A stretch of 64,000 nucleotides of DNA, taken from the NCBI RefSeq assembly GCF_001017435.1, contig NZ_CP011371.1, positions 2,666,001-2,730,000 on the forward strand. Reading direction: 5' to 3'. Below, piece after piece: positions 1-64,000 of the stretch. Positions within the stretch are counted from its first letter, which is position 1; the number at the start of each line of letters is the position of its first letter. The stretch is from Caldimonas brevitalea. Lineage in GTDB: Bacteria; Pseudomonadota; Gammaproteobacteria; Burkholderiales; Burkholderiaceae_C. The translations under genes were made by a program, and so were the position numbers. The notes beneath the pieces are model-generated. The model was not told the origin of the DNA, ran no database searches, and worked only from the letters and a program-made list of their open reading frames with translations.

Positions 1-124
1 GACCCGACCGACCTTCGATTTCGATTTTGTCGAACAAAGGTTCGGTGGCCGAGCAGGGTGCCGATGCCGTGGCGAGGAGCACGACGGCAGCCAGCAGCAG
101 AGATGGGGTGTGGGTGTGTCGCAC
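1..124 (-). CDS. Partial CDS: N-terminus of a secreted protein
   Basis: An open frame runs off the left edge of the window. Read on the minus strand from a GTG at 124 it begins with a basic stretch followed by a Leu/Ala/Val-rich hydrophobic core (LLLAAVVLLATASA) and a small-residue cleavage region, so it looks like a Sec signal peptide; a Cys (APCSA) could make it a lipoprotein. A GGAA stretch sits about 7 nt upstream of the GTG. Only about 41 codons are visible, so the product cannot be named. It lies immediately downstream of the helicase gene on the same strand, with only 14 nt between them. The start codon is an inference. Confidence 0.45.
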   Translation of the reverse strand, partial: MRHTHTPSLLLAAVVLLATASAPCSATEPLFDKIEIEGRSG

Positions 125-138
125 TCGATGTTCCGCGG

Positions 139-1401
139 TCAGCCGCCGCGCGCGGCCGCTTCGCGCAGTTTGTCCTTCTTGCTCTTGCGCCGGCCCTTGA
201 TGCCGCCTTCTGGTGGTGACGCGGGCGGCGCGGCGTCTCGCGGCTCGAAGCCCGCGATGCGCTCGCGTGGCACACGCTGGCCCTGGCGCTTTTCAATCAG
301 CCGAAAATGCGCCTCGGTCGTTGCGCTGACAAAACTCACGGCCAGGCCGGTGGCGCCGGCGCGGCCCGTGCGCCCGATACGGTGGACATAGTCCTGGGGC
401 GAGCGCGGCAGGTCGTAGTTGACCACCACGGGCAGGCCGGGGATGTGCAGGCCACGCGCCGCCATGTCGGTGGCCAGCACGACCCGCAGCGCACCGCTGT
501 TCAGGTCGGCCAGCACACGGGTGCGCGCACCTTGGCTGAGGTCGCCGTGGAAGGCGGCGGCCGCAAGGCCGCTGCGCCGCAGTTTGTCGGCCACATGCTC
601 GCTGGCGTAGCGTGTGGCCACGAACACCAGCACGCGCGACCACTGCCCTTGCTCGATGAGATGCCGCAACAGCGGCGTGCGCTGCGCCGCGTCCACCTCC
701 ACGGCATGCTGCTCGATGGCGGGAGGGGCGCCGCCGCTGGGCGTGTTGGTTGGCACCTCCACACGCACAGGATCACACAGCAAGGCATCCGCCAGCCCCT
801 GCACCGCGGGCGGGAAGGTGGCCGAGAAGAACAGGCTTTGTCGACGCGCGGGCAACAGCGCCGTGAGCCGTGCGAGTTCGTCGGCGAAGCCTTCGTCGAG
901 CAGCCGGTCGGCTTCGTCCAGCACCAGTAGGTTGACGTCGTCGAACTGGATGGCATTGCGGTCGGCGAGGTCGAGCAGTCGCCCCGGCGTGGCCACGACC
1001 ACCTCCGCACCGCGCCGCAGGCTGAGCATCTGCGGGTTGACGGAGACACCGCCGAAGACGACCGCCACCTTGACCGGATCGGCAAGGTGGCGAGACAAGG
1101 CGCGGATCGTTTCGCCGACCTGGGCGGCGAGTTCGCGGGTGGGCACCAGCACCAGGGCGTAGGTGCGGCGCCAGGCGGGGCGCCAGGTGTCGAGGCGGTG
1201 CAGCAAGGGCAGCGCGAAGGCAGCTGTCTTGCCGGAGCCCGTCTGCGCGCAGCCGATGACATCACGGCCCTGCAGCGCGAGCGGAATGGCCGCGGCCTGG
1301 ATCGGCGTGGGCTCGACATAGCCGCGCTCGGCTGCGGCGCGCACCAGGGCCGCGCTCAAGCCCAGCTCGGCAAACGATGAACTCACGGACGGCAATTTCA
1401 C
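139..1401 (-). CDS. DEAD-box ATP-dependent RNA helicase (RhlE-like)
   Basis: A 420-aa superfamily 2 RNA helicase. The motifs appear in order: Q-motif region (EPTPIQ), motif I AQTGSGKT, Ia PTRELA, Ib TPGR, II DEAD, III SAT, and in the second RecA domain ATDMAARGLHI (V) and HRIGRTGR (VI). The C-terminus is a short basic tail (KGRRKSKKDKLRE) like that of RhlE/DbpA-type enzymes involved in ribosome assembly and RNA turnover. Motif V is odd: most family members read ARGLDI, whereas here the Asp is His. The start is a GTG whose sequence GTGA overlaps the stop of a possible 56-codon upstream ORF. The product class is secure; the exact subfamily (RhlE versus other) is less so. Confidence 0.93.
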   Translation of the reverse strand: MKLPSVSSSFAELGLSAALVRAAAERGYVEPTPIQAAAIPLALQGRDVIGCAQTGSGKTAAFALPLLHRLDTWRPAWRRTYALVLVPTRELAAQVGETIRALSRHLADPVKVAVVFGGVSVNPQMLSLRRGAEVVVATPGRLLDLADRNAIQFDDVNLLVLDEADRLLDEGFADELARLTALLPARRQSLFFSATFPPAVQGLADALLCDPVRVEVPTNTPSGGAPPAIEQHAVEVDAAQRTPLLRHLIEQGQWSRVLVFVATRYASEHVADKLRRSGLAAAAFHGDLSQGARTRVLADLNSGALRVVLATDMAARGLHIPGLPVVVNYDLPRSPQDYVHRIGRTGRAGATGLAVSFVSATTEAHFRLIEKRQGQRVPRERIAGFEPRDAAPPASPPEGGIKGRRKSKKDKLREAAARGG

Positions 1402-1568
1402 AGGTGACTCACTTTCGCCACGCGCCCCTGCACCTGGCCGGCGTTCAATCCGGGCAAGGCCAGATCGGTCGCGTCACGCCGCGAGGCCATGTCAGTGGAG
1501 AAATCATGGACGTTGCGCTTGCCGATGCAGGCGGCGTTCAAGCCGAGGACGGCGGGGGATACGGTCAT
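1398..1568 (-). CDS. Possible 56-aa ORF coupled to the helicase gene
   Basis: A minus-strand ORF from ATG 1568 ends in a TGA that shares bases with the GTG start of the helicase gene (GTGA overlap). I count about 47 of 56 sense codons ending in G or C, as expected for real genes in this genome, but no Shine-Dalgarno is visible at normal spacing and I recognise no family. It could be a genuine small protein translationally coupled to the helicase, or a non-coding frame in GC-rich leader DNA. No signal peptide or membrane segment is apparent. Confidence 0.3.
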   Translation of the reverse strand: MTVSPAVLGLNAACIGKRNVHDFSTDMASRRDATDLALPGLNAGQVQGRVAKVSHL

Positions 1569-1836
1569 GCGCTGATTATCGGCCCCCTTGCGATGCGGGC
1601 AGTGCCGGCGCCGGGACCGTCGGCGTGCGCTTGGTTCGGATGCAAAGGCCGGGTGTCGATCGGCAGGGTTGAAGAAACCGCCGGCGATCCAGACGTCGAT
1701 TCGAAGACAATGGGAACCGCGTCGCGCGGCGTTCGGTGTAAGCCACGCCAGCGAGTGCGAAACCAGTGTTGACCCAGCGGCGAGACCGGACGGCCGCCTT
1801 CTGCAGCAGCACTGCTTAAGAGATGTAGGACTTGTC
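1569..1836. other. Intergenic region upstream of divergent genes
   Basis: Together with the doubtful small ORF, 1402-1836 is a 435-base gap between the divergent helicase and membrane-protein genes, so promoters for both should lie here. I found no convincing sigma-70 pair, long dyad or RNA structure. Long open frames in this stretch on both strands lack ribosome sites and recognisable content. Confidence 0.4.
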
Positions 1837-2247
1837 ATGCACTACCTGCTTTTTATCGGGGCGTTTTTCTTCTTTGCCTTCACCGCACCGTTGAAGGTCA
1901 CGCTCGCAACCTGCATCCTGTTGCTGCTCGTCACGACCATCATCCGGTTCACCACCAGGGCCGTGGCCGGCATTGAGCCTTCATATGGAGAGGCGCTCAA
2001 GGCCGTGGGTCTGTCCTTCTTCTTTCTCGTACTGGCTTTCGCTGCCCTCTTGAGCTTCGCTGCGGGGACTGGCATCTCGAACTTCACCGGCCTGGCGGGC
2101 CATCTCGTCTTCTTCGCCTTCTTTGCGGCCTATGTGCTGGGCTTCAAACTCAGCCTCGGGATCTCCGCCGGCGCGAGTGCCGTGGTGGCCATCGTTGCAA
2201 CCGTCGCGTCGACTGCGCTCTTTGTGGCGTTTCGGACTCTGGGCTGA
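1837..2247 (+). CDS. Small integral membrane protein, unknown function
   Basis: A 136-aa, very hydrophobic protein. I chose the internal ATG at 1837 because the frame upstream of it is Arg/Cys-rich shadow-like sequence, while from this Met on there are about four hydrophobic segments (residues about 2-35, 45-70, 75-95 and 105-130). The first is unusually Phe-rich (FIGAFFFFAF). No enzymatic motif or known family is recognisable. It stands alone between the helicase and two secreted-protein genes on the other strand. It could be a DUF membrane protein or a small channel or accessory component, but the sequence does not say which. Confidence 0.65.
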   Translation: MHYLLFIGAFFFFAFTAPLKVTLATCILLLLVTTIIRFTTRAVAGIEPSYGEALKAVGLSFFFLVLAFAALLSFAAGTGISNFTGLAGHLVFFAFFAAYVLGFKLSLGISAGASAVVAIVATVASTALFVAFRTLG

Positions 2248-2408
2248 CCGGCCCTCGCAGTCGGCTGGGCGCGCGCGCCGCGGAACTGCTTCCTCACGGG
2301 TGAAGCGTACCGTCAACGGCCGGTTGAACGACGGCCCTCGGCCGGGGTGGCATAGGCGAGCGCCTACGTGGAGGTCACGCCCAGCCGCGAGGCCGCAAAG
2401 ACCTGGGG

Positions 2409-2903
2409 TCAAGGGCCTTGACGCCCCAGCTTCTCGATGCGATCGAATGCAGTGTCCAGATCTCGCTGCAATTCAGGCGGCGGGGGGTGGGTTGCCCGTG
2501 CATCGGCCATGGGTAGCGTCATCAGCACACGAACGACGCCGGCGGCTTGTACGCTGGCAAAGTAGAGATTGGTGGAGCCAAGCGACGGGTATGTGTTCCA
2601 ACGCTTGTAGGAAGGACAAGGGGATGGCCGTACATCAAGCTCGAACCGGTAGGCTGTCGCTGGTGCGCCCTTATATGTCTTCTCCACTTTGAGGGTGATC
2701 AAAAAGTGATCCGCATCGTCGGGCTTCAAGGCCGTCGACATGACCTTGCCGATGAACACCGAGTCAGCCTGCTCGAATGCGCTGTCCACGCTCTCTTCGA
2801 AAGTCGGTGCTTCGCCGTCGGTCGCGCGAGGGGGGCACGCCTGGGCGGCTGTCGCGTGAGCAGAAAACAGGAGGCACAGTGAGGCGGTCAGGTAGGAGCG
2901 CAT
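2409..2903 (-). CDS. Secreted protein, paralogue A (netrin/TIMP-like appearance)
   Basis: A 164-aa protein with a clear Sec signal peptide (MRSYLTASLCLLFSAHATAA-Q). The mature part starts with Cys-Pro and contains FEQADSVFIGKV, followed by LITLKVEKTYKG, a pattern reminiscent of NTR/TIMP-like OB-fold domains in which an N-terminal Cys precedes a VFxGKV strand. That fold assignment is only my pattern impression. It is paralogous to the next upstream gene (2973-3467): both mature ORFs are exactly 164 aa and share the signal peptide start, the FEESVD/LEESVD-FEQAD segment and the TLKVExTYKG strand. A tandem duplication is the simplest explanation, as the bases just before the two ATGs (AATTGCC) also match. 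Confidence 0.8.
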   Translation of the reverse strand: MRSYLTASLCLLFSAHATAAQACPPRATDGEAPTFEESVDSAFEQADSVFIGKVMSTALKPDDADHFLITLKVEKTYKGAPATAYRFELDVRPSPCPSYKRWNTYPSLGSTNLYFASVQAAGVVRVLMTLPMADARATHPPPPELQRDLDTAFDRIEKLGRQGP

Positions 2904-2972
2904 ACGGCAATTCTGCCCCTTGGGCTAAGTTGGCCTCCCACACCACGCCGTTGGAGTCCGAAAAGACGGGGA

Positions 2973-3467
2973 TCACCGCCGTGGACGGTCCTGTTTGGTG
3001 ATGCGCGTGAGCGCGGTGTCAATCTCGCGCCGTTGCTCAGGGGATAGTGGGTGAGCCCTCGGCTCGGGGTACGCCTTTAGGAGTGTCATCAGCCGGTAGA
3101 CCGGCCCGGCAGCTTGTACTTTGGCGAAGTAGAGACCGGTGGCGCCAAGTGTTGGATTTTCGTTCCGTACGAGAGAAGGACAAAGTGGTGGACGTACCTC
3201 AATCTCGAACTGCTCGGTCGCCCCGGCCAAGCCCTTATATGTCGTCTCGACCTTCAGGGTAATCAGAAAATGGTCCGGGTCGGAGGGCTTTACAGTCATC
3301 AAGATGACCTTGCCGACGAAGACCAAATCTGCCTGCTCGAACGCACGATCGACGCTCTCTTCCAGCGTCGGCCAAATGTGACCTGGCCCGGGAGGGGCGC
3401 ATGCGTGCGCGGCAGACAAGTGAGCTGCCAGCACCAGACTGAGGCTGGCCGTGAGGTAGGAGCGCAT
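2973..3467 (-). CDS. Secreted protein, paralogue B (tandem duplicate)
   Basis: A 164-aa secreted protein, start chosen at the Met that begins the signal peptide (MRSYLTASLSLVLAAHLSAA-H) and that aligns with the start of paralogue A; the longer frame adds ten residues without secretory character. The mature chain contains LEESVDRAFEQADLVFVGKV, then LITLKVETTYKG and a central Cys (RPPLCPS) matching Cys in paralogue A (RPSPCPS). Two or more conserved Cys suggest a disulfide in the periplasm or outside the cell. The downstream copy follows after 69 nt on the same strand, so the two are probably co-transcribed. No enzymatic residues are recognisable; function is unknown. Confidence 0.8.
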   Translation of the reverse strand: MRSYLTASLSLVLAAHLSAAHACAPPGPGHIWPTLEESVDRAFEQADLVFVGKVILMTVKPSDPDHFLITLKVETTYKGLAGATEQFEIEVRPPLCPSLVRNENPTLGATGLYFAKVQAAGPVYRLMTLLKAYPEPRAHPLSPEQRREIDTALTRITKQDRPRR

Positions 3468-3622
3468 GTGGCAATTGTGCCTGGTCGCGATTCCCACAGT
3501 CCCTGGCGGTCACATCGATCCCGATGAAGATCGCCATGCATGCGCTCGGCGCCTGGCTCGGTCGAGGTTGTCCCATTCGCCCAGACCAGCCCCTGGTGCA
3601 CCAGCTGATGTAATGTAGAACG

Positions 3623-4591
3623 ATGGAAAAGCAAGACCAGGTTCAGACCAATAACGCTGCGCTCCCATCGCTCGAGGTAAACGCCGTCAAGGACAACGTC
3701 CGAGTGTCAGAGCTGGCCCGACTTCTGAACCAACACGCGCCCCGCAAGGGCGTCGGCGCGACGGCCATCCCTCGGCTGTCGGTCATCAAGCTGTCCACAC
3801 CGAGCGATGAGCTGGTTCATGCGCTTCATGAACCGGCCGTTTGCATCATCGCCCAAGGCGCGAAGCGGGTGATGCTGCGCGACGAGGTGTACTGCTACGA
3901 CACCTCACGCTTCCTGGTCTTCTCCACTGACCTCCCCATCAGCGCCCAGGTGACCGACGCCACCTTCGAGCGGCCCTACCTTTGCTTCCGCCTCGACCTC
4001 GACCCGAAGGAGGTGTCGGAGCTCGTCCTTCAGCTAGGCGCCCCGCCCGCGACGCGCAATGCGACATCGCGCGGACTGTTCCTCAGTGCCGCCACCGACG
4101 CCATGCTGGATGCCGCGGTGCGTCTCTTGCGGCTGCTCGACACCCCCGAGGATGTGCCGGCGCTGGCGCCTTTGGCCACCCGGGAACTGGTCTATCGCTT
4201 GCTGAAAAGCGAGCAGGGTGAGCGTTTGGCCCAGGTGGCGCGAGCCGACAGCCCTGGACATCGCGTGACGCGTGCCATCGCCTGGCTGAAAGCGAACTAT
4301 GCCGAGCCTTTGAAGGTCGACGAGTTGGCTCGCTGCTGCTGCATGAGCACCTCATCCCTGCATCACCACTTCCGCGTGCTGACCTCGATGAGTCCGCTTC
4401 AGTACCAAAAGCAACTGCGCCTGCAAGAGGCGCGGCGGCTGATGCTGTCTGAGGGCATCGAGGTCTCCAAGGCGGCCTACACGGTGGGGTACGAAAGCGC
4501 GTCCCAGTTCAGTCGGGAGTACAGCCGCCTGTATGGCATTGCCCCCTCGAAGGACACCTGGCCGTTGGGCGCATCGGCTCAGGGGACGTGA
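3623..4591 (+). CDS. AraC-family transcriptional regulator (AraC_N type)
   Basis: A 322-aa regulator. Residues about 50-190 look like the AraC N-terminal cupin-like domain of the AraC_N (PF06719) subgroup (HEPAVCIIAQGAKRVML, then YDTSRFLVFSTDLPIS). The C-terminal 100 residues hold two helix-turn-helix motifs: VDELARCCCMSTSSLHHHFRVLT and the second around YTVGYESASQFSREYSRLYG, followed by a typical GxAPSKD end. Regulators of this subgroup often sit beside short-chain or aldo-keto reductases, and an SDR gene lies 0.7 kb downstream. The gene is convergent with the carboxymuconolactone-decarboxylase-like gene and the two overlap by 13 bp at their 3' ends. The ATG used has no strong Shine-Dalgarno; a start some codons further in is possible. 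Confidence 0.9.
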   Translation: MEKQDQVQTNNAALPSLEVNAVKDNVRVSELARLLNQHAPRKGVGATAIPRLSVIKLSTPSDELVHALHEPAVCIIAQGAKRVMLRDEVYCYDTSRFLVFSTDLPISAQVTDATFERPYLCFRLDLDPKEVSELVLQLGAPPATRNATSRGLFLSAATDAMLDAAVRLLRLLDTPEDVPALAPLATRELVYRLLKSEQGERLAQVARADSPGHRVTRAIAWLKANYAEPLKVDELARCCCMSTSSLHHHFRVLTSMSPLQYQKQLRLQEARRLMLSEGIEVSKAAYTVGYESASQFSREYSRLYGIAPSKDTWPLGASAQGT

Positions 4592-5091
4592 GTCGAGATC
4601 CCGTCTTCGGGACGACCGTGGGGCGCAATACCTCGCTCCCGAAAGAGCTCTTGTAGTGCCTGCGACGCTTCGATGGCCCGAGGAAACCCGGCCGGAACCG
4701 TGATGAGGTAGACGACCTCCTTGAGCTCATCGGGCGGCACGCCGGCGTCCAACGCATAGCCCGCATGGATCTTGAAGAACGGGCGCAGCCCGAGAGACGC
4801 AAAGGCGGCCATTGCGGCCAACTGCCTGGTCCGCGCATCGAGCACTTTGCGGCCCCACACGTCACCCAGCGCGTACCCGGCGGTGGCCTCTGCCAAGAAG
4901 GGAAACTCTTGTCTCATCGCCTCAAACGTCGGCTGAGGTCGACCGTGGTTCAGGTCCATCAGCACCTGCTCACCCCGGGTGACCCGTGGGTCCTTGGCGG
5001 CACTCTGTGCCAGGCAGGCTTGAACGGCGATCAGCAGGCAGATCGAAACGATGCCCCGGGTCCGGTAGCAGAGGGCGGGTCGATGTTTCAT
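4579..5091 (-). CDS. Secreted carboxymuconolactone decarboxylase-family protein
   Basis: A 170-aa protein with an N-terminal hydrophobic secretion signal (GIVSICLLIAVQACLAQSAA; a Cys within it leaves open a lipoprotein). The mature domain follows the CMD/AhpD fold pattern: an N-terminal helix region with RGEQVLMDL, a central DARTRQLAAMAAFASLG stretch, HAGYALDAGVPPDELKEVV, and a C-terminal helix GFPRAIEASQALQEL. The CxxC of AhpD peroxidases is absent, so it is more like gamma-carboxymuconolactone decarboxylase-type proteins. An excellent ribosome site (GGGAGG) precedes ATG 5091. Secretion is unusual for the family, though exported members occur. It follows the SDR gene on the same strand, separated by a palindromic repeat element. 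Confidence 0.85.
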   Translation of the reverse strand: MKHRPALCYRTRGIVSICLLIAVQACLAQSAAKDPRVTRGEQVLMDLNHGRPQPTFEAMRQEFPFLAEATAGYALGDVWGRKVLDARTRQLAAMAAFASLGLRPFFKIHAGYALDAGVPPDELKEVVYLITVPAGFPRAIEASQALQELFRERGIAPHGRPEDGISTHVP

Positions 5092-5152
5092 GGGGACCTC
5101 CCGTCAAATGTGGGCGACGCCCGCGTCGCCCAGGTGGAACATGAGGTCGCGC

Positions 5153-5320
5153 CTAGTGGCCTGTCACCCTGGAATCGGAAGTCGCTGTCCACGCGATACG
5201 AGGCACGTTGCGGCGTTGCAAATGCTCGCGATGCCAACGGGCATCGCTGTGCTTTGCGCCTTGCACCGCACCCCGTCTCGCGCGTCCCTCGACTCCCATT
5301 CCAGGGTGACAGGCCACTAG
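5153..5320. repeat. MITE-like palindromic element, 168 bp
   Basis: Perfect 23-bp terminal inverted repeats lie at 5153-5175 (beginning CTAGTGGCCTGTCACC) and 5298-5320. Inside them the arms continue as an imperfect stem (GGAAGTC against GACTCCC), and a central hairpin is formed by GCGATGCC / GGCATCGC around the middle. No transposase frame is present. The ends read CTAG, which could be a target duplication or part of the element. The right arm supplies the TAG stop of the SDR gene (5317-5319). This geometry fits a miniature inverted-repeat element or large REP-like hairpin; folded as RNA it could also end or punctuate transcription between the SDR and CMD genes. Confidence 0.75.
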
Positions 5321-6153
5321 AACGCGCCGTCGGTGGTGACGGAAAGCTGCGCGTGCTGATCCATCTCCTTGCGCCTGCGTTCGAAGGCGCCGGACGCGTA
5401 GCCAAGGGCATCGGTGCCCGCGAGGAAGTGCAGGGGCGGCTCCGGCATCGCGGCCAGCTCGACGACCACACGGCCGAGCTTTACCGGGTCACCGGGCTGC
5501 TGATGGTTGTAGTCCTCATAGGTCGAACGCGAGTGGTTCGACACCTCGGCATACTCGGCGACCTTGCGCGTGCCGTACTGGACCGAGCGCTGATCCAGGA
5601 AGTCGGTGCGGAAGAACCCGGGCTCGATGACGGTCACCTTGATGTTGAACGGCGCGACCTCGAGCGCGAGGGACTCCGAGAACCCTTCCACCGCAAACTT
5701 GGCCGCGCAATAGATGGACGAGGCCTCGAACCCCATGAACCCGCCCACCGAGGACAGGCTCATGATGTGGCCGCGTCGCTGCTTGCGCATCACGGGCAGT
5801 ACCGCGCGGGTGACATGCATCAGCCCGAACACGTTGGTCTGGAACTGCCGCTCGACCTCGGCGCTCGCGACCTCCTCGAACAGGCCCAACTGCCCATACC
5901 CCGCGTTGTTGACCAGCACGTCGATGGCACCGAAGCGGCTCTGCGCGACCTCGACTGCCGAGGCCGCGTCCTGCTCTCGGGCAACGTCCAACGGCAGGCA
6001 GAGGACACGCTCGCCATACGCGGCATAGGCCTCTGAAAGCTGATCGACGTGACGGCCAGTGGCGACGACCCGGTCGCCGACCGCAAGTGCCGCCTGTGCG
6101 ATCCGGGCGCCGATGCCGCGCCCTGCGCCGGTGATGAACCAAACCTTGCTCAT
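5317..6153 (-). CDS. Short-chain dehydrogenase/reductase (classical SDR)
   Basis: A 278-aa NAD(P)-dependent oxidoreductase. It has the glycine-rich TGAGRGIG near residue 8, NNAG around residue 88, catalytic Ser in LSSVGG and the YCAAK catalytic Tyr-Lys pair, followed by the PGFFRTDF substrate-loop segment. I place the start at ATG 6153, preceded by AGGAG at good spacing; the open frame extends 113 codons further upstream but without SDR content. The stop codon TAG comes from the end of the palindromic element at 5153-5320, so the insertion may have set the present C-terminus. Substrate is not predictable from sequence; close relatives are annotated as generic oxidoreductases. Confidence 0.93.
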   Translation of the reverse strand: MSKVWFITGAGRGIGARIAQAALAVGDRVVATGRHVDQLSEAYAAYGERVLCLPLDVAREQDAASAVEVAQSRFGAIDVLVNNAGYGQLGLFEEVASAEVERQFQTNVFGLMHVTRAVLPVMRKQRRGHIMSLSSVGGFMGFEASSIYCAAKFAVEGFSESLALEVAPFNIKVTVIEPGFFRTDFLDQRSVQYGTRKVAEYAEVSNHSRSTYEDYNHQQPGDPVKLGRVVVELAAMPEPPLHFLAGTDALGYASGAFERRRKEMDQHAQLSVTTDGAF

Positions 6154-6497
6154 GTCTATCTCCTGATGGCTGTGTGAAGCACACGCTTGCTGAACATGAG
6201 AGGCATCGTAGAAAGCATGACCCGACGGCACATGCCTGATTCTCTTCAGGGCTTGCACGATGCACCGCGTCTGCATCCGCGACGGCGCCGCGGCGATCGT
6301 GATCGGCGAGACACGCCCTGCCAAAGCCGCGGCGCAATCATCAGTCGCAAGACCTAGGAGGCGGCCGAGTGGCAGCTCTGAAGCTGCCATACGTCCAGGT
6401 TGTTTACGTTTGCTTGCAGCGACATCGCGCAGGTTCGACCAAGTTGTTCCATCAGCACAGGTTCGACCCGCTCTCAACTGCAACAGGAGCACACGCC
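6154..6497. other. Divergent intergenic region with a short dyad
   Basis: This 344-base gap separates the SDR gene from the PEP-CTERM gene, which are transcribed away from each other. It contains an inverted repeat GATGCA-N7-TGCATC at 6259-6277 that could be an operator, though it is short enough to be chance. I see no convincing promoter hexamer pair and no other gene. Confidence 0.35.
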
Positions 6498-7088
6498 ATG
6501 CGGTACACGTTCGTGAGACACGTTTTCGGCTGTTTGATGTTCGCGATGCTTTGCGCCGCGGCGAAGGCGACCACGCCGATCACCTATGACTTCACGGTGC
6601 GCTGGGACCACGCACCCCAGGTTTGGGGCAGCTTTGCGATCGAGCCGGACGCGGCGCCGCCGGGTGGTGGCCCGTTGAAAGCGACCGATTTGCTGCTCGA
6701 TCTGTCGTTCAACGTCGCCGGCCGTGCTTATGACGAGAGGAGCGCGACCACCGGCTACCTCGAGTTCGCGCCGTCGGGCGAACTGCTGTATGCAGTGCTG
6801 GGCAACAACTGCTGGGCCGGCGGCTGCCAGACGACCGGGGAGCCCGGCCGCTTCGACTGGACGTTCTCCTTCTACACCTACCAGACCGGCTGGTTGCCGC
6901 CCAGCCAGCGCGGCATTGCGCACTGGGTCGACAACGGCCGCTCGCAAGTCGACCGTTTCGAAGAGGACTGGGGTGAGGTCTACGCGGGCCATCTGCCCCC
7001 GGTCCCGGAGCCCGGCACCCTTCCGCTATTGCTTGCGGGGGTGGCCGGGCTCGGGCTGTGGCGGCACCGACGACGCCGGCTGCGCTGA
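6498..7088 (+). CDS. PEP-CTERM sorting-domain exported protein
   Basis: A 196-aa exported protein. The start ATG 6498 has CAGGAG at good spacing and begins a signal peptide (VFGCLMFAMLCAAAKA). The C-terminus carries the complete PEP-CTERM tripartite signal: VPEPGT, a hydrophobic transmembrane stretch (LPLLLAGVAGLGLW) and a basic tail (RHRRRRLR). Such proteins are processed and anchored by an exosortase/archaeosortase-type system and are common in exopolysaccharide-producing Burkholderiales. The middle region has a Cys pair in NNCWAGGCQ and no recognisable catalytic domain. Its partners (exosortase and EPS genes) are not in this window. Confidence 0.88.
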   Translation: MRYTFVRHVFGCLMFAMLCAAAKATTPITYDFTVRWDHAPQVWGSFAIEPDAAPPGGGPLKATDLLLDLSFNVAGRAYDERSATTGYLEFAPSGELLYAVLGNNCWAGGCQTTGEPGRFDWTFSFYTYQTGWLPPSQRGIAHWVDNGRSQVDRFEEDWGEVYAGHLPPVPEPGTLPLLLAGVAGLGLWRHRRRRLR

Positions 7089-7118
7089 GGGCCGGGCGGG
7101 GCGGGCCGGTCGGGTGCG

Positions 7119-7409
7119 TCAGCGGCGCGCCCGCATGGAATGGCGTGCCTGGACGAATTCGAAAGCGAAGCTGACGGCCTCCGCCACCGCTTGTTCGATC
7201 TCGCCCCTTTCCTTCTCGGTCAGGTAGAAGACCAAGTCGACTTCGTGGCGGATGTAGCGCGGCGGCAGCCGGTTCAACGCGACGCACGCGACGTCGGGCA
7301 ACTGCTCGGGCGCGACGGCCGGATAGCGTCCGGTGGCATCGGCAATGGCCTCCATCACCGGGCGTTCGTAGTAATTGCGGATCGACGTGAAGTCGGCTGT
7401 GGTGCTCAT
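7119..7409 (-). CDS. ComFB-like single-domain protein
   Basis: A 96-aa protein. The start ATG 7409 is preceded by AGGAG; the upstream frame extension lacks a ribosome site. The segment LPDVACVALNRLPPRYIRHEVDLVFYLT matches the hallmark of the late-competence ComFB family (usually ALNRLPPRY followed by a conserved beta/helix). Recent work on the family describes ComFB proteins as cyclic di-nucleotide receptors, so a signalling role is plausible; that is family knowledge rather than something visible here. The Cys-rich zinc site seen in the Bacillus protein is reduced to one Cys. The gene stands alone, 30 bp from and convergent with the PEP-CTERM gene. Confidence 0.75.
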   Translation of the reverse strand: MSTTADFTSIRNYYERPVMEAIADATGRYPAVAPEQLPDVACVALNRLPPRYIRHEVDLVFYLTEKERGEIEQAVAEAVSFAFEFVQARHSMRARR

Positions 7410-7981
7410 ACGGACAACTCCTGAAACCGGGCCACAAGTATCGCGCAGTGCCCGGTGTCCCTCGCAACGGAAGGCGCCACCAGCCGAGAAGGGGCCGACC
7501 CAGCGGTGGCTAAAAGGCAAGTCCGGCTGATGTGATCGATGGCGTTGATCAGCGATCCATCAAATGCACAGGTGAAGTATCAGCAAACCTTCCTTCCGAG
7601 TGTGCTGTCGCGTATGGTCGTGCACCAGCAGAGCAGGGCGGCGCATCCGCCACTCGGTGAGGCAAGGTGACGTCGACTCACCGAGACCGAACGCGGCGTC
7701 TTCTACAAGATCTGTCGACGCAGGCGCCCATCAGCTTTACGGAACGCTTACGCCCAGACGGCCCTTCTGGCATTCGCAGTCGAAGGGCACGATCACGATG
7801 CTCTCGCCATACTGAAGGTGCATGAGCGAAAGGCATGCGGGTCGCCTCGGCCTGCGCAGTCCGCATCGATGCCATCACCGCGCAACGCTGCATCGTCGCG
7901 AGATGGAGCACCGCGACTGCACCTTCGCATCCACATCCGGACTGCCTGTTCATGCAGGGCGGTTCATCCCTTGGAGAGAAC
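7410..7981. other. 572-base gene-poor region
   Basis: No convincing gene. Several short frames exist, among them a 28-codon minus-strand frame at 7737-7823 that has protein-like composition but no ribosome site. GC content appears somewhat lower than in the flanking genes. I see no promoter, hairpin-plus-T terminator or long repeat. Confidence 0.35.
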
Positions 7982-8152
7982 ATGTTGCATACCGCAATCA
8001 AGACGGCTGCCATCCTTTTGCTGGCGGCTTCATTCAACGCCGGCGCTGCGCCCGTGCCCACGGTCGAGACGGTGACCACCGTCGAAGGTCGAACCGGTTG
8101 GTGTGGCCCTCTGGCGCCGGCCGGGCCCTGGTGTGCTGCCCACGCTGATTGA
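7982..8152 (+). CDS. Small secreted peptide, 56 aa, unknown
   Basis: From ATG 7982 (GGAGAG upstream at correct spacing) the frame encodes a basic start, a hydrophobic core (AAILLLAASFNAGA) and an Ala-x-Ala cleavage site, then a mature peptide of about 34 residues with two Cys (GWCGPLAPAGPWCAA). The signal peptide plus a paired-Cys mature part argues for a real exported micro-protein. No family is recognised. A 6-bp-arm dyad (8144-8157) overlaps the stop codon. It could equally be the degraded end of a longer gene, but the intact signal and ribosome site favour a functional small gene. Confidence 0.5.
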   Translation: MLHTAIKTAAILLLAASFNAGAAPVPTVETVTTVEGRTGWCGPLAPAGPWCAAHAD

Positions 8153-8271
8153 TCAGCGCCTGTAGCGCCTGACGGCAGAGGATCCGGTTAGCGCTGATCG
8201 GGTCCTCACACGTGAGCCGCTGCACGGCGTGTGGGGACGGAGCCGCGCGACGAGCCGAGAGCTTGTCGAGG

Positions 8272-9306
8272 TCAGACGTCGGCCGAGAGCGAAAGCAGCG
8301 CGGGGCGACCCGCAAGCTCAGCGGGCCCGACGTGCGTCGCCCGGCGGCCTTGCCCGGTGGATGGATCGATGCGGGCAGGAGGTGTCGTGCAGGCGACCAA
8401 CCAGGGATCGTCGGGTCGTCCGCCGAAGCTCGTCACGAGGAAGTGCACGAAGGCCTGCGTGCTCCCCGGGTTGGGCCCGTGGTCTGGCATGGCGGCATAC
8501 AAGGTGTAGGGCGTGGTCCGCCACTCCGGCAACAGGCGAACCAAGGCGCCGCGTTGCAGCGCGTGGCGGACCATGAAGGTGGGCAGCGAGGCGATGCCCA
8601 TCCCGGCCAGTGCCGCGGCCAGCAGCGACTCGCCGTGTCGGGCCTGCAGCGCGATGCGAGGCTCGAGCTCGATCGCCTCGTTGTCGCGCTCGAAACGCCA
8701 CACCTGCGGCACGCCGGGCACGTCCGCCACGAGGCAGTCGCGTTCGAGCAGCTCGCGCGGGTGCGCCACCGGCCCGGTGCGCCGGAGGTAGCTGGGAGAT
8801 GCGCAAGGGATGAGGTGCGTCTGCACCAGCTGGCGCACCGCCAGGTCGTCCTGCAGCCGGCTGTCTTCCTTTGCGATCTCGATCGACACGTCATAGCGAC
8901 TGTCTACATCCAGGCCGTATCCCCGCGGCGTGACCTCGAGCGACACGCCGGGGTATCTCTCGGTGAAGGCCGGCAGGCGTCGGGCCACCTCATACACCAG
9001 AAAGGCCGAGGGGCCGACCAGACGCAGCTTGCCCCTCGGCTCCGCGGCCATCGCCGCCACCGCGGCGTCCGCCTCGTCGACCTCGCGCAGGATGCGCCGC
9101 GCCCGGTCGAGATAGATCTCTCCGGCGACCGTGAGCGCGAGGCGACGGGTCGTGCGTTGCAGCAGGCGCGCACCGAGTTCTGCCTCGAGGCCGGCCAACG
9201 TACGGCTCAAGGCCGCGCTCGTCAGTCCGAGCGCACTGGCCGCTCGGGAAAAACTGCCGGTGTCCACCACCTTGGTGAACACGGACAGCGCGTGCAGTTT
9301 GTCCAT
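8272..9306 (-). CDS. LysR-type regulator, paralogue of GlbA
   Basis: A 344-aa LysR-type regulator. The start is set at the Met of MDKLHALSVFTKVVDTGSFSR, the standard beginning of the family's winged helix-turn-helix; helix residues AASALGLTSAALSRTLAGLEAELGARLL follow. The remainder is the periplasmic-binding-like effector domain. It is clearly paralogous to the regulator at 29889-30902: the HTH, the RTTRxxALT segment, the RARRILREVD linker and the C-terminal FVxFLxTxFGG...DPWL all match. It lies 100 bp downstream of glbH on the same strand, so it may be the distal gene of the biosynthetic operon or its own unit. An effector or target cannot be read from sequence. Confidence 0.92.
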   Translation of the reverse strand: MDKLHALSVFTKVVDTGSFSRAASALGLTSAALSRTLAGLEAELGARLLQRTTRRLALTVAGEIYLDRARRILREVDEADAAVAAMAAEPRGKLRLVGPSAFLVYEVARRLPAFTERYPGVSLEVTPRGYGLDVDSRYDVSIEIAKEDSRLQDDLAVRQLVQTHLIPCASPSYLRRTGPVAHPRELLERDCLVADVPGVPQVWRFERDNEAIELEPRIALQARHGESLLAAALAGMGIASLPTFMVRHALQRGALVRLLPEWRTTPYTLYAAMPDHGPNPGSTQAFVHFLVTSFGGRPDDPWLVACTTPPARIDPSTGQGRRATHVGPAELAGRPALLSLSADV

Positions 9307-9406
9307 TCGACATCTGAAGCGTGTGATGTGGGCAGCAGCAGGGCTGCGAGGCTGGCTTGCACCTGTCACGGCCTCTTCCCGTCGCAGGTTGCGCGCCGCC
9401 GCGCGT

Positions 9407-10825
9407 CTATCGACCGGTCATCAACCGATCCACCAACTGCTTGACGGTGGGCGTGAAACCATTCGCATAGAAAGGATCCGAGGCAAAGCGATAGGCGTTG
9501 TGTCCGCCGAACATCAGGTTCCGGTCCAGCATCGCGTCATCGGCATGTTCGTCGCGCACCTCCTGCAGCGTTTTCTGGATGCAGAAGCTGCGAGGGTCGG
9601 CTTTCGCGCCGCTGCTGAAACTCGGCGTGTGCTGCGACCAGCTCGAGAACCGGCACTGGCTGAGGCAACCGATGCAGTTCTTCTGGTCGCGCCGGATCTC
9701 GTCGGCCTTCTCCGGTGTCACGAAGATCAGCGTTTGGTCCGGCGTGCGCAGGTCCTCGGTGAACCCCGAGCGCCGCCATACCTCGGCCCGCTCCAGTTCG
9801 GAGGGCGTCACGTAGTAGACCTGATGCGGGCCGACCTGCAAGGGCGCGGGTTGTGCCTGCGTCGGCTCGGTCGCATAGGGGATCTCGTGTTCGAGCCGCT
9901 GATACAGCTCTTGCAGAAAGCCGTTGTGGACCGCGCTGGAATAGAACCCGGTGGGGCTGAAGCGGTTCAACAGCACGTCTCCCTGCTTCAAGGTCCTGAG
10001 CCGCTGTTTCCAGGCCTGGCCGATCGGGCTTTCCTGGGTGAGCAGCGGACGGGTGCCGAGCTGAAAGGCGATCGGGCCGAGCTCGGGGTTGTCGATCCAG
10101 TGCTCCCACTCTTCCAGCCACCAGACGCCGCCAGCCATGATGATCGGCGTCGAGTCGAGGCCGAAGCCGCGCATGGACTTGCGCAGCTCCAGCACGCGGG
10201 GATAGGGGTCGGCCGGCTGGTCGGGGTCTTCGCTGTTGGACAGCCCGTTGTGGCCGCCTGCGAGCCAAGGGTCTTCATACACCACCGCCCCCAGCAGCTC
10301 GGCCGTCTTCGCATAGGCGCGCTTCCACAAGGCATTGAACGCGCGCGCGGAAGACACGATGGGGTAGTAGTGCACGCCGTACTTCGCGGCGATCTCGCTC
10401 AGTCGGTAGGGCATGCCGGCGCCGCAGGTCACGCCGTGGATCAGCCCCGCGGCGCCCTCCAGCATGCCGTCGAGGATGCGCTCGGCACCGCCCATCTCCC
10501 ACAGCACGTTGACATGCACACGACCGTTCGGGCCAGCGATGTCGTGAGCGCGCCGGGCCTGCGCGATGGCGCCGCGGATGGACTGGGCAATCAGTGTTTC
10601 GTGGCGCTCCTGTCGGGTGCGCCCCGGAGCATCCGCGCGCACCGGGCGGCCCCCTTCGTCGAAGCTGTCGGGCAGCGCGGCACTGAAGGTGCCGACGCCG
10701 CCCGCCCGTGCCCAGTGGCCCGCGGACACACCGTTGGAGACACCGACGCCCTTGCCGCCTTCAACGAGGGGCAGCAGCTCGACGCCGCCCATGCGGATCG
10801 CGTTGACAGCTTTCATGGTCGTCAT
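9407..10825 (-). CDS. glbH: Nitronate monooxygenase-like flavoprotein (GlbH)
   Basis: A 472-aa TIM-barrel flavoprotein of the nitronate monooxygenase/2-nitropropane dioxygenase (and FabK/PfaD-related) group: N-terminal GGKGVGVSNGVSAG, central GVTCGAGMP, HYYPIVSSARA, then PIIMAGGVWW and AFQLGTRPLLTQES for FMN phosphate binding. Towards the C-terminus is a Cys cluster, CIGCLSQC at about residues 383-390 and a further Cys at about 414, resembling the iron-sulfur ligands of dienoyl-CoA reductase-type flavoenzymes. Ordinary nitronate monooxygenases lack this. It is the last glb gene before the second LysR, 63 nt after glbG. A role in shaping the unsaturated acyl chain of glidobactin is conceivable but unproven. 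The first two Met codons compete as start. Confidence 0.85.
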   Translation of the reverse strand: MTTMKAVNAIRMGGVELLPLVEGGKGVGVSNGVSAGHWARAGGVGTFSAALPDSFDEGGRPVRADAPGRTRQERHETLIAQSIRGAIAQARRAHDIAGPNGRVHVNVLWEMGGAERILDGMLEGAAGLIHGVTCGAGMPYRLSEIAAKYGVHYYPIVSSARAFNALWKRAYAKTAELLGAVVYEDPWLAGGHNGLSNSEDPDQPADPYPRVLELRKSMRGFGLDSTPIIMAGGVWWLEEWEHWIDNPELGPIAFQLGTRPLLTQESPIGQAWKQRLRTLKQGDVLLNRFSPTGFYSSAVHNGFLQELYQRLEHEIPYATEPTQAQPAPLQVGPHQVYYVTPSELERAEVWRRSGFTEDLRTPDQTLIFVTPEKADEIRRDQKNCIGCLSQCRFSSWSQHTPSFSSGAKADPRSFCIQKTLQEVRDEHADDAMLDRNLMFGGHNAYRFASDPFYANGFTPTVKQLVDRLMTGR

Positions 10826-10888
10826 CCATTCGGGAGTGGTGAATACAGATCGTGATGGGGCAGGGCCCCGCCGCTTGGACCTTGCCGT

Positions 10889-11254
10889 TCACGTCGGCTT
10901 GCTCGCATGGGACTTGAAGTAGTCGCTGAGCAGCGTGATCTTTCCGCCGGTCGCCTCGACCAGCGTCGCGCCGGCGTTGCGGTACGGACCGGCGCCCTTC
11001 CAGACACCCTCGTTCTCCCAGAAGACGCAGGCCCGGGCACCGTCGGACAGCACGCCGGTCTGGGTGAACGTCAGGTATTCGAAGTTGCCGTAGAGCCGCT
11101 GCAGGAAGAACAGCACGGTCTTCTTGCCCTGCATCGGACGCAGCCCGGGGAAATCAAAGCTCACGCCCTCGTCGAAGATCTCGCCCAAGGCGTGAAGGTC
11201 CTGATCGTTCATCGCACGGAACAGGTGTTGGGTCAGCAGCAGCACAGATGTCAT
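10889..11254 (-). CDS. glbG: NTF2/SnoaL-like small protein (GlbG)
   Basis: A 121-aa protein of the NTF2-like superfamily (SnoaL/ketosteroid isomerase type): a helical start (LLTQHLFRAMNDQDLHALGEIFDEGVSFDFPG), then KKTVLFFLQRLYGNFEYLTF and a C-terminal antiparallel sheet ending in GGKITLLSDYFKSH. These folds act as isomerases, cyclases or simple binding domains; I see no pair of residues that decides which. The ribosome site AGAGGAAAG precedes the ATG. It lies between the NRPS glbF (37 nt upstream) and glbH (63 nt downstream), so it is part of the operon. The gene name follows position in the known cluster; its biochemical role is not known to me. Confidence 0.8.
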   Translation of the reverse strand: MTSVLLLTQHLFRAMNDQDLHALGEIFDEGVSFDFPGLRPMQGKKTVLFFLQRLYGNFEYLTFTQTGVLSDGARACVFWENEGVWKGAGPYRNAGATLVEATGGKITLLSDYFKSHASKPT

Positions 11255-11291
11255 CGTCAGCTTTCCTCTGTCTGGGGGTTGGGCGCCGGCC

Positions 11292-14543
<3,252 letters not shown>

Positions 14544-14547
14544 GTCC

Positions 14548-14769
14548 TCAGGCCTCCGGTTGGGCGTGTGCGCGGCGGGCCACGCTGCGTGGGCGCAGGT
14601 CGGTCCAGTGCGCCTCGATGTAGTCCAGGCAGGCCGGCCGCGTCTCGCTCCCGAACGCGATCTCCCAGCCGGCCGGGACTTGCAGCGATGCGGGCCACAG
14701 CGAGTGCTGGCCCTCTGCGTTGACCAGGACCAGAAACGCGCCGTCGACGTCGTCAAGTAGATGGGTCAT
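14548..14769 (-). CDS. glbE: MbtH-like NRPS chaperone (GlbE)
   Basis: A 73-aa MbtH-family protein with the family pattern [29 protein letters not shown] and, after a Cys-containing linker, [14 protein letters not shown]. The three conserved Trp (LWP, GWE, HWTDLRP) are present. MbtH proteins bind adenylation domains and are often needed for their solubility or activity; the partner here is presumably GlbF and/or the A domains of GlbC. The start ATG 14769 lies 17 nt inside the end of glbD, with its ribosome site AAGAGGAT within that coding end, so translation is probably coupled. glbF begins 4 nt after its stop. Confidence 0.95.
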
Positions 14770-16059
14770 CGATATCCTCTTGTTGCGGTGGAAGGTGTTG
14801 CGCGAGCGTTGCGGGATTGCGCAAGGCCCTGCAGCGCAGCACGGCGACGAAGGCCGCGCCGTAGAGCGCCGCGGCGAGCAGAAACGGCGCGCCCGGGAAG
14901 AACAAGGCCGGTGTGTTCGCCTGCGTGAAAAACTCGAACGAGCGGGCGCCGACCAGCGGCGCCAGCGACGCCGCCAACCCGCTCAGGCACACCAGCGCGC
15001 CCTGGTACTCGCCTTGCCGCCCGGCGCCGGCCCGTACCGACACGAGCGCACGCAAGGGTGGGTCGCTCAGCAGCGCCAGCGAGTGCAGACCGATCGCCAT
15101 CGCAAGCCATGCGAAGGAGCCGGCGCCGCTGTAGACCACGTACGCGGCGACAAACAGCGCATAGCCGATCAGCGCAGATCGGTACTCGCCCAGGCGACGC
15201 AGCACCTTGGGCAGCAGCAGGCTTTGTGTCATGACGATGCCCAGGCCCAGCGCCGCCAGGGCCAGCCCGTTCTCGGCTGGTCCCCAGCCGAGCCGCAGCT
15301 GGTTGGACACCACGAAGCAGGCCAGGAAGATGCCGTAGGCGGTCATGCCCAGGCAGATCGCACCGGCCAGGGTGCGGAACACCTTGTCGTCCCGCACCAG
15401 CGCCAGGCTGCCGAAGGGATGCGCGCGCCGCCATGCGAACGGCGTTCTGCGCTGGGGCGGCAGGCTTTCGGTCAGCAGGAAGACCGCGCCGAGGAAGTTG
15501 AGGACGGCCAGCACACCGGCCGCGACGAATGGCACGCGTGGACCCAGCGCCCCTAGCAGCCCGCCGAACGCCGGGCCGGCGATCAAGCCCAAGCCAAGCA
15601 CCGCGCCGGCCAACCCGAAGCGCCGCGACCGGTCGGCCGGCGGCGTCACGTCGGCCAGGTAGGCGGTGGCCGCCGCCGCCCCGGCCGCGGTGCAGCCGGC
15701 CAACAGGTGCGCGGCCAGCAGGCCGCCGAAGCTGTGGGCGCTGGCGCCGAGCGCAAAGGCGGCGGCGGTGCCGAACAGGGTCAGCAGCAGGACCGGCCGG
15801 CGGCCCCATGCATCGCTCAGCGTGCCCCACAGCGACCCGAACACGAACTGCATGAAGGCAAAGCCGGTCAGCAGTGTGCCGAGCGTCGTCGGCACGTCGG
15901 CGGCCGCGACACCGGCGGCCTTCAGCAGGTCGGGCAGCACCGGTGTCGCGACACCGAGCCCGATCGCGTCGAGCGCCAAGGTCGCCAGGACGATCCCCAG
16001 CTGTCGGCGCGTCTGCACGGCAGGTGGCTGCAAGCCGAGCGAGGGTGCGGTGTCCACGC

Positions 16060-16063
<4 letters not shown>
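14753..16063 (-). CDS. glbD: MFS transporter, likely glidobactin exporter (GlbD)
   Basis: A 436-aa major facilitator protein with about twelve hydrophobic segments. The motif A loop between helices 2 and 3 reads [18 protein letters not shown], and [19 protein letters not shown] is the typical helix 4-5 region of drug/H+ antiporters of the TetA-like type. The start is ATG 16063, forming an ATGA overlap with the stop of glbC; the open frame extends upstream only as an antisense shadow of glbC. Its place inside the operon suggests that it exports the proteasome-inhibiting product, possibly giving self-protection. That role is inferred from context. Confidence 0.92.
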
Positions 16064-28605
<12,542 letters not shown>

Positions 28606-28639
28606 GGTGGTCGATTCCGGTTCTCGATCGATGAATGGG

Positions 28640-29464
28640 TCAGGTGGGTTGCGCGCTGGACGCAGGGTTCAAGGGCGAGAAGTCGATCAAGATCACGGTG
28701 CGCGTGCCGTGTGAGGCGCCGGGGCTGCAGCTGACAGCCGTGACCTGGTGGCAGATGGCCGCGTCATCGATGATGTAGCTCTGCAGCGGCGAGCCCAGCA
28801 CGAAGGCCGACAGCAGATGGCTGGGCACTTCGTCGAACTGGCGTCCCGTGTACCGCGGCGGCGCAATGAAGTTGACGCCGCCTTCGGCATGGCTGCGTTC
28901 GACCAAGTGCACCGCGGTGAACGGCTGCCCGTCCTGGTGCAGGCAGTCCGGCGTGATCCTGGCGACGGCGCCCGGCGTGGCCTGCATGCGGATCATGTGG
29001 AAACCGCACAGCAAATCGCCCTCGGCGTCGAACATCGGCGTGAGGCTCAGGTCGTACCAGATGAGCCGGTGGACGAGCGGCAACGCCAGGATGTCCTCGC
29101 GGGTGCGCGCGAAGTTGCGCACCACCCCTCCATGCTCCGGCTGGAACTCGCTGTGCTGCACATAGGCGATCTCGACACGGCCGTCCGGCGTGCGAGCGCC
29201 GGCCTTCCATGCAATCGTCTTGCGGCGCGGCGTGAGAATGCCTTCCGCATAGCTGCGATGGCGGCCCCCGGTGCCGAAGCGGTCGACCGGCAGGCTTCGG
29301 GCGTATTCCGTCAAGCGCTGCAAGTCAGCCGCTTCGTCGACCGCGACTTGCATGTCGGTCGCGTCGAACCTGGCCCATCCGCGTTGCTGCAAGGCTGCGC
29401 GCACGTCGCCGGGTTCCGTTTCCGGTGCTGCGGCAGCCCATTCCTGTCCTGTCATTTTTGACAT
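28640..29464 (-). CDS. glbB: Fe(II)/2-oxoglutarate dioxygenase, lysine 4-hydroxylase type (GlbB)
   Basis: A 274-aa dioxygenase of the PF10014 (2OG-Fe dioxygenase) group that includes amino-acid hydroxylases. The iron-binding HxD is in CLHQDGQPFTAVHLV, and a distal His is available in ICHQVTAV; a basic residue for 2-oxoglutarate lies in SHGTRTVILIDF. In the glidobactin pathway the equivalent enzyme is known to make 4-hydroxy-L-lysine as free amino acid for loading on the first A domain of GlbC. I choose ATG 29464; the frame runs 57 codons further up without homology. It precedes glbC by 34 nt and is the first gene of the biosynthetic transcription unit, after a 424-base gap. Confidence 0.93.
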   Translation of the reverse strand: MSKMTGQEWAAAAPETEPGDVRAALQQRGWARFDATDMQVAVDEAADLQRLTEYARSLPVDRFGTGGRHRSYAEGILTPRRKTIAWKAGARTPDGRVEIAYVQHSEFQPEHGGVVRNFARTREDILALPLVHRLIWYDLSLTPMFDAEGDLLCGFHMIRMQATPGAVARITPDCLHQDGQPFTAVHLVERSHAEGGVNFIAPPRYTGRQFDEVPSHLLSAFVLGSPLQSYIIDDAAICHQVTAVSCSPGASHGTRTVILIDFSPLNPASSAQPT

Positions 29465-29888
29465 GCTTTCCCGTTTTAAAAAAGGCACGCCCAACTGCAT
29501 GGCACCGGTTGCCCGGCGGCAGATAAGAAGTTCAAAGGGCACCGGCACGTGACCGGCAGGACGGAGCGGCGCGCCGCTGCATAGCGCAGCGCCGGCTCCT
29601 GTGCGTCGACGTTGTGGGTTGAGGCTCGCGGTCAAGACCGCGGGCGCTTGCCTGCTGCTTGTGTTGTCGACTTGTTGGACATCTTTACGGACTCGTTAAG
29701 CTGTAGCAATCGCGGCGGCCACAATGCGTTCGTTACCGGGATGCAAGAATGTGAGAGCCAAGTATTGACAACGAGCAACGGACGATCAGACGCGGGCGCG
29801 CGCAAGCCGGTGTCGGTGTGACGCCGGTCTGGGGTGCGCCGCGCGAGGTCGCGGCGAGGCGAGGCGGGAAGGGGAGGTGTCGGCGGGG
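29465..29888. promoter_or_regulatory. Probable glb operon promoter region
   Basis: This 424-base gap lies between the regulator glbA and the first biosynthetic gene glbB, both on the minus strand, so the operon promoter and GlbA binding site should be here. A candidate LysR box of the T-N11-A type, TTGCTACAGCTTA read on the minus strand with an inner GCT-AC-AGC dyad, covers about 29696-29709. No strong sigma-70 pair is visible; a weak TTGCTA / TAAAGA combination with 16-bp spacing overlaps the box. The AT content is locally raised (29690-29780), as in promoters. The precise elements are inference. Confidence 0.4.
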
Positions 29889-30902
29889 TCAGCGGCGCCG
29901 GGCGGCGCTGTGGCGGACGCGCTTGCCGAATGCAGTGCCCGCGCCGTCGTGCGAGACGGCCGGCGTCGAGCCACGGGTGGTGGCGGCTGCAAGCCATGGA
30001 TCATGGTCGGGGCCGCCGAAGGTGGTCGTCAAGAACTGAACGAAGGCGCGCGTACTGGCGGGGATGTACCGATAGGTCGGCAGAACGGCATAGATCGTCT
30101 GCGGCGCGATGCGCCACTGCGGCAGCACGCGAACCAGGCTGTTGCGCTGCAATGCGTCGTGAACCATGAAGGTGGGCAGTGTGGCGATGCCGAGTTCTGC
30201 CAGCGCTGCCGCATACAGAGACTCGCCGTGATCGGACCTCAGTGCGGCCCGCGGTTCTATCTCGACCACATCGGCGGCGCCTTCGAAACGCCACACGGGC
30301 GGCATGCCCGACGTCGCGAACACGAGGCAGTCGCGCTGCAGGAGATCGGTGGGGTGCTCGACCGGGCCGCAACGTTCGAGGTAGCCCGGGGCGGCGCAGG
30401 GAAGGCAGTGCACCTGTGCGAGGGGGCGCGCCACCACGTCGTCGCGCAGGATGCTGCCGCCGACGCCGGCGACCTGGATCGACACGTCGTAGGCGCTGTC
30501 CGCCTCCAGGTCACAGTCGCCGGCGACGACGTCGATCGACACGTCGGGGTAGCGGGCGACGAAGACGGGCAGCTGCCGGGCCAGTTGGTGCACCACGAAG
30601 GATGACGGCGCCAGCACGCGCAGCTTGCCTTTGGGCTCCGCCACCAGGGCGGCCACGGTGGCATCGGCTGCGTCGACCTCGCGCAGGATGCGACGCGCCC
30701 GTTCGAGATAGACCCCGCCGGCGGGGGTGAGGGCAACGCTGCGGGTGGTGCGTTGCAGGAGTCGCACGCCGAGCTGGGCCTCCAGGCCGGCCACCGTGCG
30801 GCTGACGGCGGCGCTTGACAGCCCGAGCGATTCGGCGGCCTTCGTCAAGGCGCCCAGGTCGACAACCTTCGTGAAGACGTGCATAGCATGCAGCTTGTCC
30901 AT
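29889..30902 (-). CDS. glbA: LysR-type transcriptional regulator (GlbA)
   Basis: A 337-aa LysR-type regulator starting with MDKLHAMHVFTKVVDLGALTK; the recognition helix region is AAESLGLSSAAVSRTVAGLEAQLGVRLL and the linker RARRILREVDAADATVAAL. The rest is the effector-binding domain. It sits upstream of glbB in the same orientation and is the expected pathway regulator of the glb operon. It is a close paralogue of the regulator at 8272-9306 beyond the other end of the cluster. The ATG lacks a good Shine-Dalgarno on this strand. The symbol glbA is assigned from cluster position and recalled nomenclature. Confidence 0.88.
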   Translation of the reverse strand: MDKLHAMHVFTKVVDLGALTKAAESLGLSSAAVSRTVAGLEAQLGVRLLQRTTRSVALTPAGGVYLERARRILREVDAADATVAALVAEPKGKLRVLAPSSFVVHQLARQLPVFVARYPDVSIDVVAGDCDLEADSAYDVSIQVAGVGGSILRDDVVARPLAQVHCLPCAAPGYLERCGPVEHPTDLLQRDCLVFATSGMPPVWRFEGAADVVEIEPRAALRSDHGESLYAAALAELGIATLPTFMVHDALQRNSLVRVLPQWRIAPQTIYAVLPTYRYIPASTRAFVQFLTTTFGGPDHDPWLAAATTRGSTPAVSHDGAGTAFGKRVRHSAARRR

Positions 30903-31254
30903 GAGGATTCAACGAGGAGGTGCAGTGGCAGGAAGGGCAGGCGACCGGCGGCTCGACATGCCGCTATCTGTCCCATTAGAGGGCCCAGGCGTTCTGGATG
31001 CAGCGACGATGCGGCTGCAAGCGCGTGCAGATCAAATCGATTGCGATCTCGGCGTCATGAATGCGAATTGAAGTGCAGGTGCCAGAGAGTGTAGATGCAT
31101 GTAGTGTCCTGAGACAGGACACTAGCTTGTGTGTGCGAGGCCCGGGCCGATCGCGGCAGGTGCGCGGGTTGGGCGAGGGAGCCTACCCGCCTGAGAGAGT
31201 CGACACGGCCAATCAGCCGCCGGGCGGCAGCGTGGCGGGGCCCGCTCGACTATG
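30903..31254. other. Intergenic region with a perfect palindrome
   Basis: This 352-base gap lies between glbA and the hybrid kinase gene. It contains a perfect inverted repeat with 10-bp arms and a 3-base spacer at 31102-31124 (TAGTGTCCTG-aga-CAGGACACTA). There is no T-tract on either side, so it looks more like an operator than a terminator. A 48-codon plus-strand frame (GTG 30925 to 31071) follows a perfect AGGAGG but has no recognisable content; it is not called as a gene. Confidence 0.6.
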
Positions 31255-33375
<2,121 letters not shown>

Positions 33376-33482
33376 GTCGGGTACTGCAGGGTGGTGCCGC
33401 CACTCTAACTGGCTTCGACGCCCGCCGTGGCCTGTCCTACAGCGAGGGCGGGCCGGCGCGAAGCCGGCCTGCAGGCCCCCAC

Positions 33483-34709
33483 TCAGTTGGGATGCCGCAC
33501 CAGCAGCTGCCCCTGCCGCCAGGACGCGCGCAAGGGGTTGAAGCCGAACTGGCAGACGAGGTCGCGCGGATGGTCGATGGCCCACCAGGCCAGGTCTGCG
33601 TCGAGCCCGACGCGCAAACGGCCGGTGCGCTGTTGCAGGCCGAGCGCTTGCGCGGCATGCCGCGTCACGCCGGCAAGCGCTTCGGCGGGGGTCAGGCCGA
33701 ACAGCGTGCAGGCCATGTGCAGCATCAGCAGCAAGGAGGTGCAGGGGCTGGTGCCGGGGTTGCAGTCGGTCGAGACAGCCATCGGCACCCGGCGGGCCCG
33801 CAGTGCGTCGACCGGCGGCCGGCGCTGCTCGCGCAGGCAGTAGTACGCGCCGGGCAGCAGCACGGCGACCGTGCCGGCCCGTGCCATCGCCTCGATCGAG
33901 GCGGGCGAGCTGTATTCGATGTGGTCGGCCGACAGTGCGTGGTATTCGGCCGCCAGTGCCGCCCCGCCCAGGTCCGACAACTGGTCGGCGTGCAGCTTGA
34001 CCGGCAGGCCCAGTGCCTGCGCCGCCTCGAACACGCGGCGGGTTTGCGCCGGGCTGAAGCCGATGCCTTCGCAATAGGCGTCCACCGCGTCGGCCAGGCC
34101 TTCGGCGTGCACGGCGGGCAGCATGCGGTGGCAGACCTCGTCGACGTAGGCGTCGGCCTGCCCCCGGTATTCGGGCGGCAGCGCATGGGCGCCGAGGAAG
34201 GTGGTGCGCACCTGCACACCGTGGCGGCGCCCCAGTTCGCGGGCCACCCGCAGCAAACGCAGTTCGGCGGCGACCTCCAGGCCGTAGCCCGATTTGATCT
34301 CGACCGTCGTGACACCTTCGCCGCGCAAGGCCAGCAGGCGAGGCGCCGCGGCCTCGAGCAGCTGCGCTTCGGACGCGGCCCGGGTGGCGGCCACGGTCGA
34401 GACGATGCCGCCGCCGGCGCGGGCGATCTCTTCGTAGCTCGCGCCCTGCCAGCGTCGCTCGATCTCGGCGGCCCGGCTGCCGGCCCAGACCAGATGGGTG
34501 TGGCAGTCGATCAACCCCGGGGTCAGCCAGCCGCCGCCCAGGTCGAGCACCTGCTGGGCCTGCAGCTGTGCAGGCCGCTCGCGGGCCGGACCGAGCCATG
34601 CGATGCGGCCGTCGGCAATGGCGATGGCCGCGTCGTGCAGTTCGCCGTATCCCTCGTCGGTGTCCAGCGTCGCGACGTGCACGCCGTGCAGCAGCAGGTC
34701 GGCCTTCAT
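33483..34709 (-). CDS. hutI: Imidazolonepropionase
   Basis: A 408-aa amidohydrolase that hydrolyses 4-imidazolone-5-propionate to N-formimidoyl-L-glutamate, the third step of histidine degradation. Motifs: metal-binding [12 protein letters not shown], the EIKSGYGL segment, [25 protein letters not shown] and DCNPGTSP near the C-terminal part of the barrel. Length matches the family. ATG 34709 overlaps the hutG stop as ATGA, so its translation is coupled to hutG. It is the last gene of the hut operon; 107 nt separate it from the kinase gene that follows on the same strand. Confidence 0.97.
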
Positions 34710-35662
34710 GCGGTCGCCGCGGTGGTGGCGGCCTGCCAGGCCGAGACGATCTGCCAGGCCAGGCGGGCCGCCGTGCGTGCGGTGCGTCCGTCCGGGTCCA
34801 GCGGCGGGCACAACTCGGCGATGTCGGCCAGCCGCAGTCGGCCGCAGCCGGCCACGCTGCACACCAACGGCTCCAGCAGCTCCATCGCCAGCCCGCGGGC
34901 GGCTGGCGCACTGACACCAGGCGCGACGGCCGCGGGCAGCACGTCGAGGCACAGGCTGAGGTAGACGTGGTCGTAGCCGTCGAGCCAGTCGCGCAACTCA
35001 TTCAGGTGGGCGTCGAGCGTGAGCAGGTTGAGCTGGTGGTCTTCGGCCCAATCGACTCCCCGGGTGTGCGCGGTGTCGTACAGCGCGCGCGTGTTGGCAG
35101 TGGCGCTGATGCCGTAGCAACGGTAGGCGACGGTGCGGCCGCGCTGCGCGGCCTCGTCGAGCGCCTGGCGAAACGGCGTACCCGAGGTGGCCTCGGGCGC
35201 CACGCGCAAATCGAAATGGGCGTCGAAGTTGACGATCGCCAACTTGCCTTCGGCGGCCGCGCTGCCGGGCGCCGTCAGGCCGCTGTAGCTGGCCCAGGCG
35301 ATCTCGTGGCCGCCGCCCAGGCCCAGCACCAGCTGCCCGTCGGCCAGCAAGGCGGCGGCGCGCTGCGCATAGGCCTGCTGCGCGGCTTCGAGGCGGCCGT
35401 CGTCGCAGCCGATGTCGCCCGCGTCCTGCAGCGCGAGTGGGGGGTGCCAGGGCAGGTTGGCCATCGCCCGGCGCAGCGCCTGCGGGCCTTGTGCCGCGCC
35501 CACGCGGCCCTGGTTGCGGCGCACGCCTTCGTCGCTGGCCAGGCCCAGCATCACCACGCCGCCGGGTCGGCCGGGGCGCCACGGCACCACCACCTGGTGC
35601 CAGCGCCGGCCGGCTTCGCCGTCGAGCGCGTCGACGCGGCCTTGCCAGGGGCCATCGCTCAT
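34706..35662 (-). CDS. hutG: Formimidoylglutamase (arginase/ureohydrolase family)
   Basis: A 318-aa ureohydrolase that cleaves N-formimidoyl-L-glutamate to glutamate and formamide, completing histidine breakdown by the one-step route. Manganese-binding motifs: [14 protein letters not shown], and [18 protein letters not shown], where the usual SxDxD of arginases is SLCLD, a variant I associate with HutG-type enzymes. Start: ATG 35662, overlapping the hutH stop as ATGA; four extra codons upstream would give an earlier Met but inside hutH. The presence of hutG of this type rather than a hutF/formylglutamate amidohydrolase pair shows which of the two known pathways is used. Confidence 0.95.
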
Positions 35663-37202
35663 GACCGGCTCCACGATGGCAGCACCTGCCCCGCGTAGGG
35701 CGTGAAGCTGCCGGCGTCGATCAACTGCTCGACGGCCGCGATGTCGGGTGCGAAGTAGCGGTCCTGCGTGTAGTGGGGCACGCGACGCCGGATCGCCGCA
35801 TGCGCTTCTTCCAAGGGTTGCGAGCTGCGCAAGGGACGGTGGAAGTCGATGCCTTGTGCGGCCGCCAGCAGCTCGATCGCGATGATGTGCCGCACGTTGA
35901 GGGCCATGTCGGCCAGCTTGCGCGCGGCGAAGGTGGCCATGCTGACATGGTCCTCCTGGTTGGCCGAGGTGGGCAGTGAGTCGACGCTGGCCGGGTGCGC
36001 CAGCGTCTTGTTTTCGCTCGCCAGGGCCGCGGCCGTGACATGCGCGATCATGAAGCCCGAGTTGAGGCCCGGCTCCTGCACCAGGAAGGGTGGCAGCCCC
36101 GACAGCGACGCGTCGATCAGCAAGGCGATGCGGCGTTCGCTCAACGCGCCCACCTCGGCGATCGCCAAGGCCAGCGTGTCGGCGGCGAACGCCACCGGCT
36201 CGGCGTGGAAGTTGCCGCCGGAGAGCACTTCACCGCTGTCGGCAAACACCAGCGGGTTGTCCGAGACCGCATTGGCTTCGATCACCAGCGTCGCGGCGGC
36301 ATTGCGGATCAGCTCCAGGCAAGCCCCCATCACCTGCGGCTGGCAGCGCAGCGAATACGGGTCTTGCACACGGTCGTCGCCGGTGCGGTGCGAGGCGCGG
36401 ATGGCGCTGCCGGCCAGCAGGTCACGGTAGAGGGCGGCCACCTCGATCTGTCCGCGGTGGCCGCGCACCTGCTGGATGCGGTCGTCGAACGGCGCATCCG
36501 ACCCTTTGGCCGCGTCGACACTGAGCGCGCCGGCCACCACCGCGGCGGCGAACACCTGCTCGGCCCGCAGCAAGCCCATCAGCGCGATGCCGGTCGACAC
36601 CTGGGTGCCGTTGAGCAGCGCCAGCCCTTCCTTGGGGGCGAAGCGCACCGGCTGCAGCCCGGCGCGCTGCAAGGCCTGGGCGGCCGGCACGATACGCCCG
36701 TCGACGCGCACCTCACCTTCGCCCATCAGCGGCAGCGTCAAATGGGCCAGCGGTGCCAGGTCGCCTGAAGCCCCGACCGAACCTTGCGACGGGATGCAGG
36801 GCCAGATCTGCGCGTTGAACATCGCCACCAAGGCGTCGATCACCTCGGGCCGCACGCCGGAATAGCCCCGCGCCAGCGACGCGATCTTGAGCGCCAGCAC
36901 CAGACGCACGGTGTCGTCGTCGAGCAGCGGGCCGACGCCGACCGCATGCGAGCGCACCAGGTTGGCTTGCAGCTGGGCCAGCTGGTCGTGGGGGATCTGC
37001 ACCTTGGCCAGTTTGCCGAAGCCGGTGTTGATGCCGTAGGCCGGCTCCGCGCCGGCGCTGATGCGCTGCACGGTGGCGGCGCTGGCGGCGATGCCGGCGC
37101 GGCATTCGAGGTCGAGTTCGATGGGCTGGAAGGCTGCGGCGATGCCGCGCAGGTCGAGCAGCCCGAGGCGGCCGGGGTGCAGGGTGAGTCGTTCGCTCGG
37201 GC

Positions 37203-37206
<4 letters not shown>
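35659..37206 (-). CDS. hutH: Histidine ammonia-lyase
   Basis: A 515-aa lyase that converts histidine to urocanate and ammonia. The self-processing Ala-Ser-Gly that forms the MIO electrophile lies in [14 protein letters not shown], near residue 145; the N-terminal [10 protein letters not shown] with the catalytic Tyr is at about 55; NGTQVSTG and the C-terminal QEDHVSM are also present. Length is normal. The start ATG 37206 overlaps the hutU stop as ATGA and its own stop overlaps hutG in the same way, indicating tight translational coupling within the operon. Confidence 0.97.
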
Positions 37207-38887
<1,681 letters not shown>

Positions 38888-38891
<4 letters not shown>

Positions 38892-38965
38892 GCCGGCACC
38901 TTGCGGGTCGCAAGCACGCAACGGCCTTCGCGGCGAGCAGGAAGGGGTGGGGACGACGGTCTCAT
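38888..38965 (-). CDS. Possible 25-codon leader ORF coupled to hutU
   Basis: Between hutC and hutU, ATG 38965 follows GAGGAG at good spacing and opens a 25-codon frame (starting [16 protein letters not shown]) whose TGA overlaps the hutU ATG as ATGA. The peptide has no recognisable family and contains no His run, so classical histidine attenuation is not suggested. It may serve only to deliver ribosomes to hutU, whose own ribosome site (AAGGTG) is weaker. The same ATGA arrangement links hutU-hutH, hutH-hutG and hutG-hutI. Confidence 0.4.
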
Positions 38966-38993
38966 GTTGTGTCTCCTCGTGAGAGCGGTGCGG

Positions 38994-39719
38994 TCAGCCG
39001 TGGTGGGGCTGGGCAAACGAGAAACGCCCGCTCAGGCGGTAGCGGCGGGCGGGGTGGATCAGCCGGGCGACGCTCACGACCCGGCCGTGCGACCAGGTGC
39101 GGCGGTTGAGGATCAACACCGGCTCGTGGGCACCGAGTTGCAGCTGGCGCGCCCAGTCGGGCGTCGCCGCGTCGGCTTCGATGACGTGCTCGGCCTGCTC
39201 CAGCGGCGCAACGCGGGACAGGTAGTGGTGCGGCGTGTCGCTCGCGAAGTCTTGTTCGAGGTAGCCCGGCGCGGCCGCCGGCGCGACGTGCCGATCCTCC
39301 AGTTGCAGCGGCTGGCCGTCGGCGTAGTGCAGCAGCAGTGAATGGAACAACGGTGCGCCGAGCGCGACGCCGAAAGCTTGGGCCAGCCGGGCGTCGGCCG
39401 GCACCGACGCGAGGCTCAGCACATCGGCCCGGTGTTGCTGACCGCGCTGCTGGATCTCGTCGCGGATGCCGTGCACTTCGACCAGCGTCGACTCGGCCTT
39501 CGGGCCGGCCACGAACGACCCGACACCCTGCACCCGTGTGATGGCCCCGCTCGCGGCGAGCTCACGCAGCGCCCGGTTGACCGTCATGCGCGACAGACCG
39601 AACTCGCGCGTCAGCTCGCCTTCGCTGGGAATGCGGTCGCCGGTGCGCCAGCGGCCGGCGGCGATCTGCGCCAGCACGTGGCGTTTGAGCTGGAGGTAGG
39701 CGGGGGCGGCGGCGGACAT
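38994..39719 (-). CDS. hutC: Histidine utilisation repressor HutC (GntR/HutC family)
   Basis: A 241-aa GntR-type repressor. The N-terminal winged helix reads YLQLKRHVLAQIAAGRWRTGDRIPSE, with recognition helix LSRMTVNRALREL and wing ITRVQGVGSFVAG; the C-terminal half is a UTRA effector domain (LFHSLLLHYADGQPLQLEDRHV, and HYLSRVAPLEQAEHVIEA), which in HutC binds urocanate. It is the promoter-proximal gene of the hut operon, with a matching operator about 40-54 bp upstream of its start, so it probably represses itself together with hutUHGI and is induced by urocanate. Confidence 0.95.
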   Translation of the reverse strand: MSAAAPAYLQLKRHVLAQIAAGRWRTGDRIPSEGELTREFGLSRMTVNRALRELAASGAITRVQGVGSFVAGPKAESTLVEVHGIRDEIQQRGQQHRADVLSLASVPADARLAQAFGVALGAPLFHSLLLHYADGQPLQLEDRHVAPAAAPGYLEQDFASDTPHHYLSRVAPLEQAEHVIEADAATPDWARQLQLGAHEPVLILNRRTWSHGRVVSVARLIHPARRYRLSGRFSFAQPHHG

Positions 39720-39756
39720 CGGGTGGCGATGGTGGGGGCAATGCCGGCCATCATAG

Positions 39757-40698
39757 CTACTTGTCTATACAGGTCAATACATCAGAACCCGGCGCGGGGC
39801 TGAGCCGTTGGGGGATGTGTTCGACCAGCGTGTCGATGGCCAAACGGGTCTTGGCCGACAGGTACCGGCTGCGTGGCCAGACCGCCTGCACCTCAGCTGA
39901 CAGCACGCGCCGGCTGTCGAACACCAGCTCCAGCTGGCCGCTGCGCAGGTAGGGAGCCATCATCCAACAGGGCAGCCAGGTCAGACCGACGCCGGCCACC
40001 GCGGCATCGGCGATCGCCTGCAGGTCGTCGAGCCGCACCCGGGCCTGCACCCGGATCTCTCGCAGGCGGCCTTGTTCGTCCTCGATCCGCCACGGCTTGT
40101 CGCCGCCGGGGCGGCTGTAGAGGATGCCCGTGTGGGCCGACAAGTCGTCGACACCGGTAGGGCGGCCATGGCGGGCCAGGTAGGCCGGCGACGCGCAAAT
40201 GCCCATGCGTTGCACGCCCAGCAGGCGCGAGGCGAGGGTGGTGCTGTCGGCCAGCGGGCCGATGCGCACGCCCAGGTCGAAGCCTTCCTCGACCAGGTCG
40301 ACCACCCGGTCGTTGAACGACATCTCGATTTCGAGCTTGGGATGGCGGGCCGCCAAGGGCAGCAGCAAGGGCGCCACACAGTGGCGTCCGAACAGCACCG
40401 GCGCGCTGACGCGCAGCCGCCCGCTCGGCTCGCGCCGCCCGGAGTCCAGCTCCGCCTCGGCGGCTTCCAGCTCGCCGAGCGCGCGCACGCAGCGTTCGTA
40501 GAAGGCTTGGCCGTGCTCGGTCAGGCTTTGCGAACGGGTGGTGCGGTGAAACAAGCGGGTGCCGAGCCGCTCCTCCATGCGGGCGATGGTCTTCGCCACC
40601 GCGGAGCGGGTCAGGTGCAAACGGTCGGCCGCGAGCGAAAAGCTGCCGGCCTCGACGCTCGCGACGAACACGTGGATGCCATTCAATCGGTCGTTCAT
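39757..40698 (-). CDS. LysR-type transcriptional regulator
   Basis: A 313-aa LysR-type regulator of the large group that includes proteins such as DsdC/AaeR-like and other quinone-oxidoreductase-associated regulators. HTH: VFVASVEAGSFSLAADRLHLTRSAVAKTIARMEERLGTRLFHRTTR. The effector domain contains FGRHCVAPLLLPL and DLGVRIGPLADSTTLASRLL. It is transcribed divergently from the MDR dehydrogenase gene with 130 bp between the two starts, the usual layout of a LysR and its target, so it likely controls that gene. Its final codons overlap the hut operator at 39760-39773, so read-through from this gene runs into hutC. Confidence 0.93.
   Translation of the reverse strand: MNDRLNGIHVFVASVEAGSFSLAADRLHLTRSAVAKTIARMEERLGTRLFHRTTRSQSLTEHGQAFYERCVRALGELEAAEAELDSGRREPSGRLRVSAPVLFGRHCVAPLLLPLAARHPKLEIEMSFNDRVVDLVEEGFDLGVRIGPLADSTTLASRLLGVQRMGICASPAYLARHGRPTGVDDLSAHTGILYSRPGGDKPWRIEDEQGRLREIRVQARVRLDDLQAIADAAVAGVGLTWLPCWMMAPYLRSGQLELVFDSRRVLSAEVQAVWPRSRYLSAKTRLAIDTLVEHIPQRLSPAPGSDVLTCIDK
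39760..39773. promoter_or_regulatory. HutC-like operator
   Basis: CTTGTCTATACAGG is a near-palindrome close to the TTGTATA-TACAA type site bound by HutC repressors in pseudomonads and related bacteria. It lies 40-54 bp upstream of the hutC start on the side from which hutC is transcribed, a location suited to repression of the whole operon. It also overlaps the last coding bases and stop of the neighbouring LysR gene. Identification is by motif resemblance and position. Confidence 0.6.
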
Positions 40699-40828
40699 CG
40701 CCCGATTATTGGCGCCTCTGTGGCAACAGTGTGGCGCTCAAATGCCGCCACTGTAGATAGGGTGGAGCCAATAGAGTTCGCTGGTCCCGTCCTCGACGGG
40801 CCCACATCACCCTTACAGGAGAGAATTC

Positions 40829-41836
40829 ATGAAGGCTTATCGCACAGGGACCGGCGCCGAAGCCGGCTTGCAGTGGGTCGACCTGGCCCCCCGGGCGCTT
40901 GGTGCACACGAGGTGCGCGTGCGCATGCAGGCGGTGTCGCTCAACTACCGTGACGTGATGGTGGCCTCGGGCCACTACCCGGTGGCGGTCGGGCAACCCA
41001 TCCTCGCGTCGGACGGTGCCGGCGAGGTCGTGGAAGTGGGGTCCGAAGTCAGCCGCTTTCGGGTCGGCGACCGCGTCGTGACCACCTTCTTCCAGGACTG
41101 GGCCTCCGGCCCGCAGCCGGCACGCGCCGAACTCACCGCGTTGGGCGCCGCCATCGATGGTGTGCTGGCCGAGGAGGTGGTGCTCGGCGAGCAGGGGCTG
41201 CTGCCGGTGCCCGCACATTTCAACGCCCGCCAGGCCGCCACGCTGCCGGTGGCCGGGGTCACCGCCTGGACCTCGCTGTTCGTCCATGGCGGGGCGCGGC
41301 CCGGTGACACCGTGCTGTTGCTGGGCACCGGTGGCGTGTCGATCTGGGCACTGCAACTGGCCAAGGCGGCCGGGCTGCGGGTCATCATCACATCGTCCAG
41401 CGACGACAAGCTGGCGCAGGCCCGCGCGCTGGGGGCCGACCGGACGGTCAATTACCGGCGCCACCCGGAGTGGCAGGACGAGGTGCTGAAGCTGACCGAT
41501 GGCCTCGGCGCTGACCTCACCGTCGAGGTGGGCGGGGCCGGCACGCTGCCGCGCTCGATCGCGGCCACCCGGGTCGGCGGCACCATCGCGCTGGTGGGCG
41601 TGTTGACCGGCATGGGCGAGAGCATCAACCCCTTGCCCTTGCTGATCGGCGCGAAGCGGCTGCAAGGTGTGCTGGTGGGCAGCCGCGAGCACCAGGAGCA
41701 GCTGCAGCGTTTCGTGGCGACCTCGGGTCTGGCGCCGGTGATCGACCGGGTGTTTCCGTTCGCGCAGGCCCCCGAGGCTCTGGCCTACCTGAAGTCAGGC
41801 CAGCACTTCGGCAAGGTGCTGATCGAGATCGGCTAA
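40829..41836 (+). CDS. MDR-family NAD(P)-dependent alcohol dehydrogenase/quinone oxidoreductase
   Basis: A 335-aa medium-chain dehydrogenase/reductase. The N-terminal GroES-like half contains RVRMQAVSLNYRDVMVASGHYP and DGAGEVVEVGSEVSRFRVGDRVV; the Cys and His zinc ligands of true alcohol dehydrogenases are missing (Asn-Tyr-Arg-Asp in place of the catalytic Cys), so a zinc-free oxidoreductase similar to quinone reductase or crotonyl-CoA-type enzymes is likely. The Rossmann half has LLLGTGGVSIWALQLAKAAG. AGGAG lies 9 nt before the ATG. Divergent from a LysR regulator that presumably governs it. Substrate is unknown. Confidence 0.93.
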   Translation: MKAYRTGTGAEAGLQWVDLAPRALGAHEVRVRMQAVSLNYRDVMVASGHYPVAVGQPILASDGAGEVVEVGSEVSRFRVGDRVVTTFFQDWASGPQPARAELTALGAAIDGVLAEEVVLGEQGLLPVPAHFNARQAATLPVAGVTAWTSLFVHGGARPGDTVLLLGTGGVSIWALQLAKAAGLRVIITSSSDDKLAQARALGADRTVNYRRHPEWQDEVLKLTDGLGADLTVEVGGAGTLPRSIAATRVGGTIALVGVLTGMGESINPLPLLIGAKRLQGVLVGSREHQEQLQRFVATSGLAPVIDRVFPFAQAPEALAYLKSGQHFGKVLIEIG

Positions 41837-41853
41837 GCGCCGGGCGCGGGGGC

Positions 41854-42720
41854 TCAGAGCCGTTCGAGCACCCGCATCGAGTAGTCGACCGCCTTCACGT
41901 CCTTGGTCAGCCGGCCGATCGAGATGCGGTCGACGCCGGTCTCGGCGATGGCCCGCACCTGGTCCAGTCGGACGCTGCCCGAGACCTCGAGCAGCGCGCG
42001 GCCCTGGTTGAGCGCCACCGCCTCGCGCATCTGTTCGAGCGAGAAGTTGTCGAGCAGCACGCTGCGGGCGCCGGCCGCCAGCGCCTCGGCCAGTTGCTCC
42101 AGGGTTTCGACTTCGACCTGGATGTCGACACCGGCGTCGAGCGCCTGCGCATTGCGCAGCGCCTGCGTCACGCCCCCGGCGGCGGCGATGTGGTTTTCCT
42201 TGATCAGGATGCCGTGGTAGAGCGCCAGCCGCTGGTTCTGCCCGCCGCCCACCCGCACCGCGTATTTCTGTGCCAGTCGCAGGCCGGGCAGCGTCTTGCG
42301 TGTGTCGAGGATGGCGCAGCCGCGCGGGTTGGGCGAGGCGCCGGCGATGGCGTCGACATGCTGGTGCGTCAGTGTCGCGGTGGCCGACAGCAGCTGCAGG
42401 AAGTTGAGGGCCGGGCGTTCGGCCGACAGCAGCGCGCGGGCGTCGGATTCGATGTGGCAGACCAGCGTGTCGGCGGCCATCCGGGCGCCTTCGTCGTAGT
42501 GCCAGTCGACGCGCGCCTGGGGGTCGAGCGCCCGCACGCAGCCATCGAACCAGTCGCGCCCGCACAGCACCGCGTCTTCGCGCACCAGCACGCGCGCCTT
42601 GACACGCTGGCCGGCGGGCACCAGCTCGGCCGTCCAGTCGCGCCGCCCGATGTCTTCCATCAGGGCGTCGCGGATGTTGCGCTCGCGCGCCTGTTCCAGG
42701 GTTTCGTTGGAATCGAACAT
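41854..42720 (-). CDS. nadC: Nicotinate-nucleotide pyrophosphorylase (quinolinate phosphoribosyltransferase)
   Basis: A 288-aa enzyme that joins quinolinate and PRPP with decarboxylation to give nicotinate mononucleotide in de novo NAD synthesis. Motifs: ALMEDIGRRDWTAE at the start, NFLQLLSATAT, LDTRKTLPGLRLAQKYAVRVGGGQNQR and IKENHIAAAGG, then EVETLEQL, LLDNFS and EVSGSV of the barrel. Start ATG 42720 with AAGAAG upstream. It lies 25 nt after nadA on the same strand, forming a nadA-nadC operon; nadB is not in the window. Confidence 0.97.
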   Translation of the reverse strand: MFDSNETLEQARERNIRDALMEDIGRRDWTAELVPAGQRVKARVLVREDAVLCGRDWFDGCVRALDPQARVDWHYDEGARMAADTLVCHIESDARALLSAERPALNFLQLLSATATLTHQHVDAIAGASPNPRGCAILDTRKTLPGLRLAQKYAVRVGGGQNQRLALYHGILIKENHIAAAGGVTQALRNAQALDAGVDIQVEVETLEQLAEALAAGARSVLLDNFSLEQMREAVALNQGRALLEVSGSVRLDQVRAIAETGVDRISIGRLTKDVKAVDYSMRVLERL

Positions 42721-42745
42721 GTTCTTCTTTTCTGACGGGCCGGGC

Positions 42746-43858
42746 TCAGGCAGCGCCGACGTTGGGAACGAACCCCTGCGCCGGCCGCGCGATGCTGGCC
42801 GGGTTGCGGGCGACGAAATCGAGCATGCGTTGGATGCAGCCGAGCGCCTCGCTGCGCACCGGCTCCGGCACGGTGATCTCGCCGCTGCCGTGTTCGAGGC
42901 AGCCCACCACACCCTGCAGCGCGTTCATCGCCATCCAGGGGCAGTGCGCGCAGCTCTTGCAGGTCGCGCTGTTGCCGGCCGTCGGGGCCTCGATCAGCGT
43001 CTTGTGCGGCGCCAACTGGCGCATGCGGTGCAGGATGCCGTTGTCGGTCGCGACGATGAAGGTCTGCGCCTCGGACTGCACCACCGCGTTGAGCAATTGC
43101 GAGGTCGAGCCGACCACGTCGGCCAGCGCTACCACACTGCGCGGCGACTCGGGGTGCACCAGCACCTTGGCGCCCGGGTGTTCCTGGCGCAGCAACTCGA
43201 GCTCCACGCCCTTGAATTCGTCGTGCACGATGCAGGCGCCGTTCCACATCAGCATGTCGGCGCCGGTCTGCTCCTGGATGTAGCGGCCCAGGTGACGGTC
43301 GGGCGCCCACAGGATCTTCTCGCCCTGGTCTTTCAGGTGCTGCACGATGGCCAGCGCGCAAGAGCTGGTCACCATCCAGTCGGCGCGCGCCTTCACGGCG
43401 GCACTGGTGTTGGCATACACCACCACCTTGCGGTCGGGGTGGGCGTCGCAGAAGGCCGCGAAGTCTTCCGGCGGGCAGCCCAGGTCGAGCGAGCAGGTGG
43501 CGTCGAGGTCGGGCATCAGCACACGCTTGTCGGGCGACAAGATCTTGGCCGATTCGCCCATGAAGCGCACGCCGGCGACGACCAGCGTCTTGCTGGGGTG
43601 GTCGCGGCCGAAACGCGCCATCTCGAGCGAGTCGGCCACGCAGCCGCCGGTCTCGAGCGCGAGGTCCTGCAGGTCACCGTCGACGTAGTAGTGCGCCACC
43701 AGCACCGCATCGTGTTGCTTGAGCAGCGCCTTGGCGCGCTCTTTCCACTGCTCTTTCTGGTCGCCGGTCAGGGGTTCGGGCACCTTGGCCCAGGCGTGGG
43801 CGGTGCAACTCGCGCCACTGGCGTCCTGGCGCGTGTAGTCGAAGATCACTTGGTTCAT
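42746..43858 (-). CDS. nadA: Quinolinate synthase A
   Basis: A 370-aa [4Fe-4S] enzyme that condenses iminoaspartate with dihydroxyacetone phosphate to form quinolinate. It has [12 protein letters not shown] for the substrate pocket, [17 protein letters not shown], three cluster-region Cys ([11 protein letters not shown] near residue 119-125, WNGACIVH near 208, and CKSCAHCPW near 299-306), [10 protein letters not shown] and HPESP. The CxxCxxCPW form is that of the longer proteobacterial NadA. ATG 43858 is used; no strong ribosome site precedes it. The gene is first in a two-gene operon with nadC. Confidence 0.96.
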
Positions 43859-44008
43859 GGCGCGGGGGCGGGCCGGCAGGCCCGCGCGGCTTCGTTGCGT
43901 GGGTCCGGCAATGGTAGCGGAGCCCACGTGGCGGGGCCGGCTCAGGGGTATCGGCCCCGGGCAGGGCGCCCGGGCCCGTCCCGGGCGGTGGGAGACCGCC
44001 GGGTGCGT

Positions 44009-45304
44009 TCAGCCGAGCGCCTTTTCGGCGTCCATGATCTTGTAGCGGGCCAGCGCGAGGTTGACACGCTGCTTGTCGAGCACCGCGAGCACGAACAGTT
44101 CCGGGTGGGCCGTGACCGTGCGCAGCACCAGGTGGCGCCGCCCGTGCGTGACGAAAATCTCGTCGACGCGCTCGCCGCAGCCCATGTCGCGCGCCGCGCG
44201 GCGATGTGCCTTCATCACCTCGGTCTGGCTGGCGGCCGCCAGTTCCAGATGCAGGGACTCGACGTCGGGCGCCACTTCGCTGCCCAGCAACAGCCCGGTG
44301 GTCATGTCTGCGATGCAGCAGCCGAGCACACCTTCCACCTGCATCAGCTGCGACAGCGTGCGGGCGACACGCGTGGCATCGGGCGCGTTGTGCAGTGTGT
44401 CGACCTGCACTGCAACAGGGGCAACAGCCGCCGCGGCGTCGACTGCCTTCACGGTGCCGATGATGGGCATGCCCAGCTCGGCCACCTTGATCGGGAACTC
44501 GGACACGCCCAGCGCGGGCGCCGGTTTGCTTTGGTCCCACTGGGAGCGGGTCTTGACCCGGTTCCAGGTGCTCAACACGCTGTTCCAGACACCCGAGGCG
44601 CTGGTCATCGGCTCGTTCGTGACCTGCACGTTGAGCCGGTTCGGCCAGCGCATTTCGGCGATACGGGCTGCCAGGTGACCGGTTTGGGCGCACAGCATGA
44701 ACAGCAGGTTGGGGCAGCGCCAGTGCACGTCCTTGGTGGCTGCGTGCAGCATGCCCAGCATGTCGTCCAGCTCGTGGGCCGACGCGGGGGTGACCACCAC
44801 CGCGGTCAGGTGGCTGCTCTCCATCAACGCGATCGGCACCGCCAGCGCCTCGGCGCTGAGCTGCCGCACGTCGGTGTGGTAGATCTTCAGCGGTTCGTCG
44901 ACGCGGCGCGGCAGCGAGGTGCGTTCGATCTGGGCGATCGTCGCGAGGGTGGTCTGGTGGCGCAGGTGCAAACGCTCGATCGGCTGGCCCGAGGCGTCCG
45001 ACAAGGCCTTGATCACGCTGCCGGCCCACAAGCGGGCCGGGTCGAACAACGTGATCTGCCGGCTGGCGACGCCGAGGTCGGAACGCGTGGCGACCAGGTG
45101 CTGGCGTATGGCCTCGGCCGGCGAGCCGACGACGAACAGGTCGCGTGTGTGTTTGTCGACCATCTGGCCGCGGTCGTTGACCTCGGTCGCGACACTTTCG
45201 AGGATGGCGGTGGCGGCAAAGTCGCTGCCTTCCGGGGAGGGGCGGCGGACGCGGCGGGGCGGATGGGCCGGGGCCCCGAGGTCGCCGAAAAGGGAAGTCA
45301 GCAT
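44009..45304 (-). CDS. Roadblock/LC7-domain protein with large unknown N-terminal region
   Basis: A 431-aa protein. The last 110 residues (TRVARTLSQLMQVEGVLGCCIADMTTGLLLGSE through THGRRHLVLRTVTAHPELFVLAVLDKQRVNLALARYKI) have the look of a roadblock/LC7 domain, a fold used by bacterial small-GTPase regulators (MglB-like) and longin-type scaffolds. The first 300 residues form a separate region with a Rossmann-like pattern (LTAVVVTPASAHELDDML) that I cannot assign. ATG 45304, with GAGGA upstream, is preferred over an earlier Met ten codons before. The gene is monocistronic here; no Ras-like GTPase is nearby. Function is unknown; a role in regulation or cell organisation is conceivable. Confidence 0.7.
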   Translation of the reverse strand: MLTSLFGDLGAPAHPPRRVRRPSPEGSDFAATAILESVATEVNDRGQMVDKHTRDLFVVGSPAEAIRQHLVATRSDLGVASRQITLFDPARLWAGSVIKALSDASGQPIERLHLRHQTTLATIAQIERTSLPRRVDEPLKIYHTDVRQLSAEALAVPIALMESSHLTAVVVTPASAHELDDMLGMLHAATKDVHWRCPNLLFMLCAQTGHLAARIAEMRWPNRLNVQVTNEPMTSASGVWNSVLSTWNRVKTRSQWDQSKPAPALGVSEFPIKVAELGMPIIGTVKAVDAAAAVAPVAVQVDTLHNAPDATRVARTLSQLMQVEGVLGCCIADMTTGLLLGSEVAPDVESLHLELAAASQTEVMKAHRRAARDMGCGERVDEIFVTHGRRHLVLRTVTAHPELFVLAVLDKQRVNLALARYKIMDAEKALG

Positions 45305-45536
45305 GTCGTCCTCGATCGAGCGGTTGTACTGCAATGTCGGTCAGCCGAGCAAACGGAATGCCTGCCCCCTGTCGAACGCCCCACACGCCTGTTCAGCCCG
45401 TGGGGCAGCTACCCATTCTGCGGTGCAGGCCAGTTTGGGCGGCCGACAGGTCTTGGAGCCCGGTAATCTTGTCAGTGTAGGCAGGAGGTCTTGCCGCACC
45501 ATCCCCTAAAAGCGGGGCGAAGCAGCGCAAGCGGTG
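45305..45536. other. Intergenic gap
   Basis: This 232-base stretch upstream of the roadblock-domain gene and downstream of the AraC gene contains GGGGCAG/CTGCCCC-like partial dyads but no clean terminator, promoter pair or gene that I can support. Confidence 0.3.
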
Positions 45537-46460
45537 TCAGGACGGGGACAGCTCGTCCTGTGTTTCGGACGGGCCCGGCCGGATGTCCGCCTGCCCGAAA
45601 AACCGGCTCGGTGGCGCCCCCACCGAGCGGCGCACCATCGCGCTGAAGGCGCTGGCGCTCGCATAGCCCAGCTCCGCCGCGATATGGCTCATCGGCACTT
45701 TGCGGGCGGCCATCGACAAGGCCTTGGCGAGCAAGACCTGCTGCCGCCATTGCACAAACGTCGTCCCGAGTTCCTGCCGGAACAAGCGGGCGACGGTGCG
45801 CACGCTGGCGCCGACGTCCTGCGCCCACGCGTCCAGGCTCTCGTGGCGCGTGGGGTCCTCCAGCACCGCAGCGCACAAGGCCCGCAGCCGCTTGTCGGTC
45901 GGCAGGTCCACGCCGAGCCGCACCGGGCGGGCGCGCCGCAATTCGTCCAGCAGCAAGGCGCCGAGGTGCTGTTGGCGTCGAGCTTCGTCCGGGTCGGGCT
46001 GGGGCGGCGCCTGATCGTCGGGGGTGGTGTCGAGTTCCAGCACCAGCGCGCGCAGCAGCGGCGACACCTCGAGCACGCGGCAATGCTGCCACTCGGCGTC
46101 GCGCCCGGCCGCAGCGGCGATGCCGGCAGTGCCCTCCGGCGCGTAGACGTAGACGGTGCGCATGTCGGCATCTTCCAGCACGGTCACGGTGTGCTCGACG
46201 CCGGGTGGCACCCACACCGCGCGGGTCGGCGGCACGATATAGGTGCTGTGCGGTGTGCCGAGGCGCAGCACGCCGGTGGCCGAGAAGGTCAACTGGCCCC
46301 AGGCGTGCGCGTGCGGAACCACTTCGGTGTCGGCGCGCATCAGGTGGGCCTTGCCGCGCACAGGGCGTGCGGCGGTCGGCACGTAAAGATGTGGGGTCAG
46401 GGGCCCCACCGTGGCAACGGCGCGGGCGCCGGTGGCGCGGGAGCGGGGCGGGTTTGGCAT
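45537..46460 (-). CDS. AraC-family regulator with N-terminal cupin (NimR-like)
   Basis: A 307-aa AraC regulator. The N-terminal cupin contains PHAHAWGQLTFSATGVLRL and VPPTRAVWVPPGVEHTVTV; the C-terminal DNA-binding domain has LDAWAQDVGASVRTVARLFRQELGTTFVQWRQQ and the second HTH MSHIAAELGYASASAFSAMVRRSVG. This arrangement resembles E. coli NimR and related regulators that control an adjacent efflux pump. Here too a divergent MFS gene starts 96 bp away and is the probable target. The final short tail is acidic. The inducing compound cannot be deduced. Confidence 0.92.
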   Translation of the reverse strand: MPNPPRSRATGARAVATVGPLTPHLYVPTAARPVRGKAHLMRADTEVVPHAHAWGQLTFSATGVLRLGTPHSTYIVPPTRAVWVPPGVEHTVTVLEDADMRTVYVYAPEGTAGIAAAAGRDAEWQHCRVLEVSPLLRALVLELDTTPDDQAPPQPDPDEARRQQHLGALLLDELRRARPVRLGVDLPTDKRLRALCAAVLEDPTRHESLDAWAQDVGASVRTVARLFRQELGTTFVQWRQQVLLAKALSMAARKVPMSHIAAELGYASASAFSAMVRRSVGAPPSRFFGQADIRPGPSETQDELSPS

Positions 46461-46556
46461 GTTCTCGACAAAGTTTGGCCCGCTATCGTAAGCCGGTCGG
46501 AACCAGCCTGCCTACCATGACAGGTATTCCTCCTTGCCTCGCAGGCCCACACGCAG

Positions 46557-47810
46557 ATGACCACCGCCGCACCCCCCGTCGTTCCCTTGCAGCAGGACGC
46601 GCACACCATCGGCCTGATCGGCCTGGCACATGCCAGCTCGCACTTTTTTCACATGCTGCTGCCGCCGCTGTTCCCGTGGTTCATTCGCGATTTCGGGCTC
46701 AGCTACTCCGAGTTGGGCTTTCTGGTGACGGTGTTTTTCGTGATTTCCGGCATCGGCCAGGCCCTGTCGGGCTTTCTGGTCGACCGGGTCGGGGCGCGTC
46801 CGGTGTTGTTCGTCGCGCTCGGCTGTTTCCTCGCCGCGGCGCTCGCGGCTGCGGGTGCCGGCGGCTACGGCGGCCTGTTGATCGCGTCGGCACTGGCGGG
46901 CTTGGGCAATGCGCCGTTCCACCCGGTCGACTTCACCATCCTGAACAAGCGCATTTCGTCGGCGCGCCTCGGCCATGCGTTTTCGGTCCATGGCATCAGC
47001 GGCAACCTCGGCTGGGCCTCGGCGCCGGTGTTCCTGGCCGGGCTCACGCATGCGACCGGGTCATGGCGCATCGCCTGCCTCGGGGCGGCCGGCGTGGCGG
47101 CCGTCGTGCTGGCGGTGTTGTGGTGGCAGCGTGAGGCGGTGGACGACCGCGTCGGCGCCTGGGCGCACGAGTCGCAGCGGGCCGCTGGGGCGGCGCCCGA
47201 GCATCCGCTCGCGTTCCTGCTGCTGCCGTCCGTGTGGCTGTGCTTTTCGTTCTTCTTCTGGTCGACCTGCGCCTTGAGCGCGGTGCAGAGTTTTGCCAGC
47301 CCGGCGCTGCAGAAGTTGTACGGGCTGCCGCTGTCGCTCACCTCGCTGGTGGTCACCGGCTACATGCTGGCGGGCGCCGTGGGGATGGTGTTCGGCGGTT
47401 TCCTGGTGGCCCGCGTGCAGCGCCTTGAAGCGACCATCGCCGTGGCCTTGTTGTCCGGCGCCGCGATGCTCGCGCTGGCCGGCTCGGGCCTGCTCCCCGG
47501 TCTCAGCGCAGCGCTGATCGCCTGTCTGGCCGGCTTCGGCACCGGGCTGGCCGGGCCCTCGCGCGACATGTTGATCAAGCGGGCTTCGCCCGCGGGGGCC
47601 ACCGGCCGCGTCTACGGCACGGTGTACTCAGGGCTCGACATCGGGTTTGCGGTGGCCGCGCCGGTGTTCGGCGGTTTGCTCGACCGTGGCCAGAGCGACT
47701 GGGTGTTCTACGGCGCCGCGCTGGCGTTGGCCTTTGGCGTGGGCTCGGCAGGGCTGGTGGGCAGACGTCAGCGTGTGCCGAGCCGGGCCGAGGCGGCACA
47801 GGCAGCGTGA
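46557..47810 (+). CDS. MFS transporter (fosmidomycin-resistance-like)
   Basis: A 417-aa membrane transporter with about twelve hydrophobic helices. The start GLIGLAHASSHFFHMLLPPLFPW closely resembles the Fsr/CynX-related MFS group, with SGFLVDRVGARPVLF as motif A after helix 2 and GLAGPSRDMLIKRASP in the second half. The His residues in the first helix are typical of that subgroup. It is divergent from the NimR-like regulator, consistent with a regulator-exporter pair acting on a small toxic substrate. ATG 46557 has only a weak ribosome site, and the next gene on the same strand follows after 53 nt. Confidence 0.92.
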   Translation: MTTAAPPVVPLQQDAHTIGLIGLAHASSHFFHMLLPPLFPWFIRDFGLSYSELGFLVTVFFVISGIGQALSGFLVDRVGARPVLFVALGCFLAAALAAAGAGGYGGLLIASALAGLGNAPFHPVDFTILNKRISSARLGHAFSVHGISGNLGWASAPVFLAGLTHATGSWRIACLGAAGVAAVVLAVLWWQREAVDDRVGAWAHESQRAAGAAPEHPLAFLLLPSVWLCFSFFFWSTCALSAVQSFASPALQKLYGLPLSLTSLVVTGYMLAGAVGMVFGGFLVARVQRLEATIAVALLSGAAMLALAGSGLLPGLSAALIACLAGFGTGLAGPSRDMLIKRASPAGATGRVYGTVYSGLDIGFAVAAPVFGGLLDRGQSDWVFYGAALALAFGVGSAGLVGRRQRVPSRAEAAQAA

Positions 47811-47863
47811 GCACCGCCGGCCGCGCTTGATAATGGGGTGAACTGCATCAGGAGACCCGCCCC

Positions 47864-49600
47864 ATGGCCCCTATTGCCCCCCGTCCGGCCGGCCACGCTT
47901 TGGTCGAAGCGTTGATCGAGCAAGGTGTCGACACGGTGTTCGGCGTGCCGGGCGAAAGTTTTCTGGCGGTGCTCGACGGCTTTTACGAGCACGACGACCA
48001 GATCCGCTTCGTCGCCTGCCGGCAGGAGGGTGGGGCGGCCTTCATGGCCGAGGCGCAAGGCAAGCTGAGCGGCCGCCCCGGCATTTGCTTCGTGACGCGA
48101 GGGCCGGGGGCCACCAATGCGAGCATCGGCTTGCACACCGCGTTCCAGGACTCGACGCCGATGATCCTGTTCGTCGGCCAGGTCGGCTCCGACATGCGCG
48201 ACCGCGAGGCCTTCCAAGAGGTCGACTATCGCGCCATGTTCGGCCCCAACAGCGGCGCCTTCGCCAAATGGGTGGCCGAGGTCGACAGTGCCGACCGGCT
48301 GCCGGAGTACGTCGCGCGTGCCTTTCACGTCGCGATGCAGGGCCGCCCGGGGCCGGTCGTGCTGGCCCTGCCCGAAGACATGCTGACCCGTTCCACCGCA
48401 GCCCCGGTGCTGCCGCGTGTGACGCCGGCGCTGGCGTGGCCGGCCCCTGGCGCCTTGCGCGAGGTGCGCGAGGCGCTGTTGCAGGCCGAACGGCCCTTCG
48501 TGATCGTCGGCGGCAGCGGCTGGGATGTGGAAGCCTGCCGGGCGCTGCAGCGGTTTGCCGAAGCGTGGCAGCTGCCGGTCGGTTGTGCCTTCCGCTTCCA
48601 GGACCTGTTCGACAACCGGCACCCCTTGTATGCCGGGGATGTGGGCATCGGCATCAATCCCCGGCTGGCCCAACGGATCGGCGAGGCCGACCTGGTGCTG
48701 GCGATCGGCGCCCGGCTGGGCGAGATGACGACCGGCGGCTACACCTTGCTCGAGGCGCCGCGTCCACGGCAGCGGTTGATCCACATCCATGCCGGCGCCG
48801 AGGAACTGGGCCGCGTCTATGCGGCCGACCTGCTGTTGCAGGCCTCGATGGCCTGCGCCGCGAAGGCGCTGGACAGCCTCAGCCCGCCGCCGTCGTTGCC
48901 CTGGGGCGCATGGTCGGCGGCGGCGCACGCCGACTACGACGCCAACTGCGTGCCGACGCCTTCACCGGGCCCGCTCGACATGGCCGAGGTGGTCAAGACC
49001 CTGCAGCGCGTGCTGCACGAGTCGGGCCTGCACGACGACGCCGTGCTCACCAACGGCGCGGGCAACTACTCGGGCTGGCTGCACCGCTATTACCAATACC
49101 CGGGCCTGGCCGGCGGGCGCCGCACCCAGCTCGCACCCACCTCGGGCGCGATGGGGTATGGCGTGCCTGCCGCGGTGGCGGCCAGCCTGCTGGCGCCCGG
49201 GCGCACAGTCATCAACATCGCCGGCGACGGCGATTTCCTGATGACGGGGCAAGAGCTGGCGACGGCCATCGGCTACGGCGGCCGGCCCATCGTGATCGTG
49301 GTCGACAACGGCACCTACGGCACCATCCGCATGCACCAGGAGCGCGAGTACCCCGGCCGGGTGTCGGGCAGTGACCTGTTCAACCCCGACTTCGTGATGC
49401 TTGCTCGCGCCTATGGTTTCGAGGCCTCGCTGGTGGCCCAGACCGCCGAGTTCGAACCGGCCTTCCGCGCGGCACTCGAGCGCAGCGTGCCGACCCTGCT
49501 GCACCTCAAGCTCGATGCGGAAGTGAGCACCTCGCGGGCGACCTTGAGTGCGATCCGGGCGGCGGCGCTGGTTCGCCGGGCGCAAGCGTCGTCGCGCTGA
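47864..49600 (+). CDS. Thiamine diphosphate-dependent enzyme (acetolactate synthase-like)
   Basis: A 578-aa ThDP enzyme with the three-domain layout of acetohydroxyacid synthases and decarboxylases. N-terminal Pyr domain: GVDTVFGVPGESFLAVLD with the catalytic Glu in CRQEGGAAFMAEA; middle domain starting VIVGGSGWDVE; C-terminal PP domain with GDGDFLMTGQELATAIGYG...VDNGTYGTIR, the metal/ThDP-binding GDG-x(n)-N motif. It lacks a neighbouring small regulatory subunit, and key AHAS features are not decisive, so it is better called a ThDP-dependent enzyme of unknown substrate than ilvB. AGGAGA precedes the ATG at good spacing. It follows the MFS gene on the same strand by 53 nt. Confidence 0.92.
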   Translation: MAPIAPRPAGHALVEALIEQGVDTVFGVPGESFLAVLDGFYEHDDQIRFVACRQEGGAAFMAEAQGKLSGRPGICFVTRGPGATNASIGLHTAFQDSTPMILFVGQVGSDMRDREAFQEVDYRAMFGPNSGAFAKWVAEVDSADRLPEYVARAFHVAMQGRPGPVVLALPEDMLTRSTAAPVLPRVTPALAWPAPGALREVREALLQAERPFVIVGGSGWDVEACRALQRFAEAWQLPVGCAFRFQDLFDNRHPLYAGDVGIGINPRLAQRIGEADLVLAIGARLGEMTTGGYTLLEAPRPRQRLIHIHAGAEELGRVYAADLLLQASMACAAKALDSLSPPPSLPWGAWSAAAHADYDANCVPTPSPGPLDMAEVVKTLQRVLHESGLHDDAVLTNGAGNYSGWLHRYYQYPGLAGGRRTQLAPTSGAMGYGVPAAVAASLLAPGRTVINIAGDGDFLMTGQELATAIGYGGRPIVIVVDNGTYGTIRMHQEREYPGRVSGSDLFNPDFVMLARAYGFEASLVAQTAEFEPAFRAALERSVPTLLHLKLDAEVSTSRATLSAIRAAALVRRAQASSR

Positions 49601-49767
49601 AGGCCTGCAACGTGGAACTGCAGATGGATCGAGGCCGCACCGGCAACATGCAGCCGGCACCCATTGTTACATGTCAACGACGTCTGACACCTCGACTCGT
49701 CATCACAATCCGGCGCATATCAGAAAAAGCCCACACAGGGCGCAGGGTACGAAACGGAGGGTGACGA

Positions 49768-50358
49768 ATGAGCGCGAGTGTCGTGCTGGAACTGCTGGTG
49801 TCAACCGTGCTGCTGGCTTGGGGCAGTATCTTGCTCGCCGGTCGGCTGCCGATGGCATTGCTGGCCCGGCGGGCGGCACAGTGGCAGAAGGCGCCAGCCA
49901 TCCTTCGGCTGACCAGCCTGCAGGCCGCGCAAGGCCGCAGCACCTGCTTCCGCGTGCAGGTGCGCTACAGCTACCAGGTCAACGGCACCGCAGTGGTGGG
50001 CGAGCGCATCCACCATTGCTACAGCCCGTCGCGGCACCGCCAGCTGCACAAAGGCATCTTCAACCGCTTGCAGTCCGGCTCGGTGATCGCCGTGCACGTC
50101 GACCCCAGCCAACCGCATGAATCGACCATCCTCGCGGGGGTCAATCGTGACTGTCTGTTGTACGCGCTGGCCGGGGTGCCGTTGCTGCTCGCCGGCCTCT
50201 TGCTGACGGTGCATGCGCTGGCCGCCGTGTCCCGGGTCGATATGCCGGGGTGGCTCGGTGCGCTGGGCCTGCTGATCGTGCTGGGTTGCGTTGCGATGGC
50301 GATGTGGAGCCGCTTCGCGCAGCACCGCTTGCTGTCGGACGTCGCCAAGGTGTTGTAG
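49768..50358 (+). CDS. DUF3592-type membrane protein
   Basis: A 196-aa protein with one N-terminal transmembrane segment, a central beta-rich soluble part and two C-terminal segments (LLYALAGVPLLLAGLLLTVHAL and LGALGLLIVLGCVAMAMW). The soluble part (CFRVQVRYSYQVNGTAVVGERI ... SGSVIAVHVDPSQPHESTI) is typical of DUF3592 proteins, which have the pattern YxYxVxGxxYxGxxI and VxVxYxPxxPxxSxL. Function of the family is unknown. GGAGG stands at good distance from ATG 49768. Convergent with cobQ, whose stop lies 21 nt beyond its own. Confidence 0.85.
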   Translation: MSASVVLELLVSTVLLAWGSILLAGRLPMALLARRAAQWQKAPAILRLTSLQAAQGRSTCFRVQVRYSYQVNGTAVVGERIHHCYSPSRHRQLHKGIFNRLQSGSVIAVHVDPSQPHESTILAGVNRDCLLYALAGVPLLLAGLLLTVHALAAVSRVDMPGWLGALGLLIVLGCVAMAMWSRFAQHRLLSDVAKVL

Positions 50359-50379
50359 CCGCCGCGGCGCGGCGGTCGC

Positions 50380-51912
50380 TCAAGTCAGCGCCATCGCGCG
50401 TGGCGCACCACCGACGACGCCGAAGGCGTGTTGCAGCGACGAACTGCTCAGGGCCGCCTCGGTCGCATCGGCCAGCCGCTGCAGGCTGGCGTCGCGCAAG
50501 GCGCCCAGGTCGATCGGGCGCCGGTCTTCCAGTCCGGCCCAGGCGAGCAACGCATCCAGTGCCGCGGGATGGTCGAACAGCCCGTGCACATAGGTCGCCA
50601 ACAACTGGCCGTCCGGGTCGCACACACCGTCGTGCCGCCCGTCGTCTAACTCGACCATCGGGTGGGCCAGCGCCGGGCCGCGGCTGACACCGGCGTGGAT
50701 TTCATAGCCGGCCACTGCGGCGCCGCCGGCGCGCAGCCGGCCGGCCACACGCGCCAGCTGCTTGTCGCGGGCCATCGTGGTCTCGAAGTCCAGCAACCCC
50801 AGGCCCGGCAACGACCCCGGCGGGCCTTCCAGGCCGTGCGGGTCGTGCAACCACTGCCCGAGCATCTGCATGCCGCCGCAGATGCCGATCATCTTGCCGC
50901 CGTAGCGCAGGTGGCGGCGCAACGCGCTCTCCCAGCCGCGCCGGCGCAACTCCTGCAGGTCGGACTGCACGCTCTTGCTGCCGGCCAGCACGATCAGGTC
51001 GGCGGCGGGCAGCGGGGCGGCGGGGCCGGCGAACACCAGCTCGACCTGCGGATGGTGGCGCAGCGCATCGAAATCGGTGTGGTTGGAGATGCGCGGCAAC
51101 ACCGGCACCACCACCTTCAGCCGGCGCTCCGCCGTGGGGGTCGAGGCCTCGCGCGGCAACGCGTCTTCGGCATCGAGCATCAAGCCCTGCAGATAGGGCA
51201 GCACCCCCAGCACGGGCTTGCCGGTGCGCTGCGTGAGCCACTGCAAGCCGGGTTCGAGCAGCCGCAGGTCGCCGCGGAAGCGGTTGATCACGAAGCCGCG
51301 CACGCGGGCCCGCTCCGACTCGCTCAGGCATTCCAACGTGCCGAGCAGGTGCGCGAACACGCCGCCGCGGTCGATGTCGGCCACCAGCAGCACCGGGCAG
51401 TCCGCGGCCTCGGCGAAGCCCATGTTGGCGATGTCGCGCTCGCGCAGATTCACCTCGGCCGGGCTGCCGGCGCCTTCGACCAGTACCACCTCGTGCGCGG
51501 CGCGCAGCCGCTCGTAACTCTCGAGCACGTAGGGCAGCGCCATCGGCTTGTAGTCGTGGTAGTGGCGGGCATCGGCATTGAAACGGGCGCGGCCCTGGAT
51601 GATCACCTGGGCGCCGGTGTCGCTGTTGGGCTTGAGCAGCACCGGGTTCATGTCGGTGTGCGGCGCCAGGCCGCAGGCCTCGGCCTGCAGTGCCTGGGCG
51701 CGGCCGATCTCGCCGCCGTCGGCCGTCACGGCCGAGTTGAGCGCCATGTTCTGCGGCTTGAAGGGCGCCACGCGGCGGCCGTGGCGGTGGAAGATGCGGC
51801 CCAGTGCCGCCACCAGGGTCGACTTGCCGGCGTCGCTGGTGCAGCCCTGCACCATCAGCGTGCCGCAATAGGTGTCGAAGAAGTTGTCGGAAGTCGGGAG
51901 GGAAGGGGGCAT
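50380..51912 (-). CDS. cobQ: Cobyric acid synthase
   Basis: A 510-aa glutamine-dependent amidotransferase that amidates adenosylcobyrinate a,c-diamide at positions b, d, e and g. N-terminal P-loop-like DethioB synthase domain: [20 protein letters not shown] near residue 20, [27 protein letters not shown]-terminal class I glutaminase domain with nucleophilic Cys in [11 protein letters not shown] near 345 and His in [10 protein letters not shown]. The first 19 residues are an extension beyond the usual start, so a Met at residue 20 is a possible alternative. It is divergent from cbiB, 106 nt apart, and belongs to the cobalamin locus that follows. Confidence 0.96.
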
Positions 51913-51944
51913 GGGCCGATTATGATTTCCGCCTCCATCATGTT

Positions 51945-51974
51945 GGCGCCTCTTCGCACAGGCGCCTCTTTTTT
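51945..51974 (+). terminator. Possible hairpin plus T-run upstream of cbiB
   Basis: Two copies of GGCGCC (51945-51950 and 51961-51966) can pair with a 10-base loop; the second is followed by TCTTTTTT, giving a rho-independent terminator-like structure about 45 bp before the cbiB start. Terminators in a leader of this type can act as attenuators; no riboswitch sequence is visible upstream of it, so its role is open. Confidence 0.35.
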
Positions 51975-52018
51975 GCCTGTCACGGCGCCTTGTTCGTCGC
52001 CGATCGTCGCTGCCCTCG

Positions 52019-52957
52019 ATGCTCTTCGACCTCTACCTCTCTTTGGCCGATCGGGAATGGGCCTGGGCGCTGCTGCTGGGCGTGGCGGCCGACGTGCTGC
52101 TCGGCGAGCCGCGTCGCTGGCACCCGCTGGTCGGCTTCGGCCGCGTGGCCGCAGGTGTGGAGGCACGGCTGAACCGGGCCCGCCGGTGGCAGGGCGTGCT
52201 GGCGGTCGGGCTGATGCTGGCGCTGCCGCTGGCGTTGCTGAGCTTGCTGCGGAGCCGGCTGCCGGGCGGCCAGTGGCTGGTCGACGGCGTGTTGCTGTAT
52301 TTCGCGCTCGGCGCGCGCAGCCTGCACGAGCATGTGAGGCCGGTGGGGCAGGCGCTGCAGGCCGGCGACCTGGCGGCCGCCCGCGCGGCGGTGCAGCGGG
52401 TGGTGTCGCGTGATTGCGGCTCGCTGGATGCGGCGGGCGTTGCCGGCGCGGCGGTCGAATCGACGCTGGAAAACGGCAACGATGCGGTGTTCGGCACGCT
52501 GTTCTGGTTTGCCGTCGGCGGCGGCGCCGGGGCCTTGCTGTACCGCCTCGCCAACACGCTCGACGCCATGTGGGGCTATCGCACCGAGCGGCTGCGCGCC
52601 TTCGGCTGGGCGGCGGCGCGGCTCGACGATGGGCTGAACTGGCTGCCGGCCCGGCTGACCGCCCTGAGTTATGCCGGCCTGGGCTACACCAAGCTGGCGT
52701 TGTGGTGCTGGCGCCACCAGGCGCCGCGCTGGGACAGCCCGAACGCCGGCCCGGTGATGGCCGCCGGTGCGGGGGCCCTCGGCCTCAAACTCGGCGGCCC
52801 TGCGTCCTACCACGGTCGTGTCGAGCAGCGGCCGGTGCTCGGCGCGGGCCGGCTGCCGGCGGCGGGCGACATCGGACGGGCGCTCGCGCTGGTGGCCAGT
52901 GTGTTGCTGTTGTGGCTGGTGGTGTTGACTGTGCTGCATGCGGGGCTGACACGATGA
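52019..52957 (+). CDS. cbiB: Adenosylcobinamide-phosphate synthase
   Basis: A 312-aa membrane enzyme (CbiB/CobD) that attaches the aminopropanol (phosphate) side chain to adenosylcobyric acid. Characteristic pieces are [59 protein letters not shown], and [35 protein letters not shown]. Several hydrophobic helices fit the inner membrane. The stop overlaps the start of the next gene as ATGA. Together with the decarboxylase downstream it supplies the lower-ligand arm of cobalamin. Confidence 0.95.
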
Positions 52958-54036
52958 CTTCTGCTTCGCGGCTGGGCTCCCATATGGAACCTCCCAATCC
53001 TGCTGCAGCCTGGCCTTGGCCTGCCGTGCCGCACGGCGCGGACCTGGCGCGGGCCCGCCAGCTCTACCCGGCGCCGGCGGCCGGCTGGCTCGACCTGTCC
53101 ACGGGGCTCAACCCGCGGCCGTGGCCGGTGGCTGGCGAACTGGATCGAGTCGCCGCGTCGGTCTGGCGCGACCTGCCCGACATCGAGGCCGACGTGGCGC
53201 AGCGCTTCGAGCGTTACTACGGCGCCCCCGCCTTGCCGGTACCCGGCTCGCAAGCGGCGATCCAGGCCTTGCCGCGCATCTGGCGGCGCCTGTACGGCAC
53301 GGCCCGATGCCACGTCTTGGCCCCTGGCTACGGTGAACATGCGGCGCGCTGGTCGCTCGAAGGTCACACCGTGGTGGCCTGCGACTCGCAAGCGCTGGGG
53401 CAGGGCGAGCCCGACGTGATCGTGCTGGCACGGCCCAACAATCCCACCGGCGAGTGGTTCGAGGCGGACACGCTGCAGGCGCTGGCCCGGTGTTGCCGCT
53501 TGCTGGTGGTGGACGAGACCTTTCTCGATGCGGACGTCCACGCCAGCGTGGCCGCGCTGCGTGAACCCCGGGTGGTGGTCTTGCGCTCGCTCGGCAAGTT
53601 TTTCGGCCTGGCGGGTCTGCGCGTCGGCGCGGTGCTGGCCTGCGCGCCGTGGCTCGACGCCTTGCGCGCCGAACTCGGGCCCTGGAGCGTCAATGGCCCC
53701 GGCCTGCACCTGGCTGCCGCGGCGCTCGCCGACGAAGACTGGCAGCGCGATACCCGCGACTGGCTGGCGCAGCAGGCGCAGCGGCTCACGGCCTTGCTCG
53801 CCGCGCGCGGCCTGGTGTCGCACGGGACCTCGCTGTTCCGGACCGTGGCCACCCCCGCTGCCCGCGGGCTCCACGAGGGCCTCGCGCGGCGCGGCATCTG
53901 GACGCGCTTGTTCTGGCTCGACACGCCGCAGCCCTTTCGGGCGGTGCGCTTCGGGCTGCCGGCCAACGACGCCGGCTTGCAGCGGCTGGCGCAGGCGCTC
54001 GCCGACGTGTTGGACAAAGATTGCGAATCGCGATGA
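52954..54036 (+). CDS. cobC: L-threonine-O-3-phosphate decarboxylase
   Basis: A 360-aa PLP enzyme of the class I/II aminotransferase fold that produces (R)-1-aminopropan-2-ol phosphate for CbiB. Features: [13 protein letters not shown] start with [31 protein letters not shown], the PLP-lysine in [16 protein letters not shown] and the C-terminal VRFGLP arginine. The open frame extends 180 codons upstream, but only as a shadow of cbiB; ATG 52954 makes the ATGA overlap typical of this operon. It is named cobC after Pseudomonas denitrificans usage (cobD in Salmonella). Confidence 0.94.
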
Positions 54037-54962
54037 ACCCTTGCTTGTCGAAGGCGCTGCGCCGCCTGTCCCTGGTCCCCCCGACGCTGCTGGCGGCCGT
54101 CGCCTGCGCCGCGGCGCCCGTCAGCGCGGTCGACGACCATGGCCTGACCGTGACCCTGCCGGCACCGGCCCGTCGTGTGATCAGCGTCGCCCCGCATGTC
54201 ACCGAACTGGTGTTCGCGGCCGGGGGCGGCGAGCGGCTGGTGGGTGTGGTCGAGTACAGCGACTTCCCCCCGGCGGCCAAGGCGATCCGCCGTGTCGGCG
54301 ACAACAAGGCGCTCGACCTCGAAACCATCGCCGCGCTCAAGCCCGACCTGATCGTCGTCTGGCGGCACGGCAACGCGCAACGCCAGCTCGACAAGCTCAA
54401 GAGCCTCGGGGTGCCGATGTACCAAAGCGAGCCCAAGCGGCTGGAGCACATCCCCGAGTCGATCGAGCGGCTGGGCCGGTTGCTCGGCAGCGAGGCGGCC
54501 GCGGCGGGCGAGGGCGCACGCTTCCGCGAACGGGCCGCGGCGCTGCGCCGGCAGTATGCCGGGCGGCCGCCGGTGCGCAGCTTCTATCAGGTCTGGCACC
54601 AGCCCTTGATGACCCTGAACGACACCCACATGGTGAGCGACGTGATCCGCTTGTGCGGCGGCGTCAACGTCTTCGGCAGCCTCGACCGGCTGGTGCCGAC
54701 GCTGGCCGAGGAGGCGGTGCTGCAGGCCGACCCGGAGGTGATCCTGACCGCCTCGATGGGCGCCACGTCGAGCGGCAAGGCGCTGGCGGGGCTGGACGCG
54801 TGGAAGCGGTATCCGCGCTTGCAGGCCGTGGCGCGCGGCAACCTGGTCAGCATCGACGGCGACCTGCTGAACCGGCCGACGCCGCGGCTGCTGCAAGGTG
54901 CCTCGCAGGTCTGCGAGGCGCTCGAGGCCGCCCGTCGCAAACGGCCGGCTGACCAGCCCTGA
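54033..54962 (+). CDS. btuF: Cobalamin-binding periplasmic protein BtuF
   Basis: A 309-aa periplasmic binding protein for vitamin B12 uptake. It starts at ATG 54033 (ATGA overlap with cobC) with a signal peptide ending around CAAAPVSA. The mature part has the class III fold: RRVISVAPHVTELVFAAGGGERLVGVVEYSDFPPAAKAIRRVG, the helix-connecting DLETIAALKPDLIVVW, and a second lobe with FYQVWHQPLMTLNDTHMVSDVIRLCGGVNVF. This is the usual BtuF/heme-siderophore layout; B12 specificity is inferred from its operon partners and from the btuBCD genes on the opposite strand. Confidence 0.93.
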   Translation: MNPCLSKALRRLSLVPPTLLAAVACAAAPVSAVDDHGLTVTLPAPARRVISVAPHVTELVFAAGGGERLVGVVEYSDFPPAAKAIRRVGDNKALDLETIAALKPDLIVVWRHGNAQRQLDKLKSLGVPMYQSEPKRLEHIPESIERLGRLLGSEAAAAGEGARFRERAAALRRQYAGRPPVRSFYQVWHQPLMTLNDTHMVSDVIRLCGGVNVFGSLDRLVPTLAEEAVLQADPEVILTASMGATSSGKALAGLDAWKRYPRLQAVARGNLVSIDGDLLNRPTPRLLQGASQVCEALEAARRKRPADQP

Positions 54963-54986
54963 GGACGATCGGCGACTGCCCGCGGC

Positions 54987-56303
54987 TCAGCAGCTGAACA
55001 GCGCGGCCGCCGCCGCCGGGCACGAGCGGTAATAGCCGTGGAAGAACGAGGCCGTGAGCGAGCCGGCCCGGTAGACCGCTTCCGGCCCGCCATAGCGGCG
55101 CGGCTGCGTCAGGTGGGCGGGCGTGAAGCCGGGCTGCACTTCGAGCCGGCCGTAGTGGAAGACATGCCCGCGCAACTCACCATGGTCGGTACGCCAGCTG
55201 TGCAGGCCGATGCCGGCCAGGCGGTCGCCCATCACGGCGGTTGCCGGCAGCAGGCCGGCCATCGGGAACTCACGGCCGTCGAGCACGCGCAGTGTCTCGG
55301 CACACACCATCATGCCGCCGCACTCGGCCACCACCGGCAGCCCGCGGCCATGGTGCTCACGCAAGCTGTCGAGAAACCGACGGCAGCCGCTCAAGGCCTC
55401 GGCCTGCAGCTCCGGGTAGCCGCCCGGCAGGTAGACCGCATGCGAGTCGGCCGGCACTGGCTCGTCGGCCAGCGGCGAGAACGGCTGCAGCCGGGCGCCG
55501 AGGGCGCTCAGCAGTTCCAGGTTGGCCTGGTAGCAGAACGAGAAGGCCTCGTCACGGGCGTAGGCGATGGTGCGGCCTTGCAGCAGGCCGCCGGCGGCGG
55601 GCGGGCGCCGCGCCGACGCCGGCCGGGCATGCTCCGGCGGGCTCCATTCCGGCAGCGCCCTCAGCACGCTGATGTCGAGATGCAGGCCCGCGTCCAGGTC
55701 GTGCCAGATCCCGGCCAGACCGGCGCGCAGTTCCTGGGCCTGCACCAGGCCGAGGTGGCGCTCGGGCAAGGGATGGTCGCAGCGCTGCAAATGCCCGGCC
55801 CAGGTCAGACCGGGCGGCAGGCTCTCGCGCAGCATGCGCGCGTGGCCGGGGCTGGCGACCCGGTTGGCCACCACGCCGGCCCAGCTGAGGGTGCGGCCGC
55901 GGCCGTATTCATGCAGGCCCAGCGCCAGTGCGCCGAAGGTTTCGGCCATCGCGCCGGCATCGATCAGCGTCAGCACCGGCACCGCGAAGGCGGCGGCGAA
56001 GTCGGCCGGGCTGGGGTCGCCGTCGTACAGGCCCATGGCCCCTTCGATGACCAGCCAGTCGGCCTCTTGCGCGGCGGCCTCGAGCCTGCGCGCGCTTTCG
56101 GCCTTGCCGACCATCCACAGGTCGAGGTTGTGCACCGGCGCGCCGGTGGCCTCGGCCAGAAAGGCCGGGTCGATGAAATCGGGCCCGATCTTGAAGCCGC
56201 GCACCCGTTGGCCGCCGGCCGACAGCCGGCGCGCGAGCGCGCAGGTAAACGACGTCTTGCCCTGGCCCGAGGCCGGACCGGCGATCAGCAGGGCACGCGC
56301 CAC
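54987..56303 (-). CDS. cobB: Cobyrinic acid a,c-diamide synthase
   Basis: A 438-aa glutamine-dependent amidotransferase (CobB/CbiA) that amidates the a and c side chains of cobyrinate. P-loop segment ALLIAGPASGQGKTSFTCALARRL opens the protein; FKIGPDFIDPAFL and NLDLWM follow; the glutaminase domain has the nucleophilic Cys in VVAECGGMMVCAE near residue 328. I take GTG 56303 as start, just after the cobO stop (4-nt gap) and directly before the P-loop; an ATG at 56348 would add 15 residues that overlap cobO. Last gene of the btuB operon; convergent with btuF, 24 nt apart. Confidence 0.94.
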   Translation of the reverse strand: MARALLIAGPASGQGKTSFTCALARRLSAGGQRVRGFKIGPDFIDPAFLAEATGAPVHNLDLWMVGKAESARRLEAAAQEADWLVIEGAMGLYDGDPSPADFAAAFAVPVLTLIDAGAMAETFGALALGLHEYGRGRTLSWAGVVANRVASPGHARMLRESLPPGLTWAGHLQRCDHPLPERHLGLVQAQELRAGLAGIWHDLDAGLHLDISVLRALPEWSPPEHARPASARRPPAAGGLLQGRTIAYARDEAFSFCYQANLELLSALGARLQPFSPLADEPVPADSHAVYLPGGYPELQAEALSGCRRFLDSLREHHGRGLPVVAECGGMMVCAETLRVLDGREFPMAGLLPATAVMGDRLAGIGLHSWRTDHGELRGHVFHYGRLEVQPGFTPAHLTQPRRYGGPEAVYRAGSLTASFFHGYYRSCPAAAAALFSC

Positions 56304-56307
56304 GGCC

Positions 56308-56937
56308 TTACAGCTCCACGCCCGGCTGGGCCCGGATGCCTTGGGCAAAGGCGTGCTTGACGACGCCCATCTCGGTCACCGTGTGGGCGATCTCGATCAG
56401 CTCGGGCGGCGCGGCCCGGCCGGTGATGACGACATGCTGCATCTCGGGCCGCGACAGCAGGTCGTCGATCACCTGTTGCACGTCGATCAGACGGTACTTG
56501 AGCGCGATGTTCAATTCGTCGAGCAGCACCAGGCCGAGCGACGGGTCGCTGAGCATCTCGCGTGCGACCGCCCAGGCCGCCTGTGCCCTTTGCATGTCGC
56601 GTTCGCGGTCCTGGGTGTCCCAGGTGTAACCCTCGCCCATCACATGCAGCCGTACCTCGTCCGGGAAGCGCCGGAAGAAGCTTTCCTCGCCGGTCGGCAC
56701 CGCCCCTTTGATGAATTGCACCACCCCGACCTTCATGCCGTGGCCCAGTGCGCGGGCCACCATGCCGAAGCCGCTCGAACTCTTGCCCTTGCCATTGCCG
56801 GTGGTCACGACGATCACGCCGCAATCGCGCTGGGCGGCTGCGATCTTGGCGTCGATCAGTTCCTTTTTGCGCTGCATGCGGCGCCGGTGGCGCTCGTCGA
56901 GGTCGGGAGTGTCGGTGGTCACGGTTTTGTCTTTCAT
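56308..56937 (-). CDS. cobO: Corrinoid adenosyltransferase (CobO/BtuR type)
   Basis: A 209-aa ATP:cob(I)alamin adenosyltransferase. The P-loop is VVTTGNGKGKSSSGFGMVARALGHG; the substrate region has VVQFIKGAVPTGE and GEGYTWDTQDRERD, and a Walker B-like LVLLDELNIALKY. These are standard for the CobA/CobO/BtuR family. Start ATG 56937 follows the btuD stop by 2 nt. Its position between the ABC importer and cobB fits conversion of imported or early corrinoids to the adenosyl form needed for the later steps. Confidence 0.96.
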   Translation of the reverse strand: MKDKTVTTDTPDLDERHRRRMQRKKELIDAKIAAAQRDCGVIVVTTGNGKGKSSSGFGMVARALGHGMKVGVVQFIKGAVPTGEESFFRRFPDEVRLHVMGEGYTWDTQDRERDMQRAQAAWAVAREMLSDPSLGLVLLDELNIALKYRLIDVQQVIDDLLSRPEMQHVVITGRAAPPELIEIAHTVTEMGVVKHAFAQGIRAQPGVEL

Positions 56938-56939
56938 GT

Positions 56940-57728
56940 TCAGGGCGCCGGCACGAAATAGGTCTGACCTTGCAAGGTCACCGGCAGCATGTGACAGGCA
57001 TACGCCTGCTCGAGGTGGGCGGGGTTGAGCACCTCGTGCAGCGCGCCGGCCAGCCAGCGCGGGCCGCCGGCGCTGCCCCCTTGCAGGCACAGCAGCGCAT
57101 GGGTGCAGCAGCGTTGTGCGAGGTTGACGTCGTGCAAGGACATCACGATGGCCTGCTCGCGCCGGGTCGTCAACAGACGGCCCAGCGCAAGCTGGTGGTT
57201 GACATCTAGGTGGGCGGTCGGCTCGTCGAGCAGCAGCAGCGGTGTCTGCTGTGCCAGCGCGGCGGCCAGTGCGACCCGCTGGCGTTCGCCGCCCGACAGG
57301 CTGCGCACGTCCTGGTCGGCCAGGTGTGCCGCGTCGCATTGCGCCAGGCACGCCGCCGCGATCGCACGGTCGTCCGGCCCCAGCCAGCCGAGCCGGCCGG
57401 CATAGGGCTGGCGGCCGGCCAGCACCACGTCGAGCACGGACATCGCAAACACGTCGTGGTGCTGTTGCGGGCACCAGGCGCGGTGGGTCGCCAGCTCGCG
57501 CGTGCGGATGTGGGCCAGCGACTGACCCAACAAGCGCACCTCGCCGCCGGCCGGCGCGCTCAGGCCGGCCAGCGTGCGCAGCAGCGTGGTCTTGCCGCAG
57601 CCGTTCTGGCCGAGCAAGGCCCAGCGTTGCCCTGGCAACACCTGCCAGTCGAGGGCCGGCACCAGCGTGCGCTGGCCGGCGCGCACGACCAGCGCATGGG
57701 TCGACAGCAGCGGGGTGTCTGCGGTCAT
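56940..57728 (-). CDS. btuD: Cobalamin ABC transporter ATP-binding protein
   Basis: A 262-aa ATPase. Walker A GQNGCGKTT, Q-loop CPQQ, signature LSGGERQR (preceded by QDVRS), Walker B LLLLDEPTAHLD, and switch His in VMSLHDVN are all present. These are FecE/BtuD-type features. It works with BtuC in the inner membrane to import vitamin B12 delivered by BtuF. The ATG at 57728 sits at the end of a chain of three 62-bp repeats that separates it from btuC and provides a GGAGG ribosome site for it. Confidence 0.95.
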   Translation of the reverse strand: MTADTPLLSTHALVVRAGQRTLVPALDWQVLPGQRWALLGQNGCGKTTLLRTLAGLSAPAGGEVRLLGQSLAHIRTRELATHRAWCPQQHHDVFAMSVLDVVLAGRQPYAGRLGWLGPDDRAIAAACLAQCDAAHLADQDVRSLSGGERQRVALAAALAQQTPLLLLDEPTAHLDVNHQLALGRLLTTRREQAIVMSLHDVNLAQRCCTHALLCLQGGSAGGPRWLAGALHEVLNPAHLEQAYACHMLPVTLQGQTYFVPAP

Positions 57729-57911
57729 TGGGTAACCTCCGTGCTGCGCACTGCGGTGCGAGCCCCTTCGGGCGGCCGGGCGGGGCTCATTCGGAAACCT
57801 CCGTGCTGCGCACTGCGGTGCGAGCCCCTTCGGGCGGCCGTGCGGCGCTCATTGGGTAACCTCCGTGCTGCGCACTGCGGTGCGAGCCCCTTCGGACGGC
57901 CGTGCGGGGCT
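57726..57911 (-). repeat. Three tandem 62-bp units forming coupled mini-ORFs between btuC and btuD
   Basis: Three direct copies (57726-57787, 57788-57849, 57850-57911), differing at only a few positions. On the coding strand each copy opens with ATGAGC and encodes 21 codons (57849-57914, 57787-57852, 57725-57790; first residues MSPARPSEGART). Each TGA overlaps the next ATG as ATGA, and each has GGAGG 8-9 nt before that next ATG. The btuC stop overlaps the first ATG in the same way and the third TGA overlaps the btuD ATG. A unit length of 62 (63 minus 1) keeps this -1 overlap going. Each unit can also fold through CGCAC/GTGCG and GCCC/GGGC stems. It probably arose by duplication of one junction unit. 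Confidence 0.85.
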
Positions 57912-58915
57912 CATGCCCTTGCCCCGTGATGCCGCAGCAGCAGCCACAAAAACACCGGGACGCCGATCAAGGCGGTGAGCACGCCCACCGGCAGCTGCAT
58001 CGGCGCGACCAGCGTGCGGGCCAGCGTGTCGGCGATCACCAGAAAGGCGCCGCCGGCGACGGTGCAGGCCGGCAGCAGCCAGCGCTGGTCGTTGCCCAGC
58101 CACAGGCGCAAGGCGTGCGGTACCACCAGGCCGACGAAGCCGATGCTGCCGGCGACCGAGATGGCCAGCCCGGCCGCGACCGAGGCCAGCACGACCACGG
58201 CGACCCGTACCCGCCGCACCTCGACGCCCAGTGCATAGGCCTGCGCGTCGCCCAGCAGCATCAGGTTCAGGTCGCGTGCCAGCGGCAGCGTCAGGGCCAG
58301 CAACAGGAACAGGCCGGCCAGCGGCAGGCCATAACGGTCGGCACCGTTGAGGTCGCCGAGCATCCAGAACACCATGCTGCGCAGCTGGCTCTCGGGCGCG
58401 ATCGACAAAATGAAGGCGACCATCGCGCCGAAGCCGGCGCCGAGGATCACCCCGACCAGCAGCAGATGTACGCCGGCGCCGCTGCTGTCGACGCTGCGCC
58501 GAAACGCTTGCGCGCCGAGCAGGAACACCAACCCGGTGGCCAGCATGGCACCCGCCGAGGCGCTCGCCGTCACACCGTAGCTGCCCAGGCCGGCCCACAA
58601 GGCAAGCAGCGCCGCCACCGAGGCACCGCCGGACACACCGAGCACGTAAGGCTCGGCGAGCGGGTTGCGCAGCAAGGCCTGCAGCAGCGCGCCGGACAAG
58701 GCCAGCAGGCTGCCGCACGCCAGTGCGCTGAGCGCACGCGGCAGTCGCAGGCTGAGCACGATGTCGGCCTGGACCTGGTCGGTGCGGCCCAGCAGTGCGG
58801 CCAGCACGTCGGCGAGCGGGATGCGCGCGCTGCCGAGCGCGAGCGCCGCGGCCAGGCCGAAGGCGGCCACGAGCAGCAGCAGACCCAGCGAGGACAGAGC
58901 GGCAGTCGGACGCAT
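57911..58915 (-). CDS. btuC: Cobalamin ABC transporter permease
   Basis: A 334-aa FecCD/BtuC-family permease with about ten hydrophobic helices. Family signatures include LRLPRALSALACGSLLALSGALLQALLRNPLAEPYVLGVSGGASVAALLA near residue 60-110 and GSIGFVGLVVPHALRLWLGNDQRWLLP towards the C-terminus. ATG 58915 is preferred; a TTG four codons earlier would sit too close to the GAGG ribosome site. The gene starts 16 nt after btuB and ends in an ATGA overlap with the first of the 62-bp mini-ORF repeats. Confidence 0.94.
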   Translation of the reverse strand: MRPTAALSSLGLLLLVAAFGLAAALALGSARIPLADVLAALLGRTDQVQADIVLSLRLPRALSALACGSLLALSGALLQALLRNPLAEPYVLGVSGGASVAALLALWAGLGSYGVTASASAGAMLATGLVFLLGAQAFRRSVDSSGAGVHLLLVGVILGAGFGAMVAFILSIAPESQLRSMVFWMLGDLNGADRYGLPLAGLFLLLALTLPLARDLNLMLLGDAQAYALGVEVRRVRVAVVVLASVAAGLAISVAGSIGFVGLVVPHALRLWLGNDQRWLLPACTVAGGAFLVIADTLARTLVAPMQLPVGVLTALIGVPVFLWLLLRHHGARA

Positions 58916-58931
58916 CGAGACGCTCAAGGCC

Positions 58932-60773
58932 TCAGCGGGGTGACCACTTGAGGGCCAGGTAGACGGTGCGCCCGGCGGTGGCGTAGTCCTTGGCCATCTC
59001 GTAGTCCTTGTCGCCCAGGTTGTCGACCCGCGCGATCAAGGTCCAGTCCTTGGCGACCGTCCTGCTGGCGCTGAGGTCGACCAGGCCGTAGCCGCCCAGG
59101 CGTGTCAGGTTGTCAACCCGGTCGTAGCGGTAGCTGGACAAACGCCAGTCGGCGCCGACGGTCCAGTCGGCCCAGAGGGTCCGGGCGCCCAGCGTGGCGT
59201 GGCGGGGAGCCCGGCGCGCCAGCAGGTTGTCGGTGGCACGGTCTCGCGGGCGCTGGAAGTCGACCGAGGCCGACAGGTCGACGCGCCCAAGGCGGTGGTT
59301 GCCTTGCAGGCTGAGGCCGGCGTACTCGGCCTTGCCAACGTTGGCGTAACAGCCCAGCGAGAAAGGTTCGCCGGCACCGGGGCAAGGCCCGGGGCCAAAG
59401 ACGAAATCGATCAGGTCGCGCACCCGGTTGCGGTAAACCGCGACGGAGAAGGCGCTGCTGCCCTGGGCATAGCGCAATCCCGCCTCCACGTTGTGAGACG
59501 ACTGAGGTTGTAGCGTCGGCGCCCCGTATTCGCTGAAGCGCTGGTAGAGCGATGGTGCTCGAAACGCGCTGCCGTAGGACAGCGTGCCTCGCCAGCCTTG
59601 TGCCAGGGCGAGCGCGTAGGCGATGCTGCCGGTGGTCTTGCCGCCGAACTCGCTGTCGTCGTCATGGCGGGCGTTCAACTGCAGCGTGTGGGCCCCTTGG
59701 CGCAGGCCGTAGCCGAGGGCCAGCGCGTTCTGGGCACGCGACAAGGTCTGCCCCTCGACCGCACTGCTCTCGAGCCGGTCCTCGCGCCGCTCGGCTGCGA
59801 CGGTGAACAGCTGCGCACCCAGGCGGATCTCGTTCTGCCACAGGTGGCTGCGCACCCGTGTCTTTGTCTGGTAGGGCGAGGGGGACGTGGCGTAGCGGTC
59901 CTGGCTTTCCGACACGCTGACGCGGGTGGTGTAGTGCTTGGACCAGACCGCGGTCCAGTGCAGCCCGAGGCTGCGCAAGTCGGATGCGCTGCGATCGTCC
60001 TGGGTTCGCGAGCCGTCGTAGTCGGCGTCGAGATCGTGGTCGAGCCAGGTCGCCTCCAGACGCTGGCCCTCGGCGAGCTTCACGCCGAGCCGGGCCGAGC
60101 CGGACAAGCTGCGATAGCCGTCGCGGTCGGGGTTGAAGGTGGGGCGGGCGTCGAAGCCGTCGCTCGACTCGCGTGCCAGGCCGATTGCGTAGTCCAGTCG
60201 GCCCTTCGTGCCGGTCGCGCTCAGATCGAGTGCGCGCCGGTGGTGCGTGCCCACCGCCGCCGTGACGGAGGGGTTGAAGGCCCCTTCGCCCTTGCGCGTG
60301 AAGATCTGGACCACGCCGGCGATGGCGTCTGAGCCATAGACCGCCGCGGCCGGGCCGCGCACGACCTCGATGCGGTCGACCTGCGCCAGCGGGAGGGCGT
60401 TCCACGACGCTCCGCCGTCGCCCGCCTGGCTGTCGATGCGCACCCCGTCGAGGTACACCGCGGTGAAGCGGCTCTCGGCGCCGCGCAGGAACAGGCTGGT
60501 GTTGCCGGCCGGTCCGCCGTTGCGCACCAACTCGACCCCGGGCAGACGCGACAGCACCTCGCCGAGCGAGGCCGCGCCGCTGCGCTCGATGGTCTCGCGA
60601 TCGACCACCGACACATCGGCGACCACGTCGGTCAAGGGCTGCGGAACGCGCGTGGCGGTCACCACCGTCGGCGGCAGCGGCTGTGGGGCGGACGATTGGC
60701 CATGAGCCGGCAGCGTGGCGGCGAGCGCCAGCGGCCACAGACCCTGGGGCAGGACAAACAAACGGAAGTTCAT
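58932..60773 (-). CDS. btuB: TonB-dependent vitamin B12 receptor BtuB
   Basis: A 613-aa outer-membrane receptor. Signal peptide from ATG 60773 (NFRLFVLPQGLWPLALAATLPAHG), TonB box-like PTVVTATR, plug domain with ETIERSGAASLGEVLSRLPGVELVRNGG and TAVYLDGVRIDSQ, VVRGPAAAVYGSDAIAGVVQIFTRKG, then a 22-strand barrel ending DYATAGRTVYLALKWSPR with a family-typical aromatic-rich last strand. Start seven codons inside the longest frame. A cobalamin riboswitch occupies the leader, so expression is presumably shut down when adenosylcobalamin is plentiful. It heads an operon btuB-btuC-btuD-cobO-cobB. Confidence 0.96.
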   Translation of the reverse strand: MNFRLFVLPQGLWPLALAATLPAHGQSSAPQPLPPTVVTATRVPQPLTDVVADVSVVDRETIERSGAASLGEVLSRLPGVELVRNGGPAGNTSLFLRGAESRFTAVYLDGVRIDSQAGDGGASWNALPLAQVDRIEVVRGPAAAVYGSDAIAGVVQIFTRKGEGAFNPSVTAAVGTHHRRALDLSATGTKGRLDYAIGLARESSDGFDARPTFNPDRDGYRSLSGSARLGVKLAEGQRLEATWLDHDLDADYDGSRTQDDRSASDLRSLGLHWTAVWSKHYTTRVSVSESQDRYATSPSPYQTKTRVRSHLWQNEIRLGAQLFTVAAERREDRLESSAVEGQTLSRAQNALALGYGLRQGAHTLQLNARHDDDSEFGGKTTGSIAYALALAQGWRGTLSYGSAFRAPSLYQRFSEYGAPTLQPQSSHNVEAGLRYAQGSSAFSVAVYRNRVRDLIDFVFGPGPCPGAGEPFSLGCYANVGKAEYAGLSLQGNHRLGRVDLSASVDFQRPRDRATDNLLARRAPRHATLGARTLWADWTVGADWRLSSYRYDRVDNLTRLGGYGLVDLSASRTVAKDWTLIARVDNLGDKDYEMAKDYATAGRTVYLALKWSPR

Positions 60774-60827
60774 GTCGGCAGTGCAGTCTGACACCCGGCG
60801 CTGCGTCCCCGCAGGCCCAGGCTCTTT

Positions 60828-60851
60828 GGGCGTGCCCTCTCGTGCACGCCC
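60828..60851 (-). terminator. Hairpin in btuB leader, likely riboswitch expression platform
   Basis: An 8-bp stem GGGCGTGC/GCACGCCC with an 8-base loop lies directly 3' of the cobalamin aptamer and about 55 nt before the btuB ATG. No U-tract follows on the transcript, so it is not a standard rho-independent terminator; it more likely competes with aptamer pairing or affects ribosome access. The mechanism is inference. Confidence 0.35.
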
Positions 60852-60856
60852 CCCTG

Positions 60857-61066
60857 TTGGCCGGTATCCGGGCTGACAGAACAGCTGTGGAGGCCTTCCC
60901 AGCTCTCGAGAGCCAGTGGCCGTGAACCACAGTGAGACCGCGCGTGCGCGGCTTCGTCTGCTGACCGTTGCGGGGGCAGCGCAGGCCGGGGTGTCGCCTG
61001 TCGCGTGGCGACGACTCTTCCTGCTTCCCGTTTAACTGCACAGCCGACCGGCCGTGCGAGCACCAA
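60857..61066 (-). ncRNA. Cobalamin (AdoCbl) riboswitch
   Basis: Read on the minus strand the leader has the conserved cobalamin-aptamer blocks in order: GGTGC near 61066, GTTAAACGGGAAGC, the core GCTGCCCCCGCAACGGT, then GCCACTGG, GGGAAGGC and the B12-box-like CAGCCCGGATACCGGCC (60859-60875). All blocks and spacings fit the class I aptamer. It lies 84 nt upstream of btuB and so should repress the whole btuB-btuC-btuD-cobO-cobB unit when cobalamin is abundant. Confidence 0.93.
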
Positions 61067-61073
61067 CGGGCAG

Positions 61074-61079
61074 ATTGTA
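61074..61079 (-). promoter_or_regulatory. Candidate -10 element for the btuB riboswitch transcript
   Basis: TACAAT on the minus strand lies 8 bp before the first conserved base of the aptamer, the correct place for a -10 box with transcription starting at about 61066. A good -35 hexamer is not visible at 16-18 bp; ACGTGT/CGTGTA is a weak candidate. Confidence 0.5.
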
Positions 61080-61308
61080 TGAGAGCGTTGCTGCGTACAC
61101 GTTTGATCACAGTGGAAGCAAACGCATCAGCAATTGACACACCGCCATCAGTGTGCAGGTGGCCCCTGAGTGGGTGGTGCGCGAGCGCCCACCTTTGGCC
61201 CTAAGGTGCGGCTTCCAACAAACGTCACAGGAGGACACGGTAGTTGCTGCAGGGCGACATGATCGACCTTGCGGGATCGCCGTGGCCTCCTCCAACAGGG
61301 AGTTCACC

Positions 61309-63966
61309 ATGCTGAGACCGACGCGGTGTCGCGCGTTGCTGCGCCATGCCCCATCCTTGCTGATGGCCTTGACCCTGGCCGCCTGCGGTGGCGGCGGGGG
61401 CGACGATGCTGCCTCTGCTGACCACGCCGAGGCCGACCCGGCCGCCGATGTGCCGGCCGCGAAAGCGCCACAAAGGGCCCGCAGCCAAGGCCTGGCAACC
61501 GCGGCTGCCGATGTACCGGCCGCGAAAGCGTCACAAAGGGCCGGCAGCCAAGGTCTGGCAACCGCGGCGGCCGACGCGCTGCCCGAGCCGACGCCCGACG
61601 CCGATGTGGTCGGCATGTGGACGCCGCTGGCCGACTGGCCCTTTCTCGCGGTCCATGCCAGCGTGCTACCGAACGGCAAGGTGCTGACCTACGGCACCCA
61701 GAGCAACGACAGCGACCAGACCGCCTTGTTCTTCGACGAGTGGGACCCGGAGCAGGGGCTGACCGAGGCCGCGCACGTGCAGGTGCCGAGCCCGACCGAA
61801 GTCGATTCCTTCTGCAGCGCGAGTGTGCTGGGCCCGGACGGCATGCTGCTGATCGTCGGCGGCAACACCCATTGGCAAACCTCGCAATGGGACCCGGCGC
61901 GCCGTGAGCTGTTGATCCGGGCCAGCCAGATGCACCAGCCGCGCTGGTACGGCACGCTGGTGACCCTGCCCGACCAGCGTGTGCTGGTGGTCGGCGGCAA
62001 GAGCTACAAGGTCGACCCGGTGCAGTACGCCGACACACCCGAAGTGTTCAGCCCGTCCGAAGGCTGGCGGCCCTTGACGGGCGCCAGCAGCCCCACGGCT
62101 TTCGGCGAGACCGACCACCGCTGGTGGTATCCGCACGCCTACGTGGCCCCCGACGGCCGTGTGTTCGGCGTCTCCAACGACCAGATGTGGCGCCTCGACC
62201 CGCGAGGCGAGGGCAAGCTGGAGATGCTGGGCCCCACGGGCCACCGGCTCGGCGTGTCGGGCAGCAGCGTGATGTACCGGCCCGGCAAGGTGTTGCTGCT
62301 CGGCGGCGGCGAGACGTATTTCGACCGCACGCCGGCGACCCGGCAAGCGACTATCGTCGACCTGACCGGCGAGACGCCGACCGTGACGGCGGCCGCTTTG
62401 CAGACGCGCGGACGCAACTACGGCACGTCGCTGATGCTGCCGACCGGCGACGTGCTGGTGACCGGTGGCACCGGGTTCGGCAACTCCGCGCGCGGCAGCG
62501 TCCGGCCGCCCGAGATGTGGAACCCCGACACCAACACCTGGCGCACCCTCGCGCCCGCGGCAGAAACGCGGCTCTATCACTCCAACGCCTTGCTGCTGCC
62601 CAGCGGCGCCGTCCTCGACACATCGGGTGGTGCGCCCGGCCCGGTGTTTGCGAAGAACGCACAGATCTACTACCCGCCGTATTTCTTCCGCAAGAACAGC
62701 GAGGGCGTGGTGGAGTGGGCGAGCCGGCCGGCCATCGAGTACGTGACACGGCGCTTCACCTACGACCGCGACCTCAACGCGGTGCTGAAGCTCGCCGACG
62801 GCCGCCGCATCGGCTCGGTGGCGCTGATCTCGGTCGGCTCGATGACCCACAGCCACGGCACCGACCTGCGCTACATGCCGGTGCCGTTCCGGCAGTCGGG
62901 CCGGCGTTTGCAACTGCAGCTGGGTGGCATGACACCGACGAATCTGCCGCCCGGGCACTACCAACTGCACGTGGTCGACGCTCGCGGCGTGCCGTCCCCG
63001 GCCGCTATCGTCGAGTTCCGCCCCGATGGCAGCCGCCTCGCGGCAGCCGGCCGCGCCAGCCAGTCTCGTACCGAGCGGCGGGAGCAATCGGCCGACGTCG
63101 CCGTCGACGGTACCTTCGAAACCGCCAGCCGCATCGAGGGTCGGGAACCCTGGTGGCGGCTCGATTTCCGCGAGCCGCGCGCCTTGGCCGGCATCGGTTT
63201 GTTCGAGGGGGATGAGGACTGCGGCGACGACGGCCCGTGCCCCAGCCTGTTCGAGGGCGTGACCGTGACGGTGCTGGATGAGCGGGGCGAGCCGGTGTGG
63301 CGCTCCGAGACGGTGTCGGGGGAGGCTCCGGCTGTGCTGGGGCGCTTGCAGTTCGACCTGACGCGGCAGGACGGCAATGCGGTGATCGGCCGCAGCATCG
63401 TGGTGCAGGCCGGCGCCGGCAAGGCGGGCGCCGCGCACTGGCCATGGCCATGGCCCGGCCGGGACCACGACCGCCCGGCGCTGCGCCTGGCCGAAGTGCA
63501 GGTGGAAGGCGGGCCGCTCAATCTCGCGCTCAAGCGGCCGGCGAAACAATCGGCCACGGCGCATGACGCGGCGGCGGCTTTGGCGGTGGATGGCCGCCTC
63601 GACGCCACCTGGAAGTCGGGCCGCGTCACCCTCACGCCCAACAGCCCGCAGCCGTGGTGGGAGGTCGACCTGGAGTCGGTGCAGAAATTGAAGCAGGTGA
63701 GGCTGTGGAACCGGGTCGATCCGTGTTGCAAGGACACCCTGGCCGATTTCGAGGTGCTGGTGTCCGACCATCCTTTCGGTGAGGGACCACTGGAAGTCGA
63801 GCGTCAGCGGCCCGGCGTGCGCAGCTACCACGTGGTGTCGCTCGAAGGACGCCGCGCCCTCGAACTGCCGCTCGACCCTGGGCAGACCGGGCGTTATCTG
63901 CGGGTATGGCTGCGGGGGAGCGGGGCGCTGTCGCTGGCTGAGGTGCAGGTGATGGGAGCGCGTTGA
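61309..63966 (+). CDS. Copper-radical oxidase-like lipoprotein (galactose/glyoxal oxidase fold) with discoidin domains
   Basis: An 885-aa lipoprotein. The signal peptide ends in LTLAACGGGGG (lipobox Cys), with ACAGGGAG before ATG 61309. Residues about 45-86 contain a near-perfect 21-residue tandem repeat. A kelch-type propeller follows with the copper/radical residues of galactose oxidase in the expected context: Cys about 168 (SFCSASVLGP) and Tyr about 214 (PRWYGTLV) for the Cys-Tyr cofactor, Tyr 423-His 424 (RLYHSNALLLPSG) and His about 514 (MTHSHGTDLRY). A DUF1929-like domain comes next, then two F5/8 type C-like segments (about 590-700, and 735-885 with NLALKRPAKQSAT), the last ending at the stop. 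Likely an extracytoplasmic oxidase of alcohols, aldehydes or sugars. Confidence 0.88.
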   Translation: MLRPTRCRALLRHAPSLLMALTLAACGGGGGDDAASADHAEADPAADVPAAKAPQRARSQGLATAAADVPAAKASQRAGSQGLATAAADALPEPTPDADVVGMWTPLADWPFLAVHASVLPNGKVLTYGTQSNDSDQTALFFDEWDPEQGLTEAAHVQVPSPTEVDSFCSASVLGPDGMLLIVGGNTHWQTSQWDPARRELLIRASQMHQPRWYGTLVTLPDQRVLVVGGKSYKVDPVQYADTPEVFSPSEGWRPLTGASSPTAFGETDHRWWYPHAYVAPDGRVFGVSNDQMWRLDPRGEGKLEMLGPTGHRLGVSGSSVMYRPGKVLLLGGGETYFDRTPATRQATIVDLTGETPTVTAAALQTRGRNYGTSLMLPTGDVLVTGGTGFGNSARGSVRPPEMWNPDTNTWRTLAPAAETRLYHSNALLLPSGAVLDTSGGAPGPVFAKNAQIYYPPYFFRKNSEGVVEWASRPAIEYVTRRFTYDRDLNAVLKLADGRRIGSVALISVGSMTHSHGTDLRYMPVPFRQSGRRLQLQLGGMTPTNLPPGHYQLHVVDARGVPSPAAIVEFRPDGSRLAAAGRASQSRTERREQSADVAVDGTFETASRIEGREPWWRLDFREPRALAGIGLFEGDEDCGDDGPCPSLFEGVTVTVLDERGEPVWRSETVSGEAPAVLGRLQFDLTRQDGNAVIGRSIVVQAGAGKAGAAHWPWPWPGRDHDRPALRLAEVQVEGGPLNLALKRPAKQSATAHDAAAALAVDGRLDATWKSGRVTLTPNSPQPWWEVDLESVQKLKQVRLWNRVDPCCKDTLADFEVLVSDHPFGEGPLEVERQRPGVRSYHVVSLEGRRALELPLDPGQTGRYLRVWLRGSGALSLAEVQVMGAR
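61444..61569 (+). repeat. 63-bp tandem duplication within the oxidase gene
   Basis: Two adjacent 63-bp copies, 61444-61506 and 61507-61569, encode near-identical 21-residue stretches (ADVPAAKAPQRARSQGLATA and a variant with two changes) in the linker between the lipid anchor and the propeller. Being in frame, they lengthen a flexible spacer; copy number may vary between strains. Confidence 0.85.
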
Positions 63967-64000
63967 ACGGCCCCCTTCACCCTGTCCCGGTGCATCGGAG

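Follow-up and report, generated by a model that had tools for sequence, protein, structure and literature searches.

Which product is assembled by the NRPS-PKS locus at positions 8272-30902 of a 64,000-nucleotide stretch of the Caldimonas brevitalea genome, and what part does each of its genes play in making it? The stretch, referred to here as the window, covers 2,666,001-2,730,000 of a host genome of one 6,476,147-bp contig. The locus is identified as the published glidobactin cluster glbA-H of Schlegelella (Caldimonas) brevitalea DSM 7029, formerly Polyangium brachysporum K481-B101, and a probability of about 98% is given to this identity and the main pathway jointly. Schellenberg et al. 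(2007) reportedly described the glbA-H glidobactin cluster of strain K481-B101; the identity is based on coordinates and GlbB residue numbering in place of a letter-by-letter comparison with that 2007 entry. A glbC-F deletion published for DSM 7029 spans 2,677,295-2,694,602 (PMC8302735), which translates to 11,295-28,602 in the window, where the ORFs place the end of glbF at 11,292 and the start of glbC at 28,605. The genes follow the published functional order of glbA-H, namely regulator, lysine 4-hydroxylase, NRPS-PKS, transporter, MbtH, NRPS and two products of unknown function (PMC8248439), and all are located on the minus strand. Since deletion coordinates, gene order and GlbB residue numbering all agree, the locus is the same as the published glb cluster, and no evidence contradicting the identity was found. 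The assignment is not a matter of chance, because Pfam E-values across the locus reach 8.6e-159 and related loci exist in other genomes. The original prediction of a complete glidobactin-type cluster was therefore borne out, with all of its claimed elements found and both the deletion coordinates and the GlbB numbering matching the published cluster. The interval it gave for the GlbA-to-GlbH genes, 8272-30902, holds all eight but also takes in a LysR gene (8272-9369) that lies outside the published set. The cluster is already known, since it is the one from the original producer that serves as the glidobactin reference, and the GlbH lead alone brings new content. DSM 7029, a soil bacterium, is the strain in which the eight genes were first reported (PMC9027565); it is also called the original glidobactin producer, and an ion of m/z 521.333 is shown from a derivative with a promoter placed before glbF (PMC7804268).

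The first gene, glbA (29889-30902), encodes a 337-aa LysR-type protein with Pfam HTH_1 and LysR_substrate domains that agrees in position and role with the published glbA (PMC8248439) and probably regulates the cluster. A 121-aa ORF at 29632-29997 has no Pfam match and is probably not a gene. The lysine 4-hydroxylase gene glbB (28640-29500) encodes a PF10014 Fe/2OG dioxygenase of 286 aa (E 4.9e-35); its start, a Met at 29500, was taken from the published residue numbering, and the full open frame is 28640-29635. It is followed by glbC (16060-28605), which by Pfam domains and motifs encodes an NRPS-PKS megasynthase of 4181 aa, and by glbD (14753-16063, in a frame of 14753-16918), encoding a 436-aa MFS protein (MFS_1, E 7.7e-39) that probably exports the product. 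The short ORF of glbE (14548-14769) overlaps the end of glbD and translates to a 73-aa MbtH-like protein (PF03621, E 1.8e-23 at genome positions 2680614-2680769). The dioxygenase, MbtH protein and exporter that had been predicted thus correspond to the PF10014, PF03621 and MFS_1 genes. A second MbtH gene of the genome is found at 3215840-3215983, inside the NRPS cluster BGC7 at 3,144,084-3,218,374 (PMC8302735). Next, glbF (11292-14543, in a frame of 11292-14756) encodes a starter C-A(Thr)-PCP module of 1083 aa identified by Pfam and its A-domain code, glbG (10889-11254) a 121-aa SnoaL/NTF2-like protein homologous to Plu1877 (SnoaL_2, E 2.6e-15), and glbH (9407-10825) a putative FabX-like flavoprotein of the NMO family with 472 aa.

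Other parts of the window contain genes of different kinds. Histidine utilisation genes on the minus strand at 34706-39719 encode an arginase-family hydrolase, an aromatic amino acid lyase, a urocanase and a GntR/UTRA regulator, and are adjoined by a hybrid PAS/GAF histidine kinase gene at 31255-35001. Cobalamin synthesis and uptake is represented at 50380-60794 by CobQ/CbiA-type and CobD/CbiB proteins, a FecCD permease, an ABC ATPase, a periplasmic binding protein and a TonB receptor. A plus-strand gene at 61153-63966 encodes a 937-aa galactose-oxidase-like protein with Kelch, GO-like E-set and F5/8 type C domains, and a 441-aa ORF on the minus strand at 44009-45334 has the base composition of coding DNA and matches nothing in Pfam.

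By Pfam, GlbC consists of two C, two A and three carrier domains together with KS, AT, DH, KR and TE domains, in the same order, C-A-PCP-C-A-PCP-KS-AT-DH-KR-ACP-TE, that had been predicted for the megasynthase. Motif anchors in the A domains give the codes DFWNIGMVHK for GlbF, DLGDVGSIDK for the first A domain of GlbC (A1) and DVGWIAGIVK for the second (A2), the final K in each being the usual invariant lysine, filled in and not read. The GlbF code, identical to the one predicted for a stand-alone Thr module, is taken here as a Thr code, and the A1 code presumably suits a basic residue. Further motifs in GlbC are TACSS in the KS domain, GHSLG and HAFH in the AT domain, GHSLG in the TE domain and those of the KR domain; HAFH is assumed to mark malonate. 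The DH motif, HRIFxGxxVLPG, is one residue over the consensus, yet a defect was rejected as an explanation because the motif is common to the relatives, being kept in 11 of the 11 compared. The A-domain motif residues and the KS and AT motifs of GlbC differ little among the four relatives compared. For GlbB, the active-site residues are given as His188, Asp190, His251 and Arg267 (PMC9951290); when the window ORF is read from its Met at 29500, H188, D190, H251 and R267 fall at the published positions, and all four are invariant in 10 of 10 aligned GlbB sequences.

In the pathway, GlbB hydroxylates free L-lysine at C4, and the condensation domain of GlbF, whose starter type comes from the literature, acylates Thr with a fatty acid. 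GlbC then adds 4-hydroxy-Lys, Ala and one malonate unit in turn, with GlbE assisting adenylation. Ketoreduction and dehydration of the malonate extension yield 4-amino-2-pentenoate, and the TE domain closes the 12-membered lactam. The glidobactin product, the activity of GlbB and the acylation by GlbF have been reported, and for a Photorhabdus cluster in E. coli it has been described what happens when the GlbB, GlbD and GlbG homologues are lost (PMC8248439). The original prediction held that the chemistry could be had from sequence alone, and this stands for the domain order and the Thr code. It does not extend to Ala, because reading the A2 code as Ala requires knowing the product beforehand, nor to the choice between Lys and 4-hydroxy-Lys, because a Photorhabdus assembly line lacking the hydroxylase is reported to yield the deoxy product (PMC8248439). 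The A2 code is also the point in favour of another reading, in which the locus only looks like the glidobactin cluster and is an NRPS-PKS system whose A domains take other substrates. That reading is exceedingly improbable given that the deletion coordinates match the published glbC-F, the GlbB numbering equals the published one, GlbF carries the Thr code and the A-domain motif residues are so nearly conserved in the relatives. As the glidobactin cluster, the locus serves as a positive control, in which a complete, experimentally characterised route to a proteasome inhibitor, with the greater part of the chemistry involved, was read from the bare sequence. A genome-wide search for a proteasome-like self-resistance duplicate gave a single PF00227 match, a 194-aa frame outside the window that is presumably HslV, and so lends no support to such a gene.

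Related loci are few. Ten proteins among 2671 candidates match GlbB at E <= 1e-3, nine of them besides GlbB itself at 52-60% identity, and among 200 sampled genomes of the family a GlbB at E <= 1e-20 was found in the host genome only. A scan of the contigs of named genomes with the single GlbB sequence gave no match, and a scan with the 10-sequence alignment, which may omit records of the window's own genome, gave 12 loci: nine in Photorhabdus, two in Burkholderia and one in 'Candidatus Burkholderia humilis'. In eleven of these (L004-L014) the DH region of a GlbC relative is present as well. In the 'Candidatus Burkholderia humilis' locus (L015) the GlbB match covers just 33 residues, and no piece of GlbC reaches E <= 1e-10. 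The genomes behind these loci were then searched for other Glb proteins, with L006 left out, giving 11 genomes (eight Photorhabdus and three Burkholderia). GlbG homologues are present in eight of them, comprising all eight Photorhabdus, and adjoin a GlbF homologue in each of the four loci read (L020-L023). A close GlbH is absent from all 11; three give a weak match (best E 1e-19, 31% identity), to which one genome adds a short stretch at 43%.

As described in PMC8248439, the Photorhabdus plu1881-1877 clusters resemble the window in having homologues of GlbB, GlbC, GlbD, GlbF and GlbG and differ from it in being without glbA, glbE and glbH. Their identity to the window proteins is 53-56% for GlbB (nine loci), 49-60% for GlbC pieces (five loci), and 61-62% for a GlbF piece and 50-52% for GlbG (four loci). 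In Burkholderia sp. TSV86 and B. singularis (L012 and L014), whose loci were compared without the far end where GlbD and GlbF would lie, GlbB is 53% identical, the C-A-PCP and KS-AT pieces of GlbC are 59-66% identical and the DH-KR piece is 50% identical. Unlike the window's host, these two genomes have no GlbG match and just a 31% NMO relative; they also contain no FabA over the cut-off.

The products of glbG and glbH are listed as unknown (PMC8248439). Judged by sequence profile, modelled fold and active-site residues, GlbH appears to be FabX-like. Its best PDB match is Helicobacter pylori FabX (profile, Foldseek, VIA), and the modelled fold is an NMO-type TIM barrel for which FabX is the nearest solved structure. 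UfaA of Neisseria is a related enzyme. The model and alignment were built from 119 of the 120 listed proteins, P0029 being excluded for an internal repeat; the other 118 are 68-75% identical to GlbH, more distant relatives having been left out. This model replaced one from 18 sequences that was discarded with a pLDDT of 54.4. Most family members start at the Met corresponding to 10816. In the numbering of P0018 (469 aa), FabX residues H182, N99, E175, Q240 and T243 correspond to H189, N103, E181, Q252 and T255, and all 119 aligned members keep nine key residues of the family unchanged. GlbH thus shares with H. pylori FabX the catalytic His and the FMN-contact residues, and it has four invariant C-terminal cysteines that may correspond to those of the FabX [4Fe-4S] cluster, yet the two proteins are just 25-26% identical in structural alignment and GlbH is about 110 residues longer. 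The cysteines (C381, C384, C388 and C412, invariant in 119/119) are arranged as C-x2-C-x3-C-x23-C in GlbH as opposed to C-x3-C-x3-C-x11-C in FabX, and model residues 384-404 have a pLDDT below 50. The ACP contacts R164 and T130 of FabX align to K170 and Y137.

The distribution of this family points to a relationship with FabA. In a sample of 299 Pseudomonadota genomes that included the window's own, the GlbH family (E <= 1e-60) is found in 91, FabA in 128, neither in 80 and both in none. The Fisher p of this exclusion is 5e-29, uncorrected for relatedness, and 65 of the 91 GlbH genomes belong to one family (f76); 30 of the 91 do not reach the quality threshold (90% completeness, 5% contamination). 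GlbH occurs in 12 families and FabA in 34, the sole overlap being the window's own family. The GlbH-bearing genomes are presumably Alphaproteobacteria, because they are outside the window's class and Acetobacteraceae, Rhodopila and Acidiphilium are among the protein matches. Gene neighbourhoods were read at hand-picked loci, 18 for GlbH from 11 families and 14 for FabA. A Fur-family gene, termed irr-like here and having a FUR Pfam match in two cases, adjoins fabA in 10 of the 14 and the GlbH homologue in four of the 18 (four families). These correlations suggest that the GlbH family replaces FabA. A complementarity of FabA and GlbH among glidobactin producers had also been predicted; FabA is over the cut-off in 8/8 Photorhabdus and 0/3 Burkholderia genomes searched (11 of the 12 GlbB loci, L006 left out), and the idea fails for Burkholderia, with no FabA and no close GlbH.

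The acyl chain of glidobactin A is 2(E),4(E)-dodecadienoyl (PMC7804268), and there is about an even chance that GlbH, together with GlbG, helps to make this unsaturated starter. As an FMN acyl-ACP/CoA dehydrogenase, GlbH may oxidise a saturated medium-chain acyl thioester to its 2-enoyl form, and one round of elongation and dehydration, with GlbG assisting, would convert this to the 2,4-diene. Loss of the GlbG homologue from the Photorhabdus cluster in E. coli is reported to leave little product, its tails being reduced in part or completely (PMC8248439). In favour of the role of GlbH stand its resemblance to FabX, the mutual exclusion of its family and FabA, the Fur-family neighbour shared with fabA at some of the loci and the lack of FabA over the cut-off in the host genome. 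Against it stand the absence of GlbH from all eight Photorhabdus genomes searched, a genus that makes glidobactin nonetheless (PMC8248439), the two Burkholderia genomes with glb-like loci but without a close GlbH, a GlbG match or FabA over the cut-off, the unlike cysteine spacing in a stretch modelled partly at low confidence, the Tyr aligned to T130 of FabX, and the 14 of 18 GlbH-family loci without an irr-like neighbour. The proposed role was not found in the literature on glbH and glidobactin or on FabX, a search that subscription papers mostly fell outside.

Two other explanations of glbH need to be weighed. If GlbH were a housekeeping unsaturated-fatty-acid enzyme of a FabA-less strain, it would be beside glbG by chance. 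The host genome indeed has no FabA above the cut-off, but it contains three FA_desaturase-family matches above the cut-off, the FabA-less family members G125, G031, G098 and G102 are also without GlbH, and glbH follows glbG on the same strand, making this explanation quite improbable. The other concerns the mutant, since disruption of glbH is reported to greatly reduce glidobactin (PMC9951290). A LysR gene stands at either end of the cluster, the two being paralogues. The one outside glbA-H, identified by Pfam at 8272-9369, has the same orientation as glbH, begins 37 bp beyond it and shares 61% identity with GlbA across 309 aa (blastp E 7.9e-126). Because a GlbA-like regulator sits directly downstream, the loss of yield could be a polar effect, with GlbH having no direct role in the pathway, and the production of glidobactin by Photorhabdus without GlbH (PMC8248439) fits this. 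Nevertheless, GlbH at E <= 1e-60 is found in 0 of 199 other genomes of the family and 0 of 299 other genomes of the order sampled, and for this reason looks acquired by the host lineage, where it has been kept beside glbG. It also resembles a fatty-acid unsaturation enzyme, which fits an unsaturated starter, and a polar effect is accordingly considered unlikely.

If GlbH is instead a FabX-type enzyme, glbH would gain a function and the glbH-mutant phenotype a mechanism. More broadly, the large GlbH family, of about 470 residues and annotated as 'nitronate monooxygenase', may comprise FabX-like FMN, probably [4Fe-4S], acyl-thioester dehydrogenases that take over the task of FabA in many Pseudomonadota lacking it. 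These bacteria are presumably Alphaproteobacteria, and in some the gene would occupy the very place of fabA next to an irr-like gene; one member would have been recruited for the unsaturated starter of glidobactin. The chances of this wider proposal are put at slightly less than even. If GlbH is of the FabX type, a family carried under the name of nitronate monooxygenase would be a candidate route to unsaturated fatty acids in bacteria that lack FabA.
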